A stretch of 64,000 nucleotides of DNA, from the NCBI RefSeq assembly GCF_900167005.1, contig NZ_FUXW01000003.1:15439-79438 (forward strand), given 5' to 3'. How positions within the stretch are numbered: position 1 is the first letter of the stretch; every line of letters begins with the position of its first letter. The DNA comes from Butyricicoccus pullicaecorum DSM 23266 (lineage in GTDB: Bacteria; Bacillota; Clostridia; Oscillospirales; Butyricicoccaceae). A program made the translations under genes and the position numbers. The notes below the pieces were generated by a model. The model ran no database searches. It was not told where the DNA came from and saw nothing but the letters and a program-made list of their open reading frames with translations. Of this stretch, positions 1 to 64,000 are shown piece after piece.

Positions 1-52
1 GTGCTCCGAGCAGCTTTTCCGGGAGGAGCTGGCCCTCATTCTGGCCCGCTGA
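1..52 (+). CDS. IS30-family transposase, 3' end only (cut by window start)
   Basis: The first bases encode the last 16 codons and stop (CSEQLFREELALILAR) of an IS30-type transposase. They are identical to the C-terminus of the complete transposase ending at 46121. The rest of the gene lies outside the window. This shows that a second copy of at least the phage right end lies directly left of the phage left end. Whether the upstream copy is a whole phage, a lone transposase gene or an assembly product cannot be seen from here. Confidence 0.9.
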   Translation, partial: CSEQLFREELALILAR

Positions 53-95
53 AAAATTTTTTAGACTTTTTTAGCATTTACTCTTGACAAACGGC
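1..95 (+). repeat. Left copy of the 95-bp phage right-end repeat
   Basis: Positions 1-95 match 46070-46164 base for base, and the match ends at 95/46164. The repeat covers the transposase 3' end plus about 43 bp of AT-rich terminal sequence ending CTTGACAAACGGC. After it comes phage left-end sequence here, but host sequence at the right copy. That is the pattern expected for a right end joined head-to-tail to a left end. Confidence 0.95.
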
Positions 96-130
96 AACGC
101 CCCCATTATTATTAAATGCACAGAGACTCA
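63..130. repeat. Abutted imperfect terminal inverted repeats of the transposable phage
   Basis: GCATTTA at 74-80 and its reverse complement TAAATGC at 113-119 are symmetric about 96.5. That is almost exactly the point where the 95-bp repeat stops matching. Extending outward, 63-73 and 120-130 still share GA.T.T.T spacing. Weak symmetry with a 2-base centre (96-97) is what IS30-family elements show when their two ends are joined. Matching is only moderate, so the exact ends are inferred. Confidence 0.6.
84..112 (+). promoter_or_regulatory. Junction promoter formed by right end plus left end
   Basis: TTGACA at 84-89 comes from the phage right end and TATTAT at 107-112 from the left end. The spacer is exactly 17 bp. 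The predicted start near 119-120 would transcribe rightward into the early genes. At the right end beside host DNA (46153-46158) the same TTGACA has only AAAAAT at the matching place, so no good promoter forms there. Junction promoters assembled on joining of ends are known for several IS families. Confidence 0.75.
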
Positions 131-159
131 CATGAGTCGCCTGTGCATTTTCTTTTTAT
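117..159 (+). terminator. Hairpin with U-tract at the phage left end
   Basis: TGCACAG and CTGTGCA flank an inner dyad GACTCA-CA-TGAGTC, followed by TTTTCTTTTTAT. This is a strong intrinsic-terminator shape about 0-40 nt after the predicted junction-promoter start. It could stop transcription entering from outside or from the upstream transposase. An ATG at 131 sits in the loop region, so the structure could also hide a start codon in read-through RNA. Confidence 0.65.
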
Positions 160-179
160 ATCGACCCCAAAAGACGGAG

Positions 180-491
180 GTGAGACCGACGGGAAAATAC
201 CGCTACCTGACCTTCGAGGACAGGAAAAAGATCGAGGCGTGGTACTTGATCGGAGACCGCCCCGCCGACATCGCGGCCCGCCTCTCCGTTCACTACACAA
301 CGATCTACAAAGAGCTCCAGCGCGGCGCGACCGGCGAGCTGGACGCAAACCAGCGCGAGGGGTACAGCGCAGAGCTGGCCGAGAGGCGGCTCCGTGAGAG
401 CTTCAAGCGCAGAGGCAAGAAAGCGGTCGCAAAGCCAAACAGCCAAGGACCCCCGGCACAGCCGGGCCGAAGAAAGGAGTGCTCAGCATGA
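180..491 (+). CDS. Small IS30-type helix-turn-helix protein
   Basis: The product carries one HTH of the kind found at the N-terminus of IS30 transposases (LTFEDRKKIEAW, then DIAARLSVHYTTIYKELQRG). It closely parallels residues 7-46 of the transposase at 45072 but has no catalytic domain, ending in a basic tail. It may bind the same terminal DNA as the transposase or regulate the early operon. The start is uncertain. A GGAGG lies on top of GTG 180, ATG 131 lies in the terminator loop, and an ACG at 189 sits at the usual Shine-Dalgarno distance. Confidence 0.7.
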   Translation: MRPTGKYRYLTFEDRKKIEAWYLIGDRPADIAARLSVHYTTIYKELQRGATGELDANQREGYSAELAERRLRESFKRRGKKAVAKPNSQGPPAQPGRRKECSA

Positions 492-679
492 GAAGCAGAA
501 AGAATAACACGACCCTGACACGAAAGGTGGACAAGTGGAACGCCAGAAAGGTGTGGCTCATTAAACGCTACGCCGACGGCCACTACGCCATCAATCAAGA
601 AGTCGGCGGTCGTGTTTTTTATTCCCGCTTCCAGCGGGCCACCAAGGCACAGATCGCGGCGATCTTCGCCTGCTGCTGA
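488..679 (+). CDS. Small basic hypothetical protein
   Basis: A 63-residue, lysine/arginine-rich protein with no family I recognise. Its ATG overlaps the stop of the preceding HTH gene (ATGA), with AAAGGAG eight bases upstream, so the two are probably translationally coupled. The residues KVWLIKRYADGHYAINQEVGGRVFYSRF look like a small beta-rich domain. It belongs to the early operon by position and codon use. Confidence 0.6.
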   Translation: MRSRKNNTTLTRKVDKWNARKVWLIKRYADGHYAINQEVGGRVFYSRFQRATKAQIAAIFACC

Positions 680-692
680 GAGGGGGGTACGC

Positions 693-965
693 ATGAACAC
701 CGTGCCAAAGTTCAACACCTCGTTGCTCTGCCGGGCTTCCTTCCCGGCCGAGCTGGAGGACGACGGCGGCCGCTGCATCGTGGAGGTGACGGTCTACCGG
801 CTGAACGCCGTGGCCGTCCACACCTTCCTGCTGGACGGGCCCGATCCGCTGCTGCGGCACCTCGGGCTCCCCGAGACCGACACCTACATCACCAAGCACG
901 ACATCGACGACCTCGTCACGGTCGTCCGCATCATCAGAGAGGAGGCACCAGCATGGCAGCATTGA
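693..965 (+). CDS. Hypothetical early phage protein
   Basis: A 90-residue acidic protein of unknown function. The start at ATG 693 is chosen because a G-rich Shine-Dalgarno (AGGGGGG) lies just upstream. The upstream in-frame sequence overlaps the previous gene. The 3' end overlaps the next gene by 13 bp, as in a tight operon. No motif, signal peptide or membrane segment is visible. Confidence 0.6.
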   Translation: MNTVPKFNTSLLCRASFPAELEDDGGRCIVEVTVYRLNAVAVHTFLLDGPDPLLRHLGLPETDTYITKHDIDDLVTVVRIIREEAPAWQH

Positions 966-1795
966 AAGAGATCGCCCGAGATGTCGCCAGTGAGATCCGC
1001 GACGGGATCGGCTGGGTGATCGTCTACCGCACCGGCCGCTCGTGGCACAGCGTCACCCTGTATAGCGACCTCGGCAACAACGAGTGGGAGACGGACGACA
1101 TCAACGACGCCCTCGAGGCCCTGCGCCTCGACCCGAGGGCCGTGGCTCTGAACGGCTACTACCTCGGTCACTTCGGCGACATGACCATCGAGGACATCGC
1201 CGCCGGCATCCGCTACCACTACGAGCGCGGCACCAACGCGCTCGCAGATGATGACATCCTCGCACAGGCCCGGGCCGACATCGAGGCGGCCCGGCAGCAG
1301 GCCACCGAGGCTGGGCTTCCCTTCAGCGAGCGTCTGGTGGATGGCCCGGAGGACGAGCTCAACCCCTACATATACGACGGCAGCATGACCGCCGAGGACT
1401 ACAACGCCATGCAGGCGGCCAGAGAAGCGCACACAGCTCTCGCCGAGGTCGTGACAAGCCATTACCCCGACGCCACCGAGGAGGCCATCGAGCGCATCGC
1501 AGAGGCCGCCGGGAGCATGAATATCAGCCCGGAGACCATGCAACGGATCCTCGGCGCCTTCGACAAGATCGCGGAAGCCATCAAGGCGATCGGCGAGTGG
1601 GCGGCTCGGGCCATCAGAACGCTCGCGGACTTTTTCACCGAGTCGCTCGACGACTTCATGCTGCGCCGTGCCCCGCCTAAGTGGCGCCACTACGCGCTCC
1701 ACGCAAAGCGGGCAAGAGTCCGCAAGAAGTACAAAGACAGGATCCGGCGCGCCTTCTTTGCCTCGATGGCTTCGGAAGGAGGTGGGAGCTCGTGA
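953..1795 (+). CDS. Hypothetical early phage protein, 280 residues
   Basis: The N-terminal half (residues 1-90) reads as a compact domain (IGWVIVYRTGRSWHSVTLYSD) resembling proteins that recite small acidic patches around IEDIAAGIRYHYE. The middle is alanine/glutamate-rich and helical. The C-terminus (about 225-280) is strongly basic (RRAPPKWRHYALHAKR, KKYKDRIRR), suggesting nucleic-acid contact. It is translationally coupled to both neighbours. I do not recognise the family. Confidence 0.6.
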   Translation: MAALKEIARDVASEIRDGIGWVIVYRTGRSWHSVTLYSDLGNNEWETDDINDALEALRLDPRAVALNGYYLGHFGDMTIEDIAAGIRYHYERGTNALADDDILAQARADIEAARQQATEAGLPFSERLVDGPEDELNPYIYDGSMTAEDYNAMQAAREAHTALAEVVTSHYPDATEEAIERIAEAAGSMNISPETMQRILGAFDKIAEAIKAIGEWAARAIRTLADFFTESLDDFMLRRAPPKWRHYALHAKRARVRKKYKDRIRRAFFASMASEGGGSS

Positions 1796-1971
1796 CAGCC
1801 AAGTGCGTCGGCTGCGGCCTTCACTGGAATGTGAGCATATACCAGAAAATCCCCCGCAGCGGCTACATCTGCCCGCATTGTGAGAGCCGGCTGCGCGCCG
1901 GCGAAACCTTGCCAAATAAACAGGCCGACCAGAGTGGCCGTCCGCAGAAAATGAAAGGAGCAAAACCATGA
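1792..1971 (+). CDS. Small zinc-ribbon protein
   Basis: A 59-residue protein starting at a GTG that overlaps the previous stop, with GGAGG seven to eight bases upstream. Two CxxC knuckles (CVGC and CPHC, 23 residues apart) form a probable zinc ribbon. The tail is polar and basic. Small zinc ribbons are common in phage early operons as adaptors or regulators. Its partner here is unknown. It overlaps the start of the DGR target gene by 4 bp. Confidence 0.65.
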   Translation: MTAKCVGCGLHWNVSIYQKIPRSGYICPHCESRLRAGETLPNKQADQSGRPQKMKGAKP

Positions 1972-2666
1972 AGAAAGCCCTCGAGACTGCCGCCCGCGGC
2001 ACCGTTTTCCCCTACGCCGGAGAGAAGTGGGTCGCGCTGGAGCACGAGGCCGGCGGCCGGACGCTCTGCCTGCGCCTCGACCTGATCCCGGACAAGCCCT
2101 TCGACGAGAACAACCGCAACAACTTCGCCATCTCCAGCAGCAAGGAGTGGATGAACGGCCCCTACCTCGACAACCTGATCGACGCCGTCAAGGGCCCGCA
2201 CGCCTTCCTCACCACCGAGCTCGACCTGACTGCCGACGACGGCCTGAAGGACTACGGCACCTGCACCGTCACCATCTTCTCGCTGACCGTCGACCAGTAC
2301 CGGCGCAACCGCGATGTCATCCCCAACGCAGACGACTGGTGGTGGCTCTCGACCGCATACAGCACCGCGGCCAATGGGTACGAGCATAGCGCCCGCTACG
2401 TCAGGGTCGATGGCACGCTGAACTGGAACTACGCCTACTACGGCAACTGCGGTCTGCGCCCCGCTTGCTATCTGGACTCCGATCTCCTGATCCCCGTCGA
2501 CGACGAGGACGCCGGCATCGGCCCGCAGGAGGCCGGCACCATCGTCGCAGAGCTGGTCGAGCAGTTCGGCGGCACCTATGCCACCGGGGAGCAGTTCACG
2601 GCCGAAGTCTCCTTCCTGCTCGGGAAGCTGCGGGCGCTGCGGGAAGCGGAGGTGGCCCATGAGTAA
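1968..2666 (+). CDS. DGR-diversified C-type-lectin-fold protein in the early region
   Basis: A 232-residue protein with the WWWLSTAY...SARYV...DGTL...GLRPAC pattern of formylglycine-enzyme/DUF6273-like C-type lectin folds. These are the usual DGR target domains. Residues about 142-167 are a variable repeat matching the template at 37183-37276, with eight changes at template adenines and one silent C-to-T. There is no signal peptide or membrane segment, and the neighbours are DNA-metabolism genes, so it is probably made early and acts inside the cell (inference). A 60-residue helical C-terminal tail follows the variable region, so the repeat is not at the extreme C-terminus. Confidence 0.85.
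   Translation: MKKALETAARGTVFPYAGEKWVALEHEAGGRTLCLRLDLIPDKPFDENNRNNFAISSSKEWMNGPYLDNLIDAVKGPHAFLTTELDLTADDGLKDYGTCTVTIFSLTVDQYRRNRDVIPNADDWWWLSTAYSTAANGYEHSARYVRVDGTLNWNYAYYGNCGLRPACYLDSDLLIPVDDEDAGIGPQEAGTIVAELVEQFGGTYATGEQFTAEVSFLLGKLRALREAEVAHE
2388..2466 (+). repeat. DGR variable repeat 2 (remote)
   Basis: Over 2391-2466 this aligns without gaps to template bases 37201-37276. Differences are 8 at adenines of the template plus one C-to-T (2453) that leaves glycine unchanged. The invariant cores GATGGCACGCTG and CTGCGCCCCGCTT are kept. Upstream of about 2388 the similarity fades, so this repeat is shorter at its 5' side than the one at 39255-39348. Confidence 0.92.
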
Positions 2667-3370
2667 CCTCTCCAGCCTACTCGACCACTACAAGGCCCTC
2701 GTCATCTTCGACACGGAGACCAGTGGCCTCGACCCGGAGGACGACCAGATCATCGAGCTCGCAGCCCTGCGCGTGGAGCGCACCACGGCCGGAGCCCTGC
2801 GGATCGCCGGAAAGATGGACACCTTCATCAAACTGCCGGAGGGCGAGCAGCTCCCCGAGAACATCGTCGCCCTCACCGGCATCACCGACCGGCTGCTGGA
2901 GACCGAGGGCGTGCAGAGCGGAACGGCCGTCAGCCGCTTCCTCAAGCTGGTCAAGCCCCGGCCCCGTCCTGATGATCGCCCACAATGCACAGTTTGACGC
3001 CTGTTTTCTGAGGGAGCTGCTGCGGGGCTTCAAACCCGGCCACCTCGACTGGCTGGACAGCCTCACGGTCTACAAAGACCGGCGCGCCTATCCTCACAAG
3101 CTCGCCAACGCGATCATCGCCTACGAGCTGGAGGACAAGGTGCAGAACAGCCACCGGGCCATCGACGATGTGCTCGCCCTGTTTGAGGTACTGAAGGCCA
3201 TGGACGAGGAACGGGACGACCTCGCCAACTACGTCAACCTGTTCGGCTACAACCCCAAGTACGGCGTCAGCGGCCACCGGATCACCGGCGTGCGCTATGA
3301 GCCGCAGGGCTTCAACAAGACCATCACCCGACCGGAGCAGACGCTCCCGGCCCGCACAAGAAGGAAGTGA
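2659..3370 (+). pseudogene. DnaQ-like 3'-5' exonuclease interrupted by a frameshift
   Basis: DEDDh exonuclease of the DNA polymerase III epsilon type. Exo I is FDTETSGLDPEDDQIIELAA at residues about 16-35, Exo II is MIAHNAQFDACFL and Exo III is SHRAIDDVLALFEVL. The first 100 residues and the rest are in different frames. Removing one C from the CCCC run at 2956-2959 restores FLKLVKPGPVLMIAHN exactly as expected for the family. The break could be a real mutation, a recoding site or a sequencing error. The start at ATG 2659 overlaps the previous gene. A 60-residue C-terminal extension follows the nuclease. Confidence 0.85.
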
Positions 3371-3375
3371 AATGA

Positions 3376-4776
3376 ATGATAAAGATTTTGATCGGCGGCT
3401 CTCCGTGTACCTACTGGAGCGTCGCACAGAAAAAAGGGCGAGAGGTCGAAGCTGAAGGGCTCGGCTGGGAGCTGTTCAGAAACTACCTGATCGCAAAGGA
3501 AAAATTCAAGCCCGACTTTTTCCTCTATGAGAACAACAAGAGCGCCGCGCAACCCATTAAAGACCAAATCAGTCACGAGCTCGGCGTGGATCTCATGCAC
3601 ATCAACAGCGCCCTCGTGAGCGCGCAGAACCGTCAACGCTTTTATGCCTTCAACTGGAACGTCGACCAGCCTGCGGATCGCGGCATCATGCTGAAGGACA
3701 TCCTCGAGACGACCACCTCCGAAAAGGGGTACGAGCTCAGGGCTCCGGCGGTCGGAGTCGGATGCAGGAACAGACGCGAGGACGACGGAAAACTGTACCG
3801 ACGCTTCGAGACCAGCGGCATCCCCAAAGCCAATGCCCTGACGACCGTGCAGACCGACAGCATGGTTGCCGAGCCCATCAGGATCGGCACCATAGGAGAG
3901 GCTCAAGGCGCCGCATGGCGCGGGCGAGACAATGGCTCTGCATACGAGGTAAGAACCGACGGCAAAGCCAACGCCCTCACGGCATCGGGACATCAGAGCA
4001 GGCTCGTCGTCACCAACCAAAACGGCGAAGATCTGCCGGTCTATGAGGTGGTCAACGGAGAGATCGAGATCAAGGGGAAAAAGTACCCGATCAAACTGCC
4101 GGACGGCTACTACGTCATCAGAAAGTTCACGCCAACAGAGTGCGAGCGTCTCCAAACTCTCCCGGATGGCTATACATCGGCAGTCAGTGCAACTCAAAGA
4201 TACCGCGGGCTCGGGAATGGCTGGACGGCTGAGGTCATCATCCACATCCTCACGGGAGCTCTGAAGGACGTGCCGAGGGACGAGGAGATCGTCGTCCTCT
4301 CCATGTATGACGGCATCGGCACCGGGCGCTACTGCCTCGATAAAATGGGCTTTACGAATGTAACCTACTACGCCTACGAAATCGACAAGCCCGCCATGAC
4401 CGTCGCGCTCAGCAACTACCCCGACATCATTCAGCTCGGCGACGCCTTCGACCTTCGCCGCGATGACTGGGCGCTCGGCAAACGCTTCGAGCACACCACA
4501 GAGCAGAAGGCTGAGACGCCCGAAAACCCTGACCAGACGACAGACCTCTCGGACGCCCCCGAGGAAATCAAGGAGCAGATCATTGAAAATGATCGAGCAC
4601 TGAAGGAGAAGGACGACACCGCCCTCGCCCTGCTCCCTGACGGCTTCGACGTGGTCGACCAGCTCTCTGAGCTTCTCGCCGAAAGGAAGAAGCTACACAT
4701 CATCGACGAGGAAAACCTGCGCTACAACTGCGACATCATCGCGCTCGAGTACGCAATAGGCACACTCAGGAGGTGA
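3376..4776 (+). CDS. Circularly permuted C5-cytosine DNA methyltransferase
   Basis: A 466-residue cytosine-5 methyltransferase with motifs in rotated order. It opens with motif IV (GGSPC, residues 7-11, catalytic Cys11), then ENN (motif VI, 52-54) and QNRQR (motif VIII, 84-88). A target-recognition stretch follows, then PTECERLQTLP (motif IX, about 250) and GLGNGW (motif X, about 278). Only then comes the SAM-binding motif I, LSMYDGIGTG (about 308-317), with YAYEID (motif II) and GDAFDL (motif III). Motif I style resembles DNMT3-like phage enzymes. The 70-residue tail is a charged helix. It probably methylates phage DNA to evade restriction (inference). Confidence 0.88.
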   Translation: MIKILIGGSPCTYWSVAQKKGREVEAEGLGWELFRNYLIAKEKFKPDFFLYENNKSAAQPIKDQISHELGVDLMHINSALVSAQNRQRFYAFNWNVDQPADRGIMLKDILETTTSEKGYELRAPAVGVGCRNRREDDGKLYRRFETSGIPKANALTTVQTDSMVAEPIRIGTIGEAQGAAWRGRDNGSAYEVRTDGKANALTASGHQSRLVVTNQNGEDLPVYEVVNGEIEIKGKKYPIKLPDGYYVIRKFTPTECERLQTLPDGYTSAVSATQRYRGLGNGWTAEVIIHILTGALKDVPRDEEIVVLSMYDGIGTGRYCLDKMGFTNVTYYAYEIDKPAMTVALSNYPDIIQLGDAFDLRRDDWALGKRFEHTTEQKAETPENPDQTTDLSDAPEEIKEQIIENDRALKEKDDTALALLPDGFDVVDQLSELLAERKKLHIIDEENLRYNCDIIALEYAIGTLRR

Positions 4777-4781
4777 AGAAC

Positions 4782-5048
4782 ATGACCCCGGACATCACCA
4801 TCACGAGTGAGGAGCTGCGTGAGCGCGTCGAGGAGTACCTCGGCCGCTGGATCCCCGACAGCCTGTGGGAACGCTCTGAGCCATACGCCCGCAGGAAGCT
4901 CGACCTCTGCCGGGAACGCAACCCGGAGATCGACTACTACAACGACGAGTACCTCGTCCTGCTGACCGCCGATACCGTAAAGGAGACCGAGTTCAGCGAC
5001 TACACCCTCGCGGCCTGCGAGGCCATCATGGCGGCCCGGGGCCAGTGA
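4782..5048 (+). CDS. Hypothetical early phage protein
   Basis: An 88-residue acidic protein with no recognised domain. ATG 4782 is preferred because AGGAGG lies seven to eight bases upstream. The in-frame GTG at 4773 sits inside that Shine-Dalgarno. The body (SEELRERVEEYLGRWIPDSLWERSE) is predicted helical. It sits between the methyltransferase and a cell-wall hydrolase in the same operon. Confidence 0.6.
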   Translation: MTPDITITSEELRERVEEYLGRWIPDSLWERSEPYARRKLDLCRERNPEIDYYNDEYLVLLTADTVKETEFSDYTLAACEAIMAARGQ

Positions 5049-5060
5049 AAGGAGAAAACC

Positions 5061-5735
5061 ATGGAAGCAGCAAAAGAAAGAGCCGCCCGCTGCAACCGGG
5101 CGACCCCTGCGAGAACATCCGGCAGCTCTCCAGCGCACGGATCCCGCACCCAAAGTATAGCACACCGCCGGCGCCGTGCCAAGACCCGGATCCGGCAGGC
5201 GTCCGTCCTGATGGCGGCCGCCGCCATCGTCGCCGGCATCGTCATGGTCATCTCGAGCGTGACAACAGAAAGGCCGGCGGCTTCGGACGCAGCGCCAGAA
5301 CGTCCGGCGGCCGTCGTCACGACGCCCGCGGAAAGCGCGCAGACGACAGATCAGACCGAGCCGACCGTCCGCTTCTATCTCAGCGCCAGCGAGCGTGACA
5401 CCGTCGAGCGCGTCGTCATGGCAGAGGCCGGCGGTGAGAGCTTCGAGGGGCAAATGCTGGTCGCTCAGTGTATTCTCAACGCGGCCGAGAAAGAGGGCGT
5501 GCAGCCCTCTGAGGCCGTCGTGATTTACAGCTATACCAGCAACAGACCAGGCCCCACGCAGAGCGTCAAGGACGCCGTCGCGGCCGTATTCGACCGCGGC
5601 GAGGTCGCTATCGACGCCCCTGTCATGTACTTCTACAACCCGGCGCTCGTGACGAGCACATGGCACGAGAGCCAGATCTTCGTTGCTGAGGTCGGCGGCC
5701 ATCGCTTTTTCGCAGAAAGGAGCCCAAACGAATGA
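5061..5735 (+). CDS. Membrane-anchored cell-wall hydrolase (SleB/Hydrolase_2-like)
   Basis: A 224-residue protein. A basic cytoplasmic segment (1-45) is followed by one transmembrane helix (about 48-66), a Thr/Pro/Ala-rich linker and then a SleB-type domain (ERVVMAEAGGESFEGQMLVAQCILN, and YFYNPALV near the end). The first glutamate of the AEAGGE motif is the likely catalytic residue. The family cleaves peptidoglycan. Its place in the early DNA-metabolism operon, far from the lysis genes at 41-43 kb, is unusual. Possible roles include superinfection control or wall remodelling (inference). Confidence 0.75.
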   Translation: MEAAKERAARCNRATPARTSGSSPAHGSRTQSIAHRRRRAKTRIRQASVLMAAAAIVAGIVMVISSVTTERPAASDAAPERPAAVVTTPAESAQTTDQTEPTVRFYLSASERDTVERVVMAEAGGESFEGQMLVAQCILNAAEKEGVQPSEAVVIYSYTSNRPGPTQSVKDAVAAVFDRGEVAIDAPVMYFYNPALVTSTWHESQIFVAEVGGHRFFAERSPNE

Positions 5736-5887
5736 GACCCGCAACTGATATGAAGCCGGGCGAGATCCTGCACTTGCGCAACGGCTACACCGTCGAGCTC
5801 GAGAGCGTCAAGCCCGTCACCTGCGGCGTCATGCTGACCTTTAAGGCCAGCGCGCCAGACAGAAAGGAGAACCACAATGAGCGATAA
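5732..5887 (+). CDS. Small hypothetical protein, 51 residues
   Basis: A short frame whose ATG overlaps the stop of the hydrolase gene (ATGA), with AAAGGAG upstream. It ends 11 bp inside the next gene. The product (MRPATDMKPGEILHLRNGYTV start) looks like a small beta-barrel-type domain. No family is recognised. Tight overlaps on both sides argue that it is a real coupled gene. Confidence 0.55.
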   Translation: MRPATDMKPGEILHLRNGYTVELESVKPVTCGVMLTFKASAPDRKENHNER

Positions 5888-6503
5888 GACCACCGCGGCC
5901 ATCGCCGCAGAGCAGCAGGCGGCCGCCGCAGAGGCCCCGGCCGAGGTGCTGCCAGCCGTCACCCTCGACGAGCTGGAGCAGGTCGACCTCGGCACCGTGC
6001 AACAGGGCGAGCGCGCCCCCTTCCGTATCACTGACGACCGCTGCGCCGACTGGGCCATCCGCAAGATCGCCGAGGAGCGCAGCGAGTACAACCGCCTGAA
6101 GGAGCTGGCCGACCAGCAGAAGGCGGCCATCGAGGAGAAGGTCGAAGCCGCCCGCCGGCGCATGGAGAACGGCACCGCCTTCCTGACCTCCTGCCTCGCC
6201 GACTTCTTCAACACCGTGCCACACAAGACCACCAAGACGACCGAGAAATACCGGCTGCTCTCCGGCACCCTGACCCTCAAGAAGGGCACCGTCAAGGCCA
6301 CGGTCGACGACGCCAAGCTGGTGCCGTGGCTGCGCGAAAACGGCTACGGCGACCTCGTCAAGGTCGAGGAGTCGGCCAAGTGGGGCGAGCTGAAGAAGCT
6401 TCTCGCCTACACCGGCGAGATCGCCACCATCCAGAGCACCGGCGAGATCGTGGAGGGCGTCACGGCCTACGAGACCCCGGCCACCTTCACGGTCGACATC
6501 TAA
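5877..6503 (+). CDS. Gam-like host-nuclease inhibitor / Gp157-like protein
   Basis: A 208-residue protein with an Ala/Glu-rich leader, the signature ADWAIRKIAEERSEYNRLKE (about 58-77), a coiled coil to about residue 100, then a small alpha/beta domain ending LKKGTVKATVDD...LKKLLAYTGEI. This layout matches Mu Gam-type and siphophage Gp157-type proteins. Gam binds DNA ends and protects them from RecBCD/AddAB. It precedes the ERF annealase and SSB, forming a recombination cassette, which supports the call. Confidence 0.7.
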   Translation: MSDKTTAAIAAEQQAAAAEAPAEVLPAVTLDELEQVDLGTVQQGERAPFRITDDRCADWAIRKIAEERSEYNRLKELADQQKAAIEEKVEAARRRMENGTAFLTSCLADFFNTVPHKTTKTTEKYRLLSGTLTLKKGTVKATVDDAKLVPWLRENGYGDLVKVEESAKWGELKKLLAYTGEIATIQSTGEIVEGVTAYETPATFTVDI

Positions 6504-6515
6504 AGGAGGTGCCAC

Positions 6516-7316
6516 ATGGCAACTGAGACCAAAAAGCCGGAGGCGGCCGCTGCTGCGGCCCCTCCCATCGAGGCCCGCTGTCTGACGCTCCGGCAGAAGC
6601 TCGTCGAAATGCGGAAAGCCTGCCCGGAGATCGTGAAGAAGCAGCACAGCGACGGCGTCAGCTATAAGTACGCCAAGATCTACGATGTGTGGGAGAAGAT
6701 CACCCCCATCATGAACGAGCTCGGCGTCGACTTCGAGGTCGTCGGCGAGAAGGCCACGCGCTACGCCGAGAACGGCGACCCGGTCTACTGGATCACCATG
6801 CAGACCAAGACCTACAAGGGCGACAAGCTCATGTTCCTTTACGAGGCCGACCTGACGATCCGCTGGATCAACCTCGACAACGACGACGAGACGCTGGAGG
6901 CCGTCGTCCACGCCCTCGGCTGGAACGACGACCCGGCCAAGGCCAAGGGCGCCGCCCACACCTATGCCCTGAAATACTACCTGTTCGAGAAGTTCAGCAT
7001 CGACCAAGGCGAGGACGACCCCGACAACAGCGACTTCAGCGCGCAGGGCAAGGGCCCCGGGGGCACCTCTGGCGGCTCCAGACAGGGCCAGCAGCGGCAG
7101 GGGCAGGGCTCCGGCCGACTGTCCGACGCGCAGCTCACCCGGCTCTACAAGAAGGCAGAGGCCGCCGGCATGAGCAAGGAGCGCACCAACGCCCGGATCC
7201 TCGAGAAGTACAAAAAGCAGGATCCGGCCACACTGAGCCGGCAGGAGTACGACGAGATCTGCAACTCTCTCGACGCCGCTGCCGCGCAGCATAAGCAGCA
7301 AGGAGGGCAAGGCTGA
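6516..7316 (+). CDS. ERF-family single-strand annealing protein
   Basis: A 266-residue ERF-type recombinase. The conserved ERF core spans about 25-165 (LRQKLVEMRKAC, YKYAKIYDVWEKITPIMNE, and AAHTYALKYYLFEKFSID). A Gly/Gln-rich linker (about 180-200) and a C-terminal helical domain follow. ERF proteins anneal complementary strands during phage recombination and genome circularisation. GGAGG lies seven bases before the ATG. The gene is flanked by Gam-like and SSB genes, and its stop overlaps the SSB start. Confidence 0.85.
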   Translation: MATETKKPEAAAAAAPPIEARCLTLRQKLVEMRKACPEIVKKQHSDGVSYKYAKIYDVWEKITPIMNELGVDFEVVGEKATRYAENGDPVYWITMQTKTYKGDKLMFLYEADLTIRWINLDNDDETLEAVVHALGWNDDPAKAKGAAHTYALKYYLFEKFSIDQGEDDPDNSDFSAQGKGPGGTSGGSRQGQQRQGQGSGRLSDAQLTRLYKKAEAAGMSKERTNARILEKYKKQDPATLSRQEYDEICNSLDAAAAQHKQQGGQG

Positions 7317-7741
7317 TGTATAACCACATAGGACTCCAAGGGCGGCTGACGGCCGATCCTGAGCTCAGACACACACCGAGCGGCGTGGCGATCACCAGCT
7401 TCCGGCTCGCCAGCGATACCGGCCGAAAGACCAAGGACGGGAAGAAGATCACCAACTTCATCGACTGCGTCGCGTGGCGTGCGCAGGCCGAGTTCGTCGG
7501 CAAGTACCTCAGCAAGGGCCGGCTCGTCCTCGTGGAGGGCGAGATCACCAGCCGCAATTATGACGACAAGGACGGCAACCACCGCAAGGCCACCGAGATC
7601 ACCGTCGACTCTGTCCACTTCTGCGACAGCAAGAAGGACAGCCAGAGCAGCGGAGGTGACTTCGCAGACGCCGGCGGCTACCCGGACAGCTCGGGAGACT
7701 TCACCGAGGTGGATGACGATGGCGGGGATCTGCCCTTCTAA
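7316..7741 (+). CDS. ssb: Single-stranded DNA-binding protein
   Basis: A 141-residue OB-fold SSB. The N-terminus MYNHIGLQGRLTADPELRHT and the core FIDCVAWRAQAEFVGKYLSKG are diagnostic. A short acidic linker leads to the C-terminal tip DGGDLPF, which recruits partner proteins. It is slightly shorter than chromosomal SSB (about 150-170). It binds replication and recombination intermediates with the neighbouring ERF, initiator and loader proteins. Its ATG overlaps the ERF stop. Confidence 0.95.
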   Translation: MYNHIGLQGRLTADPELRHTPSGVAITSFRLASDTGRKTKDGKKITNFIDCVAWRAQAEFVGKYLSKGRLVLVEGEITSRNYDDKDGNHRKATEITVDSVHFCDSKKDSQSSGGDFADAGGYPDSSGDFTEVDDDGGDLPF

Positions 7742-7815
7742 GCGACCGCCGGACAACCGGCGTCCGACCAAAACCAAGCCAAAGACACGCGACCGCATAG
7801 AAGGAGGTGACGACC

Positions 7816-8673
7816 GTGGCATGGCTGCAAGTGCATCAGACGCTCAAAGACCACCGCAAGCTCTTTGACGCCGCCGACGAGCTGGAGATCACCCCGCCGC
7901 ACATGATGGGGCTGCTCGTTTCCTTCTGGCTGTGGGCCCTCGATAACGCCCCCAAGGGAGACCTCGCCGGCATCACTCCCCGCATGATCGCCCGGGCGGC
8001 ACAATGGGACGGAGACCCCGAAAAGCTGGCCGAAACGCTGATCCGGGCCGGCTGGATCGACGAAAATGAGGACGGCGCGCTCGAGATCCACGACTGGTAC
8101 GAGTACGCCGGCAAGCTGATTGACCAGCGGCAGGCCGAGAAAGAGCGGTCGGCCCGCCGCCGTGCTGCCGCCGCTTCGTCTGCGGACGACACGCCGGGAG
8201 ACCCCGCACCGACCGACGAGCGACCGGCGGCCGACCAAAAGGCGACCGGCGGCAAGAGTAGAGTAGACCAGAGTAGAGTAAAGAAAGGGAGTGTGACACC
8301 CCCTACCCCCTCTGACGAGGGGAGTGGCGCGGCGAAGAAGTCGGCCATCGAAACCCGGTTTGACGAGTTCTGGAGTGCCTACCCGAAGAAGGTGGGCAAG
8401 CAGTACGCCCTCAAGGCGTGGAACAAGATCAGACCAACGGCCGAGCTGCACGAGGCCATCATGCAGGCCATAGGCACGCAGAAGCGCAGCGAACAGTGGC
8501 GCCGGGAAAACGGCCGCTTTATTCCCAACCCGGCCACATGGCTGAACGGGGGCTACTGGGAGAACGGCGAGGAGGTGAGCGCGGATGCAGTCGATCAGCG
8601 AGATCCTCAGCATGGGCCCGAGACCGGCCGAGACTGGGGCAAGGGCTTCAAGCCGGCAGACGATGACGAGTGA
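7816..8673 (+). CDS. Phage replication initiator / DnaD-like protein
   Basis: A 285-residue protein. The N-terminal winged-helix-like domain (AWLQVHQTLKDHRKLFDAAD to LEIHDWYEYAGKLI, about 1-100) is followed by an Ala/Pro/Ser linker and a C-terminal domain FDEFWSAYPKKVGKQYALKAW...FIPNPATWLNGGYWEN. This is typical of Gram-positive phage replisome organisers. GTG 7816 is chosen because GGAGG lies seven bases upstream. An in-frame GTG at 7807 falls within the Shine-Dalgarno. It should bind the origin and hand over to the DnaC-like loader encoded next. Confidence 0.75.
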   Translation: MAWLQVHQTLKDHRKLFDAADELEITPPHMMGLLVSFWLWALDNAPKGDLAGITPRMIARAAQWDGDPEKLAETLIRAGWIDENEDGALEIHDWYEYAGKLIDQRQAEKERSARRRAAAASSADDTPGDPAPTDERPAADQKATGGKSRVDQSRVKKGSVTPPTPSDEGSGAAKKSAIETRFDEFWSAYPKKVGKQYALKAWNKIRPTAELHEAIMQAIGTQKRSEQWRRENGRFIPNPATWLNGGYWENGEEVSADAVDQRDPQHGPETGRDWGKGFKPADDDE

Positions 8674-9559
8674 CGAGCCTGACGACCGCTGGATCTGGAG
8701 CAACGACGAGCGCGTCGCCGGCCTGCCGGACACCCCTGAGCCCGTCCGCTGCGAGTTCTGCGGGGCCATGAGATACCACAAGGGCTTCAAGTTTGGCGAC
8801 CGCATCATCTGGCCGCCCTACGGCGCCGAGCGTTGCACCTGCCCGCAGGCCGTGAAAGCCTACGAGGAGGAAAAGGCCGCCAAGGCCGCCGAGGAGGAGG
8901 AAAAGCAGAAGGCCGAAGCCGAGCGCAAAATGCGGGAGCGCATCAGTCGCATCGTCGGCGAGTCTGGCATGGGCGACCGCTTCCTGCGGCGCACCTTCGA
9001 CACCTTCCAGATCACCGACGACAACCGGCGCGCAGCCGCAGCGGCCCGCAGGTATGCCGACAGCTTCGACAGCCTGCTCCCCCGGCCCGGGGCTCCCGAG
9101 CCCGGCCGCAACGGCCTGTTCATCGCAGGCCCGCCGGGCACCGGCAAGACACACCTCGCCGCAGCCATCGCCAACCACCTGATCGCGCAGGGCCGGCCGG
9201 TCGTCTGCATGACCATGATCGACCTGCTGGAGCGCATCAAGCGCACATTCTCCAAGCGCGACACCGACGAGGGCAGCGTGCTGAAGATCTACAAGACCGT
9301 CCCGCTCCTCGTCATCGACGACATCGGCAAGGAACCGCCGACCGAGTGGGCGATCTCCACGGTCTACAACATCATCAACGGCCGCTATGAGGCATACCTG
9401 CCGACCATAGTGACCACCAACTACGACACCGAGGCCCTGATCGGGCGCATGACCCCGCGGGAGACGCGGGACGACATGACCGCCCGGGCCACCATCGACC
9501 GGCTCATGGAGATGTGCAGGGCGATCACCCTCACCGGCCAGAGCTGGCGCCAGAGATAG
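8585..9559 (+). CDS. DnaC/IstB-type helicase loader ATPase
   Basis: A 324-residue AAA+ protein. A cysteine cluster (CEFCGAM...CTCPQ, about 56-80) suggests a zinc site. Walker A is GPPGTGKTHLAAAIANHL (about 182-199) and Walker B is LLVIDDIGKE. A sensor region follows (TIVTTNYDTEALIGR). It loads replicative helicase at the phage origin. The start at 8585 has a clear GAGGAGGTGA upstream, making the gene overlap the initiator by 89 bp in another frame. ATG 8663 is an alternative without a good Shine-Dalgarno. Confidence 0.88.
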   Translation: MQSISEILSMGPRPAETGARASSRQTMTSDEPDDRWIWSNDERVAGLPDTPEPVRCEFCGAMRYHKGFKFGDRIIWPPYGAERCTCPQAVKAYEEEKAAKAAEEEEKQKAEAERKMRERISRIVGESGMGDRFLRRTFDTFQITDDNRRAAAAARRYADSFDSLLPRPGAPEPGRNGLFIAGPPGTGKTHLAAAIANHLIAQGRPVVCMTMIDLLERIKRTFSKRDTDEGSVLKIYKTVPLLVIDDIGKEPPTEWAISTVYNIINGRYEAYLPTIVTTNYDTEALIGRMTPRETRDDMTARATIDRLMEMCRAITLTGQSWRQR

Positions 9560-9573
9560 GAGGACACGACCAC

Positions 9574-10095
9574 ATGAAAAAGGTTTACATCTGCTCCCCC
9601 TGCCGCGGGGACTACGAGAACAACATCCAGCGGGCCAAGGAGTTCAGCCGGGCCGCCGTGGAGCGCGGCTGCATCCCCATCACCCCGCACATCTACCTCA
9701 CGCAGTTCATGGACGACACCAACCCGGCCGAGCGCGAGGCCGCCCTCAAAATGGGCCGCGAGCTGGTGCTGATGTGCGACGAGCTGTGGGCCTTCGGCCT
9801 CGACTGCCCGACCGCCGGCATGGCCGCCGAGATCGAGCTGGCCCGGGAGCGAGGGATCCCCGTGCTCAACGGCTTCAAGGCCATCAGCGAGATCCCCGAG
9901 GCCGAGAAGCGGGACGAGGATCCGCAGGACGCCGGCAGCGTCGTCGTCCGGGTGCCGGCCTTCAGGGCTATGGCTCGCTGCAACGAGCACATGAACCACG
10001 GGCCCATCAGCATCGAGCTGGACGGCCGGATCATCTTCGACCTCGCCAAGCACCTGAAGGACAAGCCGGGCAGCCGGATCGAGATCGGCGGGTGA
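9574..10095 (+). CDS. DUF4406/nucleoside-deoxyribosyltransferase-like protein
   Basis: A 173-residue protein. The N-terminal Rossmann-like domain has KVYICSPCRGDYENNIQRAK, ITPHIYLTQFMDD, and CDELWAFG..CPTAGMAAEIELARERGIPV. This is the pattern of DUF4406-type relatives of nucleoside 2-deoxyribosyltransferases. A separate small C-terminal domain (about 125-173) follows. The family may act on nucleotides, but activity is not demonstrated here. ATG 9574 follows AGGAGG by eight bases. Confidence 0.7.
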   Translation: MKKVYICSPCRGDYENNIQRAKEFSRAAVERGCIPITPHIYLTQFMDDTNPAEREAALKMGRELVLMCDELWAFGLDCPTAGMAAEIELARERGIPVLNGFKAISEIPEAEKRDEDPQDAGSVVVRVPAFRAMARCNEHMNHGPISIELDGRIIFDLAKHLKDKPGSRIEIGG

Positions 10096-10100
10096 TAGCC

Positions 10101-10778
10101 ATGGCAGACAATCCCAAGAAAAACGCCGAGGGCTACAACGACCCGACCCCATACGAGGCAGAGAAGCACATCCGGGCGCAGATCCGAGGCCAGCGCGCCC
10201 GGGCTGCCGGCAACTACTTTGAGGCGATGATCTCCGGCTCCTGCGACTACTACCGCGACCGGGGGCTCGCCAAGATCGAAAAGACGCCGGAGCCTATGAA
10301 ACCCCTCGGGCCGAAAAACCGCAAGGGCCAGTTCCTCGCCTGCTACACCAAGCAGGCCCAGCCGGACTACGGCGGCACACTGAAGGGCGGCCGGAGCGTC
10401 TACTTCGAGGCCAAGCACACCGACGACGACCGCATCGAGTTCAACCGGCTGACCAAGGAGCAACGGGACGATCTCGAACACCACCACAAGCTCGGCGCCG
10501 TCGCCTTCGTCCTCGTCTCCATGGGCCTGACCGAGTGCTTCCGCGTCCCGTGGCCCGTCTGGCGGGACATGGCCGCCACCTACGGCCGCAAGTACATGAC
10601 CCGGGACGAGCTGAAGCCCTACAAGGTGCCGGTCGTGGCCGGCTTCGTGAAGTTCCTCGACGGCCTGCCCCCGGATGTGGTCACAGTGAAAAGCCTGAGC
10701 CCCGAGGAGCTCGAGCGCCTGAAGCAAGAGCTGCAAAAGCAGCCGTTTATCATCACCGTCAGGGAGGCGCAGCCATGA
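10101..10778 (+). CDS. RecU-like Holliday-junction resolvase
   Basis: A 225-residue nuclease. Key features are GNYFEAMISGSCDYYRDRG, then VYFEAKHTDDDRIEFNRLTKEQRDDLEHHHKLG, with the E-x-K motif typical of RecU and the AxKxT region replaced by AKHT. It resolves recombination junctions in phage DNA and fits beside ERF and SSB. The end overlaps the next gene by 4 bp. I chose ATG 10101, six bases after the previous stop. Its Shine-Dalgarno is weak, suggesting coupled translation. Confidence 0.8.
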   Translation: MADNPKKNAEGYNDPTPYEAEKHIRAQIRGQRARAAGNYFEAMISGSCDYYRDRGLAKIEKTPEPMKPLGPKNRKGQFLACYTKQAQPDYGGTLKGGRSVYFEAKHTDDDRIEFNRLTKEQRDDLEHHHKLGAVAFVLVSMGLTECFRVPWPVWRDMAATYGRKYMTRDELKPYKVPVVAGFVKFLDGLPPDVVTVKSLSPEELERLKQELQKQPFIITVREAQP

Positions 10779-10966
10779 AGGACACCGTCGACAGCAGGGC
10801 CGTGAAGATCGCGGCCACCATCATGCAGGCGGCCGGCCTGTGCCGCTACGACTCCATCGCCAAGTGCCAGCGCATCAGCGTGGACTCCATCACCTGCGAG
10901 AGGTGCATCCGGGCATGGCTGCTCTCCAAGGCCAAGAAGGAGCTCGAAAAGGAGGAGACGACATGA
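10775..10966 (+). CDS. Small cysteine-containing hypothetical protein
   Basis: A 63-residue helical protein with four cysteines (CRYDSIAKC and CERC), possibly a zinc-binding mini-domain. GGGAGG lies upstream. It overlaps RecU at its start and the MT-A70 gene at its end, both by ATGA. No family is recognised. Confidence 0.55.
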   Translation: MKDTVDSRAVKIAATIMQAAGLCRYDSIAKCQRISVDSITCERCIRAWLLSKAKKELEKEETT

Positions 10967-11572
10967 TCCCGCTCCCCGACAAGAAGTACAGCATCATCTA
11001 CGCGGATCCCCCGTGGAGCTACCAGAACAGGGGCACCCGGGCCGCAGCTTCCAAGCACTACGACACCATGACCATCGAGGAGCTCAAGAAAATGGGCGTC
11101 GGAGCTGCGGGGGGGTATTGCTAACAGCGACTGCACCCTCTTTATGTGGGCGACCTTCCCCATGCTCCGCGAGGCCCTCGATGTGATCGAGGCGTGGGGC
11201 TTTACCTACAAGACCATCGCCTTCAACTGGGTGAAACAGAACAAAAACGGCGCCGGCCTGTTTTGGGGGCTCGGCAACTGGACGCGCAGCAACTCGGAGA
11301 TCTGCCTCCTCGCTGTGAAGGGCAAGCCGAAGCGCGTGAGCGCCAGCGTGCATAGCGTCCTTCTGTCCCCTGCCCGGCAACACAGCCAAAAGCCGGCCGA
11401 GATCCGCGACAGGATCGTCGAGCTGATGGGAGACCTGCCTCGGATCGAGCTTTTCGCTCGAGAGGCTGCTCCCGGATGGGACGCATGGGGAAACGAAGCG
11501 CCCGCAGCCAGCGCCAGAGAGGAGGAAACCGATGGACAGAACAACCAAAGAGACCCGGCGCCAGAGCTATGA
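10963..11572 (+). pseudogene. MT-A70-type adenine methyltransferase, out of frame at a G7 tract
   Basis: The first frame has the catalytic motif YADPPWSYQNRG (residues about 14-25) and stops at 11124 after a run of seven G (11109-11115). The following frame continues with NSDCTLFMWATFP, the family's SAM-pocket region, and PRIELFAREAAPGWDAWGNE. Six G would give one intact protein of about 202 residues. The family methylates adenine N6. The homopolymer could act as an on/off slippage switch, or be an assembly error or decay. The end overlaps the next gene by 41 bp. Confidence 0.85.
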
Positions 11573-11906
11573 CGCTGTGCTCCCCAAGAGGGAGAAGCGC
11601 TGCCGGCTGATCCTCGAGACCCTCGGCGGCCGGCAGATGACCGCCAGCGAGATCACCGAGGAGCTCGTCGCCTCGGGCCAGATCCCCTACTTCAACCGCA
11701 ACTATGTGGCCCCGCGCCTCACCGAGATGAAGCAGATGGGGATCCTCGAGACGGTCGGCCGCAGGAAGGCCACCCGCTCGGACGCCACCGAGGCCGTGTG
11801 GGCCCGGGCGCAGCAAGTCAAGGAAGCAGACCGGCAGGCGGCCGCGCCGGCCGACAACCCCGCCACCGGGCCGGAGCAGATGACGCTCCTCGGCCCCGGG
11901 GCCTGA
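11532..11906 (+). CDS. Winged-helix DNA-binding protein
   Basis: A 124-residue protein. Residues 20-85 look like a winged helix (CRLILETLGGRQMTASEITEELV...YVAPRLTEMKQMGILETVGRR), followed by an Ala/Pro-rich tail. This fold is common in phage early regulators and some replication proteins. It probably binds DNA, with unknown target. GAGGAGG-like sequence precedes the ATG inside the methyltransferase tail. Confidence 0.65.
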   Translation: MDRTTKETRRQSYDAVLPKREKRCRLILETLGGRQMTASEITEELVASGQIPYFNRNYVAPRLTEMKQMGILETVGRRKATRSDATEAVWARAQQVKEADRQAAAPADNPATGPEQMTLLGPGA

Positions 11907-11925
11907 CAGGAAGGAGAGAAACAAG

Positions 11926-12291
11926 ATGAACGAAAACCGCGACAGCATCATGCGCATGGCCCGCGGCGCCTTCGAGGAGCGCGTCGACTACGAGATGGAC
12001 AAGGTGATCCAGAACATCCTCGACCCCAACACCAAGGCCACCGCCAAGCGCAAGATCACCCTCACCATCGAGCTGACGCCGGACGACGAGCGCCGGCAGA
12101 TCCAAGTCTCGGTGACGGCCAAGAGCACCCTCGCGGCCACCAACCCGGTCGCCACCTCGCTCTATGTCACCGGCGACGCCAACGGCGAGCTCGTCGTGGC
12201 CGAGATGGTGCCGCAGGTGCCCGGGCAGCTCAACATGGACGGCACGCAGCAGGAGCAGCCGAAGCTCCTCAAGCTCGTCAGCCACGCATAA
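11926..12291 (+). CDS. Conserved phage protein of the 'replication terminator' name family
   Basis: A 121-residue protein with the pattern AFEERVDYEMDKVIQNILDPNT...RKITLTIELTPDDERRQIQVSV. Homologues in Firmicute prophages are often labelled replication terminator protein. The basis of that name is weak, so a function should not be assumed. Predicted structure is a short helix followed by beta strands. It is followed by another conserved early protein, as in related prophages. Confidence 0.6.
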   Translation: MNENRDSIMRMARGAFEERVDYEMDKVIQNILDPNTKATAKRKITLTIELTPDDERRQIQVSVTAKSTLAATNPVATSLYVTGDANGELVVAEMVPQVPGQLNMDGTQQEQPKLLKLVSHA

Positions 12292-12326
12292 GCGCATAAA
12301 TATTCATTCACAAGGAGGACAACACC

Positions 12327-13040
12327 ATGCTCGCCAAAATGATCGACAAAATCGTCAGCCTGAAGGAGACCAAGACCTTCGAGATCGGCGGTCAGACCTA
12401 CACCGACGGCCACCTCACCCGCATCCCGCCCCATGTCGACCGGCCCGAGGCCATCAGCGTCAGCGGTCTGGACGGCATCTGCAAGCTGATCCGCACCGAG
12501 CTGGGGAAAGTCGGCACGACCATCATGGTGCAGGCCAAGAGCTACAAGAGCGTCGAGGTCATGACCACCTACCTGCCGGACTTCTCCCGCAACATCCTCT
12601 ACCGCGCCGAGGCCGACGCCCCGGGCCTCTATACCGGCTTCCGCAGCCGTGAGGTCGCCCTGATCGAGCTGCGCAGCCTGTTCATCCCCAACGAGGGCAC
12701 GGCCTACCTGCTCGACCTGCTGAGCCGGATGACGGACGAGAACAGCGTCAGCACCAAGGACAACGGCGTCACGCAGACCGTGGAGGCCCGGCAGGGCGTG
12801 GCCCTCAATGCTCTGGTCGATGTGAAGCCCCGCGTCCTGCTGCGGCCCTTCCGCACTTTCCTCGAGGTGGAGCAGCCCGAGAGCGAGTTCCTGCTGCGCG
12901 TGCACCCCGAGGAGGGCATCGGCTTTTTCGAGGCCGACGGCGGGATCTGGAAGCTCGAGGCCAAGAAGAACATCGCCGACTACTTCAACACCAACCTCGC
13001 CGACCTGATCGAGGCCGGAAAGGTCGTCATCATGCAGTAA
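12327..13040 (+). CDS. DUF2303/YfdQ-like phage protein
   Basis: A 237-residue protein with mixed beta and alpha content. The segment VLLRPFRTFLEVEQPESEFLLRV (about 170-192) resembles the signature of the YfdQ/DUF2303 group. Function is unknown. Such genes are found between recombination and regulatory genes of temperate phages. AAGGAGG precedes the ATG. Confidence 0.55.
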   Translation: MLAKMIDKIVSLKETKTFEIGGQTYTDGHLTRIPPHVDRPEAISVSGLDGICKLIRTELGKVGTTIMVQAKSYKSVEVMTTYLPDFSRNILYRAEADAPGLYTGFRSREVALIELRSLFIPNEGTAYLLDLLSRMTDENSVSTKDNGVTQTVEARQGVALNALVDVKPRVLLRPFRTFLEVEQPESEFLLRVHPEEGIGFFEADGGIWKLEAKKNIADYFNTNLADLIEAGKVVIMQ

Positions 13041-13095
13041 GGACACCGGCCGGGCGGGCTGCGGCCCGCTCGGCCATTAAGAGAGGAGCAGCACA

Positions 13096-13464
13096 ATGAA
13101 CAACAACAGCAACAACAACGGTAGCGCCGGCGGCGGGATCGGCTTCTGCGGCCTGCTGACCATCGCCTTCATCGTCCTGAAGCTCACCGGCGTCATCTCA
13201 TGGAGCTGGCTGTGGGTACTGGCCCCCATCTGGATCCCCGCGGCCATCGTCCTCGCCGTGCTGCTGGTCGTCCTGATCGTCGTCCTCGTGAAGGAGGGCG
13301 TCCAGCAGACCGAGGAGAAGCAGCGCCGGCAGGAGCGCAGCCTCGGCATCGACGAGCAGGCCCGCCACTACGGCCTCGAGCGCCAGCCCGGGGAGACCGA
13401 CCTCGAGCTGAAGAAGCGCATCGCCTTCCTCAAGCAGGCCGAAAGGAGGGTCGGGAACAGATGA
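13096..13464 (+). CDS. Small membrane protein with coiled-coil tail
   Basis: A 122-residue protein. After an Asn/Gly-rich start, two hydrophobic helices (about 15-34 and 37-65) are followed by a charged helix (KEGVQQTEEKQRRQERS) and a helical tail. It is an inner-membrane protein of the early operon. Candidates are superinfection exclusion or membrane recruitment, but nothing specific supports either. A GC-rich hairpin at about 13047-13075 precedes its ribosome site. Confidence 0.6.
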   Translation: MNNNSNNNGSAGGGIGFCGLLTIAFIVLKLTGVISWSWLWVLAPIWIPAAIVLAVLLVVLIVVLVKEGVQQTEEKQRRQERSLGIDEQARHYGLERQPGETDLELKKRIAFLKQAERRVGNR

Positions 13465-13862
13465 TGGACGAAAGAGAACGCCGTGACATTATGCTGCGGG
13501 CCATTCGTCGCTACGGAGAAGCCGCTCAGATCGACATGGCCGTCGAGGAGATGGCCGAGCTGACCAAGGCCCTCTGCAAGGTCAAACGGGCGACGCCCGG
13601 GGCCACCACCACCGCAGCCATCGTCAACGTCATCGAGGAGATCGCGGATGTCCAGATCATGCTCGACCAGCTCCGGCTCATATTTGCCCGCAGCACCGAC
13701 GAGGTCGAGGAGGACAAGCTGCGCCGGCTGCTCGGACGGCTCAACAGCTACGCGGAGTCCAACCTACACGACTGGCTGAACAAGCAGCCCGAGCCGGGGA
13801 TCTGGTGCCGCACGGTCGGCTCCGGGGCTCAGCCCCGTGAAGGAGGTGCCCCGGATGAATAA
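13461..13862 (+). CDS. MazG-like nucleotide pyrophosphohydrolase
   Basis: A 133-residue all-alpha protein with MAVEEMAELTKALCKVKR and VIEEIADVQIMLDQLRLIF. These carry the paired EExxE and ExxD metal-binding motifs of MazG/all-alpha NTP pyrophosphatases. It probably hydrolyses nucleotides during infection. AAAGGAGGG precedes tandem ATGs at 13461/13464. The 3' end overlaps the next gene by 8 bp. Confidence 0.75.
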   Translation: MMDERERRDIMLRAIRRYGEAAQIDMAVEEMAELTKALCKVKRATPGATTTAAIVNVIEEIADVQIMLDQLRLIFARSTDEVEEDKLRRLLGRLNSYAESNLHDWLNKQPEPGIWCRTVGSGAQPREGGAPDE

Positions 13863-14118
13863 GGCAACCTGCCGCGGCTGCGGCGCCCCTATCGTGTGGA
13901 TTAAGACGCCCGCCGGGAAGGCCATGCCCTGCGACCCGGCGCCGGTCTATTACAAGGCCACGCCAGACGGCAAGGATAAGGTCGTCACCACCCGGGGCGA
14001 GGTAGTGAGCTGCGAGATCGTACCCGGGGCCAACGCCACCGACGCCGGCTACCGGCCACACTGGGCCACCTGCCCGCAGGCCGACCGCTTCAAGAGAGGA
14101 GGCCGCCACCATGAATAG
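13855..14118 (+). CDS. Small zinc-binding phage protein
   Basis: An 87-residue protein. It has CRGCGAPIVWIKTPAGKAMPCDP at the N-terminus and HWATCPQADRF near the end, so four to five cysteines probably bind zinc. The same motif is common in small proteins of Clostridia phages, with no known function. ATG 13855 has GGAGG seven bases upstream. The end overlaps the next gene by 8 bp. Confidence 0.65.
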   Translation: MNKATCRGCGAPIVWIKTPAGKAMPCDPAPVYYKATPDGKDKVVTTRGEVVSCEIVPGANATDAGYRPHWATCPQADRFKRGGRHHE

Positions 14119-14365
14119 AGACAAGGCCCGCGAGCTGCTGGAGAAAGAGCTGCGGATCCGGCCGACCGTGAAGGCGAGCGCGATCTTCACCGGCAAGCAT
14201 GGGAGCATGGGCTTCCACGCAGGCCGCTTCTATGCCGTCACCGTTGTAAAGCGCAAGGGCGAGGTCGTGCTGATCGCTCCAGACGACGGCCTCAAGTGCC
14301 CCTACTCGTCCCTCGACGCCATGCTCCGAAACTGGCATATACTCCTTGTAATATTCAACAGGTAA
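14111..14365 (+). CDS. Hypothetical early phage protein
   Basis: An 84-residue basic protein with a helix (KARELLEKELRIRP) followed by beta strands (RFYAVTVVKRKGEVVLIAPDDG). It has no recognised domain. It is translationally overlapped with the zinc protein upstream and lies directly before the ParB-methyltransferase. Confidence 0.55.
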   Translation: MNRDKARELLEKELRIRPTVKASAIFTGKHGSMGFHAGRFYAVTVVKRKGEVVLIAPDDGLKCPYSSLDAMLRNWHILLVIFNR

Positions 14366-14377
14366 AGGAGGAAACCG

Positions 14378-15766
14378 ATGGGAAAAGAGAAACCCCAACC
14401 GCAGGCCGGCCCCGAGCTGGCCGAGTATGTCACCACCGCGAAGCCTAAAGCCTACGCCGACGGCGTCCCCGTGTTCTGCGCCCACGACGCCATCGTCCCG
14501 CTGAAGGATCTGCGACCCAACCCGAAAAACCCGAACCAGCACCCGCCGGAGCAGATCAAGCTCCTCGCGTCGATTATAAGGGCCACCGGCTGGCGCGGCC
14601 CCATCACCGTCAGCAAGCGCAGCGGCTTCATCGTTAAGGGCCACGGCCGCATGATGGCCGCCGAGCTGGGCGACATGGCCGAGGCGCCGGTCGACTATCA
14701 GGACTACGCCAGCGAGGCCGAGGAGCTGGCCGACCTGACGGCCGACAACCGCATCGCGGAGCTCGCCACCACCAACAACAAGCTCCTCGCGGAAGTGTTC
14801 GCCGACCTCGACACCGGCGAGATCCCGTTCATGCTCTCCGGCTACACCGAGGAGGACTACGGGAACATCGTGACGGCCCTGTCCGAGGCGCTGCACACTG
14901 AGGAGCCCAAGGGCGACCCCGACGCCGAGATCCCGCCACCGGCCGAGCCCGTCACCAAGTACGGCGACCTGTGGATCCTCGGCCGGCACCGCGTCCTCTG
15001 TGGGGACTGCACACACCCCGAGGATCGCGCCCTGCTGCTGGACGGGGCCAAGCCAGAGATCCTGCTGACCGACCCGCCCTACTGCTCCGGCGGCCAAAAG
15101 GAGGCGCAGAAGTCGACCGGCAGCATCGGCACCGAGCGCAAAGACGGCAAGGCCCCGAAGATCGCCAACGACATCCTCAGCACCCGGGGCTACCAAAACC
15201 TGATACGGGCGGCCCTCACCGACATCCCGTGCCTCTATGCCTACATCTTCACCGACTGGAGAATGTGGGTGTACCTGTTCGACCTCGTCGAGGCTGCCGG
15301 CTTCGGCGTCAAGTCGGAGCTCGTATGGGACAAGGGCACGCCGGGCATGGGCGTCGGCTGGCGCTCACAGCATGAGCTTATACTGTTCGCCGCCCGGGCC
15401 GCCACACACTTCGACGGCCACAAGGGGTACGGCAACGTCCTGAGCGTCTCCCGCTCCGGGAATGAGCTGCACCCAACGCAGAAGCCGGTCGAGCTACTGG
15501 AGAAGCTCGTCGACAACACGGACTTCGCCCGGGGCGTCTACGACCCCTTCGGCGGCTCCGGCACCACGCTGGCCGCCTGCGAGGCATACGGCCAGCCATC
15601 CTACATCATGGAGCTGACGCCGGCCTTCACGGATGTCATCGTCAAGCGATACATCAGAATAACAGGAAAACAGAATGTGCGCTGCGTCCGTCAAGGCCGG
15701 GAGCTCTCGCGTGAGGAGATCGCCGGGATCTTCGACCCTGACGAGGAAGGAGGTGGACAGGAGTGA
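14378..15766 (+). CDS. ParB-domain DNA methyltransferase
   Basis: A 462-residue fusion. A ParB/Srx-like N-domain (VPLKDLRPNPKNPNQHP to KGHGRMMAAELG, about 35-105) precedes an N6-adenine or N4-cytosine methyltransferase domain. That domain has DPPYCSGG (about 233) as catalytic motif IV and DPFGGSGTTLAACEAYG (about 389) as SAM-binding motif I. The order IV then I marks a beta-class enzyme. It modifies phage DNA, and the ParB part may guide it to DNA. It is the third methyltransferase of this phage. Confidence 0.88.
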   Translation: MGKEKPQPQAGPELAEYVTTAKPKAYADGVPVFCAHDAIVPLKDLRPNPKNPNQHPPEQIKLLASIIRATGWRGPITVSKRSGFIVKGHGRMMAAELGDMAEAPVDYQDYASEAEELADLTADNRIAELATTNNKLLAEVFADLDTGEIPFMLSGYTEEDYGNIVTALSEALHTEEPKGDPDAEIPPPAEPVTKYGDLWILGRHRVLCGDCTHPEDRALLLDGAKPEILLTDPPYCSGGQKEAQKSTGSIGTERKDGKAPKIANDILSTRGYQNLIRAALTDIPCLYAYIFTDWRMWVYLFDLVEAAGFGVKSELVWDKGTPGMGVGWRSQHELILFAARAATHFDGHKGYGNVLSVSRSGNELHPTQKPVELLEKLVDNTDFARGVYDPFGGSGTTLAACEAYGQPSYIMELTPAFTDVIVKRYIRITGKQNVRCVRQGRELSREEIAGIFDPDEEGGGQE

Positions 15767-15779
15767 CGCCCTGACCTGA

Positions 15780-16286
15780 ATGAGCGACAAGCCGATCACT
15801 CACGACATCAAGGAGCGGCTCGGGAAATACACCCGCCTGCTCCGTGAAATAGATAACCAGTACGAGCGCCTCGGTCGCATGGAGATCTCCATGGCCGCGC
15901 CGCCCGGCCCTGACATGACGGGTATGCCACGGGGCTCCGGCACACCGACCGACCGCACCGGGATGATGGTGCTGCGGAAGATGGAGCTCGAGGAGCAGAT
16001 CAAGGAGCGCCTCGCCGAGGAGCGCGAGGAACGCGCCGCCCTCGAGGCGATGATCCGGCAGGTGGAAAACCCTGACGAGCGCGCCGTGCTGCGGCTGCGC
16101 TACTTCGACCGGGCAGACTGGGACGGGATCTGCGCCGTCCTGTTCAGTGATCGGCAGGACTACCTCGAGAGGATAGACAGCTACCAGAACAGGACATACA
16201 AGGCCCACGGCCGCGCTCTGCTGCGGATGGCCGAGATCCTGAAGGAAACAGAGGCCCCGGCAGTAAAGGGAAGTAAAAGGCGGTAA
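15780..16286 (+). CDS. Late-gene transcription regulator (DUF1492/ArpU-type)
   Basis: A 168-residue mostly helical protein. It has a coiled coil (about 60-100) and a sigma-like region (NPDERAVLRLRYFDRADWDGICAVLFSDRQDYLERIDSYQNRTYKAHGRAL) resembling an HTH of region-4 type. Such proteins sit just before the terminase genes of Gram-positive phages and switch on late transcription. The last codons lie within four phased repeats and next to a strong promoter, which fits self-adjacent activator sites. Confidence 0.75.
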   Translation: MSDKPITHDIKERLGKYTRLLREIDNQYERLGRMEISMAAPPGPDMTGMPRGSGTPTDRTGMMVLRKMELEEQIKERLAEEREERAALEAMIRQVENPDERAVLRLRYFDRADWDGICAVLFSDRQDYLERIDSYQNRTYKAHGRALLRMAEILKETEAPAVKGSKRR

Positions 16287-16302
16287 AGGGAAGTAAAATC
16301 CA
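16263..16302 (+). promoter_or_regulatory. Four 10-bp phased GTAAA repeats (activator site)
   Basis: GTAAA occurs at 16263, 16273, 16283 and 16293, exactly one DNA turn apart. It is built from a 20-bp direct repeat of GTAAAGGGAAGTAAAA. The array ends immediately before the -35 of the late promoter and overlaps the last codons of the late regulator gene. Same-face repeats abutting a -35 are typical binding sites for an activator. Confidence 0.7.
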
Positions 16303-16332
16303 TTGAACGGCAGTAGCGCCCTGTGCTACACT
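16303..16332 (+). promoter_or_regulatory. Probable late promoter
   Basis: TTGAAC (16303-16308), an 18-bp spacer and TACACT (16327-16332), with an extended-10 TGC before it. The four phased repeats abut its upstream edge. It points at the terminase/structural operon, about 150 bp before the first late gene. Confidence 0.65.
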
Positions 16333-16424
16333 GTACCATGTCGAAAGACCGCCGGACACCCGGACAACGCCGGGGAGCCGTCCGACGGACACCCGCCCAA
16401 CAACCGAACAACGACAGCGAGAAA

Positions 16425-16463
16425 GCCGTCGGGCAACCACAAGAAGCCCGGCGGCTTTTTTCT
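16425..16463 (+). terminator. Leader terminator of the late operon
   Basis: GCCGTCGGGC and GCCCGGCGGC form a 10-bp stem with an 11-nt loop, followed by TTTTTTCTTTT. It lies about 85 bp after the late promoter and before the first late gene. The promoter therefore either makes a short RNA of about 125 nt or depends on antitermination. Confidence 0.8.
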
Positions 16464-16487
16464 TTTCCCCTGAAGGAGGTGACGACC

Positions 16488-17141
16488 ATGGCGGGCGGCA
16501 GCATATCCATCCAGATCGAAAACCTGCGGCAGCTCGTCGCAGACGTGCAGGCCATTGAGGCCGGCGGCCGCAAGGCCATCAGCAGCACCGTGAAGGACGT
16601 GAAGGCCCGGGCCCCAGGCTGGATAGCACAGGAGGTCACGGCAGTCTACAACATCAAGAAGGGCGAGATCACGCCGTCCAGTGGAGGCAAGCCGAAGAAG
16701 ATGGCGGGCAGCATCCGCATCACAGGCGAGACCATCGAGGAGCTCACCCTCGTCTACAAGGGCCGACTCCTGACCCCTGTGCACTTCGGCATGACGCCCA
16801 AGGCCCCGCCGGCTGGCAGGAGCTACACCCTGAAGGCACAGATCCTCAAGGGCAGCAAGAAGGTCATCGGCCGCTACAAGAACACCCGCACCAAGGGCGG
16901 GCCATACTCGCAGCGGTCTCACTGGATCCTCATGGGGACAGGCAACACCAAAGCCGACGGCACGAGCTGGATCCCATTCCAGCGCATGAGCAAGACCCGC
17001 ACCGACATCCAGAAGATGACCACCATCTCGGTGCCGCAGATGATAACCAGCGACCGCACCAACGAGGCCATCATGCTGAGGCTCAACACCGAGACGGCCA
17101 AGCGCCTCGACCACCACATGAAGCGAGCCCTCGGCCTGTGA
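16488..17141 (+). CDS. Minor tail protein Z (GPZ)-like
   Basis: A 217-residue protein resembling prophage minor tail protein Z: IENLRQLVADVQAIEAGGRKAISSTVKDVKARAPGWI, then ITGETIEELTLVYKGRLLTPVHFGMTPK. The family helps finish tails. It is unusual to find it ahead of the terminase genes rather than in the tail cluster. ATG 16488 has GAAGGAGG seven bases upstream. The same frame runs upstream through the leader without a stop, but there is no ribosome site there. Confidence 0.7.
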   Translation: MAGGSISIQIENLRQLVADVQAIEAGGRKAISSTVKDVKARAPGWIAQEVTAVYNIKKGEITPSSGGKPKKMAGSIRITGETIEELTLVYKGRLLTPVHFGMTPKAPPAGRSYTLKAQILKGSKKVIGRYKNTRTKGGPYSQRSHWILMGTGNTKADGTSWIPFQRMSKTRTDIQKMTTISVPQMITSDRTNEAIMLRLNTETAKRLDHHMKRALGL

Positions 17142-17449
17142 CCCACGGGCCGCCGCCACGGCCAGCAGGACGCCCGCCAAGGCGGCCGGGCACGCGAGGG
17201 CAAGCCCAACACACACGCGCAGGAAAACGCGCCGCAAAGGGCACACAGAGGCCCCACACGGCCACGCAGAGCGGCCGAAGGTACTGTGACGCACCCCTAA
17301 CGCCTGCGGTGCTGGCGAGCCCAAAAAACGCGCAGACTCCAAAAAGTTTTTCCGGGCCGTTTCGCTTCGCCCGGGGCCTGCGCCGATCATTTTCCTGACC
17401 TCACGAAAATGGTGGGGGCACGGCAGCACGACAGAAAGGAGGGGACGCC
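17142..17449 (+). other. 308-bp GC-rich gap before terminase; possible packaging site
   Basis: No convincing gene. The left half is GC-rich with many GGCC/GCCGC runs. The right half holds the only AT-rich patch (CCAAAAAGTTTTTCCGGG at about 17339-17356) and ends in AAAGGAGGGG of the terminase gene. Lambda-type phages usually keep cos beside the small terminase gene, so this is the best candidate for the cos or pac site. No cleavage site can be proven from one copy. Confidence 0.35.
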
Positions 17450-18019
17450 ATGCCGAACACCAACACCAAGCTCGTCGACAGCAAGACCATCGCAGCCCTG
17501 TTCGAGTTGACTCCCCGCCGCATCCAGCAGCTCACCAAGGAGGGCATCATCACGGCCACCAAGGAGGGCAACGCCAACCGCTACGACCTGCTGCCGACGA
17601 TCCAGAAGTACATCAGATACCTGACGGCCAAGGCCAACGGCCGGGAGCCGTCCAAAAAGGACGCCGAGATCGAAGGGCGCCGGCTCGAGGCCGAGGCCGA
17701 CCTCAAGCGCAGCAAGGCAGACATCGCCGCGCTCCAGCTCAAGGAGCTCGAGGGCACCATGCACCGCAGCGAGGATGTCGAGGCCGTCATGACCGATCTC
17801 GTGTATAGCATCAGGTCAATGCTCGTGGCTCTGCCCGGGCGTCTGGCCGTGGATGTCTCCAGCGCGGCCACCGCTGCGGAAGCGTCCGACATCATCCGCG
17901 CCGAGGTCTACAAGATCCTCGAGGAGCTGGCCGGCTACAAATACGATCCCGAGGTCTATGCGCGGCGGGTAAGGGATCGGGAGGGATGGAGCGAGCTCTC
18001 CGATGACGCGGACGACTAA
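17450..18019 (+). CDS. Terminase small subunit (Nu1-like)
   Basis: A 189-residue protein. The N-terminal winged helix SKTIAALFELTPRRIQQLTKEGIITATKEGNANRYDL is the Nu1 DNA-binding fold. A long coiled coil (about 60-105) and a C-terminal part that would bind the large subunit follow. It recognises the packaging site. The end overlaps the large subunit gene by 17 bp. Confidence 0.85.
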   Translation: MPNTNTKLVDSKTIAALFELTPRRIQQLTKEGIITATKEGNANRYDLLPTIQKYIRYLTAKANGREPSKKDAEIEGRRLEAEADLKRSKADIAALQLKELEGTMHRSEDVEAVMTDLVYSIRSMLVALPGRLAVDVSSAATAAEASDIIRAEVYKILEELAGYKYDPEVYARRVRDREGWSELSDDADD

Positions 18020-19925
18020 GAAGGCCGCCGCGAAGCTCAACGCCGCCATCTCGGGGGCGATCAAACGCTTCGCCCCGCCCGAGAGCCTGACCGTGGACGA
18101 GTGGGCCGACAAGCACCGCCGCCTCTCCCCTGAAAGCTCGGCCGAGGCAGGCCCGTGGCGCACCAAGCGCACCCCGTACCTCGAGGAGCCCATGCGGGCC
18201 TTCACGGATCCGAAGGTGCACAAGATCGTCATGGTCGCCGCGTCGCAGGTCGGCAAGTCGGAGCTCGAGCTCAACATCATCGGCTACATCATCGACCAAG
18301 ACCCCGGCAGCATCCTCTATGTGCACCCTACCATCGACGACGCCCGGAAGTTCAGCCGGCTGCGTGTCGCTCCCATGATCCGGGACAGCAAGCCCCTGAA
18401 GGCAAAGGTGCACGATGTCAAAGCCAAAGACAGCGGCAACACCATCCTCCAGAAGTCTTTCCCGGGCGGTATGCTCACGCTGACCGGCTCCAACAGCGCC
18501 TCGGCGCTGGCATCCACCCCCGCCCGCTACATCATCGGCGACGAGCGTGACCGCTGGGCCACGAGCGCCGGCACCGAGGGCGACCCGTGGGCGCTGGCCG
18601 AGGCCCGTCAGGCGACCTTCTACAACGCCAAGGCCGTCGAGGTCTCGACCCCGACCATCAAGGGCGCCAGCAACATCGAGACCAGCTTCTACCAAGGCAC
18701 ACAGGAACGCTGGTGCCACCGCTGCCCCGAGTGCGGGGAGTACAGCGAGATCGTGTTCGACGCCATCCACTTTGAGCCCGAGGCCAAGCGCGTGCGCGGC
18801 AAAAAGGTCTGGAGCCTGAAGGGCGGCGTCTCGTGGGCCTGTCCCGCCTGCGGCTGCCTGATCCCCGAGGAGACCATGCGCCGGCAGCCGGCCAAGTGGA
18901 TCGCAGAAAATCCCGACGCCTACAAGAAGGGCGTCCGCTCGTTCTGGCTCAACGCCTTCAGCTCACCGTGGACACCATGGGAGAAGATCGTCCTCAAGTT
19001 CCTCGACGCCAAGAACGACCCGCAGCGGCTCAAGGTGGTCTACAACACCCTGCTCGGCCAGCTATGGGAGGATCGCGGCGACCTCGAGGACGAGGACACC
19101 ATGCTCGCCCGCCGTGAGGACTACGGCACACGCCCGGACGGCACCCCCGTGGAGCTGCCCGACGGCGTGCTGGTGCTCACCTGCGGCGTGGACACACAGG
19201 ACAACCGGCTCGAGTACGAGGTCGTCGGCCACGGCAAGTACGGCGAAAACTGGGGCATCGTCAAGGGCTACATCATGGGCCGGCCGGACACCCCCGAGGT
19301 CTGGCAGCGGCTCGACGATGTCGTCGACCATGTCTACAAGTTCAAGAACGGCCGGGGCCTGAAGATCTCCATCACCTGCGTCGACTCCGGCGGCCACTTC
19401 ACCCAAGAGGTGTATGAGGCGTGCCGGGCCCGACAGGGCAAGCGCGTGTTTGCCATCAAGGGCAAGGGCGGCGACGGGATCCCCTACGTCTCCCCGCCGA
19501 CTAAGGTGCCGATCCGGGACAACAAGAAGATCACCTGCTGGCTCTACACCATCGGCGTCGACGCCGGCAAGGCTGCCATCATGGCCGGCCTGAAGGTGCA
19601 GGAGCCCGGCCCAAAATATTCCCATTTCAACCGGCACCCCGACGCCGGCTACGACCTCAACTACTTCAACGGCCTGCTCTCCGAGAAGCTGGTGCTCACC
19701 AGCACCCGGAGGGGCGACCGCTGGGCGTGGGAGAAGCTGCCCGGCCACAACCGCAACGAGGCCCTCGACTGCCGGGACTATGCCAACGCCGGCCTCAAGA
19801 TCATCAACCCCGACATGGACGCAGTCGAGCGCCGCCTGCGCGGCCTCGAGGAGCAGCCAAAACCGGCGCCGCAGCGACGGGCGCGCACCAAGCGCAGCAG
19901 CTCCAGCGCCTTCGACGACTGGTAA
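18003..19925 (+). CDS. Terminase large subunit (lambda GpA-like)
   Basis: A 640-residue packaging motor of the GpA family: LTVDEWADKHRRLSPESSAEAGPW at the N-terminus, VAASQVGKSELELNIIGY as the Walker-A-like P-loop (about 80) and ILYVHPTIDDARKFS after it. The C-terminal nuclease part includes LTCGVDTQDNRLEYEVVGHG (about 392) with acidic metal ligands. A zinc-like CPEC...CPACGC lies in the middle. It cuts and translocates phage DNA into proheads. Confidence 0.93.
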   Translation: MTRTTKKAAAKLNAAISGAIKRFAPPESLTVDEWADKHRRLSPESSAEAGPWRTKRTPYLEEPMRAFTDPKVHKIVMVAASQVGKSELELNIIGYIIDQDPGSILYVHPTIDDARKFSRLRVAPMIRDSKPLKAKVHDVKAKDSGNTILQKSFPGGMLTLTGSNSASALASTPARYIIGDERDRWATSAGTEGDPWALAEARQATFYNAKAVEVSTPTIKGASNIETSFYQGTQERWCHRCPECGEYSEIVFDAIHFEPEAKRVRGKKVWSLKGGVSWACPACGCLIPEETMRRQPAKWIAENPDAYKKGVRSFWLNAFSSPWTPWEKIVLKFLDAKNDPQRLKVVYNTLLGQLWEDRGDLEDEDTMLARREDYGTRPDGTPVELPDGVLVLTCGVDTQDNRLEYEVVGHGKYGENWGIVKGYIMGRPDTPEVWQRLDDVVDHVYKFKNGRGLKISITCVDSGGHFTQEVYEACRARQGKRVFAIKGKGGDGIPYVSPPTKVPIRDNKKITCWLYTIGVDAGKAAIMAGLKVQEPGPKYSHFNRHPDAGYDLNYFNGLLSEKLVLTSTRRGDRWAWEKLPGHNRNEALDCRDYANAGLKIINPDMDAVERRLRGLEEQPKPAPQRRARTKRSSSSAFDDW

Positions 19926-19940
19926 GGAGGACACGACCAC

Positions 19941-20204
19941 ATGAAAACGCGCAAGACCATCGAGATCGAGCTCACCGGCAAGCGGGAGCGGCTCGAGCTC
20001 TACCTGAAGCGGGAGGCCGAAATGCTGAGCGGCGGCGTGCAGAGCTATGGCATCGGATCCCGCAACCTGTCCCGCTACAACACCGACCTCGCCGCCATCC
20101 GGGCGGCCATCAAGGAGCTCGAGGACGACATCGCAGCCCTCGAGGCCCTGCTCAACGGGCAGCGCCCCCGCAAAGCCGTGGGCGTCGTCCCCCGTGACTG
20201 GTGA
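19941..20204 (+). CDS. Head-tail connector W-like protein (DUF6148)
   Basis: An 87-residue helical hairpin protein: KRERLELYLKREAEMLSGGVQSYGIGSRNLSRYNTDLAAIRAAIKELEDDI. It occupies the lambda W position between large terminase and portal. Lambda W joins heads to tails. Sequence similarity to W itself is weak, but position and size agree. AGGAGG precedes the ATG. Confidence 0.65.
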   Translation: MKTRKTIEIELTGKRERLELYLKREAEMLSGGVQSYGIGSRNLSRYNTDLAAIRAAIKELEDDIAALEALLNGQRPRKAVGVVPRDW

Positions 20205-20208
20205 AAGA

Positions 20209-20229
20209 AGCCCCGAAAGGGGCTTTTTT
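20209..20229 (+). terminator. Intrinsic terminator after the W-like gene
   Basis: AGCCCC-GAAA-GGGGCT followed by TTTTTT, a short stable hairpin with a tetraloop. It lies inside the structural operon, where it would lower or modulate portal expression unless antitermination operates. Confidence 0.8.
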
Positions 20230-20237
20230 CATAGGCT

Positions 20238-20276
20238 GACGCCGGGAGTTTTCGCTCCTTTTCTCCCGGCGCCGGC
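20238..20276 (+). terminator. Second hairpin/terminator before the portal gene
   Basis: GCCGGGAG and CTCCCGGC form an 8-bp stem around a T-rich loop. The sequence CGCCGGCCATTTTTA follows, so the U-tract is delayed. Together with the terminator just upstream it makes a double barrier before the portal gene. Confidence 0.5.
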
Positions 20277-20294
20277 CATTTTTACCCGAAGGAG

Positions 20295-21965
20295 GTGAGC
20301 ACCATCAGCAGACGAAAGAACAGAAGCCGACCGCAGAGCGGCCGGCAGAGCCCCCGCCCCGTGAACAAGGGCTACGGCGACGCCGGCGCGAGCTGGCACA
20401 AGAGGTCGACCAAGGGCTTCAGGGCCTTCAGCGGCAGCCCCAAGGAGGACATCGACGCCCACAACTGGACACTCCGGCAGAGAGCCCGGATGCTCTACAT
20501 GGCCGCACCCATCGCCACCTCGGCCATCCGCACTAACCGCACAAACGTGGTCGGCATCGGGCTCCAGCTCAAGAGCCGGATCGACCGGGAGGCGCTCGGC
20601 ATGACGCAGGAGGCCGCAGACGCATGGCAGGCGCAGGCCGAGCGCGAGTTCAGCCTGTGGGCCAACAATAAAAGGGCGTGCGACGCCACTGGCGTCAATA
20701 ACTTCGCGGCCATGCAGCAGCTCGCCCTCGCCTCGTGGCTGGTCAGCGGCGACGTGTTCGCGGTCGTCAAGCAGTACGACCCGACGCCCCTCATGCCCTA
20801 CTCGCTGCGCATCCACCTGATCGAGGCCGACCGCGTGGCAACCCCGACGAGCTCCGGCATCGTCACCCCCATGCTGCTGACCACCGGCAAGGCGGCCAAC
20901 GGCAACACCATCTACGACGGCGTCGAGGTGGACAGCAACGGCCAGATCGTCGCCTACCACATCCGCAGCACCTACCCCTTCGAGCTGGGTGCAGCGGCGA
21001 CCAAGTGGGCCCGCGTGGAAGCATACGGCCGGCGCACAGGGCTCCCGAACATCCTGCACATCATGGAGAGCGAGCGCCCGGATCAGTACAGAGGCGTCAG
21101 CTACCTCGCGCAGGTCATCGAGCCCCTGCTTCAGCTCCGGCGCTACACCGAGAGCGAGCTGACCGCGGCCGTCGTGGAGAGCTTTTTCACGGCCTTCATC
21201 AAGACCGAGGCCGGCGCCGGCGACAACCCGTTCAACGAGGTGGGGAGCAGCCTGCCGGAAGTGACCCGGGATCCCAACGAGTACGAGATGGGCCCGGGAC
21301 AGATCAACATCATGGAGCCCGGCGAGGATGTCACCTTTGCCGACCCCAAGCGACCGGCCAGCGGCTTCGACAGCTTCCTGCGCGCCATCTGCGAGCAGGT
21401 GGGCGCAGCCCTCGAGATCCCGGCCGACCTGCTCCTCAAGGCGTTCAACAGCTCGTACAGCGCCAGCCGCGCCGCCCTGCTGGAGGCGTGGAAAGCCTTC
21501 CGCATGAGGCGCAAGTGGTTTGTCGATGACTTCTGCACCCCCATCTATGAGATCTTCATCGCCGAGGCCGTGGCCCGCGGACGCATCAGCGCCCCGGGCT
21601 TTTTCGCTGACCCGGCAACCCGGGCGGCCTACCTCGGCGCCGAGTGGATCGGCCCCTCGCAGGGGCAGCTCGACCCGACTAAGGAGATCACGGCCGAGAT
21701 CCTCGCCATCGGCGAGGGCATCACCACCCGCGAGCAGGCCACGATCCGGCTCAACGGCGGCCAGTGGGACGCCAACATCGACCAGCTCGCCCGGGAAAAC
21801 GAGAAGCTGCGGGCGGCTCAGGGAGACACCGGCAGCACCGGCGACTCCGGCGGCACATCAGTGGCCGGCGCATCCCTCTCGGCTGCCGTGCGGCGCGCTG
21901 CCATCGTCGCCGAGGTGGAAAAGACCATCAAGGAAGGAGACAAGGACAAGCATGAAAACGAGTAA
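20295..21965 (+). CDS. Portal protein (lambda B-like)
   Basis: A 556-residue lambda-family portal: LYMAAPIATSAIRTNRTNVVGIGLQLKS near 70-97, GVSYLAQVIEPLLQLRRYTESELTAAVVESFFTAF at about 260-295, and PADLLLKAFNSSYSASRAALLEAWKAF. It forms the dodecameric DNA gate of the head. The start is odd. GTG 20295 lies inside GGAGGTGAGC. The codon at the normal distance (20304) is ATC, not ATG. The end overlaps the protease gene. Confidence 0.9.
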   Translation: MSTISRRKNRSRPQSGRQSPRPVNKGYGDAGASWHKRSTKGFRAFSGSPKEDIDAHNWTLRQRARMLYMAAPIATSAIRTNRTNVVGIGLQLKSRIDREALGMTQEAADAWQAQAEREFSLWANNKRACDATGVNNFAAMQQLALASWLVSGDVFAVVKQYDPTPLMPYSLRIHLIEADRVATPTSSGIVTPMLLTTGKAANGNTIYDGVEVDSNGQIVAYHIRSTYPFELGAAATKWARVEAYGRRTGLPNILHIMESERPDQYRGVSYLAQVIEPLLQLRRYTESELTAAVVESFFTAFIKTEAGAGDNPFNEVGSSLPEVTRDPNEYEMGPGQINIMEPGEDVTFADPKRPASGFDSFLRAICEQVGAALEIPADLLLKAFNSSYSASRAALLEAWKAFRMRRKWFVDDFCTPIYEIFIAEAVARGRISAPGFFADPATRAAYLGAEWIGPSQGQLDPTKEITAEILAIGEGITTREQATIRLNGGQWDANIDQLARENEKLRAAQGDTGSTGDSGGTSVAGASLSAAVRRAAIVAEVEKTIKEGDKDKHENE

Positions 21966-23160
21966 CACCCCGCGCCTGTGCGCCGGGCCGCAGGTCGTCC
22001 AGCAGACGCCGACGAAGTTCTGGAACATCGCCAGCGTCGGCGAGGACTCGGGCGAGATCGTCCTCTATGGCGATGTCGTCGCCCGTCAGCCTGTGGACTG
22101 GTGGACGGGTGAGCCCGAGCCCGGCCTCTATATCGCTCCCGAGAGCTTCATGGAGGATCTCGCGGCCGTCAAGGGCAAGAGCAACATCACCATCAAGATC
22201 AACAGCACCGGCGGCGACCTCTACACCGGCATCGCCATCCACAACGCCATCAAGGGCCTGAGCGGCCACAAGGTCGTCATCGTGGAGGGCATCGCAGCCA
22301 GCGCGGCCAGCGTCATCGCCTGCGCCGGCGACGAGGTGCAGGTCTACCCCGGCAGCATGGTCATGATCCACGGCGTCGCGGGCCTGCTGATGGACTACTA
22401 CACCCTCGCAGACCTGAAGAAGCTCCAGAAGGACTTCGACGCCAGCGAGCGGGCCATCGCGGAGATCTACCACGCCAAGACCGGGATCGCGGTCGAACAG
22501 CTCCGCACCATGATGACCCGCGAGACATGGATGGTCGGGCAGGAAGCCATCGACAACGGCTTCGCCGACACCCTGCTCGAGGGCGACGGCCCTGATGTCA
22601 GTGTGAGCGCCGACAAGCAGGTGCTCCTCGTGGCCGGCATCCGGCACAACATCAAGGGGCTGCATAATGTCCCGAGCACGATCCGCATCAACAGCATCCA
22701 CGCCGCCCCGGCGGCTGGAAATAAGCCGACCGGGAACGGCGGCGAAAACAGAAAGGAAGATGAGCCCATGACTCTCGAGGAAATGAGAGCACAGCACCCC
22801 GACCTCGTCGCTCAGATCGAGCAGCAGGCCGTCGCAAATGCCATCGCGCAGGAGCGGGCCCGCATCGAGGCCATCGACAGCATCGCCGCCAGCGTGGGCG
22901 ACGCTCAGCTCGTCAGGGACGCCAAGTACGGCGAGAGCACCTGCACCGCTGAGCAGCTCGCGCTCAAGGCTATGCAGAAGCAGGCGGCCCTCGGCGCCAA
23001 GCACCTGAAGGACGCCGCCAACGACAACGCCGAGTCCGGCGCCGCCGATGTCGGAGCCGCCCCCAACGGAGGCGAGGAAGGCAGCGAGGCCGACGACAAG
23101 GCCAAGGTCGACGCCATCGTCGGCATCTACAACACCACCAAGAACGGAGGTAAGAAGTAA
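21952..23160 (+). CDS. ClpP-type head maturation protease fused to scaffold
   Basis: A 402-residue protein. Residues about 20-215 are a ClpP-like protease: ITIKINSTGGDLYTGIAIHNAI, the nucleophile serine within EGIAASAASVIACAG, then VMIHG with the catalytic His. A flexible region (about 235-270) leads to a helical, acidic scaffold part beginning MTLEEMRAQHPDLVAQIEQQ. An internal ATG at 22768 has AAAGGAAGATG upstream, so a separate scaffold protein may be made, as with lambda C/Nu3. It cleaves itself and scaffold during head maturation. Confidence 0.88.
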   Translation: MKTSNTPRLCAGPQVVQQTPTKFWNIASVGEDSGEIVLYGDVVARQPVDWWTGEPEPGLYIAPESFMEDLAAVKGKSNITIKINSTGGDLYTGIAIHNAIKGLSGHKVVIVEGIAASAASVIACAGDEVQVYPGSMVMIHGVAGLLMDYYTLADLKKLQKDFDASERAIAEIYHAKTGIAVEQLRTMMTRETWMVGQEAIDNGFADTLLEGDGPDVSVSADKQVLLVAGIRHNIKGLHNVPSTIRINSIHAAPAAGNKPTGNGGENRKEDEPMTLEEMRAQHPDLVAQIEQQAVANAIAQERARIEAIDSIAASVGDAQLVRDAKYGESTCTAEQLALKAMQKQAALGAKHLKDAANDNAESGAADVGAAPNGGEEGSEADDKAKVDAIVGIYNTTKNGGKK

Positions 23161-23537
23161 TGAGCAAGAGACTGGATGAAAACCTCGGCACCGTCGGCTA
23201 TGACGGGCTGATCGTCACAAATGAGCCTGTTGCGGACGTTGTGACCGTGACCCTCGCCGCATCTCAGGGCGTACTCGCTCGCGGCACTGTCATCACCGGC
23301 ACCGCCGGCGGTGAGATGTCCGCGGCTGCGGCCGCACTTGCGGCGACCAAGGCGGTCTATATTCTCGCAGACGAGACCGACACCGGCACCGGCGCCGCTG
23401 TCACCGCCACGGCATACCGCACCGGGCACTTCGCCCGGAACAAGCTGTCCACCGACGGCTCCTACACCCTCGTCGCAGCCGACGAGGAGATCATGCGCAA
23501 CGCCGGCATCCTGCTGAGCGACGCGCTGGACTACTAA
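23160..23537 (+). CDS. Head decoration protein (lambda D-like)
   Basis: A 125-residue protein with the D-like beta-tadpole pattern: VVTVTLAASQGVLARGTVITGTAGG, YILADETDTGTGAAVTATAYRTGHFARNKL, and a C-terminal helix EEIMRNAGILLSDAL. It trims and stabilises the expanded capsid as trimers. Its ATG overlaps the protease stop (TAATG), giving coupled translation. Confidence 0.85.
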   Translation: MSKRLDENLGTVGYDGLIVTNEPVADVVTVTLAASQGVLARGTVITGTAGGEMSAAAAALAATKAVYILADETDTGTGAAVTATAYRTGHFARNKLSTDGSYTLVAADEEIMRNAGILLSDALDY

Positions 23538-23555
23538 GAGAAGGAGGACAAGATC

Positions 23556-24626
23556 ATGCCTTTTAACTTCTACGACACCCACACGCTGCTCATGGCCGTC
23601 CAGCAGCTCATCCCTGCGACGACCTTCCTGCGTGACAGATACTTCCCGACCAACGACGCGACCGACATCTTCGCCACCGAGGATGTGCTGGTGGAGTACC
23701 GCGACGGCACCCGCAAGCTCGCCCCCTTCGTGGCCCCCCGCAAGGGAGGCGTCACCATCCTGCGCAAGGGCTACACCATGGAGCGTTATACCCCGCCCTT
23801 CGTGGCTCCCCGTCGCACCCTGACCCTCGACGAGCTGCGCAAGCGCGGCTTTGGTGAGGCCCTGTACTCTCAGCTCACCCCTGAGCAGCGCCAGCAGGTG
23901 CTCATCATGCGTGACGCTGACGAGCTGGGCGACCTCATTACCAACCGTGAGGAGGCCATGGCCGCCGAGACCATGCTGACCAACGGCTGCATCATGAAGC
24001 ACATCGCCGACGACGCCGACAAGAGCGACGAGATGGAGATCCGCTTCTACTCCGAGGGCACCAACCCCGCCACCTACACCCCGACGATCAAGTGGGACGC
24101 AGAAGGCGCCAAGATCCGCGCCGACCTCGGCGCGATGGCCCGTATGCTGACCAGACGCGGCCTGCGTGCTGCTGACCTCGTGTGCTCCCCGGACGTGGCC
24201 GACGCCATCGTCGAGGATCCCGACATCAAGGAAATGCTCGACAACCGCCGCTATGAGCTGGGCTCCGTCGCCCCCGAGGAGCTGGCGCCCGGCGCGTCCA
24301 TCATGGCCCGCCTGAACATCAACGGCCGCATCATCAGCGTGATCTCCTACGACGAGACCTACACCGACGACGACGGCAACGATCAGCTCTACATCCCGAG
24401 CGGCAAGTGCATCCTCACCGCCCCCGCTGCTGGCCGTACCTGTTACGGCGCCGTCTCTCAGGTGGAGCAGGCCGACGGAGAGTTCCACACCTACGCCGGC
24501 CGCCGCGTGCCGAAGTATGTGTCCAGCGCCGAGGGCAACACCCGCACGCTGACCATCTCCAGCCGCCCGCTGCTGATCCCCAACAACAAAAACCCGTGGA
24601 TCGTTGCCGACGTACTGGGGGAATAA
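23556..24626 (+). CDS. Major capsid protein (lambda E-like)
   Basis: A 356-residue capsid protein of the phage major capsid E family. It has YDTHTLLMAVQQLIPATTFLRDRYF at the N-terminus, VLVEYRDGTRKLAPFVAPRKGG, a long central helix QRQQVLIMRDADELGDLITNREEAMAAETML, and SRPLLIPNNKNPWIVADV at the C-terminus. Codon use differs slightly from neighbours (more GCT and CGT), as expected for a highly expressed gene. GGAGG precedes the ATG. Confidence 0.93.
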   Translation: MPFNFYDTHTLLMAVQQLIPATTFLRDRYFPTNDATDIFATEDVLVEYRDGTRKLAPFVAPRKGGVTILRKGYTMERYTPPFVAPRRTLTLDELRKRGFGEALYSQLTPEQRQQVLIMRDADELGDLITNREEAMAAETMLTNGCIMKHIADDADKSDEMEIRFYSEGTNPATYTPTIKWDAEGAKIRADLGAMARMLTRRGLRAADLVCSPDVADAIVEDPDIKEMLDNRRYELGSVAPEELAPGASIMARLNINGRIISVISYDETYTDDDGNDQLYIPSGKCILTAPAAGRTCYGAVSQVEQADGEFHTYAGRRVPKYVSSAEGNTRTLTISSRPLLIPNNKNPWIVADVLGE

Positions 24627-24699
24627 CGCCCCCTGTTGACACCGCTGCGGTCGGCAGGGGGACGGTCGGCGCAGCCATTGTGGGAAAGGAGTGAAAAAC

Positions 24700-25092
24700 A
24701 TGGCTTATACACCTACCGTGTGGAAGGATGGCGACATCATCACTGCCGAAAGGCTGAACAAGCTCGAGGCCGGCGTACAAAATGAGCAGGTCGGGCCGCA
24801 GGGCCCGAAGGGAGACACCGGGGAAACTGGCCCTCAAGGCCCCAAGGGAGACACCGGAGAAACCGGCCCGCAGGGCCCCAAGGGGGACACCGGCGAAACT
24901 GGCCCGCAGGGCCCCGCCGGAGCGGGCGGCGCCAAGGGCGATACCGGCGCAACCGGGCCCGCTGGAGCAGACGGGAAGTCTGTTAAGAGCATCACCCTCA
25001 CCGCAGACGGCACCGGGAAAGTGACCGGCGGTACGGCCACGCTGACGGACGACTCCACCGTGCCGATCACCGTGACAACCGCCACCGCCTAA
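24700..25092 (+). CDS. Collagen-like head fiber protein
   Basis: A 130-residue protein. The N-terminal anchor [25 protein letters not shown] is typical of proteins bound to capsids or fibers. Gly-X-Y collagen triplets built from [12 protein letters not shown] units follow (about 32-90), then a small C-terminal domain [28 protein letters not shown]. Phi29-like phages use similar proteins as head fibers. The start at 24700 has AAAGGAG upstream. Confidence 0.8.
24792..24935 (+). repeat. Tandem 36-bp collagen-coding repeats
   Basis: Three and a partial copy of a 36-bp unit encoding [12 protein letters not shown] lie head to tail with few base differences. Copy number could change by recombination and lengthen or shorten the fiber. 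They are coding repeats, not CRISPR: there are no unique spacers. Confidence 0.8.
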
Positions 25093-25114
25093 GACCAAGG
25101 AAAGGAGCACGAAT

Positions 25115-25540
25115 ATGATCCAGATCATCGCGGGCACCTTCGGCTATTACAACGGCCGCAAGGTCGTCCCCATCACTAACGCGGACGGGCCTCAGAAGTT
25201 CGACCCCGAGCTCGAGGCCCGTCTGGTCAAGAAAGGCGTCGCCAAGTATGTCGACGAGCAGCCCGTGGCCCCTGCCCCGGCCGCAAAGCCGGAGCAGGAG
25301 CCCGAGACTGTACCCGAGACCGGCGACGCGCCCGCCGCTCCTGAGTACGACGAGGACATGAAGCTCGACGAGCTGAAGGAAGTGGCGGCCGCCTACGGCG
25401 TGGACGCCTCTGCCATGCGCAAGAAGGCCGATGTCATCGCCGCCATCGAGGAGGCGAAGGCGGCGGCCAACGAGGCCGACGACGACCAGACCGGCGACAA
25501 TGAGGAGCCCCCTCAGATCGGCGCCGCGGATCCCGTCTAA
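25115..25540 (+). CDS. Head-associated protein with HeH/SAP-like C-domain
   Basis: A 141-residue protein. A short N-terminal beta segment (IAGTFGYYNGRKVVPITNADG) is followed by an acidic Pro/Ala linker and a helix-extended-loop-helix motif, MKLDELKEVAAAYGVDASAMRKKADVIAAIEEA (about 88-120). Proteins like this lie between capsid and neck genes of many phages and probably sit at the head. Exact role unknown. The stop overlaps the next ATG. Confidence 0.65.
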   Translation: MIQIIAGTFGYYNGRKVVPITNADGPQKFDPELEARLVKKGVAKYVDEQPVAPAPAAKPEQEPETVPETGDAPAAPEYDEDMKLDELKEVAAAYGVDASAMRKKADVIAAIEEAKAAANEADDDQTGDNEEPPQIGAADPV

Positions 25541-25863
25541 TGGCCTTCGACTTCAAGAAAATGGTCGCTGACGACCGCCGCCTCGTGTTCCTCAACCTCG
25601 CCGAGTTCGGCGAGGAGCACAAAGTCGACGGAAAGACCATCACCGTCGTGCTGGATGACAACGCCCTGAAAGAACGCCAAGGGGGGCAAGAGCTGGGCGT
25701 GGCAGAGTCGTCCCTCATGCTGTATGCAGCAGTCGAGGATCTGCCGCCCCGGCGCCCGGCGGGAGAAGGGCTCAACATCGACGGCCGCGAGTATATCGTC
25801 AACGACTGGAGCGAGGACATGGGCGTCGCCACCATCGCGCTCGGCCAGACCGTGACCATGTAA
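25540..25863 (+). CDS. Head-tail joining protein
   Basis: A 107-residue protein in the lambda FII/neck position: FDFKKMVADDRRLVFLNLAEFGEEHKVDGKTITVVLDD and YIVNDWSEDMGVATIALGQ. The beta-rich pattern and location between capsid and tail genes suggest a connector that joins head to contractile tail. Family membership is by pattern, not certain. Confidence 0.7.
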   Translation: MAFDFKKMVADDRRLVFLNLAEFGEEHKVDGKTITVVLDDNALKERQGGQELGVAESSLMLYAAVEDLPPRRPAGEGLNIDGREYIVNDWSEDMGVATIALGQTVTM

Positions 25864-25876
25864 AGGAGGTGCAGCC

Positions 25877-26494
25877 GTGTCCATAGTCAACAGCATCGAG
25901 ACCGTCCGGGAGTGGCTGGGCTCCACCGTCTGCCCGATGGTGCAGCTCAAGCTCCCCGACGACAGCGCGACCGACGCCTCCTACCCCTACAAGCTGGTCA
26001 ACCCGACCGCGTTCTCGCTTTTCGTCCCGTCGAAGGACAGATTGCCCCCGAAGGTGCCGGCCCCCATCCCATCGGTCTGCGTGCAGATCGTGGAGGGCAC
26101 CGACAGCCTGACCATGAGCTCGAGGAGCATCAAGATCCGGCTCTGCTTCTCTGCGTGGGATCCCGGCTACCACGGGCGCGACATCTTCAAACCGAAAAAC
26201 GACGGCAGCGGCGCATACGTCCAGTGGCAAAACGAGGAGGCCGCGGCCTTCTTCGAGAAAAACGGCGAGGGCTGGCGCGACGCATGGAATTTTGTGGACA
26301 CGGCCCTCCGCATGATCGAGAACGCCGAGTACATCGGCCCGCTGCGCGTCATGAAGGAGGACGGCATCACCTTCGGCCCTGTGTCTGAGCAGGACGCCGT
26401 CCCGGACTTCTACCCCTACTGGTTCGCGTGGGTGGAGTTCGCCGTCGAGGAGATCCTGACACGCACGCCGAAGGACTACCAACACCTGCTTTAA
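25877..26494 (+). CDS. Neck/tail-completion protein
   Basis: A 205-residue protein lying directly before the tail sheath. It contains VREWLGSTVCPMVQLKLPDD, SRSIKIRLCFSAWDPGYHGRDIFKP and FYPYWFAWVEFAVEEIL, a beta-sandwich type pattern seen in minor tail/terminator proteins. It probably caps the tail at the neck. AAGGAGG precedes the start at 25877. Confidence 0.6.
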   Translation: MSIVNSIETVREWLGSTVCPMVQLKLPDDSATDASYPYKLVNPTAFSLFVPSKDRLPPKVPAPIPSVCVQIVEGTDSLTMSSRSIKIRLCFSAWDPGYHGRDIFKPKNDGSGAYVQWQNEEAAAFFEKNGEGWRDAWNFVDTALRMIENAEYIGPLRVMKEDGITFGPVSEQDAVPDFYPYWFAWVEFAVEEILTRTPKDYQHLL

Positions 26495-26522
26495 GGGCAG
26501 CCAGCCGGCTGCTCTAATTTTA
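26495..26522 (+). terminator. Weak hairpin before the sheath gene
   Basis: GCAGCC-AGCC-GGCTGC (26497-26512) is followed by TCTAATTTTAT. A 6-bp stem with an interrupted U-tract. It may act as a weak terminator or 5' end stabiliser for the abundant sheath transcript. Confidence 0.4.
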
Positions 26523-26541
26523 TGCAAAGGAGGAAAAGCAG

Positions 26542-28053
26542 ATGGCAAACGAATACCTCTACGGCGCATACGGCCACATCGGCGAGACTGTGGCACAGAG
26601 CGCCGTGCAGGCGGGCACCACGCCGGTCTACATCGGCACGGCACCCGTCAACCTCGTGCGCGGCTTCGCAGACGCCGGCGTCATCAATGAGCCCATCAAG
26701 CTCAGCAACATGATCGACGCGCAGCGAAAGCTCGGCTATGCGGCCGACTGGGGCACCTTTACGCTCTGCGAGGTCATGAACGCGCACTTCAACAACACCC
26801 TCGGGAACATCGGCCCCATCTACGTCATCAACGTCCTCGACCCGTCTGCGGGCAAGCACCGCAAGGCGACCGAGACCACCAAGCAGCTCTCTTTCACCGG
26901 CGGCCGGGCTGAGTTTGCAAGCTCCACCATCATTCTCGACACCCTGACCATCGCAATGAGCGAGGGCGGCGACTACGCCGAGGGCACCGACTACGCCGTG
27001 GACTACAACTTCACCAAGGGCACCGTCATCATCACCAGCCTGATCGAGGACTCCCCGCTCACCGGCACCCTGACGGCCAGCTTCTACGAGGTGGACGACA
27101 GCACCATCGAGGACGACGACATCATCGGCGGCGTGACGGCCGGCGGCGAGTACAGCGGCCTGAGCTCCATCGCGCTGCTCTACCCTGAGCAGTTCGCGGT
27201 CTGCAACCTGATCGCCGCCCCTGGCTGGAGCCAGAGCCCGGCGGTCTACAACGCCATGCTCACCGCCAGCCAGAAGATCAACGGCCACTGGGACGCCTTC
27301 GTCGTCGCCGACCTGCCTCTCGTGGATGGCAGCGCGCAGGCGGTTGACACCATCACCAAGGCCATCGCGTGGAAGAAGAACAACGCCTTCACCGGCGAGC
27401 GGTCGAAGGTCTACTGGCCGCAGGGCATCGACAACCTCGGCAACATCTACCACCTGAGCACGCTGGCTGTGGTCGAGCTCATGCGGGCCGACTTCAGCCA
27501 CAACAGCGTGCCGATGGAGACCTGCGGCAACAAGGCGATCCCCATCATCAAGCAGTATTTTGGGGCCAACGCCACCAACCGCGGCTTCAGCCAGCAGGAA
27601 GGCAAGGAGCTGACGCAGAACGGCATCAGCACGGCCGTCGCATGGGGCGGCGAGTGGGTGCTGTGGGGCGACCACACCGCCGCCTACACCTACGGCGCCG
27701 ACGTGGATCCCCGGGCGATCTTCGACGTGTCCATGCGTATGCTCATGCACATCACCAACGACTTCCAGAGGGAGTGGAGCCCGCGTATCGACGAGCCCAT
27801 GACCCGGGCGCTCAAGGACGAGATCATCAACCGCGAGCAGGAGAAGCTCGACGGGTATGTCAGCATGGGCGCGCTGCTGGGCGAGCCGCAGATCGTGTTC
27901 CTCGAGAGCGAGAACAGCACCACCGACATCATGAACGGCGACTTCCGCTGGGACATCGCCGTCACCCCGACCCCGCCCCTCAAGTCTGCGAGCGTGTACG
28001 TCGCATACACCGACGCCGGCTTCTCTGTCTACTACGAAGGAGGTGACGAGTAA
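26542..28053 (+). CDS. Contractile tail sheath protein
   Basis: A 503-residue sheath protein. Features include PVYIGTAPVNLVRG near the start, SGLSSIALLYPEQFAVCNLIAAPGWS in the middle and KVYWPQGIDNLGNIYHLSTLAVVELMRAD followed by the conserved C-terminal handshake region (SMRMLMHITNDFQREW...DFRWDIAVTPTPPLKS). This makes the phage a myovirus. GGAGG precedes the ATG, and the tube gene follows with overlapping stop/start. Confidence 0.93.
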   Translation: MANEYLYGAYGHIGETVAQSAVQAGTTPVYIGTAPVNLVRGFADAGVINEPIKLSNMIDAQRKLGYAADWGTFTLCEVMNAHFNNTLGNIGPIYVINVLDPSAGKHRKATETTKQLSFTGGRAEFASSTIILDTLTIAMSEGGDYAEGTDYAVDYNFTKGTVIITSLIEDSPLTGTLTASFYEVDDSTIEDDDIIGGVTAGGEYSGLSSIALLYPEQFAVCNLIAAPGWSQSPAVYNAMLTASQKINGHWDAFVVADLPLVDGSAQAVDTITKAIAWKKNNAFTGERSKVYWPQGIDNLGNIYHLSTLAVVELMRADFSHNSVPMETCGNKAIPIIKQYFGANATNRGFSQQEGKELTQNGISTAVAWGGEWVLWGDHTAAYTYGADVDPRAIFDVSMRMLMHITNDFQREWSPRIDEPMTRALKDEIINREQEKLDGYVSMGALLGEPQIVFLESENSTTDIMNGDFRWDIAVTPTPPLKSASVYVAYTDAGFSVYYEGGDE

Positions 28054-28565
28054 TGGCAAATCTGTGGCTTGACCTGAAGGGCCCCATCCTCGCCGACACC
28101 GTGTACATCAACGGCGTCCTCGTCGCCAAGGACGTGACCATCACCCTGCCGGCCGTCACCCATGTGACCGCCGATTATAAGGCGATGGGCACCTACACCG
28201 CACCCATGACCGGCCAGATCGAAGGCATGGAGGCCGCCATCACCAAGATCGGCATCGACAAGGGGCTGCGCTCCATGGTGCAGCTCGAGAGCAAGACGCT
28301 GGAGGTCAGATGGGCGCAGGATGTCAAGTACGCCGACGGCTCCACCAAGACCGAAGGCTGCAAGGCGTTCATGCGCTGCGTCCCGAAGCTGATCCCGGGC
28401 CTGTCCGTGGATCCGGGCAACCCTTCGGAGAACGAGGTCACGCTGGCCGTGAGCCGCTATCAGGTTTTCGTCGCCGGCGAGGAGTTCTGCCTGATCGACC
28501 AGCTCAACACTATCATGCGCATCGGCGGCGTGGACTACGTCAAAGACCTGCGCAGCGTGCTGTAA
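28053..28565 (+). CDS. Tail tube protein (P2 FII-like)
   Basis: A 170-residue protein of the P2 FII tube family: LKGPILADTVYINGVLVAKDVTITLPAVTHVTADYKAMGTYTAPMTGQIEGMEAAITKIG. It forms the inner tube of the contractile tail. It sits immediately after the sheath gene, as in P2. A terminator-like hairpin follows. Confidence 0.9.
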   Translation: MANLWLDLKGPILADTVYINGVLVAKDVTITLPAVTHVTADYKAMGTYTAPMTGQIEGMEAAITKIGIDKGLRSMVQLESKTLEVRWAQDVKYADGSTKTEGCKAFMRCVPKLIPGLSVDPGNPSENEVTLAVSRYQVFVAGEEFCLIDQLNTIMRIGGVDYVKDLRSVL

Positions 28566-28573
28566 CAACAGAT

Positions 28574-28608
28574 GGGCGCCGCCCGAGGTGGGCGGCGTCC
28601 CTCTTTTT
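28574..28608 (+). terminator. Terminator after the tail tube gene
   Basis: GGGCGCCGCCC and GGGCGGCGTCCC make an 11-bp stem with a 4-5 nt loop, followed by TCTTTTTAT. It lies between the highly expressed sheath/tube genes and the low-level chaperone and tape measure genes, so it probably sets a step-down in expression. Confidence 0.75.
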
Positions 28609-28631
28609 ATCAACGAAAGGAGACAACGACC

Positions 28632-29039
28632 ATGGAAAAGCTGACACTCAGCAACCCCATCACCATCAACGGCAAGAAGGTCAAGACCCTGACCTATGAC
28701 ACCGGCGCGATCACCGTGGGAATGTTCGCCGAGGCCGAGGCGCTGAAGCTGCGCGCCACCACCCACAAGGCCGGCGGCAGCGCCGGCGCCACCGAGCTCG
28801 ACTACTCCATGCACCTCTACCTCGCTATGATGGCGATCACCGCCGTCAACCCCGACATCGACATCGCTGACCTCGAGCGCATCAGCGGGCCCGATGTCAT
28901 GGAGCTGGTGAGGATCGGCCGAAATTTTACCACAACGAGGTCGGGGGCACCCTCCGAGCAAAACGACTCGGAGAGCTCGTCCGAGACTACTCCCGAGCCT
29001 TCCACATCTCAGTCGGAGAGCTCCGACGGGAACGCCTGA
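28632..29039 (+). CDS. Tail assembly chaperone, zero-frame product (gpE-like)
   Basis: A 135-residue P2 gpE-like protein: LSNPITINGKKVKTLTYDTGAITVGMFAEAEALK and SMHLYLAMMAITAVNPDIDIADLERISGPDVMELVRIG. It ends in a Ser/Glu-rich tail that is probably an out-of-frame by-product. At codon 97-98 a slippery heptamer allows a -1 shift into a second frame. Chaperones of this type coat the tape measure while the tube is built. ATG 28632 has AAAGGAG upstream. Confidence 0.85.
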   Translation: MEKLTLSNPITINGKKVKTLTYDTGAITVGMFAEAEALKLRATTHKAGGSAGATELDYSMHLYLAMMAITAVNPDIDIADLERISGPDVMELVRIGRNFTTTRSGAPSEQNDSESSSETTPEPSTSQSESSDGNA

Positions 29040-29146
29040 CCGACTTCCTGCTCGAATACTACGAAGCGGCCGAGGAGGCGAAAAAGCAGCGGGCAAAGAT
29101 CCCGAAGCCGAGGATCCCCCACATCCGGCCGCATAGGAGGAGGTGA
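28922..29146 (+). CDS. Frameshift extension of the tail chaperone (gpE'-like)
   Basis: The heptamer A AAT TTT (28922-28928) lies in the right phase for a -1 slip. The -1 frame then encodes YHNEVGGTLRAKRLGELVRDY and continues about 70 residues (LTDFLLEYYEAAEEAKKQ) to a stop at 29144. The fusion begins at 28632. A paired short and long chaperone made by -1 frameshifting is conserved in tailed phages, including P2 E/E'. Confidence 0.85.
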   Translation, partial: KFYHNEVGGTLRAKRLGELVRDYSRAFHISVGELRRERLTDFLLEYYEAAEEAKKQRAKIPKPRIPHIRPHRRR

Positions 29147-29151
29147 CGCCA

Positions 29152-31263
29152 GTGGCCAAAAATAAAATGCTGCAAGCCGTCGTGAGTCTCGCCGGCACCA
29201 TTGACCCGTCACTCGGCAAGGCGCTGGACGATGTCACCGGCAAGCTGGAAAACGTCAACTGGAAGGCCGTGGCCGTCGGCGGCGCTGTGGGCGGCATCGC
29301 AGTCGCAACAGGCAAGGCGGTCGTGGAGGCCGGGAAGTATCTGGCCGACCTCGGCAACGAGTACAACACGGCCATCAATCAGCTCTCGGCAGCAACCGGG
29401 GCGACTGGCGACGAGCTGGACGCGCTCGGTGAAAGCGTCAAGAACATCTACGCCCAAGGGCTCGGCGATGACTTCGCCGACGTGGCTGACGGTCTGGCTG
29501 CAACGCAGCAGGCCAGCGACCTGACCGGCGAACCTCTGGAGCGGGCAACCGCCGCCGGCTTCAACCTGCGGGACGTGTTCGACTACGATGTCAGCGAGAG
29601 CGCCCGGGCAGCGTCGGCCCTGATGAAAAACTTCGGCATCGACGCCGAGGAAGCCTACGGCCTGATCGCCGTGGGCGCGCAGAACGGCGCAGACAAAAAC
29701 GGCGACCTGCTGGACACCCTGAACGAGTACAGCCCGCAGTTTGCGGCTCTCGGCCTCAGCGCCGACCAGTTCATCGGCACCCTCGTGGAGGGCGCTGACG
29801 CCGGCCTGTTCTCCATCGACAAGGTCGGCGACGCCGTCAAGGAGTTCAACATCAGAGCGAAGGACGGCAGCGACACGAGCCGGGAAGCCTTCGAGAGCCT
29901 CGGCCTCAACGCCGACAAAATGTTCGCGGCCTTCGCCGCAGGTGGAGACACCGCAGAGGCCGCGTTCTTCGACACCGTCGAAGCCCTCAACAGCATGGAC
30001 GACCCCCTCGCCCGCAACGCGGCCGGCGTGGCCCTGTTCGGCACACAGTTCGAGGATCTGGAGGCCGGCGTGCTGCCGGTGCTGGCGAGTATCGAGACCG
30101 CAGCCTACGACGGCGCGGCAGCTCTCCAGCAGATCAACGACGTGAAGTACAACGACCTCGGCAGCGCCTTCGAGGCGATCAAGAGGTCGGCCGAGGTCTC
30201 GCTGCTGCCGATGGCGTCCATGATCGCTAACACCCTGACGGCTCTGGCGCCGATCCTGCGGGAAACCTTCGAGGCCATCGCCCCCGTCATCACGGAAACG
30301 CTCAACGCTTGTATGCCGTTTGTGCAGCAATTCCTCATGGGAATGGGGCAGGCCCTCCAGACCGTGCTCCCCATGGTCTCGCAACTGGCCGCCGGGCTGC
30401 TTCCGCTGCTCTCGCAGCTGATCTCGGCCTTCCTGCCGCCGCTCCTCGAGCTGGCGCAGCAGCTACTCCCGCCGCTGATGCAGATCGTGCAGGCCATCCT
30501 CCCGCCCATCGTGAGCATCCTGACCTCGATCCTGCCAATGCTGACGCAGATCATCTCGACGATCCTGCCCGTCCTGACCAGCCTGATCTCGGCCCTGCTG
30601 CCTGTCATCACACCGCTGCTCGAGGTCGCGCTTCAGATCGTCAACAGCGTCATCATGCCCCTCGTGCCCCCTCTCATGCAGATCGTCGAGGCGCTGCTGC
30701 CGCCCCTGATGTCGCTGCTCAATGCCATCATGCCGATCCTGAGCCCCCTGCTGGGGCTGCTTCAGCCCATCGCGTCGGTGCTCGGCACCATCGCCAGCGT
30801 CATCGGCAAGATCGTGAGCTTCGGCGCAGGCGTCATCAACAGCATCGCCGGCCTGTTCGGCGGCGGCGGGGGCGGCGGGGCTTCCGGCTTCGCAACCGGC
30901 GGCTTCACGAGCGGCCCGTCCATCGCGGGCGAGGATCCGCGCTACCCGACCGAGGCCGTCATCAGCTTCAACCCTGCATATAGGGCGCAAAACCTGTCCT
31001 ACTGGGCCCGCGCCGGCGAAATGCTCGGCGCTATGGACGAGGGCAGCTATGAGCCCATCAGCTCCGGCTCGGGCACGTCCGTGGTCTATGACCTGAGCGG
31101 CCTGTCCTTCAGCCCCACGATCAAGGTCGACGGAAACACCGACGAGGACGCCCTGATCCGAAAGCTGCGGGATCTGGAGCCGGAGTTCATCGACTTCATC
31201 CTCGAAGCACTCGCAAGAAGGGAGGGCGGCGCCTATGTCACAGCGGATAGTCGGCTATATTGA
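29152..31263 (+). CDS. Tape measure protein
   Basis: A 703-residue tape measure protein. The N-terminal part (about 60-310) is the usual helical TP901-type core (ALGESVKNIYAQGLGDDFADVADGLAATQ). Residues about 370-560 are a long run of proline-spaced hydrophobic helices (LPPLLELAQQLLPPLMQIVQ and similar, roughly every 11 residues). A Gly8 hinge and small C-domain follow. It sets tail length and is ejected on infection. GTG 29152 has AGGAGG upstream. Confidence 0.9.
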   Translation: MAKNKMLQAVVSLAGTIDPSLGKALDDVTGKLENVNWKAVAVGGAVGGIAVATGKAVVEAGKYLADLGNEYNTAINQLSAATGATGDELDALGESVKNIYAQGLGDDFADVADGLAATQQASDLTGEPLERATAAGFNLRDVFDYDVSESARAASALMKNFGIDAEEAYGLIAVGAQNGADKNGDLLDTLNEYSPQFAALGLSADQFIGTLVEGADAGLFSIDKVGDAVKEFNIRAKDGSDTSREAFESLGLNADKMFAAFAAGGDTAEAAFFDTVEALNSMDDPLARNAAGVALFGTQFEDLEAGVLPVLASIETAAYDGAAALQQINDVKYNDLGSAFEAIKRSAEVSLLPMASMIANTLTALAPILRETFEAIAPVITETLNACMPFVQQFLMGMGQALQTVLPMVSQLAAGLLPLLSQLISAFLPPLLELAQQLLPPLMQIVQAILPPIVSILTSILPMLTQIISTILPVLTSLISALLPVITPLLEVALQIVNSVIMPLVPPLMQIVEALLPPLMSLLNAIMPILSPLLGLLQPIASVLGTIASVIGKIVSFGAGVINSIAGLFGGGGGGGASGFATGGFTSGPSIAGEDPRYPTEAVISFNPAYRAQNLSYWARAGEMLGAMDEGSYEPISSGSGTSVVYDLSGLSFSPTIKVDGNTDEDALIRKLRDLEPEFIDFILEALARREGGAYVTADSRLY

Positions 31264-31459
31264 TTACACCGCGCAGGGCGGCGACACCTTCGACAGCATC
31301 GCGCTGGCAGCCTATAACGAGGAGCGGATGGCGAGCACCATCATCGACGCCAACCGCGACCTCTGCGACGTGCTGATCTTCGAGGGCGGCGAGGCCGTGC
31401 GGATCCCAATCGTCGAGACTGTGGAGACGCCCGACACCCTGCCGCCGTGGAGGAGGTGA
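31235..31459 (+). CDS. Tail protein X (gpX-like)
   Basis: A 74-residue LysM-like protein: DYTAQGGDTFDSIALAAYNEERMASTIIDANRDLCDVLIFEGGEAVRIP. P2 gpX proteins of this size bind near the tape measure/baseplate hub. It overlaps the tape measure gene by 29 bp. An AGAAGGGAGG-type ribosome site lies within that gene. Confidence 0.85.
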   Translation: MSQRIVGYIDYTAQGGDTFDSIALAAYNEERMASTIIDANRDLCDVLIFEGGEAVRIPIVETVETPDTLPPWRR

Positions 31460-31468
31460 GCCTGCCCT

Positions 31469-32389
31469 GTGAAAATCATCTACGAGGGGACGGACATCTA
31501 CCCCGAAATCAGCGTCCACCGCTGCTACCACGATATGTACGCAGACAAGCAGAGCGACGAGCTGCTGCTCAAGCTCAACGACACCCGGGAGCTGTGGGAC
31601 AGGTGGAGCCCCAAGAAGGGCGACACCATCGCCGTCGAGGACGGCGCCGCCAAGACGGGCAAGATGTTCGTCGAGAGCGTCGTCCCCGAGTCCGGCCTCA
31701 TAACCCTGCGGGCCTACTCGGCCCCACAATCCACCAAGGACAAGAGGAGCAAGTCGTGGGAAAGGGTCAAGTTCCTGCAACTGATCCAAGAGATCGCCGG
31801 CCGGCACGGCCTCACGGTCGAGACCTACGGCATCACCGACCAGACCTACGACTACGTCGAGCAGAACAACCTCCCCGACTTCGCTTTTCTTCAGGCACGC
31901 TGCACCCTCGAGGGCGCGGCTTTTTTAGTCTATGACGGCAAGCTGGTCGTCTACGACGAGGCATACATGGAGGGCCAGCAGCCCGTCGACACCATCACCA
32001 TCACGCCGGCCAACGACTTCGAGTACCGGGACGAGGGCGCCTACGCCTACGGCTCGGCCGAGGCCGTCAACGGCGGCCTGACCGGCACCTTCTCGGCGCC
32101 GGCCGGGGGCGACAAGGTGCTGCGCAAGATCCTCCCCTTCCGCATGACTGACCAAGCAGAGGCCGACCGCTTCGCCAAGGGCCTGCTCCGGGACGCCAAC
32201 AAAGAGGCAACCGTCGCAACGCTCTGGACGGGGACGCTGCTGCGCGAGTACGCAGCGGGCTCCGTGGTGACGCTCTCCACCGAGGGCGTCGCCTCGTGGG
32301 ACGGCACGGCCTTCGTGAGCCGGATCCGGCACGACTACGTCAAGACCCGGAGCAAGCTCTATCTGCGCAAGCCTCTGGAGGGATATTGA
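31469..32389 (+). CDS. Baseplate hub protein D-like
   Basis: A 306-residue protein of the P2 gpD / late control D hub family: MKIIYEGTDIYPEISVHRCYHD, SWERVKFLQLIQEIAGRHGLTVETYG, YVEQNNLPDFAFLQARCTLEGAAFLVYDGKLVVYDE. It forms the trimeric hub between tube and spike. It begins at GTG 31469. GGAGG is about 12 bases upstream, a slightly long distance. Confidence 0.85.
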   Translation: MKIIYEGTDIYPEISVHRCYHDMYADKQSDELLLKLNDTRELWDRWSPKKGDTIAVEDGAAKTGKMFVESVVPESGLITLRAYSAPQSTKDKRSKSWERVKFLQLIQEIAGRHGLTVETYGITDQTYDYVEQNNLPDFAFLQARCTLEGAAFLVYDGKLVVYDEAYMEGQQPVDTITITPANDFEYRDEGAYAYGSAEAVNGGLTGTFSAPAGGDKVLRKILPFRMTDQAEADRFAKGLLRDANKEATVATLWTGTLLREYAAGSVVTLSTEGVASWDGTAFVSRIRHDYVKTRSKLYLRKPLEGY

Positions 32390-32391
32390 CC

Positions 32392-32802
32392 ATGCCAAAC
32401 AGCAACACCCAAATGATCCAAAAGGGCAAGATCTCGAGCATCGAGGGCGAGCCCGACAGAAACGGCGACAAGACCACGGCCCGGGTGCTCCCGAGCACCG
32501 CCGACAGCCTCGTCACGAGGCCGCTGACGATCCCGTGGTATCTGCGCGGGGACATGGGAAACCTGAGCCCCGGCGTCGAAGTCGCCTACGCTATGTTCGA
32601 GGACGGCACCGGCCTGATCCTCTCCCGCATGGACGGGGAGTGGCCCGGCATCGTCCCCGGCGACATCACCATCAAGAAGGGCGCGCTCACCGTGCAGGAC
32701 AAGGGCGTCAGCGTACCGTCGGCCGATGTCACGGCCAGCGGCATCAGTCTGACCAGTCACACCCACACCGCACCACACGGAGAGACAACCGGCCCGCACT
32801 AA
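32392..32802 (+). CDS. Baseplate spike protein (gpV-like)
   Basis: A 136-residue spike. An OB-fold region (about 8-75: KGKISSIEGEPDRNGDKTTARV) is followed by a short beta-helix (GDITIKKGALTVQDKGVSVPSADVTASGISL) and the His-rich tip SHTHTAPHGETTGPH. That tip matches the iron-binding apex of P2/phi92-type membrane-piercing spikes. It is shorter than P2 V (about 210), so a compact spike is inferred. Confidence 0.82.
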   Translation: MPNSNTQMIQKGKISSIEGEPDRNGDKTTARVLPSTADSLVTRPLTIPWYLRGDMGNLSPGVEVAYAMFEDGTGLILSRMDGEWPGIVPGDITIKKGALTVQDKGVSVPSADVTASGISLTSHTHTAPHGETTGPH

Positions 32803-32820
32803 GGAAGGAGGCCGAGCATC

Positions 32821-33372
32821 ATGTCCGTCATGGCATCGTGGAACGGCAAGACATGGGGCGTCTCCCCCGAGCGGATCGCCGCCCTGAATGGCGTCTCGGC
32901 CAGCGTGGAGCTGGACACCGAGAACAGCGACGACAAGGCGGGATCCCCGGCCACCAAGACCAAGGCGCTCAAGCTCCAGAGCATGAGCTTCGACTTCGAT
33001 CTCGGCGTCGCCGTGGGCTGCGATGTCCGCGGCGAGTACGAGTCGTGGACGGCGCTGGTGGGCCAGTACGCCCCCTTCTACCTCGGCGGAACGCGCTTCG
33101 GCCCGGCCAACCTTCAGCTCACTGGCGTGAGCCTCGGCGACACGACGGTCGACAACTTCGGCCGGATCCTCAAGGGAAAGATCACCATCAACCTGACCGA
33201 GTTCGCAGAGGAGGCCAGCAGCAAGAAGGCGACCGCCGGCAGCTCCAACGGGGGCAGCTCGTCCCCGGCCGGAGTCTCCACCGGCGTCGGCCCGCGCCTG
33301 AGCGCCATCACCGTCGGCGCATCCAGCAGCGACAAAGCTGCAAAGAAACCCAACAACACCCAACTGACCTAA
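32821..33372 (+). CDS. Tail protein gpU-like
   Basis: A 183-residue protein: MASWNGKTWGVSPERIAALNGVSASVELDTEN, LQSMSFDFDLGVAVGCDVRGEYESWTALVGQYAPFYLGG. The pattern resembles P2 gpU-like or LysM-related baseplate proteins found between spike and wedge genes. A Ser/Gly-rich tail covers the last 50 residues. Role by position: tail or baseplate assembly. Confidence 0.65.
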   Translation: MSVMASWNGKTWGVSPERIAALNGVSASVELDTENSDDKAGSPATKTKALKLQSMSFDFDLGVAVGCDVRGEYESWTALVGQYAPFYLGGTRFGPANLQLTGVSLGDTTVDNFGRILKGKITINLTEFAEEASSKKATAGSSNGGSSSPAGVSTGVGPRLSAITVGASSSDKAAKKPNNTQLT

Positions 33373-33386
33373 AGCGAGGTGATCCC

Positions 33387-33662
33387 ATGAAAGCAAGCGG
33401 CAACGCAGCGCCCGAGACCTGCGTGCAAAACCTCCTAAAGACCATCCGCGGCGAGGTGCCATACGAGCGCACCAAGGGGATCGACCGCACCCTGATCGAC
33501 AAACCGAGCGGGACGGCTGCCAACGATCTGGCCGCCGACGTGGAGTTCGTCGTGGAAACCTACGAGCCCCGCGTGCGCCTGAGCTCGTCCGATCTGGTCG
33601 CTCTGGTCGCGCAGACCGGCGACTTCGAGCTGCGGGCCAGCATTGACAACAACACACTCTGA
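33387..33662 (+). CDS. Baseplate wedge protein W-like (gp25)
   Basis: A 91-residue protein matching the small gp25/W-type wedge by size, place and pattern: TCVQNLLKTIRGEVPYERTKGIDRTLIDKPSG and FVVETYEPRVRLSSSDLVAL. gp25-type proteins nucleate sheath polymerisation at the baseplate. AGCGAGG precedes ATG 33387. Confidence 0.75.
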   Translation: MKASGNAAPETCVQNLLKTIRGEVPYERTKGIDRTLIDKPSGTAANDLAADVEFVVETYEPRVRLSSSDLVALVAQTGDFELRASIDNNTL

Positions 33663-33676
33663 AGGAGGTGAACAGC

Positions 33677-35068
33677 ATGAGCGACGAGACCAACACCTAC
33701 GGCGACGACATCCACCTCACCACCACCGACGCGACGACCATCTACAACACCCTGATCGCTGCGCTCGAAAAGGGCGCCGGCGAGCCTCTGTACCCCGGCG
33801 ACGAGCGCCGGATCTTCGGCGAGGGGCTCGTGGCCGTGTTCGTCGCCCTCTACAACAGCCTCGACGACACCGGGCGGCAGACCCTTCTCCGCTATGCGCG
33901 GGGCGAGGTGCTGGACGCCATCGGAGAGCGGCTGGATGTCCACCGGCTGGAAGGATCCCCGGCAAAGACGACCATGCGCTTCTCTGTGAGTACGCCGCAG
34001 CCTAACAACATCATCATCCCGAAGTGGACGAAGGTGACGCCGGACAGCGACCACTACTTTGCCACCGACGAGATCGCCGTCCTTCAGGCCGGCGCCTACT
34101 CCGTGGAGATCCCGACCTCGGCCGTCAGCAACGGCACCGAGTACAACGGGTACGCCCCGGGCACCATCACCACCCTCGTCGACCTGATCCCCTACATCGA
34201 GAGCGTCACCAACATCACGGCGACGGCCGGCGGCGACGACGGCGAGCCCTACACCGAGGAAGGCGACAACCGGCTGCGCGAGCGCATCCGACTGGCGCCG
34301 GCGTCCCGGTCTACGGCCGGGCCGGAACAGGCTTACATCTACTGGGCCATGACGGCCGACAGCTCCATCATCGACGCCCGGGCCGTCAGCGAGACGGAAA
34401 CCATCAGCCGCACCCTCACGGTCTACGACGGCCACGCCTTCATCGGCGGCGGCCGGCTGCTGCCGGACACCCTGATCGTCAAGGAGCACGGGGAGAGCAC
34501 GGCCGGCGTGGAGGACACCGACTACACTGTGGACTACACCGACGACCTGCTGACCATCGAGCTCAAGGGCGCCCTTGCGGACGCCACGAGCCTCGACATC
34601 ACCATCACCCACACCCTCGAGGGCTGCGTCAAGATCGTCCCCCTGCTGGAGGGCGGCGCCGTCCCCGACGAGAGCATCCTCGAGAAGGTGCTGGAGGCGT
34701 GCAACGCCTCGGACATCCGGCCGCTCACCGACGTGGTCACGGCCGTGGCGCCCGAGGTCATCACCTACGACATCGAGATCGTCTACTACACCACCCCCGA
34801 GACGGAGGCCGAGGTCATCGCCAATGTGGAAGGCACCGGCGGCGCCATCGACCGCTACAACGAGTGGCAGGTGGGCGCGCTGGGCCGGGACATCAACCCC
34901 GACCAGCTCCGCAAGCGGATCCTCTGCCCGTCGTGGGGCGAAAACCTGACCGGCGCCTTCCGCGTGGACGTGACCAAGCCGGTCTACACACCCGTCAGCG
35001 ACACGCAGGTCGCCAAGTTCAGCGGGCACCTGACTGTCAGCCATAAGGCAGAGAGCGAGGTGGTCTAA
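33677..35068 (+). CDS. Baseplate wedge protein J-like
   Basis: A 463-residue Baseplate_J family protein: TIYNTLIAALEKGAGEPLYPGDERRIFGEGL, YARGEVLDAIGERLDVHRLEGSPAKTTMRFSV, GDNRLRERIRLAPASRSTAGPEQAYIYWAMTADSSIIDA. It forms the periphery of the baseplate. GAAGGAGG lies seven bases before ATG 33677. An in-frame GTG at 33668 overlaps the Shine-Dalgarno. Confidence 0.92.
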   Translation: MSDETNTYGDDIHLTTTDATTIYNTLIAALEKGAGEPLYPGDERRIFGEGLVAVFVALYNSLDDTGRQTLLRYARGEVLDAIGERLDVHRLEGSPAKTTMRFSVSTPQPNNIIIPKWTKVTPDSDHYFATDEIAVLQAGAYSVEIPTSAVSNGTEYNGYAPGTITTLVDLIPYIESVTNITATAGGDDGEPYTEEGDNRLRERIRLAPASRSTAGPEQAYIYWAMTADSSIIDARAVSETETISRTLTVYDGHAFIGGGRLLPDTLIVKEHGESTAGVEDTDYTVDYTDDLLTIELKGALADATSLDITITHTLEGCVKIVPLLEGGAVPDESILEKVLEACNASDIRPLTDVVTAVAPEVITYDIEIVYYTTPETEAEVIANVEGTGGAIDRYNEWQVGALGRDINPDQLRKRILCPSWGENLTGAFRVDVTKPVYTPVSDTQVAKFSGHLTVSHKAESEVV

Positions 35069-35716
35069 ATGCGACTCAGCGAAGTCGAGATGATCAAGCT
35101 CCTGCCCTCGTGGATGGCACAGGACGGCGCCGACCGCGGGCTGGCCGCCGGCTGCGACACCCTATCCCGGGACGCCTTCGCCCGTCTGAAGCTGCTGAGC
35201 AGGTGGGACAAGATCGACCAGCTCAGCGAAGCCGAGCTGGACGAGATGGCGTGGGAGCTGAACATCCAGTGGTATGACAGCACCGCGCCCATCGAGACCA
35301 AGCGGGCCGTCATCCGAAACAGCGACCGCGTCTATGCCAAGCTCGGCACCCCCTACGCCGTGGCGCAGATCATCGCCGACTACTTCGGCACCGGCGAGGT
35401 CAGGGAGTGGTATCAGTACGGCGGCAAGCCCTATCACTTCAAAGTGCTGAGCGACAACCCGGGGCTCGTCAACGAAAACCTCGACCTGTTCCTCTCGCTG
35501 CTGCGCACCGTGAAGCGGCGCAGCGCATGGCTCGACGCGATCCTGATCTGCCTGACCGGCGAGATGTTCCTTTATGCCGGGATGGCCGTGCGAGAGCACG
35601 GCGAGGAGCGGCACGTCATGGGGACGGACGAGATCCACCTCTACCACGGGGCCGTCGTCCACGACAACAACCGGGAGACCGTCACCATCGGCACCAGCGT
35701 CCTCGCTTCAGACTAA
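35069..35716 (+). CDS. Baseplate/tail protein I-like
   Basis: A 215-residue P2 gpI-like protein: MIKLLPSWMAQDGADRGLAAGCDTLSRD, DQLSEAELDEMAWELNIQWYDSTAPIETKRAVIRNS, GTPYAVAQIIADYFGTGEVREWYQYGGKPYHFKV. It links the baseplate to the fibers. It follows J as in P2 and immediately abuts it. Confidence 0.88.
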   Translation: MRLSEVEMIKLLPSWMAQDGADRGLAAGCDTLSRDAFARLKLLSRWDKIDQLSEAELDEMAWELNIQWYDSTAPIETKRAVIRNSDRVYAKLGTPYAVAQIIADYFGTGEVREWYQYGGKPYHFKVLSDNPGLVNENLDLFLSLLRTVKRRSAWLDAILICLTGEMFLYAGMAVREHGEERHVMGTDEIHLYHGAVVHDNNRETVTIGTSVLASD

Positions 35717-35731
35717 GGAAAGGAGAAAAAC

Positions 35732-36481
35732 ATGGCCGCATTTATCAACAACGACATCACCGCCGCGGGCCTTCTCGTTCTGGCGAAGGGCGTGGCGGGC
35801 AAGCAGATCAACTACACCAAGATCGTCCTCGGCGACGGCTACCTCGAGGAGGGCCAGACGCCCCGCTCCCTCACCGGCGTGGTCAGCCCGAAGGCGACCA
35901 TCGACATCACCAAATGCGTCGTGAACGGCGACGGCACCGTCACCGTGGGCGGCGTGTTCACCAACGACCAGACCAACGACGGCTTTTACTACCGCGAGCT
36001 CGGCCTTTATGCGGACGATCCCGACGAGGACGTGGGCGAGGTGCTGTACTGCTACGGCAACTGCGGCGACCTCGCCGAGTGGATCCCGCCGACCGGCGGC
36101 GCCACCATCGTCGAGAAAACCATCGACATCGTCACCGCCATCGGCACGGCCACCAACGTGACCGCCTACATCCCCGCGGACGCCTACGCCACCAAGGAGG
36201 ACTACGAAAACTACAAGGCCATCGCCCTCGCCGCGCAGGCCACAGCCAACCAAGCCATCGCCCTCGCGCAGCAGGCCGTCGAGATCGCGCAGCAGGCGGC
36301 CGCCTCTGTGGTCGACCTGAGCAACGCCGTCCAGCAGAACACCAGCAAGATCACGACCCTGTGGGACGCCGTATTCGGCGACATCACGACCAACCCCTTC
36401 CAGATCACCTTCGCAAATCTGGACGGCATCACCCTCACCTCTGGCGTCTGGAACGCTACGCTTCAGCGCCTCGAGTGCTAA
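35732..36481 (+). CDS. Tail fiber (tail-collar fiber, P2 H N-terminal type)
   Basis: A 249-residue protein. The first 150 residues match the baseplate-binding collar domain of fiber proteins: AAFINNDITAAGLLVLAKGVAGKQINYTKIVLGDGYLEEG, FYYRELGLYADDPDEDVGEVLYCYGN. A coiled coil rich in Ala/Gln (about 160-215) follows. It is short for a whole fiber, so distal parts are probably supplied by other proteins such as the DGR target at 38601. Confidence 0.85.
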   Translation: MAAFINNDITAAGLLVLAKGVAGKQINYTKIVLGDGYLEEGQTPRSLTGVVSPKATIDITKCVVNGDGTVTVGGVFTNDQTNDGFYYRELGLYADDPDEDVGEVLYCYGNCGDLAEWIPPTGGATIVEKTIDIVTAIGTATNVTAYIPADAYATKEDYENYKAIALAAQATANQAIALAQQAVEIAQQAAASVVDLSNAVQQNTSKITTLWDAVFGDITTNPFQITFANLDGITLTSGVWNATLQRLEC

Positions 36482-36484
36482 GCC

Positions 36485-36739
36485 GTGGACGGCTACAACT
36501 ACACGCCGATCCCGCCCGAGGAGGCGTCCTGCGTCATCGCGCACCTGTTTGTCGAGCTGGCCCTGCCCTGCTCGTGCTGCAAGCGCGAGGACGGCGTGAT
36601 CGTCATACAGGGCACCGCCTACGACGGCACCGGCGCGAGGATCACCATCAAAGGCGAGGAGGTGAGATACTACGGCAAGCAACGGACACTCGCGGCCATA
36701 CGAGCGGGCCAATGTAGGCCGCCCGCCATTCGGCCGTGA
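36485..36739 (+). CDS. Small hypothetical protein before the DGR
   Basis: An 84-residue protein starting at GTG 36485, four bases after the fiber stop, with a weak ribosome site. It has a cysteine cluster (PCSCC) and beta pattern (GVIVIQGTAYDGTGARITIKGEEV). No family is recognised. It may be a fiber-associated or DGR-associated protein, by location only. Confidence 0.5.
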   Translation: MDGYNYTPIPPEEASCVIAHLFVELALPCSCCKREDGVIVIQGTAYDGTGARITIKGEEVRYYGKQRTLAAIRAGQCRPPAIRP

Positions 36740-36752
36740 AAAGCTGCCGGAA

Positions 36753-37151
36753 ATGCAGGTCATCAGCGACGCCAAGGAGCTCGAAAAGCACACCTACATC
36801 AAGACGCGCAACCCGAACATCTTCCCCAAGAAGGAACGGCTCGGGCTGGCGCAACGGATGATGAACGAGGCCAGCGACCTCGTCGCCGACCTGATGGAAG
36901 CCAACGACCTGCTCCTGACCGACCCGCAGGAGCGGGAGCTGCGATACCGGGCGCAACGCTCGGCCCTGCGCAACTGCCGGAAGCTGATCCGCCACATCGA
37001 GCTCGCCCACGAAATCCTCAGCGGGCTCGGCGACGACGCCTTTGCGCACTGGTCGCGGATGGCGGCCGGCGTCAAAAACCAGACCGCTAAATGGTACAAA
37101 TCCGATAAAGAAAGGGCCGCCAAGATGGACGCGCAGGCGCGTCATCAATAG
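36753..37151 (+). CDS. avd: DGR accessory protein (Avd-like four-helix bundle)
   Basis: A 132-residue, strongly basic, all-helical protein: KHTYIKTRNPNIFPKKERLGLAQRMMNEASDLVADLMEAND, YRAQRSALRNCRKLIRHIELAHEIL. These match the four-helix-bundle accessory proteins of DGRs. In Bordetella phage, Avd forms a pentamer that binds the reverse transcriptase and template RNA. It ends 31 bp before the template repeat and sits in the standard order Avd, TR, RT. Confidence 0.85.
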   Translation: MQVISDAKELEKHTYIKTRNPNIFPKKERLGLAQRMMNEASDLVADLMEANDLLLTDPQERELRYRAQRSALRNCRKLIRHIELAHEILSGLGDDAFAHWSRMAAGVKNQTAKWYKSDKERAAKMDAQARHQ

Positions 37152-37182
37152 GCAGCCCGTGGGGTACGCCTTGTTTTTTCGT

Positions 37183-37276
37183 GCCGGGTCGGCCAACAAC
37201 GCCCGCAACGTCAGGAACGATGGCACGCTGAACAGGAACAACGCCTACAACGGCAACAACGGCCTGCGCCCCGCTT
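37183..37276 (+). repeat. DGR template repeat (TR)
   Basis: A 94-bp segment rich in AAC codons (ten) and AGG codons (two), 25 adenines in all. It lies between avd and the reverse transcriptase gene. Both variable repeats differ from it almost only at these adenines. The 3' end GGCCTGCGCCCCGCTT has no adenine and is shared with the variable repeats, fitting the mutagenesis-start (IMH) end. AAC at the wobble-safe positions cannot mutate to a stop codon by adenine change. Confidence 0.95.
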
Positions 37277-37470
37277 CGATGGATAGCCCGACTTATTAAC
37301 CGGCCGGAGACGGTCGGCGAACACTGTGCACCATCATCCAAGGAAGGCGTATCCCTCCCGCACCCGGCGCCGTATGACCGGCCCGGCCATGGGTAAACAC
37401 AGGACTGCCGATGCTCCCGGCGGCGCACGCAAAGCGTGGCCGGAGCTGCCGACGGCAGGGATTTTTTCAC

Positions 37471-38733
37471 ATGGAGAACATCGTCAACAGCTTCAACTCG
37501 CTATACAAAGCATACCGCAAGACCCGCTGCGGGAAGCGGGACAACCCCACGGCCATGCGCTACCGCATGGAGGCCATCGAGCGCACGGCCGACCTCTCTG
37601 ACCGCCTCCAGCGGCGCGAGTACACCTTCGGGCCCTACTATCCCTTCAAGGTGTACGAGCCCAAGGAGCGGCTCGTCCTTGCCATAGACTTCGAGGGCAA
37701 AGTCGTCCAGCACTCGCTCTGCGACAACGTCCTCGAGCCCGTATTCTCCCGGCGCTTTATCCGGGACAACTATGCGGGGCAGATCGGCAAAGGCACCCAC
37801 GACGGCCTCGACCGTCTGGCCGGCGCCATGCGCCACTACTTTTTCAGCCGGAAGGCAGCAGACGAGGAGGCCCGGCGGGCCGCCGGCCTGCCATACCGGC
37901 CGATGGAGGAGTGGGACTACGCCGAGGGCTGGGTGCTGAAAGGTGACTTTTCCAAGTTCTTTTACACCCTGCTGCACGCCGTCTGCTTCGAGAAGGCCCG
38001 CAAGGCTCTGGCCTTCCTGTCTGACGAGGAGCTGATCGACTTCGTCGAGTGGCTGCTCTGGATCGTCATCGACAGCACGCCAGACCCCGGGATCCCCATC
38101 GGCAACCAGTCGAGCCAACTGCTCGCCCTGCTCTATCTGGACGACTTCGACCACTGGCTGCGGGATGACCTCGGCCTCGTCTATGGCCGTTACATGGACG
38201 ACTTCTACATCATCAGCAGCGACAAGCTGCTGCTCCGGGAGATCCTCAAGCGGATCGAGGCGTACATCAAGCCGCTGGGCCTGCGCCTGAACGGCAAGAC
38301 GCAGATCTTCCCGCTCAAGAACGGCATCGACTTCCTCGGCTTCCACACCTACCTCACGAGCACCGGCAAGGTGGTCAGGAAGGTGAGGGCCAAGAGCATC
38401 GACAACATGAAGCGGAAGATCCGCAAGTTCCGCGGCCTCGTGGACAGGGGCAAGATGACGCTCGAGAGCGTGAGCCAATCCTACGCAAGCTGGACGGGCC
38501 ACATCTCGCACGGCAACACCTACCACCTGCGGCAGAACATGGACGCCTATTTCTTCGCATACTTCCCGGAGCTAAAACCTACCGAAAGGAGACAAGACTC
38601 ATGCCTCAAACCCTCGGAAGCCTTGCCAACAAGGCAAAAATCAAGTTCGGCAGCCTCTACGGCGCGCCGATCATCTGGATCAAGGCCGACAAAAACCACG
38701 CCGGCTACCCTTCCAACAGCGTCACCCTCGTGA
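37471..38733 (+). CDS. DGR reverse transcriptase
   Basis: A 420-residue RT. Key parts: motif A LKGDFSKFFYTL (Asp159), the DGR-specific PIGNQSSQ (Gly211-Gln216, in place of the usual QG of other RTs), catalytic YMDD at 241-244 and the thumb motif IDFLGFHTYL. It copies template RNA with adenine infidelity. ATG 37471 (MENIVNSFNSLYKAY) is the start expected for the family. Its Shine-Dalgarno is weak. The frame overruns the next gene by 133 bp, adding a Ser/Thr/Pro-rich tail of about 44 residues. Confidence 0.95.
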   Translation: MENIVNSFNSLYKAYRKTRCGKRDNPTAMRYRMEAIERTADLSDRLQRREYTFGPYYPFKVYEPKERLVLAIDFEGKVVQHSLCDNVLEPVFSRRFIRDNYAGQIGKGTHDGLDRLAGAMRHYFFSRKAADEEARRAAGLPYRPMEEWDYAEGWVLKGDFSKFFYTLLHAVCFEKARKALAFLSDEELIDFVEWLLWIVIDSTPDPGIPIGNQSSQLLALLYLDDFDHWLRDDLGLVYGRYMDDFYIISSDKLLLREILKRIEAYIKPLGLRLNGKTQIFPLKNGIDFLGFHTYLTSTGKVVRKVRAKSIDNMKRKIRKFRGLVDRGKMTLESVSQSYASWTGHISHGNTYHLRQNMDAYFFAYFPELKPTERRQDSCLKPSEALPTRQKSSSAASTARRSSGSRPTKTTPATLPTASPS

Positions 38734-40310
38734 CCAACCAGATCATCAAGCTGCTGTGCTTCGACGCGATGGAGCCGGCCAACGGCAACAGCGACCGCCG
38801 AAACTACGGCAACAACCGCTACATCTACTCCAACCTGCGCCAGTGGCTCAACAGTGACGCCGCCGCGGGCCAGTGGTACACCGCGCAGCACTCGGCGGAT
38901 CAGGCTCCCGACTCGTCCCACGTCTGGAACGGCTACAACCCCTACAACACCATCGCCGGCTTCCTCAATGGCTTCACGGCCAACGAGCGGGCCGCCCTGC
39001 TCTCCACCACCATCACGGTCGGTAAGAGCTCCACGGACGGCGGCGGGACTGAGACTTGCGTGGACAAGATCTTCCCGCTGTCCTGCACAGAGGTGAACCT
39101 CTCCGGTGACCATGTGTGCGGCAGCAAGCTGGCGATCTTCAGCGACAACTCCAGCCGCATCGCTACCGTGACGGCGTCCTGCGTCGCCAATTCCAACTAC
39201 GGCAGCAACCCGTCGGCAAATCAGGCGTGGTACTACTGGCTGCGGGACGCCTATGCCGGGTCGGCCTTCAGCGCCCGCTACGTCGGGGACGATGGCACGC
39301 TGAGCGGGTACGGCGCCTACAACGGCCGCCACGGCCTGCGCCCCGCTTGTAATCTGTCCTCTGATCTCCTGGTCTCCGACACCACCGACTCGGACGGCTG
39401 CTACACAATCGTCTACAACCAGCCGCCCACGGCCCCCGGCACCATCACCGTCCCGAGCGAGGTCATCGGCGGCGAAAACCTGAGCATCTCGTGGGGACAG
39501 TCGACCGATCCCGACGGCAACCTCGCCGGCTACAAGCTGGAGCGCAAGGTGGACGACGGCACATGGGCGCAGATTTACAGCGGCAGCTCCCGGAGCTACA
39601 CCGACTCCATCACCTACGGATGGACAAGCGTGCAGTACCGCGTCAAGGCATACGACACCGCCGGGGCCGAGAGCGCCTACACCACCAGCGCCGTGCGCAC
39701 CGTCACCAACAACCGGCCGCCCGTCATCAGCGGCAGCGACACCGACCTCGGCAGCTTCACCGCCACGCCGCCCTCCTATGAGTACACCGTCACCGACGCC
39801 GACGGCCATCAGGTCACGGTCGTGGAGAAGCTGGACACCACCACGCTGCGCACCTACACGGCCACCCTCGGCGACACCAACGAGCTCGAGATCACGGCCG
39901 ACCAGTGGCTCAAGCTGCTGAACGGCGACCACACCCTGACCATCACCGCCACCGACGCCAAGAACGAGAGCACCGTGCGCACCCTGTCCTTCGACAAGGC
40001 CATGCACTCGGTTGAGTTCGAGCAGACCGTGGCGATGGCGGCCGACGATATGCCGACCAAGGCCCTCGTCAATATTCAGGGCAGCTTCCCGACCGGCAGC
40101 ACCCTTCAGGTCTGGATCTGCAACAACGGCAACGACGCCGAGCCCACATGGGAGGACATCACCACCAAGGCCCTGACCAGTCAGAAGCACTTTTTCACCA
40201 ACCAGACCAAGACCGCCGCGAGCTGGGGCGTGAAGATCAAGGTCAAGCTCCTGCGCGGCTCGGCCGAGGGCGACTGCTACATCCAGTCGGTCGGCGGCAA
40301 CTTCGCATAA
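38601..40310 (+). CDS. DGR target: lectin-fold protein with fibronectin-like domain
   Basis: A 569-residue probable receptor-binding protein. Residues 1-260 are a DUF6273-like C-type-lectin domain (IIWIKADKNHAGYPSNSVTLVT, FPLSCTEVNLSG, WYYWLRDAYAG). Its variable repeat covers residues 219-250. A fibronectin type III domain (about 275-370) and another beta-rich domain to the end follow. The variable region is therefore internal. It starts with AAAGGAG upstream, inside the RT gene's 3' end. By location it belongs to the fiber tip (inference). Confidence 0.88.
   Translation: MPQTLGSLANKAKIKFGSLYGAPIIWIKADKNHAGYPSNSVTLVTNQIIKLLCFDAMEPANGNSDRRNYGNNRYIYSNLRQWLNSDAAAGQWYTAQHSADQAPDSSHVWNGYNPYNTIAGFLNGFTANERAALLSTTITVGKSSTDGGGTETCVDKIFPLSCTEVNLSGDHVCGSKLAIFSDNSSRIATVTASCVANSNYGSNPSANQAWYYWLRDAYAGSAFSARYVGDDGTLSGYGAYNGRHGLRPACNLSSDLLVSDTTDSDGCYTIVYNQPPTAPGTITVPSEVIGGENLSISWGQSTDPDGNLAGYKLERKVDDGTWAQIYSGSSRSYTDSITYGWTSVQYRVKAYDTAGAESAYTTSAVRTVTNNRPPVISGSDTDLGSFTATPPSYEYTVTDADGHQVTVVEKLDTTTLRTYTATLGDTNELEITADQWLKLLNGDHTLTITATDAKNESTVRTLSFDKAMHSVEFEQTVAMAADDMPTKALVNIQGSFPTGSTLQVWICNNGNDAEPTWEDITTKALTSQKHFFTNQTKTAASWGVKIKVKLLRGSAEGDCYIQSVGGNFA
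39255..39348 (+). repeat. DGR variable repeat 1
   Basis: Aligns without gaps to the whole template repeat (94 bp). There are 14 differences, each at a template adenine (A to T, G or C), and no other base differs. It changes codons AAC to TTC, AGC, TAC, GAC, GGC, CGC and CAC, and AGG to GGG. It lies 1.98 kb downstream of the template. Confidence 0.97.
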
Positions 40311-40343
40311 ACCAACACCCCAAGACCAGAAAGGAGGAGCAGC

Positions 40344-40508
40344 ATGGTCTACTTCATGGAACACAGCATCAAAGCCATCCACGAGAAGGAGCAGGCCGCC
40401 GCCGGCGGCGGGGGCGGCACCTCTCCCGAGGACAAGGAGCGGATCACCAAGCTCGAGGACGAGCTCGAGGATCTGTCTGGCGCCATTGAAAGGGGGCTGA
40501 CCACATGA
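40344..40508 (+). CDS. Small coiled-coil protein, 54 residues
   Basis: A short protein of MVYFMEHSIKAIHEKEQAAA, a Gly5 hinge and a coiled coil (KERITKLEDELEDLSGAIER). AAAGGAGGAG lies upstream and its stop overlaps the next start (ATGA). It may be a small tail/fiber-associated factor. No family is recognised. Confidence 0.6.
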   Translation: MVYFMEHSIKAIHEKEQAAAGGGGGTSPEDKERITKLEDELEDLSGAIERGLTT

Positions 40509-41257
40509 GCGACAAGTACAGCGGCCTCGAGGCCGCCCTGCGCAGCGCCCGCATGACCTTCGTGAGCGAGGCCAACGCCGGCGACCGTACCGGCACCGAG
40601 ATCATCGCCTGCGAGGATCTGCTGCCGGCGTGGACGAAGGCCGGCCCCAAGGGGGACGGCAGCCACGAGGTCGGCGAAGCCTGCACCCACGACGGGCAGA
40701 GCTGGCGCTGCTGCCAAGCCCACAACACCAACAACAACCCGGACATCGAGCCGGGCAAGAGCCCCGCACAGTGGGCCCCGTATCATACCACCGACCCGAC
40801 CAAGGCCAAGGCGTTCATCCAGCCAACGGGCGCCCACGACGCCTACATGAAGGGCGAGTGCTGCCTGTGGACGGATGGCAAGGTCTACCGCTCCATCATG
40901 GAAACGGCCAACGCATACAGCCCGGCGGCCTACCCGCAAGGCTGGGAGGAAGTGACCGCCGCAGGTGATCCCGGCACGACCCCGGAACCGGGCACAGAGC
41001 CGGAACCAGAAACACCCACGGAGCCTGGCACAGAGCAGGAACCGGGGCAAGATCCTGAAACCGGCGGCGAGGAGACGGGAGAAACCGTCCCGGCCTTCGT
41101 CCAGCCTACCGGCGCGCATGACGCCTACCAAACCGGCGACCGCGTGACCTACAACGGCCAGATCTACGAGAGCACCATCGACAACAACGTCTGGTCGCCG
41201 GACACCTACCCGCAGGGCTGGGAGGTCGTCGAGGTCGAGGATGGAGGTGCAGCATGA
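40505..41257 (+). CDS. Carbohydrate-binding repeat protein (probable fiber or adhesin)
   Basis: A 250-residue protein with three similar modules of about 45-50 residues (about 40-95, 104-150, 198-245). Two share QPTGAHDAYxxG and YPQGWE, the pattern of chitin-type carbohydrate-binding modules (YxxGxxVxxNGxxYxS). A Pro/Glu/Thr-rich linker (about 155-195) separates the last. It has no signal peptide, so it is more likely a virion component or released factor that binds cell-surface sugars. Confidence 0.72.
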   Translation: MSDKYSGLEAALRSARMTFVSEANAGDRTGTEIIACEDLLPAWTKAGPKGDGSHEVGEACTHDGQSWRCCQAHNTNNNPDIEPGKSPAQWAPYHTTDPTKAKAFIQPTGAHDAYMKGECCLWTDGKVYRSIMETANAYSPAAYPQGWEEVTAAGDPGTTPEPGTEPEPETPTEPGTEQEPGQDPETGGEETGETVPAFVQPTGAHDAYQTGDRVTYNGQIYESTIDNNVWSPDTYPQGWEVVEVEDGGAA

Positions 41258-41574
41258 TCCAGCTTGACATCGGGCAGCTCGTGGCCCTCATGGGGATCCC
41301 GTCGGCCATCACGGGCCTGTGCTTCTGGATGATCCAGAGGCAGCTCTCCAAGAGGGACGCAGAGCTCGACCGGCGCGACGCCGCCCGGGAGAGAAACGAG
41401 GTGCTGCTCGTGCGCAGCGTGGGGGCCGCCATCGCACTCGGCGAGGCCACGGCCACCGCACTGAAGAACGGCCACGCCAACGGAGAGACCGAGGCGGCCC
41501 TCCAGTACGCGCAGAAGATCAAACACGAGCAGAAGGACTTCCTCACCGAGCAGGGCATCCACGCGATCTACTGA
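41254..41574 (+). CDS. Membrane protein of the lysis cassette
   Basis: A 106-residue protein with one N-terminal membrane helix (about 7-27: LVALMGIPSAITGLCFWMI). A long charged helix follows, with AAIALGEATATALKNGHANGE and HEQKDFLTEQ. It is common in Clostridia phages beside holins. It may be an accessory holin or spanin-like helper. Function not shown. Confidence 0.6.
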   Translation: MIQLDIGQLVALMGIPSAITGLCFWMIQRQLSKRDAELDRRDAARERNEVLLVRSVGAAIALGEATATALKNGHANGETEAALQYAQKIKHEQKDFLTEQGIHAIY

Positions 41575-41588
41575 GGGAGGTGACACCC

Positions 41589-41921
41589 ATGGGAAGATAC
41601 CGGCGCAAGCGGGAGGCCAAGGCCCGACGCAGGCCGTGGGAGTTCTCGAAGAAGCTGGCGGCGTGGGCCGTCCTCGTCGCAACTGCCGCGGCCGTGGCGT
41701 CCTATGTGCTGGCCTTCCGCGATCAGCAGACCGCCAGCGATGTCACGACCACCATCTTCACGGCCTGCATCGGCTACCTCGTGAGCTATGCGGCCAAGTC
41801 GGCCACCGAGAAGATCAGCCGCAACCGGCACGGCCTCGACGCTGATGGCAACCCCATCAGCGGGGCCGGCGTCGGAGAGTACACCACCACAACCACATCA
41901 GACAAGGAGGCAAAAGGATGA
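41589..41921 (+). CDS. Two-helix membrane protein (holin-like)
   Basis: A 110-residue protein: a basic N-terminus (RRKREAKARRRPWEF), one clear membrane helix (about 24-43), a second hydrophobic stretch (about 52-67) and a polar tail. Size, two helices and location suggest a holin or antiholin. GGAGG lies upstream and the stop overlaps the next ATG. Confidence 0.6.
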   Translation: MGRYRRKREAKARRRPWEFSKKLAAWAVLVATAAAVASYVLAFRDQQTASDVTTTIFTACIGYLVSYAAKSATEKISRNRHGLDADGNPISGAGVGEYTTTTTSDKEAKG

Positions 41922-42232
41922 ACATGATCGACATCACCCCCATCGTCAACGCCGTCATCGCGCTGCTCGCCGCAGGCGTCAGCGTGTTCCTGATCCCGTG
42001 GATCAAGAGCAAGACCACCGACGCGCAGCGCAAGGAGCTGCTCGAGTGGGTGAAGATCGGCGTCGCCGCAGCCGAGCAGCTCTATGAGGGGCAGGGTCGC
42101 GGCGAGGAGAAGAAGAAGTACGTCCTCGAGTTCCTCGCGTCCATGGGCTTCACCGTGGACGAGGAGGCCGTCAATGCGGCCATCGAGGCGGCAGTCAACC
42201 AGCTTAACGGCGGCAACCTGCCGTTAGAATAA
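41918..42232 (+). CDS. Phage holin, LLH family
   Basis: A 104-residue holin: an N-terminal membrane helix (about 7-28: IVNAVIALLAAGVSVFLIPW) then the diagnostic amphipathic region LLEWVKIGVAAAEQLYEGQGRGEEKKKYVLEFL. It makes the lesion that lets the amidase reach the wall. It lies 164 bp before the amidase. A terminator follows directly. Confidence 0.88.
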   Translation: MNMIDITPIVNAVIALLAAGVSVFLIPWIKSKTTDAQRKELLEWVKIGVAAAEQLYEGQGRGEEKKKYVLEFLASMGFTVDEEAVNAAIEAAVNQLNGGNLPLE

Positions 42233-42242
42233 TCAACGCAGA

Positions 42243-42268
42243 GGGCGGGCCGGCTGGCCCGCCCTTTA
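42243..42268 (+). terminator. Terminator after the holin gene
   Basis: GGGCGGGCC-GGCT-GGCCCGCCC gives a 9-bp stem followed by TTTATT. It lies between holin and amidase genes and could keep amidase expression lower or later. Confidence 0.7.
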
Positions 42269-42292
42269 TTCTGCAAGAAGGAGGAACACATC

Positions 42293-42403
42293 ATGACCAA
42301 CACCAAGGACATCGACGGCATCGCCCTGAAGCCGGGCGAGGAGCTGACCGAGGAGACCCTCGACGAGCTCAGCAACGGGAAGGGGGACGACGACCATGAG
42401 TAA
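42293..42403 (+). CDS. Small acidic protein, 36 residues
   Basis: MTNTKDIDGIALKPGEELTE is the start of a short acidic product with AAGGAGG upstream. Its end overlaps the amidase start by 8 bp. Such short leaders often couple translation to an endolysin gene. No domain is visible. Confidence 0.5.
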   Translation: MTNTKDIDGIALKPGEELTEETLDELSNGKGDDDHE

Positions 42404-43391
42404 CAGCGCCCTGATCTCCTACACCAAGCTCAGCCCCAACCACTCGGGCAAGCGCACCAAGAAGATCGACACCATCACGATCCACTGTATGGCCGGCCAG
42501 CTCTCCGTCGAGAGCTGCGGCGCCCTGTTCGCTCAGAGCAGCCGGCAGGCGTCCAGCAACTACGGCATCGGCAACGACGGCCGCATCGCCCTCTATGTGG
42601 ACGAGGGCAACCGCTCGTGGTGCACATCGTCCAACGCCAACGACCAGCGCGCCGTCACCATCGAGGTCGCCAGCGACGCCACTCACCCCTATGCGGTGAA
42701 CAGCAAGGCATACGACGCGCTGCTGGATCTCGTGACCGACATCTGCAAGCGCAACGGGATCGCCAAGCTCGTCTGGTCGACCAACAAAAACGAGCGCATG
42801 AACCACCTGAACGGCTGCAACATGACCGTGCACCGGGACTATGCGAACAAAGCCTGCCCGGGCGACTGGCTCTACAACCGCCACGGGGAGATCGCAGCCG
42901 AGGTCAACCGCCGGCTCGGATCCGGCAGCAGCACCCCCTCCACCGGGGAGACCACCGGCAGCACGGCCGACATCAAGATCGGCGACGTGGTGGAGTTCGC
43001 CGGCTCCAAGCACTACGTCAGCGCCACGGCCAAGACCGCGTCGAGCTGCAAGCCCGGCAAAGCCAAGGTCACGGCCATCGCCAAGGGCAAGGCGCACCCC
43101 TACCACCTGATCGCCGTCTCCGGCGCAGGCTCCACCGTGTACGGGTGGACGGACGCGGCCGACATCAAGACCAGCGCGGCCGCCACGGCCACCTCGTACC
43201 TCGTGAAGGCGACGACCGACGTGCTGAACATCCGCAAGGGCCCCGGCACCAACTACGGCACCAACGGGGACATCCGCGACAAGGGCGTCTACACCATCGT
43301 CGCCGAGAGCGACGGGCCCGGAGCCTCCAAGTGGGGCAAGCTGAAATCCGGGGCCGGCTGGATCTCGCTGGACTACACCAAGAAGGTCTAA
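42396..43391 (+). CDS. N-acetylmuramoyl-L-alanine amidase (endolysin)
   Basis: A 331-residue endolysin. The amidase-2 domain (about 15-175) shows DTITIHCMAGQ (zinc His), GRIALYVDEGNRSW, AVTIEVASD and NMTVHRDYANKACPGDWL (second His and Cys). A central wall-binding domain (about 185-250) and a C-terminal SH3-like domain (TTDVLNIRKGPGTNYG, about 265-330) follow. It cuts the amide bond between muramic acid and the stem peptide at lysis. Confidence 0.92.
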   Translation: MSNSALISYTKLSPNHSGKRTKKIDTITIHCMAGQLSVESCGALFAQSSRQASSNYGIGNDGRIALYVDEGNRSWCTSSNANDQRAVTIEVASDATHPYAVNSKAYDALLDLVTDICKRNGIAKLVWSTNKNERMNHLNGCNMTVHRDYANKACPGDWLYNRHGEIAAEVNRRLGSGSSTPSTGETTGSTADIKIGDVVEFAGSKHYVSATAKTASSCKPGKAKVTAIAKGKAHPYHLIAVSGAGSTVYGWTDAADIKTSAAATATSYLVKATTDVLNIRKGPGTNYGTNGDIRDKGVYTIVAESDGPGASKWGKLKSGAGWISLDYTKKV

Positions 43392-43466
43392 TTGTGCAGT
43401 TTGCCACCGGCGTGGCGCGGATCGGTGCCGGCCGGAAGCCCTGAAACCGTCAGAACACACAAAAAG

Positions 43467-43501
43467 AGCCCGCTCGGGAGTGATCCCGGGCGGGCTTTTT
43501 C
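43467..43501. terminator. Bidirectional terminator between lysis and lysogeny genes
   Basis: AGCCCGCTCGGGA and TCCCGGGCGGGCT pair over 13 bp with a 4-nt loop. TTTTTCTG follows on the plus strand and TCTTTTTG on the minus strand side. It ends both the amidase transcript and the leftward gene at 43505. Confidence 0.85.
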
Positions 43502-43504
43502 TGT

Positions 43505-44287
43505 TTATCGGATGGCCCCGCCATCTCTGAGAATAGAGGCGGTCGCCTTGTATATCTTCGTCCCCCTGTTCGGCCCGAACAGGTCGGAGCTGTCACGATC
43601 CCCGAGCGACTTCATGAGGGCCGGATCGCCGGCCACCTGCTCAGCGCATCGCAACAGGACAGGAAACGCGGGGAGCTTGCGCGGATCCGAAAAGCGGCCG
43701 CCGTTTTCCTGAAGGTACACCGCATAAGCGTAAAGCGTGGCTTTTCCCACGCCTGCCATCTGGAACATCATGCAGCCGAGCAGGGCCTGCGCCCCTATAA
43801 ACCGGGAAAAACGGACGCCGCTCTCGTGCGCCCACAAGGAGAGGCCGGGATCCGGCGCATCCTCGTCCTCGTCGGTGATCCGGCTGATGATGGCGCTGAC
43901 ATCTTCCTTGCAAGCCCCCTCTGGAAGCGTGGCCTCAAGATCCAGCGCATAGGCCACCTGCCGCTCGCTGGGGACGTCCATCTGCTCGGCCGAGATCTCC
44001 ATAGGGTCGGCCAATCCATCGGCAGCAGCAAGAGCCCGGGCTTCCTTTTCGCTCTGCGCTTCATATTTTCGCGTGTTCTTCCTGCCTGTTTCCCGATTGA
44101 CTCCAACGACACAAAAACGGCCATAATTTACAAAACCGCCGGACGGGCTCTCATACTCGCCGACATAGGCAAGCGGGAGCTCGCCCGGCGTGCGCTGTCT
44201 CACCTCGACCTCGGACGTTTTAGCCTCTACATTTACAGAAACCGGGAGTTTTTCCGGCTTTTTCTTCAAAAAGCTGAACAATCCCAC
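43505..44287 (-). CDS. Hypothetical lysogeny-region protein
   Basis: A 260-residue protein of unknown family. It has a basic N-terminus (VGLFSFLKKKPEKLP) and a central part with a zone like YESPSGGFVNYGRFCVVGVNRETGRKNTRKY. Its C-terminal part is helical (FIGAQALLGCMMFQMAGVGKATLYAYAVYLQENG). GTG 44287 is chosen because GGAGGGGG lies eight bases upstream. An in-frame GTG at 44305 is possible. It is the only phage gene transcribed leftward and is driven by a strong promoter flanked by operator-like repeats, so it is probably expressed in lysogens. Confidence 0.65.
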   Translation of the reverse strand: MGLFSFLKKKPEKLPVSVNVEAKTSEVEVRQRTPGELPLAYVGEYESPSGGFVNYGRFCVVGVNRETGRKNTRKYEAQSEKEARALAAADGLADPMEISAEQMDVPSERQVAYALDLEATLPEGACKEDVSAIISRITDEDEDAPDPGLSLWAHESGVRFSRFIGAQALLGCMMFQMAGVGKATLYAYAVYLQENGGRFSDPRKLPAFPVLLRCAEQVAGDPALMKSLGDRDSSDLFGPNRGTKIYKATASILRDGGAIR

Positions 44288-44323
44288 GATCTTCTCCCCC
44301 TCCACTTTGCGTTTTTTAGCCTT

Positions 44324-44340
44324 TAGTCATCTTTGGGATA
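44324..44340. repeat. Operator-like direct repeat, copy 1
   Basis: Sequence TA-GT-CATCTTTGG-G-ATA. It matches copy 2 at 44378-44394 at 14 of 17 positions and lies just downstream of the leftward -10. Likely regulator-binding site. Confidence 0.6.
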
Positions 44341-44370
44341 ATATTAACATGGGAGTCGTGTTATTGTCAA
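44341..44370 (-). promoter_or_regulatory. Leftward lysogeny promoter
   Basis: On the minus strand TTGACA (44370-44365), 18-bp spacer, TAATAT (44346-44341). It reads toward the gene ending at 43505. Two direct repeats (44324-44340 and 44378-44394) bracket it, suggesting control by one of the XRE proteins encoded to the right. Confidence 0.7.
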
Positions 44371-44377
44371 CTTGCTA

Positions 44378-44394
44378 TACCCATCTTTGGCATA
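44378..44394. repeat. Operator-like direct repeat, copy 2
   Basis: TA-CC-CATCTTTGG-C-ATA, the partner of copy 1. It lies between the leftward -35 and the start of the rightward XRE gene at 44413, so a bound regulator could affect both directions. Confidence 0.6.
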
Positions 44395-44412
44395 AAAGGA
44401 GGCGGCGCGTAT

Positions 44413-44655
44413 TTGAAAATATACAGGCCAGAAGGCCGGTGCAATATCTCAGGCGAGCGCGTCCGCGCAGCCAGAGAGCGGGCCGGCATCTCGCAGGAGC
44501 GCCTCGCGTACAAGATCCAGATCGCGGGGCTCGACATCACGCAGAAGGCCATCAGCAGGATCGAGACCGGCGACCGCATTGTCGCCGACTATGAGCTCGA
44601 GTACCTCGCCGACGCCATCGGCGTGACCATCTACTACCTGCTCGGAAAAGAATGA
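44413..44655 (+). CDS. XRE-family regulator (Cro/CI-like)
   Basis: An 80-residue HTH protein: SGERVRAARERAGISQERLAYKIQIAGLDITQKAISRIETGDR, then a short helical tail. It starts at TTG 44413 with AAGGAGG about 11 bases upstream. It lies divergent to the gene at 44287 and probably binds the nearby operator-like sites. A terminator separates it from the next regulator. Confidence 0.82.
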   Translation: MKIYRPEGRCNISGERVRAARERAGISQERLAYKIQIAGLDITQKAISRIETGDRIVADYELEYLADAIGVTIYYLLGKE

Positions 44656-44693
44656 AAGCAGCGCAGCCAGAGCGGCCGCGCTGCTTTTCTCTT
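44655..44693 (+). terminator. Terminator after the first XRE gene
   Basis: AAAGCAGCGC and GCGCTGCTTT form a 10-bp stem with a 13-nt loop, followed by TCTCTTG. It separates the two regulator transcripts. Confidence 0.75.
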
Positions 44694-44702
44694 GTCTCCC
44701 TC

Positions 44703-44731
44703 TTGACTTTATACAACAAATGTTGTATAGT
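44703..44731 (+). promoter_or_regulatory. Promoter with embedded palindromic operator
   Basis: TTGACT (44703-44708), 17-bp spacer, TATAGT (44726-44731). A perfect dyad TATACAACA-AA-TGTTGTATA occupies 44710-44729, filling the spacer and overlapping the -10. A protein bound there would block RNA polymerase. It drives the second XRE gene and probably the transposase by read-through. Confidence 0.85.
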
Positions 44732-44765
44732 AAAGACACACGAAACAAAAGGGGAGGCGCTCAAC

Positions 44766-45017
44766 ATGGAAACGATCACCACCGGGAAACGCCTGAAGGC
44801 GCTGCGAGAGGATCGCGGCCTGTCTCAGTCGCAGCTCGCCAAGAAGGCCGACATCAACAGCCGAGTGCTCCAGACCTACGAGCAAGACGACCGAGACATC
44901 GCGGGGGCGAAGCTGAAAACGCTCCTCAAGGTCTGCGTCGCTCTGGAGTGCCGGCTCGAGGACATCGTCACAGACGACGAGACGCTGGCGCTGATCGCGG
45001 CATACAACAGGCGATGA
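44766..45017 (+). CDS. XRE-family repressor-like regulator
   Basis: An 83-residue HTH protein: TGKRLKALREDRGLSQSQLAKKADINSRVLQTYEQDDRDIAGAKLKTLLKVCVALECRLEDI. It is single-domain, like Cro or short CI proteins. Its promoter contains a 20-bp palindrome, so autoregulation is likely. GGGGAGG lies upstream of the ATG. Confidence 0.82.
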   Translation: METITTGKRLKALREDRGLSQSQLAKKADINSRVLQTYEQDDRDIAGAKLKTLLKVCVALECRLEDIVTDDETLALIAAYNRR

Positions 45018-45024
45018 CAACGAA

Positions 45025-45050
45025 GGGCGGCCAGCCGGCCGCCCTTTTTT
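45025..45050 (+). terminator. Terminator before the transposase gene
   Basis: GGGCGGCC-AGCC-GGCCGCCC followed by TTTTTT: an 8-bp GC stem with a strong U-tract. It lies only 21 bp before the transposase ATG. I see no separate promoter between them, so the transposase may rely on read-through or antitermination. Confidence 0.85.
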
Positions 45051-45071
45051 CTATTTCACGGAGGGATCACC

Positions 45072-46121
45072 ATGGGGAAACACTTCAGCCACCTGACACC
45101 AACGCAGCGCACGCAGATCGACGCCTTCAGGCGCGCCGGCATGAAGGTCGTGGACATCGCCAAGGAGGTCGGCGTCCATTACACCACCATCTACCGGGAG
45201 CTCAAGCGGTGCACCTATGAACACCTGAACAGCGACTACACGACCGAGATCCGATACAACCCCGACGGGGCGCAGGCTCGGTATGAGGCCAACCTGCGGG
45301 CGAAGGGCCCGGAGCTGAAGATCGGCAACGACTACGAGCTCGCCGACTACCTGATCGGCAAGATCCGGGACGAGAAGTACAGCCCCGAGGCAGCCATCGG
45401 AGAGGCCGAGGTCATGGGCTGGCCCTTCCGGGTGCACATCTGCGCAAGTACGGCCTACAACTACATCAGGGGCGAGATCTTCGGCGACGATCTCACTGTG
45501 GAAATGTTACCGCAGCACGGGAAGCGCCGCAGGAAGCCGGAGCGGCCAGAGGGCGCCATCCCGAGAAAGCCGGCAGGAAAGAGCATAGAAAAGCGGCCGG
45601 AGATCGTGAACACGCGCACGACCTTCGGCCACTGGGAAATGGACAGTCTCGAGAGTGGCAAGGGCTACAAGCGGACGTGGCTCATGCTGACCGAGCGAAA
45701 GACCCGCCGGGAGATCATCGTCTCCATGAAGGACAAGACGAGCGAGAGCGTCGTCCGGGCCCTCAACGGCATCGAGCGGAAACTGGGCGCTCTATTCCCG
45801 CGGATCTTCCTCTCCATCACCTGCGACAACGGCACCGAGTTCTCGGACGCCGAAGGCATCGAAAACAAGCGCCGAGGGAAAGGAAAACGCACCACCGTCT
45901 ACTACTGCCACCCATACACGCCGAGCGAGCGCGGCACCAACGAAAACCAAAACGGCCTGATCCGGCGACTCGTCCCGAAGGGGACAGACCTCGGCACCCT
46001 CTCTCCCCAAGAGGTGAAGGCCGCCGAGGCATGGCTCAACAGCTACCCCCGCAAAATGTTCGGTTTTCTGTGCTCCGAGCAGCTTTTCCGGGAGGAGCTG
46101 GCCCTCATTCTGGCCCGCTGA
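45072..46121 (+). CDS. IS30-family DDE transposase (phage integration/transposition enzyme)
   Basis: A 349-residue transposase. The N-terminal HTH (LTPTQRTQIDAFRRAG...DIAKEVGVHYTTIYRELKRC) and a linker precede the catalytic domain: HWEMDSLESGKG (Asp191), TCDNGTEF (Asp252) and RGTNENQNGLIRRLVPKG (Glu291). The second Asp and Glu are 38 residues apart, against 33 in IS30, because of a basic insert (KRRGKGKR). It lies at the extreme right end of the phage. No other recombinase is present, so it is the likely integrase. Confidence 0.92.
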   Translation: MGKHFSHLTPTQRTQIDAFRRAGMKVVDIAKEVGVHYTTIYRELKRCTYEHLNSDYTTEIRYNPDGAQARYEANLRAKGPELKIGNDYELADYLIGKIRDEKYSPEAAIGEAEVMGWPFRVHICASTAYNYIRGEIFGDDLTVEMLPQHGKRRRKPERPEGAIPRKPAGKSIEKRPEIVNTRTTFGHWEMDSLESGKGYKRTWLMLTERKTRREIIVSMKDKTSESVVRALNGIERKLGALFPRIFLSITCDNGTEFSDAEGIENKRRGKGKRTTVYYCHPYTPSERGTNENQNGLIRRLVPKGTDLGTLSPQEVKAAEAWLNSYPRKMFGFLCSEQLFREELALILAR

Positions 46122-46164
46122 AAAATTTTTTAGACTTTTTTAGCATTTACTCTTGACAAACGGC
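46070..46164 (+). repeat. Right copy of the 95-bp repeat; phage right end
   Basis: Identical to 1-95. Position 46164 marks the likely phage-host boundary, because beyond it the two copies diverge. The last bases include TTGACA, an outward-facing -35 with no good -10 in the host flank. Confidence 0.9.
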
Positions 46165-46185
46165 CAAATTCCTCAAAAATACAGG

Positions 46186-46233
46186 CAGAAAAACCGCCGC
46201 TCGCGGTGCACAGATGTGCAGAGCAAGCGACGG
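46186..46233 (-). terminator. Host terminator beside the insertion point
   Basis: On the minus strand CCGTCGCTTGC pairs with GCGAGCGGCGG, with an inner TGCAC/GTGCA dyad, followed by TTTTTCTG. It ends the transcript of the membrane-protein gene at 46241. The phage end lies about 20 bp beyond it, so insertion did not break this gene or its terminator. Confidence 0.75.
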
Positions 46234-46240
46234 CCATGAT

Positions 46241-47065
46241 TTATTCTTGTTTTTGTTCCGGAATGCTCTCGGACTGCTGGTTTTCACCGCCGTCCGGGTG
46301 CTCCAGATACCAGAAATACATGAGCAGGGCGCTGAGCAGATAGCCCCAGTAAAACAGGGTGCCGATGCCCATGGTCCACATGCCCACCAGCTGCCAGCCG
46401 AAGAAGCTGACGACCAGCACGATCAGATGCAGGTTATGTCCCTTGAACGCACGCGCCGCCTGACGGGTCGCCTGCCATGCTCCCAGCGATCGATCACGCA
46501 TGATCATCGGATAGGCGATGAAATAGCGCAGAATGCGTGCCAGGAACGGGATCATAATCACCAGATACAGGCCGCTCATCTGCAAAATCAGCTGGTACAG
46601 CTTTTCAGCGTTCTCCAAAATCGCCGGGTCGCGCAGCATCATAAAATAGCAGTATCCAGCGGTTGCCGCAATCGGAATAATCATCCAGAGCACAATATGG
46701 ACAAAGATGCACAGTCCCAGCTTGACGCTGCGCAGATAGTTTTCCACACCGGCCAGACCGTCAAATACGCACAAGAGCGGCGGACGCTCGCCGGTCAGCA
46801 CGCGCATGAGAAAGCCCATAAGACCGTACACAAGCGGCATGATGAGCAGAACCACAGCGGCGACAAACAGCACAATGGGAAAAAGCAGCTGTCCGGTCGA
46901 ATAGATATAGGTCTGAATCGGGCCGGCAATCAGAATAATCGGCAGAACACAGATCAGCACGGCTTCCATGACCGGCAGCAGACAGCGCATCACGCGCTGT
47001 TTTGCCACGATCTTGGCACGGCGCCGGATACTGACCCGGTTTGTGTGGGGTTGTTTTTGCTGCAA
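46241..47065 (-). CDS. Multi-spanning membrane protein (DUF975-like)
   Basis: A 274-residue integral membrane protein with about five to six hydrophobic helices (about 30-55, 62-90, 120-145, 165-190, 215-250). A typical central segment is ARILRYFIAYPMIMRDRSLGAWQATRQAARAFKGHNLHLIVL. That resembles the DUF975 group of Firmicutes, of unknown function. It is the first host gene beside the phage and is downstream of the VanW-type gene. Confidence 0.6.
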   Translation of the reverse strand: MQQKQPHTNRVSIRRRAKIVAKQRVMRCLLPVMEAVLICVLPIILIAGPIQTYIYSTGQLLFPIVLFVAAVVLLIMPLVYGLMGFLMRVLTGERPPLLCVFDGLAGVENYLRSVKLGLCIFVHIVLWMIIPIAATAGYCYFMMLRDPAILENAEKLYQLILQMSGLYLVIMIPFLARILRYFIAYPMIMRDRSLGAWQATRQAARAFKGHNLHLIVLVVSFFGWQLVGMWTMGIGTLFYWGYLLSALLMYFWYLEHPDGGENQQSESIPEQKQE

Positions 47066-47089
47066 ATTGACTTTCTTCCTTTCTGATGA

Positions 47090-49129
47090 TCAGCTTTCCG
47101 GATCGGACGTACTCGAGGACGAACTACCGCTGCTGGACGACGATGCAGACGAAGAACTGCTCGTACTGCCGGACGACGAAGAAGAATTCGTCGTGCTGGA
47201 GCTGCTGGCGGGTTCGCTTGTCGCCTCCGGGCCGACCAGAACAATCTTATCGCGCTTGCGATAGCTCGAACGGTTTGCAACTTCCTTGGTCGTCTCACCG
47301 TTGACCGTCACGTACTTATAAGTGATGGTCTTATAGCCGGTTACCGCGCTCTGCTGCACCTCGGTCTCGCCCGGTTTGAGCGAAGAATCGGTCTTTTTGA
47401 TGGTCTCCGGGGTCAGAGTCTCCAAAATTTCGGTCTCCAGACGGACGGTCTTGTCGTCCACCTTGGTGCCCATGATCGTGACCTTCATCTGACTGCCCTC
47501 ACGCACGGTAACGAGCTTAATGGGATAATCGGTATTATTTTTGAACTTAAAGTCCAGACTGCCGTAGCTGACCGTTGCATCCTCTCCGAGCGGCGTGTAG
47601 GAAACGGTCATCGAGTGGTTGGTGCGCTCGGTCACTTCCAGATCGGCGCGCAGTACCGCCATATACAGGGTCGAAGACGGCTGACATACACCGCCGCCGA
47701 CCTCGTCGATCAACTGGCCGTTGGAATATGCGCCTGCTGCCTTGAATCCGCGCTCAGGAGTACGCTGACCAACGACTCCGTTGTAAGAAAACTCCTCGCC
47801 GGGATTCAAGATTGTGCCGTTCATATACTTGGCCGCCAGTGTGACGTTGTTGGTACGATCGACATTACCAGTATTGAGGCTGGTAGATGCCGACGAGAGA
47901 ACGTCACGGAACAGCGCACGATCGAGCACTTCCTTGGTGACCTTGGCCGGCGTGACCGTAACCGGAATGGTATAAGTCGCCTCGGTACCGTCTCCAATGA
48001 TCTCGCGTGCCTTGTCGGCATCCATCACGATGCCGTTCTTCTCCGGGATGATGGTCTTGCCGTCGCTCTTGTCGACGATCGCGTTGGTCGGCTCACAGTC
48101 GACCTGCGTCTTGAGTTCATCCACATCCAGCGGTTCGGGATCGGTCAGCTGGGTCTCTACCTCGTAAGGCGTGAAATCCATGGTCTCAATCTTGGTCTTG
48201 ACCTCGTCGCGCACCTTGTCGCGGTCAAAGCTAACACCCGGCTTGGGCATGGTCAAAATGAGATTGGTGCCGGAAAGCTCCCAAGTTGCACCAGTCGGTT
48301 CGGTCAGCGCTTCGGATGCAATCTCATCCAGTCGCTGGTCAAGCGCGGCATCATCGACCGTAATCACCAGCTCGGCCGTCTTGCCGCCGAACAGTGCGCC
48401 GAATGCACCTGCAACGCGCTCACCCACACCGCCGGTATGACCGATATCGTACGCCGCCTGCGCGCTCGCTGCGGCATCCAGTCCGGTCGTGACGTCCTGA
48501 ATGGCGATGGGATACTCGGTGTCATAGATCTTGACCTGAATGCTGCCGGTTTCAACCACCGGTCCAACCTCGGTCTGAATCTTATTCTGTGCCTCGGCCA
48601 CGCTCAGTCCCCCAACTTCAACCGTGCCCGCTGTGACACCGCGGAAAACCGTATCTGTGGCGTATGTATAGCCCAGAGCCGTTCCCGCACCTGCGACCAG
48701 CAGCAGCAAAATAACAAGCGCTGCCGCTCTGCCGTGTCTCTTTTTCTTCTTTTTCGGCTTGCGTCCGGCATTGTCCCGCGCGTCATAGTCCTCGGGTACA
48801 TGATGACCGTACACGCGCGGCTGCTCTTCCCGATTCGGTGTTACCGTGCGCGAAGCGCTGCTGCTCTTACGGCTCTTGCCAGTCTTTGCCGGTTTGTGTT
48901 TTTTCTTGGAACGACTATACCGCTCACTTTTTCCCCCGTGTGCAGTATTTTGTCGTACCTCGATCTTTTGTGTCTCCTGCGGCATCGCCGGCTGATGTGC
49001 CGGACGCCAAACCTGGTCGCCGTCCGCCTCAACAGTCGTCTGCGGACGTACGGGCGCGGGTTCATCGTCCATAGCTGCATACTCCCGCAGGATATCATCG
49101 ACAGAGATATTTTTATTTTGTTCGTCCAT
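47090..49129 (-). CDS. VanW-domain cell-wall protein with peptidoglycan-binding region
   Basis: A 679-residue surface protein. The long polar cytoplasmic part (1-130) is followed by one membrane helix (about 136-157) and two PG_binding_4-like segments (about 165-400). The VanW domain (about 405-545) includes NPGEEFSYNGVVGQRTPERGFKAAGAYSNGQ and GGGVCQPSSTLY. A G5-like region (about 575-640) and a Ser-rich tail (about 650-679) end it. It probably acts in envelope assembly or vancomycin-type resistance-associated wall biology. Precise substrate unknown. Confidence 0.8.
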   Translation of the reverse strand: MDEQNKNISVDDILREYAAMDDEPAPVRPQTTVEADGDQVWRPAHQPAMPQETQKIEVRQNTAHGGKSERYSRSKKKHKPAKTGKSRKSSSASRTVTPNREEQPRVYGHHVPEDYDARDNAGRKPKKKKKRHGRAAALVILLLLVAGAGTALGYTYATDTVFRGVTAGTVEVGGLSVAEAQNKIQTEVGPVVETGSIQVKIYDTEYPIAIQDVTTGLDAAASAQAAYDIGHTGGVGERVAGAFGALFGGKTAELVITVDDAALDQRLDEIASEALTEPTGATWELSGTNLILTMPKPGVSFDRDKVRDEVKTKIETMDFTPYEVETQLTDPEPLDVDELKTQVDCEPTNAIVDKSDGKTIIPEKNGIVMDADKAREIIGDGTEATYTIPVTVTPAKVTKEVLDRALFRDVLSSASTSLNTGNVDRTNNVTLAAKYMNGTILNPGEEFSYNGVVGQRTPERGFKAAGAYSNGQLIDEVGGGVCQPSSTLYMAVLRADLEVTERTNHSMTVSYTPLGEDATVSYGSLDFKFKNNTDYPIKLVTVREGSQMKVTIMGTKVDDKTVRLETEILETLTPETIKKTDSSLKPGETEVQQSAVTGYKTITYKYVTVNGETTKEVANRSSYRKRDKIVLVGPEATSEPASSSSTTNSSSSSGSTSSSSSASSSSSGSSSSSTSDPES

Positions 49130-49239
49130 CGTGGTCTCCTCTCCCCTGTCTGCCTCGGTTACTTCTCAATACAACAGACAATTTTATTCTATGCCAAATC
49201 CATGCCGATTACAATAACCAATCGGTCATCATTTCGACA

Positions 49240-49267
49240 AAAAGCAAGGGGACGCGCAGCGCCCCCT
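49240..49267 (-). terminator. Terminator of the ychF transcript
   Basis: On the minus strand GGGGGCGCTGCGCGTCCCC folds into a GC stem followed by TTGCTTTTTGTC. It lies about 80 bp after the ychF stop. The remaining bases of the 49130-49346 gap show nothing else clear. Confidence 0.6.
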
Positions 49268-49346
49268 GTAAACTCATTCACAAAAAACGTGTCTTTCCCC
49301 TTCGGAAGTCCGGCGTTCCAAACCCCAGCCGGTGCTCCCTCTTTTT

Positions 49347-50450
49347 TTACACGTTGAATCGGAACAGAACGACATCGCCGTCCTGCATGACGTACTCCTT
49401 GCCCTCCGAGCGTACCAGGCCCTTTTCACGCGCCGCTGCCAGCGAGCCGCATGCCATCAGGTCATCGTACGATACGACCTCAGCACGAATGAAGCCGCGC
49501 TCAAAGTCGGTATGAATCTTACCGGCTGCCTGCGGTGCCTTGGTGCCCTTGGTGATCGTCCATGCGCGAACCTCCTGCTCGCCTGCGGTCAGATAGCTCA
49601 TCAGACCCAGCAGATCGTAGCAGACACGGATCAGACGATCCAGACCGGACTCGGTCAGGCCCAGATCGGACAGGAACATTTCCTTTTCTTCGGGCTCGAG
49701 GCTGGTGATGTCCTCTTCGAGCTTGGCACAGATGGGCAGTACCATTGCGCCTTCCTCGTCTGCAATCTTCTGTACGGCTGCCAGACGGGCGTTCTCAGTC
49801 TGGTCGCCGGTGAAGCCGCCCTCGTCCATGTTGGCCGCATAGATGACCTTCTTTGCGGTCAGCAGGTCGGACTCGGCCATAACGCGCTGTACGTCCTCGT
49901 CATCTGCAAGGCCGGGGAAGGTGCGGGCGGTCTTGCCCTCTTCCAGATGCGCCTTGAGCTTTTCCAGAATGTCAACATCGACCAGCAGCTTCTTATCTGC
50001 CTTGGCAGACTTGCGCACACGCTCCAGGCGGCGGTCGATGTGCTCCATATCGGACAGGATCAGCTCGAGGTTAATGGTCTCGATATCACGCGCCGGATCA
50101 ACCGAACCGTCTACGTGCACAATGTTGTCGTTGTCAAAGCAGCGTACGACATGGACAATCGCGTCTACCTCACGGATGTGAGACAGGAACTTATTGCCCA
50201 GACCCTCGCCCTTGGATGCGCCGCGCACCAGACCGGCAATGTCCACGAACTCAACGACCGCCGGGGTGGTCTTCTTGGCGTGGTACAGATCGGTCAGCGG
50301 CTGGAGACGGTAGTCGGGCACGGCAACCATGCCCACGTTGGGGTCGATGGTGCAGAACGGATAGTTCGCGCTCTCCGCGCCTGCGTTGGTGATGGCGTTG
50401 AACAGGGTCGATTTGCCGACGTTCGGCAGGCCCACGATGCCTAACTTCAT
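49347..50450 (-). CDS. ychF: Ribosome-binding ATPase YchF
   Basis: A 367-residue Obg-like ATPase. G1 is GLPNVGKSTLFNAIT, G3 lies in VEFVDIAGLVRGAS, and the specificity motif NMDE replaces the NKxD of GTPases, explaining ATP preference. The C-terminal TGS domain ends KEYVMQDGDVVLFRFNV. It binds ribosomes and affects stress and translation. Length matches the family (about 363-367). Confidence 0.95.
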   Translation of the reverse strand: MKLGIVGLPNVGKSTLFNAITNAGAESANYPFCTIDPNVGMVAVPDYRLQPLTDLYHAKKTTPAVVEFVDIAGLVRGASKGEGLGNKFLSHIREVDAIVHVVRCFDNDNIVHVDGSVDPARDIETINLELILSDMEHIDRRLERVRKSAKADKKLLVDVDILEKLKAHLEEGKTARTFPGLADDEDVQRVMAESDLLTAKKVIYAANMDEGGFTGDQTENARLAAVQKIADEEGAMVLPICAKLEEDITSLEPEEKEMFLSDLGLTESGLDRLIRVCYDLLGLMSYLTAGEQEVRAWTITKGTKAPQAAGKIHTDFERGFIRAEVVSYDDLMACGSLAAAREKGLVRSEGKEYVMQDGDVVLFRFNV

Positions 50451-50545
50451 AAATATCTTCCTCCGAAAACGGTTTTTTCTCTAAATGAGATTATAACAGG
50501 CTGGACGGCAAAATGCAACGCCGTTCGCCCCAGTATATCCGGTTT

Positions 50546-51352
50546 TTAACCGCCGAATGCTGCACTGATCTGCGGCGAAAGCATGGTATAACCGGTTTTG
50601 ACGATCATCAGACCGAGCACGACGAAGATCAGGCCGCGCACGACCTTACCGCCGCCCTTGAGTGCCATATTAGCACCCACCTGATAACCGCAGATGGCGC
50701 AGATCAGCGCCGGGATGCCCACGGCGAAGAGCACCTGTCCGTGAATGAGGTAGACGACGAGCGCGGCAATGTTGGACGCGAAGTTTACCACCTTGGCGCT
50801 GCCCGACGAGGACAGGAGTGGGATGCCGAGTACCGCGGTAAAGGCCAGAATCAGGAAGGTTCCGGTGCCCGGGCCGACCAGTCCGTCGTATCCGCCGATG
50901 AGCAGACCAATGAGGAAGGACTGTACTGCGATCTTTCCGCTGAACGGTGCAAGTTCTGTCTGATTGTCCGCACCCAAATCCCGACGAAAGACCATAAACA
51001 CAGCAACGCACGGCAGGATAATGAGCATCATCTTGTTGAGCAGATCGTCCGAAATGAACATCTGAATCTGGGTGCCGATGGGCGAGCCGATCAGTGCACC
51101 GATTGCCGCAATCAGGCTGATTTTCAGATGCACCTGACCGGACTTTAAAAATCGGAGCAGCGAAGACAGCGTGCCGAAGCTGGCTGCAAATTTATTGGTC
51201 GCTGCCGCGACATGCGGCGGCAGTACCATCATATAGGCGGGCAGGGTGATAAGTCCGCCGCCGCCCGCGACCGAGTCCACAATCGCGCCCAGAAAGACCA
51301 GCGGCAGTGCCACCAGCCAGATATGGGCATATTGTGCGATAAATTCTATCAT
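50546..51352 (-). CDS. TSUP-family permease (TauE/SafE)
   Basis: A 268-residue membrane protein with about eight helices and the duplicated TSUP motif (GAIVDSVAGGGGLITLPAYMM near the N-terminus, and GGYDGLVGPGTGTFLILAF in the second half). TSUP proteins export or import sulfur or organic anions such as sulfite or sulfoacetate. The substrate cannot be told. It shares orientation with the next upstream gene. Confidence 0.85.
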   Translation of the reverse strand: MIEFIAQYAHIWLVALPLVFLGAIVDSVAGGGGLITLPAYMMVLPPHVAAATNKFAASFGTLSSLLRFLKSGQVHLKISLIAAIGALIGSPIGTQIQMFISDDLLNKMMLIILPCVAVFMVFRRDLGADNQTELAPFSGKIAVQSFLIGLLIGGYDGLVGPGTGTFLILAFTAVLGIPLLSSSGSAKVVNFASNIAALVVYLIHGQVLFAVGIPALICAICGYQVGANMALKGGGKVVRGLIFVVLGLMIVKTGYTMLSPQISAAFGG

Positions 51353-51381
51353 ATTCTATCTTTTCCCCTACTTTGTTTTGA

Positions 51382-51939
51382 TTACAGCAGACGCGCACAG
51401 GTCGGTGTCCATCCCTGTGCGGTCAAATTCCCTTTCAGTTCCCACAGCATCTGTTCGGGCAGGTCTTCCCGTCCGCGGATGAGCTGTCCGTCGCTTGCGA
51501 CATAGTGTACTGCCTGTGCACTCAGGGTCACGATCAGCGCACCGGTCTCCCGCTCGTATGCGCTCACCACTGCTTCGTGCACGGTTGGACGCTCAAAGCG
51601 TTCGCGCTGTCCCTTTTGGGTCTGCTTTGCAATTTCGTCGGCAAGCTGCGCGCTGAGTGCCTTGGCCTCGCCCGTGAGCTTCGTCTCATCCCGGCTGTTG
51701 ATCGCCTGCATCCAAGCCGTCAGCACGGCGCAGGCCTGTGCAGCAATGGCCGCCGTGTCTGCGTCCAGTTCAACCGCTGGCGGCAGCGTTTTGTGTGTGC
51801 ATGAAGCCTCGATTTCCTCGGGTGTCGGTTCGGGCGGTGCGGCAAAGACCGTGCGGGCGCAGCCGCGCACCACCTGACGCACAACCAGTGCAATCACCAG
51901 AATCGTGACCACGCCTGCGGCAAGCAATGTGGTTTCCAT
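51382..51939 (-). CDS. Membrane-anchored protein with Tim44-like domain
   Basis: A 185-residue protein. A membrane helix (about 5-25) is followed by a linker and an alpha+beta domain (about 65-185) with FERPTVHEAVVSAYERETGALIVTLSAQAVHYV and WELKGNLTAQGW. The pattern resembles Tim44-like/NTF2-fold domains. Function unknown. It lies 29 bp before the TSUP gene and may be cotranscribed. Confidence 0.55.
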   Translation of the reverse strand: METTLLAAGVVTILVIALVVRQVVRGCARTVFAAPPEPTPEEIEASCTHKTLPPAVELDADTAAIAAQACAVLTAWMQAINSRDETKLTGEAKALSAQLADEIAKQTQKGQRERFERPTVHEAVVSAYERETGALIVTLSAQAVHYVASDGQLIRGREDLPEQMLWELKGNLTAQGWTPTCARLL

Positions 51940-52010
51940 GCGCCTTTCCCCTTTCCTTGACTTGGAAAAAAACGCGCGGCACTTACGCCGCGCGTTTGCT
52001 CAAAATCCGA

Positions 52011-53129
52011 TTATCCGCGGTACAGCTGCTTGCGGATGGGCAGGACTTCCCAGCCCATGCCTTCCATCACTGCTGCAACTTCCTTGGTCGCCTCACCGCT
52101 CCAGCCGTAGGAACCGTAAGCCAGACCAACACGGTTCTTGGGCTTGAGACCCTTGAGGTAGGTCAGGAATGCTGCAACCGTGGGCATCATGGTGTTGTTG
52201 AGGGTGGACGCACCGATGCAGATGGTCTTGGCCTCGACGATATCACCCATAACAGCCGAATAGTGCTCATCGGCCAAGCAGTGTACATGTACCTGCTTGC
52301 CCTCTGCCTCGAACTCGGCGCAGATCTTACGGGTCATCTCAGCGGTCGAACCCCACATGGAGTCGTAAACCATAACCACCTTGTTCGGGTCGGTCTCGTT
52401 CTTCGCCCACTTTGCATAGCTCTCAACCATCTTGCCGATGTAAGTACGCAGCATGACGCCGTGCGACGGGCAAACCAGCTCGATGTCCAGCGCGGACGCT
52501 GCCTTGAGCAGATTGGTAACCTGCATACCGAAGGGCAGAACGATGTTGCCGTAGTAGTCCACAGCGCGCTCCATCAGGCGCTCCTCGCCCAGCTCGTCGT
52601 CATAGTTGACCGGCGGGCAGATGTGCTGACCGAATGCATCGTTCGAGAACAGAATCTTCTCCTCTGCCAGGTAGGTCAGCATGGAGTCCGGCCAGTGTAC
52701 CATCGGCGCCGGGATGAAGTGGAAGGTGTAAGAGCCGGTGTTCAGGGTCTCGCCCATCTTCACGACATGGCAGGCGCCTTCCCAACCGTAGTATGCCTTG
52801 AGGCCCTTCTGTGCACCGGCGGTGCAGTAAACCTCAAGATTCGGGCAGCGCTCCAGGAGTGCCGGGAAGGAGCCCGAATGATCGGGCTCGATATGGTTCT
52901 GGATCAGAATATCCAGCGACTCTACCGGACAAATCTCCTCGATATTACGGAAGAACTCCTCGGTGAACGCAGCCTTTACATTGTCCACCAGGATCTTCTT
53001 ATCGCCGTCCAGAATCAGATAGCAGTTATAGGTCGCGCCAAACGGGGTTGCATAACCGTGGAAAATACGCACCTCCGGGTCACGCGCACCTACCGCGTAA
53101 ATATTGTCACGGATCTTAATCGCAGACAT
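52011..53129 (-). CDS. Flavodiiron protein (FprA-type A-type flavoprotein)
   Basis: A 372-residue flavodiiron protein. The N-terminal metallo-beta-lactamase-like domain has the diiron motif QNHIEPDHSG and distal ligands. The C-terminal flavodoxin domain begins VVMVYDSMWGSTAEMTRKIC (FMN-binding loop, about 245). Such enzymes reduce O2 to water or NO to N2O in anaerobes. It is slightly shorter than the usual 390-400. RBS AAGGAGC precedes the ATG. Confidence 0.92.
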   Translation of the reverse strand: MSAIKIRDNIYAVGARDPEVRIFHGYATPFGATYNCYLILDGDKKILVDNVKAAFTEEFFRNIEEICPVESLDILIQNHIEPDHSGSFPALLERCPNLEVYCTAGAQKGLKAYYGWEGACHVVKMGETLNTGSYTFHFIPAPMVHWPDSMLTYLAEEKILFSNDAFGQHICPPVNYDDELGEERLMERAVDYYGNIVLPFGMQVTNLLKAASALDIELVCPSHGVMLRTYIGKMVESYAKWAKNETDPNKVVMVYDSMWGSTAEMTRKICAEFEAEGKQVHVHCLADEHYSAVMGDIVEAKTICIGASTLNNTMMPTVAAFLTYLKGLKPKNRVGLAYGSYGWSGEATKEVAAVMEGMGWEVLPIRKQLYRG

Positions 53130-53228
53130 GTTTTTCGCTCCTTCTTTATTCTATCTTATCTGACAGACAGCTTAGCACAAAGTTCTCACTCTGTCTGTTG
53201 GATTTCTAACAAAAGTCAAGAACTTTTC

Positions 53229-55976
53229 TTATTCTTCGTTCTTACCACAGCACTTCTTGTACTTCAGACCGCTGCCGCACGGGCAGGGATCGTTGCGGCC
53301 AACCTTAGCCTCTGCGCGGTGCGGAGTCGGCTTGACTTCGCTGCCGTCATCTGCACCCTGTGCGCTGGTCTCGTGTGCAACCTGCTCACGCTTGGGTTCT
53401 TCCTGACGGCGAATCTGTGCCAGGAAGATCATGCGGACGGTATCCTCACGGATGGCATCGATCATTGCGTCGAACATATCGAAGCCCTCGCGCTTGTACT
53501 CGATAACCGGGTCATGCTGGCCGTAAGCACGCAGGCCGATACCGTTACGCAGTTCGGTCATCGCGTCGATGTGCTCCATCCACTTGGAGTCTACATTGCG
53601 CAGCAGAATGACGCGCTCGAGCTCACGCATGATGGGAGAACCGACGTTTTCTTCCTTCTCCTTGTATGCCTTGTGTGCCAGGTCCTTGAGCTCGTTGACC
53701 AGACCCTCTGCATGCAGATCGTCCAGCTCTTCGTCGGTGTAGGTGAAGTCCTCGGGACCGATGAAGATGCCCTGGAAGCGGTGACGCAGGGTGTCGATCA
53801 TCTCCTGGGTGATGACCTGATGCTCACCAACGGCTGCATGGACAGCGTTCTCGATGGTGGTATCGATCATGGACAGGATATTGCCGCTGACATCCTCACC
53901 CGACAGTACCTTCAGGCGCTGCGAGTAGATGGTTTCACGCTGGGTGTTCATAACGTCGTCGTACTCGAGGACGTGCTTACGGATGGAGAAGTTACGACCC
54001 TCGATCTTCTTCTGTGCGTTCTCAATCGCACCGGACAGGATCTTCTGGTCGATGGGCTCGTCGTCTGCGATGCCCAGATTTTCCATCATCTTCTGGATAC
54101 GCTCGGAACCGAACAGACGCATCAGGTCGTCTTCCATCGAGATATAGAACGAAGACTCACCCGGGTCGCCCTGACGGCCGGCACGGCCGCGCAGCTGGTT
54201 GTCGATACGGCGGGACTCGTGGCGCTCGGTGCCCAGGATATACAGACCGCCGGCAGCGCGAACGATCTCTGCATCCTTCTTGACCTGTACGCCGTACTCT
54301 TCCAGCAGCTCATTGTAACGAGCACGTGCTGCCAGGATCTCCTCGTCATCGGTATCCGCGTAGCCGGTTGCCTCGACGAGCAGCTCCTCAGAGTAGCCTT
54401 CCTTCTTCATGGTTGCGACAGCCATCTGCTCATCGTTGCCGCCCAGCTTGATATCGGTACCACGGCCAGCCATGTTGGTTGCGATGGTAACCGCATAGGG
54501 CTTACCTGCCTGTGCAACGATCTCTGCCTCCTGCTCGTGATACTTCGCGTTCAGGACGGTGTGCTTGATGCCGCGCTTCTTGAGCATGGACGAGAGCATC
54601 TCGGACTTCTCGATGGAAACCGTACCAACCAGAATCGGCTGACCCTTGGCATGGCACTCCTCAATGCGGCGAATGGTCGCCAGCATCTTGCCGCGCTCGT
54701 TCTTGTAAACCGCATCCGGGTTGTCCTTACGGATAACCGGACGGTTGGTCGGAACTTCGATAACATCCAGCTTGTAGATGGAACGGAACTCCTCTTCCTC
54801 GGTCAGTGCAGTACCGGTCATACCGGACAGCTTGCCGTACAGACGGAAGAAGTTCTGGAAGGTGATGGTCGCGAGGGTCTTGGACTCGTTCTGAACCTTT
54901 ACGCCTTCCTTTGCCTCGATGGCCTGATGCAGACCCTCGTTATAGCGGCGGCCAAACATCAGACGGCCGGTGAACTCGTCGACGATGATGATCTGACCGT
55001 CGCGAACAACGTAGTCGACATCGCGCTGCATGACACCACGTGCCTTGATGGCCTGGTTGATGTGGTGCATGAGGGTGGTGTTCTCGGGATCGGACAGGTT
55101 GTCGATGTGGAAGTACTGCTCTGCGCGCTGCTGGCCCTTCGGGGTCAGGGTTGCGGTGCGTGCCTTCTCATCGATGATGTAGTCTGCATCGATATCGTCC
55201 TGCTCTTCCTTTGCGTCGACTTCCTTGACGCGCAGAGCGGACAGGGTCTGTGCGAAGCGGTCAGCCAGCTGGTACATCGCGGTCGACTCCTCGCCCTGAC
55301 CGGAAATAATCAGCGGGGTACGCGCCTCATCGATCAGAATGGAGTCCACCTCATCGACGATGGCGAATGCATGGCCGCGCTGTACGCGCTGGTTCATATA
55401 AATGGCCATGTTGTCGCGCAGGTAGTCGAAACCAAACTCGTTGTTGGTACCGTAGGTGATGTCAGCCTCGTACATCGCCTTACGATCCTGCGGTGCAACC
55501 GCATGGATGACCAGACCGGTCGACAGACCGAGGTAACGGTATACCTTGCCCATCCACTCGGAGTCACGCTTTGCCAGATAGTCGTTGACCGTGACGATGT
55601 GTACGCCCTTGCCGGTCAGCGCGTTGAGGTATGCCGGGAGAGTCGCCATCAGGGTCTTACCTTCACCGGTCTTCATCTCCGCGATACGGCCCTGGTGCAG
55701 CACGATGCCGCCGATGACCTGTACGCGGTAGTGCCGCATGCCCAGTACGCGGTCGGATGCCTCGCGCATGGTTGCGAATGCTTCGGGCAGCAGCTTGTCC
55801 AGGTCTTCGCCGTTCTGATAGCGCTCCTTGAACTCCGCGGTCTTGCCGCGCAGCTGCTCGTCTGTCAGCTTACGGTACTCGTCCTCGAGCGCCATGACCT
55901 TGTCCGCGATCGGATAGATCTTCTTCAGCTCATGGCTCGAGTGGGTACCGAAAATCTTTTCAAGTAATCCTGCCAT
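53229..55976 (-). CDS. secA: Protein translocase ATPase SecA
   Basis: A 915-residue SecA. Walker A lies in [22 protein letters not shown], with [19 protein letters not shown], the motif region [15 protein letters not shown] and the helical scaffold region. The C-terminal SEC-C zinc motif is [17 protein letters not shown]. It drives preprotein export through SecYEG. Length and domain order are complete. An apparent plus-strand frame over the whole gene is an artefact of codon bias. Confidence 0.98.
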
Positions 55977-56125
55977 ATAATAAAGCCTTCCTTTATTCCA
56001 CGCCGCGATCGAAACCGCAGCGTAATAGTTGTTCCATTAGAATACGCCATTTTGTATTATACCACAGATATTCCCGAACTGAAAAGGTGCAAACGTCCAA
56101 TTTTATGCCATTCCAGAAAAAAGAA

Positions 56126-56162
56126 TGTGGTATAACAACCTAAACGAGGTTATTATACCACA
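56126..56162. repeat. 37-bp near-perfect palindrome
   Basis: TGTGGTATAA (56126-56135) and TTATACCACA (56153-56162) are exact complements, with an inner AACCT/AGGTT dyad around AAACG. It lies upstream of secA and carries the same element as the neighbouring repeats. It could be a protein-binding site or a mobile-element remnant. Confidence 0.75.
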
Positions 56163-56230
56163 GCGGCAGGCAAACGTCCAAGATTTAACATGGGTCTTTG
56201 TGCCGCTGGTGGTATAATCGTAAAATAAAA

Positions 56231-56259
56231 GTATAATAGCCGTTTTACGGCTATTATAC
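56231..56259 (-). terminator. Terminator of the antiporter gene
   Basis: GTATAATAGCCG and CGGCTATTATAC pair perfectly over 12 bp with a TTTTA loop. On the minus strand it is followed by TTTTATTTTACG. It lies about 60 bp after the antiporter stop and so ends that transcript. Confidence 0.7.
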
Positions 56260-56319
56260 CACATCAAAACCCAGATTAAAAAGAACTTTTTGTAAATTTG
56301 GCGCTAATTTTCATCCCAT

Positions 56320-57246
56320 TCAGCGCACGATGAGATATCCGGTGTAAGCGATATAAATCATGACCATGGTGATGCCGGCTGCGCGGGGCAGCGTGCCGCG
56401 GCGGGCGATAAACCAGAAGACCAGAGATACGACCGTGAGCAGGGCTGCGTCAAAGACTGCGGTCGGTGCAACGGTGATCGGGTTGAGGAGCGCCGAGATA
56501 CCCAGAATGCCCAGAATGTTAAACAGGTTGGAGCCGATGACGTTGCCCATTGCGATTTCGTTTTCACCGCGGCGTGCTGCAACGATCGAGGTGACCAGCT
56601 CGGGCAGAGACGTACCGATTGCCACGATGGTCAGACCGATCAGACTCTCACTCCAGCCGAATGCACGCGCCAGTTCGGTTGCACCGTTGACCGACAGCTG
56701 ACCGCCGATGACGATGCACGCGATACCGCCCACGATGCCTACGGCAAGCAGCCAACCCGGACGGTGTTCCTCTGCATTGTTCTCGGTCGGTACACTCGTT
56801 CCGCGAATCTGCCATACCAGCATGCCTGCAAACAAAACAAGCAGGATAATCGACTCAAAACGGGTGATATTGTTGCCGAACATCAGCATAACCGTCAAAA
56901 TAATGGCTGCAAGCGCCGAGCACGGCCAGTCACGCCGCAGCAGTGTGCGGTCTGCAGCCAGCGGACACAAAATCGCGCTTACACCTGCAACGACCAGCAG
57001 GTTGAAGATGTTCGATCCGACGACGTTGCCGACGGCAATTTCGTTTGCGCCGTCCAGCGCTGCGGTCACACTGACTGCAAGTTCGGGGGCTGACGTGCCG
57101 AAGGCCACGATGGTCAGGCCGATGATAAGCGGCGACACGCCCAGACGGCGTGCCAGACCGGACGCGCCCGAGACGAACCAGTCTGCACCCTTGACGAGCA
57201 GAGCGAAACCAGCGACGAGACAGATGACGGCTAAGATTGGTGACAT
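56320..57246 (-). CDS. Calcium/sodium-type cation antiporter (CaCA family)
   Basis: A 308-residue membrane protein with about ten helices in two inverted halves. The alpha repeats contain GTSAPELAVSV with NEIAVGNVVGSNIFN (about 48-85) and GTSLPELVTSIVAARRGENEIAMGNVIGSNLFN (about 210-245). The family exchanges divalent cations for Na+ or H+. A manganese-type riboswitch precedes it, so Mn2+ export is a reasonable inference. RBS AAAGGAG precedes the ATG. Confidence 0.88.
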   Translation of the reverse strand: MSPILAVICLVAGFALLVKGADWFVSGASGLARRLGVSPLIIGLTIVAFGTSAPELAVSVTAALDGANEIAVGNVVGSNIFNLLVVAGVSAILCPLAADRTLLRRDWPCSALAAIILTVMLMFGNNITRFESIILLVLFAGMLVWQIRGTSVPTENNAEEHRPGWLLAVGIVGGIACIVIGGQLSVNGATELARAFGWSESLIGLTIVAIGTSLPELVTSIVAARRGENEIAMGNVIGSNLFNILGILGISALLNPITVAPTAVFDAALLTVVSLVFWFIARRGTLPRAAGITMVMIYIAYTGYLIVR

Positions 57247-57276
57247 AAATTACGACTCCTTTCCGGCGTGTGCAAC

Positions 57277-57323
57277 AAAAAAAGACTTTCATTGCACACC
57301 AAAAACACATGCAATAAAAGTCT
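57277..57323 (-). terminator. Riboswitch terminator before the antiporter
   Basis: On the minus strand AGACTTTTATTGCA pairs with TGCAATGAAAGTCT and is followed by seven T. The 5' arm includes the 3' strand of the aptamer stem (GCAAGACTTTT), so aptamer folding and terminator folding exclude each other. Confidence 0.85.
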
Positions 57324-57412
57324 TGCTGCTTACGGGACGATACGGATCGCGCTGTGCGATCGTACTGACGACATCGTTCCACGCCATGCGTGAGCTACTC
57401 CCTTTTATGTAA
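57309..57412 (-). ncRNA. yybP-ykoY-type (manganese) riboswitch aptamer
   Basis: On the minus strand the RNA begins about 57411. It shows AAAAGGGAGTAGCTC, a hairpin (CACGC/GCGTG), GTCGTCAGTAC, a second hairpin (GATCGC...GCGATC) and closes with AGCAAGACTTTT, pairing with the 5' AAAAG. GGAGUAGC and GUCAGUAC are signature pieces of the yybP-ykoY class, which senses Mn2+. The mutually exclusive terminator suggests an ON switch. Confidence 0.78.
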
Positions 57413-57417
57413 TGTTT

Positions 57418-57446
57418 ATAATAAACCCTTTGAAAGACCTTGTCAA
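57418..57446 (-). promoter_or_regulatory. Promoter of the riboswitch/antiporter transcript
   Basis: On the minus strand TTGACA (57446-57441), 17-bp spacer and TATTAT (57423-57418). The predicted start lies at the first bases of the riboswitch. Both hexamers are at or near consensus. Confidence 0.85.
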
Positions 57447-57464
57447 GTGTATGCAGAAAAATTC

Positions 57465-57494
57465 TTTACAGCGCGCCCTCCGGTATATTATAAT
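57465..57494 (+). promoter_or_regulatory. prfB promoter
   Basis: TTTACA (57465-57470), 18-bp spacer and TATAAT (57489-57494), 45 bp before the prfB start. It lies back to back with the antiporter promoter. Confidence 0.7.
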
Positions 57495-57538
57495 AACAGA
57501 TAAGTGAAAAGATATTATATCGTAAAGGAGCACGAAAG

Positions 57539-58666
57539 ATGCTGCAATTTGAAGAATACAAGGTAAAACTGCACAACCTTGAACCGGCGATCGAGGAACT
57601 GCGCGGCAACCTGGGTCTCGAGCAGGCGGCGCGTGAGGTAGACGAGCTGGAAATGAAGTCGGCGCAGCCCGGTTTCTGGGATGACCCGGAGGCTTCGCAG
57701 AAGGTCGTCTCCCGTATGGGTTCGCTCAAGGAAAAGATCGAGACCTTCAACCGCATGTACGCACAGTGGGAAGACCTCATCACTCTGTGTGAGCTGGCCA
57801 TCGAGTCTGAAGACGAGTCCATGCTCGAGGAGCTTGAGACCGGTTTTGCCGAGCTCGAGGAGAGCATCAGCCGTCAGAAGCTGCAGACCCTGCTGACCGG
57901 CGAGTACGACAAGAACAACGCACTGGTATCCTTCCACGCAGGTGCAGGCGGCACCGAGGCGCAGGACTGGTGCTCCATGCTCTATCGTATGTACACCCGC
58001 TGGGCAGAGCGTCACGGCTTTACCTACAAGATCATGGACTATCAGGACGGTGAAGAAGCCGGCCTCAAGTCCGCCGATATCCTCATCGAGGGCGAGAACG
58101 CTTACGGCTACCTCAAGGGTGAGTCCGGTGTTCATCGTCTGGTTCGTATCTCCCCGTTCGACTCCTCCGGCCGCCGTCACACTTCGTTCTCAGCTGTCGA
58201 GGTCATCCCGGAGATCGCAGACGACTCGCAGGACGTCGAGATCAACCCCGCCGACATCGAAATGCAGGTATTCCGTTCGTCCGGTGCAGGCGGTCAGCAC
58301 ATCAACAAGACCTCGTCTGCGGTTCGACTCATTCATAAGCCGACCGGCATCGTTGTTGCCTGCCAGACCGAGCGTTCGCAGTTCCAGAACAAGGACAACT
58401 GTATGAAGATGCTGCGTTCCAAGCTGGTCGAGATCAAGGAGCGCGAGCACCTGGACAAGATTTCGGACATCAAGGGCGACCAGAAGAAGATCGAATGGGG
58501 CAGCCAGATTCGTTCCTACGTCTTCATGCCCTACACCCTCGCCAAGGACACCCGTACCGCGTTTGAGTCCTCCAACATCAACGCAGTGATGGACGGCGAC
58601 ATCGACGGCTTCATCAACGCTTACCTGACCGCTGCCGCAACCGGCAACTGGGCAAGCAAGGTATAA
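57539..58666 (+). CDS. prfB: Peptide chain release factor 2
   Basis: A 375-residue RF2. The GGQ loop is RSSGAGGQHINKTSSAVRLIH (about 242-262) and the stop-codon-recognition SPF motif lies in RISPFDSSGRRHTSF. It ends translation at UGA and UAA. The gene reads in one frame from MLQFEEYK through the region where many bacteria need a programmed +1 shift at codon 25, so that autoregulation is absent here. AAAGGAG precedes the ATG. Confidence 0.97.
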   Translation: MLQFEEYKVKLHNLEPAIEELRGNLGLEQAAREVDELEMKSAQPGFWDDPEASQKVVSRMGSLKEKIETFNRMYAQWEDLITLCELAIESEDESMLEELETGFAELEESISRQKLQTLLTGEYDKNNALVSFHAGAGGTEAQDWCSMLYRMYTRWAERHGFTYKIMDYQDGEEAGLKSADILIEGENAYGYLKGESGVHRLVRISPFDSSGRRHTSFSAVEVIPEIADDSQDVEINPADIEMQVFRSSGAGGQHINKTSSAVRLIHKPTGIVVACQTERSQFQNKDNCMKMLRSKLVEIKEREHLDKISDIKGDQKKIEWGSQIRSYVFMPYTLAKDTRTAFESSNINAVMDGDIDGFINAYLTAAATGNWASKV

Positions 58667-58680
58667 TCTGTATATTCTGC

Positions 58681-58715
58681 ATCCCTCTGTGCACACTAGC
58701 GCACGGAGGGATTTT
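58681..58715 (+). terminator. Terminator whose 3' arm holds a ribosome-binding site
   Basis: CCCTCTGTGC and GCACGGAGGG pair over 10 bp (one mismatch) around an 8-nt loop, followed by ATTTTTT and then the ATG of the next gene. GGAGGG of the 3' arm is eight bases before that ATG and would be hidden in the stem. Confidence 0.8.
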
Positions 58716-58717
58716 TT

Positions 58718-59077
58718 ATGTCCAAAAAATACCGATTCCTATGTACCGGTGCGCTGGCCGGTCTGGCCAATGGCCTGTTCGGCGCAGGCGGCGGTCTGTT
58801 TCTCGTTCCCCTGCTCACCCGCTGGTGCGGACTGCCCGAGCGCAGCTCCTTTGCGACCTCAGTTGCCGTCATCTTCCCCCTGTCCATCCTGTCGGTCATC
58901 GTCTATTATCTAAACGGCGCGCTCCCTGTCACCGACGCACTTCCCTATCTGGTCGGCGGTGCGGCGGGTGGTCTGATTGCCGGCCGAATTTTCAAAAATG
59001 TCCGCATGGTCTGGCTGCGCCGCGCCTTCGGTGCACTCATCCTGTACGGCGGCATTCGTGCGGTGCTGCTGTTATGA
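58718..59077 (+). CDS. Half-size TSUP permease, first subunit
   Basis: A 119-residue membrane protein equal to one half of a TSUP/TauE transporter: GALAGLANGLFGAGGGLFLVPLLTRWCGL (motif), helices at about 8-30, 40-62, 68-88 and 95-118. Half-size proteins probably pair with the next gene product, which has the same motif. Translation is coupled (ATGA overlap). Its ribosome site lies in the terminator stem just upstream. Confidence 0.82.
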   Translation: MSKKYRFLCTGALAGLANGLFGAGGGLFLVPLLTRWCGLPERSSFATSVAVIFPLSILSVIVYYLNGALPVTDALPYLVGGAAGGLIAGRIFKNVRMVWLRRAFGALILYGGIRAVLLL

Positions 59078-59466
59078 CAAACATCCTGTTTGCCGTCTTG
59101 GTCGGCCTTGCGACCGGTATTCTGTCCGGCTTTGGCATCGGCGGCGGCTCTTTACTCATGCTATGGCTGACCTGTGTGATGGGTGTCAGCCAGCGCGATG
59201 CGGCGGGCATGAATCTGCTGTACTTTTTAGCCTGCGCGCCGCCCGCGCTCATCAGCCACTGGAAAAACCGACTGATCGACAAAAAAGCCGCTCTGTTTTG
59301 TATTCTATCCGGCATTCCTCTGTCGATTCTGGGCTGCGTTCTGGCTGCACAGCTCGACCTGTCCCTGATTCGCCGCGGGTTCGGTGTTCTGCTCCTATGG
59401 ATCGGTGTACGTGAGCTGTTCACCAAGAGCGACAAGGCAACCAAAGAGCGCAAAAAAAGATCCTGA
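59074..59466 (+). CDS. Half-size TSUP permease, second subunit
   Basis: A 130-residue membrane protein: AVLVGLATGILSGFGIGGGSLLMLWLTCVMG and AAGMNLLYFLACAPPALISHWKNRLIDKK, the TSUP half-repeat, with four helices and a basic C-terminus. With the preceding gene it would make a complete eight-helix transporter. Start ATG 59074 overlaps the previous stop. Its stop codon lies within the next terminator hairpin. Confidence 0.82.
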   Translation: MTNILFAVLVGLATGILSGFGIGGGSLLMLWLTCVMGVSQRDAAGMNLLYFLACAPPALISHWKNRLIDKKAALFCILSGIPLSILGCVLAAQLDLSLIRRGFGVLLLWIGVRELFTKSDKATKERKKRS

Positions 59467-59485
59467 AACCGTTGGTTTCAGGATC
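59459..59485. terminator. Bidirectional terminator between TSUP pair and ilvD
   Basis: GATCCTGAAACC-GTT-GGTTTCAGGATC is a perfect 12-bp stem. On the minus strand TTTTTTTGCG follows, a good U-tract for ilvD. On the plus strand TCTGTATTT is weaker. The stem overlaps the plus-strand stop codon. Confidence 0.85.
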
Positions 59486-59498
59486 TCTGTATTTCTGA

Positions 59499-61163
59499 TC
59501 ACTCCAGAATTGCACCCTTATCTGCCGAGGAGACCATACGCGAATAGCGGTACAGCCAGCCGGACTTGATGTTGGGCTCTCTGGGAATCCACTTAGCACG
59601 GCGTGCAGCCAGCTCCTCATCGGAAACAGCCAGATGAACACGGCTGTTCGGAATATCGATCTCAACCGTATCGCCTTCCTGGATGAGTGCGATGTTGCCG
59701 CCAGCAGCAGCCTCGGGCGAAACGTGGCCGATGGATGCGCCACGCGATGCACCAGAGAAACGACCGTCGGTGATGAGTGCGACATCCTTGTCCAGCTTCA
59801 TGCCAGCCAGTGCCGAGGTCGGGTTGAGCATCTCACGCATACCCGGGCCGCCCTTGGGGCCTTCGTAGCGGATGATGACAACGTCACCCTTGTTAATCTC
59901 GCCTGCATAGATGGATGCGATGGCATCGTCCTCGGAATCGAATACGCGAGCCGGGCCGGAATGCACCATCATCTCAGGCGCAACTGCCGAACGCTTGACA
60001 ACGCAGCCATTTTCTGCGATGTTGCCCCACAGAACGGCGATACCACCGGTCTCGGAGTACGGATGATCGATCGGACGGATGACCTCAGGATTTTTATTGG
60101 TCACGCCTTCCAGATTCTCGCCAACCGTCTTGCCGGTCGCAGTGAGCAGCGACAGGTCGAGCAGATCGCGACGAGTCAGCTCGTGCATGACAGCCGGGAT
60201 ACCGCCTGCCATGTACAGCTCTTCGATGTGGTGCGGGCCTGCCGGTGCCAGATGGCACAGGTTGGGCACCTTGGACGACAGCTCGTTGAGCAGTTCCAGA
60301 TTGACGTCAACGCCAGCCTCGTGTGCGATTGCCAGCAGGTGCAGAACGGTATTGGTCGAGCAGCCGAGCGCCATCTCACAGGTCAGCGCGTTGCGGAATG
60401 CCTTCGGGGTCAGGATATCACGGGGCTTAATGTCCTTTTCAAGCAGCTCCATGATCTTCATACCGGCATGCTTTGCCAGATGGATACGTGCTGCATGGAC
60501 AGCCGGAATGGTGCCGTTGCCCGGCAGTGCCATACCGATGGCCTCGGACAGGCAGTTCATCGAGTTTGCAGTGTACATACCCGAGCAGGAACCGCAGCCC
60601 GGGCACGAGCCGCACTCGCACTCCATGAGCTGTTCCTCAGTAACCAGACCGGCCTTGTATGCGCCGACGGTCTCGAAGGTCTTGGACAGCGAGATCTCCT
60701 CACCGCCGAAGTGACCAGCCAGCATAGGACCGCCCGATACCAGGATGGACGGGATATTCAGGCGAGCCGCTGCCATGAGCATGCCGGGTACGATCTTGTC
60801 GCAGTTGGGGATGAGCACCAGTGCGTCCATCTGGTGTGCCTGTGCCAGCGTCTCAACCGAGTCCGCGATCAGTTCACGGGACGGCAGCGAGTACTTCATG
60901 CCGATGTGACCCATTGCGATGCCGTCGCATACGCCGATCGCCGGAACGACAACCGGCGTGCCGCCTGCCATGGATACGCCAGCCTTGACCGCATCTGCAA
61001 TCTTATCAAGGTTAATATGGCCGGGGATGATCTCGGAGTAAGCCGAGACAACGCCGATGATCGGGCGGTTCATCTCCTCATCGGTCATACCGCAGGCACG
61101 CAGCAGCGAGCGGTTGGGCATACGCGCAGCGCCCGCGGTGATATTATCACTTCTCTTAGACAA
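59499..61163 (-). CDS. ilvD: Dihydroxy-acid dehydratase
   Basis: A 554-residue IlvD. Features are [75 protein letters not shown] (Fe-S cysteines) and [20 protein letters not shown]. It makes the 2-keto acids of valine and isoleucine. The start is TTG 61163 (reading [11 protein letters not shown]), because AAAGGAGGG is eight bases upstream. The upstream in-frame ATG at 61211 has no ribosome site. Confidence 0.95.
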
Positions 61164-61192
61164 AGGGATTCCCTCCTTTAAGTTTATACGGA

Positions 61193-61228
61193 AAAGGGGG
61201 ACGGGCGGCACAGCCGTCCGTCCCCCGG
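61193..61228 (-). terminator. Hairpin between ilvC and ilvD
   Basis: On the minus strand GGGGGACGGACGGC and GCCGCCCGTCCCCC form a 14-bp stem with a short loop, followed by CTTTTCC. It can reduce ilvD relative to ilvC, or be an attenuator-like stop. Confidence 0.65.
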
Positions 61229-61245
61229 TGCATGATCTATGAAAA

Positions 61246-62253
<1,008 letters not shown>

Positions 62254-62288
62254 CTAAAGTCCATTTATAGGTGAATAAATTGATTGCG

Positions 62289-62765
62289 TTATCGGATCAT
62301 CGCGGTGACGCCCGAACGGCACATCTCGATGACATCAAAATTGGAAATGACGTCCAGAAAGGCGTCAATGCGGCTGGGCACTTCGGTCAGCTCGACGATC
62401 ATCGCGTTGCCGACTGCCTCCACGACATTTGCGTTATAGACCTCAGCCACTTCGCGAATGGCATCACGGCTCAGGCCGTCCGGCGTGGACAGCTTGACGA
62501 AGACCAGCTCCTTACAGTAGCTGTCTTCTTCCCAGAGCTGCTCGACCCAGAGTACCTCATAGAGCTTGGACACCTGCTTCATGACCTGCTCGAGGATCTT
62601 CTCGTCGCCTGCGACGATGATCGACATACGCGAGATCGACGGGTCGGTCGTCGCGGATACAGTCAGCGAATCGATGTTGAAGGCACGGCGGCCAAACAGG
62701 CTGGCGACACGCGCCAGAACGCCCGCATGGTTCTTTACCAGAACCGAAACGATATATTTCTGCAT
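62289..62765 (-). CDS. ilvN: Acetolactate synthase small (regulatory) subunit
   Basis: A 158-residue regulatory subunit. The ACT domain has VSVLVKNHAGVLARVASLFGRRAFNIDSLTVS (about 5-36), the valine-binding part, followed by a C-terminal domain. It activates the large subunit and mediates feedback inhibition by valine. It lies 12 bp after the large-subunit stop in the same operon. Confidence 0.93.
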   Translation of the reverse strand: MQKYIVSVLVKNHAGVLARVASLFGRRAFNIDSLTVSATTDPSISRMSIIVAGDEKILEQVMKQVSKLYEVLWVEQLWEEDSYCKELVFVKLSTPDGLSRDAIREVAEVYNANVVEAVGNAMIVELTEVPSRIDAFLDVISNFDVIEMCRSGVTAMIR

Positions 62766-62777
62766 GTTCTCGCCTCC

Positions 62778-64000
62778 TTAGTCCGCCACGATATTGCGAA
62801 TGTCATCGCCTGCCGCGATCATGGGCAGGACGCGCTCGTCACGGTCGATGACACAGTCGATGATGGTCGGGCCGTTGTGCGCGAGCGCCTTGGTCAGTGC
62901 CTCATGCAGCTCTGCCGGTGTCGTGCATCGGAAGCCCTGTGCACCAAACGCCTCGGCCAGCTTGACGTAATCGGTCTTGCGTTCGAGCGTGGTTGACGAG
63001 TAGCGCTTCTCGTAGAACATGGTCTGCCACTGGCGTACCATGCCGAGTACCTGATTGTTCATAATGACCGTGACAACGGGCAGATTATAGGTAACCGTTG
63101 TGCACAGCTCGTTGAGGTTCATGTGGAAGGAGCCGTCACCGGTGATGTGGATGACCGGCTTATCCGGGCAAGCGATCTTTGCACCGATTGCCGCGCCATA
63201 GCCAAAGCCCATGGTACCCAGACCACCAGACGAGATGAACTGGCGGGAGTGACGGCGGCCGCAGTACTGCGCTGCCCACATCTGATGCTGACCAACGTCG
63301 GTTGCGATGATGAGATCGTCGCCGCCCAGCTCTGCACACATCTTAACGATCTGGTGCGGATGCAGGCAATCGTCGGCATCCTTGGGCTTGTAGTCCAGAT
63401 TCTTGACCCAGTCGGCAATCTGTGCGCGCCATGCGTCGTGCTTGGTCTCCTTGACATAGGGCAGAACGCCCGACAGGAAGGTACGTGCATCGGTGACCAG
63501 ATAGTCGTCTGCCGGCATGTTCTTGTTAATCTCGGCTGCATCGATGTCGATGTGGATGATGCGTGCATCGGGTGCAAAGCGGTTGGTGTTGGTTGCAACG
63601 CGATCGGAGAAACGTGCGCCGATGGACAGCAGCAGGTCTGCGCGGTCAACTGCCCAGCCAGCCGATACCTTACCGTGCATACCAATCATGCCCAGATAAA
63701 GCGGATCGTCTGCCGGTACACAGCCCATGCTCATCATGGTGCCGGTTGCCGGGATGTCTGCCTTGTGCATCAGGGCGACCAGCTCCTCGCATGCGTGCGA
63801 GGCTACGATACCGCCGCCGTAGTAGATGACCGGGCACTGTGCCGCGTTGATCTCTTCTGCGATGCGCTTGAAATCTTCCTCGGACACGTCGTAGGTCTCC
63901 TCGATGTCCTGCACCGGCTTGTTCTCAAACTCGCACATAGCCGCCGTGACATCCTTGGGGATATCGATCAGGACCGGTCCGGGACGACCGCTCTGTGCGA
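62778..64000 (-). CDS. ilvB: Acetolactate synthase large subunit, 3' part (cut by window end)
   Basis: About 407 C-terminal residues of IlvB, starting out of view. Visible parts are GRPGPVLIDIPKDVTAAM near the window edge, AQYCGRRHSRQFISSGGLGTMGFGYGAAIGAKIACP, and the thiamine-diphosphate motif ITGDGSFHMNLNELCT...VIMNNQVLG. It condenses pyruvate with pyruvate or 2-ketobutyrate. It is the first visible gene of the ilv cluster, transcribed leftward. Confidence 0.95.
   Translation of the reverse strand, partial: AQSGRPGPVLIDIPKDVTAAMCEFENKPVQDIEETYDVSEEDFKRIAEEINAAQCPVIYYGGGIVASHACEELVALMHKADIPATGTMMSMGCVPADDPLYLGMIGMHGKVSAGWAVDRADLLLSIGARFSDRVATNTNRFAPDARIIHIDIDAAEINKNMPADDYLVTDARTFLSGVLPYVKETKHDAWRAQIADWVKNLDYKPKDADDCLHPHQIVKMCAELGGDDLIIATDVGQHQMWAAQYCGRRHSRQFISSGGLGTMGFGYGAAIGAKIACPDKPVIHITGDGSFHMNLNELCTTVTYNLPVVTVIMNNQVLGMVRQWQTMFYEKRYSSTTLERKTDYVKLAEAFGAQGFRCTTPAELHEALTKALAHNGPTIIDCVIDRDERVLPMIAAGDDIRNIVAD

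Follow-up and report, generated by a model that had tools for sequence, protein, structure and literature searches.

The genome of Butyricicoccus pullicaecorum DSM 23266 carries a prophage whose right and left ends are also found joined to each other, and a promoter-like sequence lies across the joint. The question raised by this locus is whether joining of the ends creates a promoter and, if it does, whether that promoter serves transposition or starts transcription of the phage early genes. The window analysed here is a stretch of 64,000 nucleotides (contig NZ_FUXW01000003.1, positions 15,439 to 79,438), and coordinates refer to the window unless a different contig is named.

The phage and its two forms

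The element occupies positions 98-46164 (46067 bp) and encodes a tailed phage, with genes for terminase, portal, major head protein, tail sheath and tape measure as well as for an ERF protein, a Gam-like protein, a replication initiator and a DnaC-like loader. The first gene of the early operon (180-491, + strand; the GTG start is our choice) encodes a small HTH_38 protein, which resembles the N-terminus of the transposase. It is followed on the + strand, at approximately 692-16286, by genes for an exonuclease-like protein, a C5 methylase, the Gam-like protein, ERF, the replication initiator, the DnaC-like loader and others. A preliminary description of the locus had the promoter facing the early operon, and the orientation of these genes agrees with it. 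At the right end of the element (45072-46121, + strand) is a gene for an IS30-family transposase, which scores 222 bits with NF033563 (curated cut-off, 80) and also matches phrog_4646. The acidic contexts HWE-D, DNG and NE, which we take to be those of the D, D and E catalytic residues of IS30-family transposases, are retained in all five aligned transposases. No solved structure was matched to the transposase by sequence. A Mu-type transposase was not found, the right-end enzyme being of the IS30 family, though a Mu Gam-like protein is present.

By gene content the phage is Lagaffevirus-like, having the IS30 transposase, ERF, a myovirus-type tail and a reverse transcriptase, and its transposase is 47% identical to that of Faecalibacterium phage FP_Lagaffe. 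The latter is described as a tailed phage which possesses ERF and a reverse transcriptase, uses an IS30-type transposase as its integrase, packages its DNA by a cos mechanism, has direct repeats at its ends and is not induced by DNA damage (available part of PMC5883640).

Bases 1-95 of the window are an exact copy of 46070-46164. Comparison of the joined with the host-flanked ends places the right end of the joined form at 74-95 (+ strand; GCATTTA, CTC, TTGACA and AACGGC in that order), an exact copy of 46143-46164, and the left end at 98-119 (+ strand; CGCCCCCAT, TATTAT and TAAATGC in that order). Between the two tips is a 2-bp spacer, AA (96-97), which is identical to the dinucleotide that ends the left host flank. 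A 20-mer from the left end occurs only once within the window. The host-flanked left end is found in the same genome at G000:C18:15334-15428, where it is followed by ten N and then by position 1 of the window, while the host-flanked right end lies at 46143-46164 (+ strand, with TTGACA at 46153-46158) and host DNA starts at 46165. One assembly contains, in other words, the joined junction and both host-flanked ends. The exact 95-bp overlaps next to the gap of ten N look like the k-mer edges of an assembler, and from the overlaps and the gap we infer that sequencing reads came from the integrated copy and the joined form alike. The joined form, as read from the assembly, would be compatible with an excised circle, with phage DNA in replication or with a tandem lysogen. 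Since the window begins right at a scaffold gap, one might suspect the joined junction of being an artefact of assembly, but junctions of the same type occur in independent viral contigs and phage records, including one locus (L006) whose transposase is 97% identical to that of the window, and we consider an artefact extremely improbable.

A promoter motif divided between the phage ends

According to the preliminary description, TTGACA is donated by the right end and TATTAT by the left end with 17 bp between them. This arrangement was confirmed, with TTGACA at 84-89 and TATTAT at 107-112, and the two hexamers of this putative junction promoter (84-112, + strand) match the consensus at 11 of 12 bases in a promoter scan. 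One promoter-consensus site was found in 1-5000 where 0.8 are expected, which does not place the lone junction site above chance, and two were found in 1-19000 where 2.4 are expected, the junction site being the only one on the + strand. The junction promoter is raised above chance by its position across the joint and by its conservation in relatives. From the position of the -10 hexamer, transcription would be expected to start about 7 nt further on, near 119-120. The -10 hexamer had also been described as missing from the host-flanked right end. TATTAT is indeed gone from that end, but the claim holds only in part, as the target sequence supplies AAAAAT in its place at a distance of 16 bp (10 of 12 matches). 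A site based on AAAAAT would point into host DNA.

Relatives were collected from four viral-contig scans, a genome-contig scan (best 80 of 148 matches), 87 family genomes and phage records. Among the 80 best of these 148 genome-contig matches, most titles carry the label Clostridia. A relative of the transposase was present at 244 loci, many of which are the same contig more than once. Eight loci lacked a stop codon, and the remainder together with the joined and host-flanked ends of the window gave 238; of these, 28 had no [ACG]TTGAC[AT] within 320 nt and nine were too short. Identical junctions were then merged, which left 28 distinct joined junctions, falling in 25 transposase clusters, and 116 other right ends. 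A junction was classified as joined if a gene for an HTH protein like the left-end gene started no more than 650 nt downstream, a rule that is independent of the -10 hexamer. The -35 hexamer was found in 210 of 231 stretches, where 22.5 would be expected, although picking it by pattern accounts in part for its conservation among these sequences.

The test for a -10 hexamer asked for TAnnnT with at least four of six consensus bases located 16-18 bp downstream of TTGAC[AT] at the right end. It was passed by 21 of the 28 joined junctions versus 12 of the 116 other right ends; the Fisher p of 2.3e-11 for this comparison serves as a guide only, the sequences being related and not independent. With at least five of six matches the counts were 17/28 and 6/116, and with a smaller set of loci they were 21/24 and 11/110. 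When distances from 3 to 35 bp were examined in bins of three bases, 15 of the joined junctions had the hexamer at 15-17 bp and 6 at 18-20 bp, with each of the other bins holding 0 or 1 of the 28. Several of the 12 other right ends that passed are probably joined forms in which the HTH gene was truncated or escaped detection; L256 and L328 carry both the repeat and the terminator described below, as does L103. Of the seven joined junctions that failed, six (L244, L245, L293, L303, L305 and L307) have at 17 bp a hexamer that deviates from the TAnnnT rule, and in L244, L245 and L293 it ends in A. In the seventh, L277 (the same contig as L022), what follows the right end is a portion of a different HTH gene and not the element's own left end, perhaps due to insertion beside a second IS30-type element.

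Integrated copies allow the two ends to be examined separately. In the window's prophage a 15-bp target duplication, CAAATTCCTCAAAAA, has its right copy at 46165-46179 and its left copy outside the window at G000:C18:15321-15335, and two relatives of the same genus that match the whole joined flank query possess a single copy of the corresponding stretch. Both ends were collected for 21 further elements, giving 22 pairs with the window, of which 18 were usable. Two of the remaining pairs (L231/L232 and L233/L234) lacked the -35 hexamer, and the other two (L197/L198 and L219/L220) were cut by a contig end or had no sensible duplication; L235-L240 were left out of the analysis. The target duplication is 15 bp in 11 of the usable lysogens, 16 bp in five and 14 bp in two, lengths that are blurred by chance matches or a single changed base, and its sequence differs in each of the 18. 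Site-specific integration with a common att core was rejected as an explanation, as the repeat is specific to each lysogen and absent from the joined form. IS30 itself makes 2-bp target repeats (available part of PMC9333248); no such repeats were found among the 18 lysogens, all of which have 14-16 bp. Long duplications have a precedent in the IS30-type element IS1630, four copies of which are flanked by repeats of 16, 23, 25 and 26 bp (available part of PMC3317919). The two pairs without a -35 hexamer, in which none was found past the longest frame, are peculiar in that the HTH gene and the transposase gene are only about 6 kb (L231/L232, G090:C16) and 3 kb (L233/L234, G114:C25) apart. These may be shrunken prophages or small elements that share these ends.

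When the ends of the lysogens were joined in silico with 2 bp of the left flank, a sigma70-like site appeared in 18 of 18, while the unjoined ends have such a site in 2/18 left ends and 2/18 right ends, the window's own right end included. At the mirror positions, the -35 hexamer is present in 0/18 left ends and the -10 hexamer in 0/18 right ends, and the ends therefore differ exactly at the hexamers. These counts bear on the possibility that the hexamers are parts of inverted repeats bound by the transposase and the HTH protein and that transcription does not start there. Both hexamers do lie within terminal repeats, which transposition must keep, yet a shared binding site should look alike at the two ends, which is at odds with the mirror-position counts, and a distance of 17-18 bp is reached only when the 2-bp spacer is included. 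We regard such a by-product of the repeats as improbable.

The contribution of the spacer can be followed in some detail. In the window the tips measure 6 bp (right) and 9 bp (left), which with the 2-bp spacer makes 17 bp. Right and left tips add up to 15 bp in 13 of the lysogens, 16 bp in three and 14 bp in two, and joined ends carry a 2-bp spacer, as tips of 15 or 16 bp correspond to joined spacings of 17 or 18 bp. The lysogens L227 and L229, for example, have the tips AAATGCA and GGTTCATTG (16 bp), and in the joined form L271 these two tips are separated by AA, for a total of 18 bp. Spacers vary between near-identical junctions (GC in L044 and GA in L045; GC in L312 and AA in L316; AT in L256 and CT in L321); the window (AA) and L006 (AC) also differ in the spacer, though here the left tip differs as well. 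The spacer between joined ends of IS30 is likewise 2 bp long. In IS2 a 1-bp spacer yields the obligatory 17 nt, and in the model for that element the spacer and the target duplication are equal in length (available part of PMC3299598). Set against the IS2 model, the pairing of a 2-bp spacer with a duplication of about 15 bp is odd.

A terminator-like hairpin in the left repeat

Folding and conservation point to a terminator-like hairpin with a T-run at 114-157 (+ strand), directly after the -10 hexamer, which was not among the features listed by the promoter and terminator scan. Positions 114-123 pair with 141-150 and 125-129 with 134-138, and the 5' arm is the left inverted repeat itself (TAAATGC in the window), lying before and across the expected start of transcription. 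Conservation was scored with a test that called for an arm starting 0-3 nt after the -10 hexamer, six or more uninterrupted pairs and a T-run, and which replaced a looser test that was often met in shuffled sequences. The terminator was found in 27 of the 28 joined junctions, where 1.8 are expected from dinucleotide shuffles, and in 10 of 113 other right ends, L256, L328 and L103 among them. The sole joined junction that failed was L277. With the left ends of lysogens added, the count was 36 of 36 against 2.3 expected, with 18 different outer hexamers; the leaders of L022, L031, L032, L034 and L050 as well as L277 and L241 were left out of this second count. The -10 hexamer was set by hand at 17 bp for L244, L245, L293, L303, L305 and L307 in both counts and at 16 for L241 in the count of 27/28.

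A small subgroup departs from this pattern. L031, L032, L034 and L050 are seemingly joined and have the -10 hexamer but neither an HTH gene call nor the terminator, and L259, L257 and L290 (= L032, L034 and L050), which were counted among the other right ends, failed the terminator test. In L031, L032 and L034 another ATG occurs within about 100 nt, and this subgroup may use the joint differently.

In folding of the window's leader the whole stem has a predicted energy of -20.8 kcal/mol, and an RNA that begins about 7 nt after the -10 hexamer retains only the inner part, at -10.5 kcal/mol. Such a model predicts that RNA reading through from upstream should stop at the hairpin and that RNA started at the junction, which lacks the outer stem, can pass, because the start site decides whether the outer stem forms. 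The conserved terminator in the left repeat, right after the -10 hexamer, is new here.

Proposed control of the early operon by joining and integration

The preliminary description had likened the joint to the junction promoters of IS elements, and the likeness is supported by the geometry, which recurs in 21/28 joined junctions and 18/18 in-silico joins, and by the IS30 family membership of the transposase. As with IS junction promoters, one end holds the -35 hexamer and the other the -10 hexamer, and the site forms on joining. The arrangement of genes is different, in that IS junction promoters have the transposase gene directly downstream while in the phage the HTH_38 gene and early operon lie downstream and the transposase gene upstream. 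In Tn916 and ICEclc, circularisation also puts genes under transcription from the other end, but there an existing transcript or a whole promoter reads across the joint and no split promoter is known. The junction promoter of IS30 has in common with that of the phage the IS30-family transposase, a promoter that exists only where the ends abut, and circular or tandem joined forms; it differs in driving the transposase and in being accompanied by 2-bp repeats, whereas the phage's faces early genes and is associated with duplications of about 15 bp (available part of PMC9333248). That of IS2 is similarly split between the ends with a 17-nt spacing set by the length of a short spacer, but it belongs to an IS3-family element, has a 1-bp spacer and drives the transposase (available part of PMC3299598). 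In mycobacteriophage BPs integration itself alters control of phage genes, as is proposed here, though by shortening and thereby stabilising the repressor rather than, as would be the case for the phage in the window, by splitting a promoter (available part of PMC4557955).

Taking the sequence comparisons together, we think it probable that a clade of temperate tailed phages has recruited a junction promoter of the IS30 type to drive its early genes, one that is on when the ends are joined and is split by integration. The phage would insert at unrelated sites by means of its IS30-family transposase with duplication of about 15 bp. In joined DNA, whether infecting or excised, RNA polymerase would start about 7 nt after the -10 hexamer and transcribe the early operon. 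Integration would put the hexamers 46 kb apart and leave the early operon silent, and rejoining of the ends would turn it on again. Read-through transcription, whether it comes from the host or, in joined DNA, from the transposase gene, would end at the terminator in the left repeat, while RNA from the junction promoter, which would be without the outer pairs of the 5' arm, would escape it. The HTH_38 protein may bind the ends or repeats and damp the junction promoter. The infecting form seems to carry the joint already, because the junction falls in the middle of the FP_Lagaffe record (MG711461), which opens with the terminase genes, and this phage is reported to use cos packaging. If the infecting form is joined, switching off by integration would therefore matter at least as much as switching on by joining. 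MG711461 has the same split hexamers and the terminator, with a spacing of 16 bp at a joint that was perhaps made in silico.

A different reading accepts the junction promoter as real but restricts it to transposition. It would serve to make the HTH_38 protein, which would steer re-integration or repress the ends, and other, regulated promoters would start the lytic programme. The known IS junction promoters serve transposition (available parts of PMC9333248 and PMC3299598) and the resemblance of the first gene past the joint to a transposase N-terminus fits such a role. The transposase gene, however, is upstream of the joint and not downstream, genes for replication and recombination follow on the same strand, and a scan covering sites of the sigma70-like type detected no second one on the + strand in 1-19000. 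We consider a role confined to transposition unlikely.

In well-studied temperate phages lysogeny is held by a repressor that acts on a standing promoter. Recruitment of the junction promoter as early promoter raises the prospect of an early promoter that recombination itself assembles and takes apart. In a stronger form of this proposal, which is offered tentatively and to which we give somewhat less than even credence, lysogeny would be set physically: transposition would halve the early promoter with no need for a bound repressor, the terminator in the left repeat would admit only junction RNA, and induction would be a matter of transposase control alone. IS30 junction promoters and tailed phages with an IS30-type transposase are both already in print. 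Searches of an open-licence library, which leaves aside preprints and most subscription journals, brought up no junction promoter serving a tailed phage's early operon, and the available part of PMC5883640 does not mention a junction promoter for Lagaffe. If the proposal is true, there would be prophages that ignore DNA damage, as reported for Lagaffe (available part of PMC5883640), lysogens may be without classical immunity, and a simple sequence test could tell joined from integrated phage DNA in metagenomes.

Upstream of the transposase gene is a gene for a Cro/CI-type HTH regulator (44766-45017, + strand), preceded by a promoter-like TTGACT-17-TATAGT (44703-44731, + strand) that overlaps a perfect palindrome, TATACAACAAATGTTGTATA, at 44710-44729. 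A strong terminator-like hairpin lies between the regulator and transposase genes (45022-45047, + strand). Control of excision may reside in this regulator, palindrome and hairpin. The hairpin suggests that transcription of the transposase gene may need read-through or a promoter that was not seen. The palindrome was also considered as a controller of the junction promoter and was rejected, as it has only one site in the window. Three out of four phage records have an HTH_3-type protein encoded ahead of the transposase, and nd12 has a HicB-like protein there.

The phage also carries a diversity-generating retroelement, with its template at 37198-37306, the reverse transcriptase gene at 37411-38733 and variable copies at 39270-39378 and 2388-2496. 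The second variable copy is about 35 kb away, inside a DUF6273 gene of the early operon. Over the first 78 nt of the copies, the mismatches lie entirely or almost entirely at an A of the template (12/12 and 9/10).
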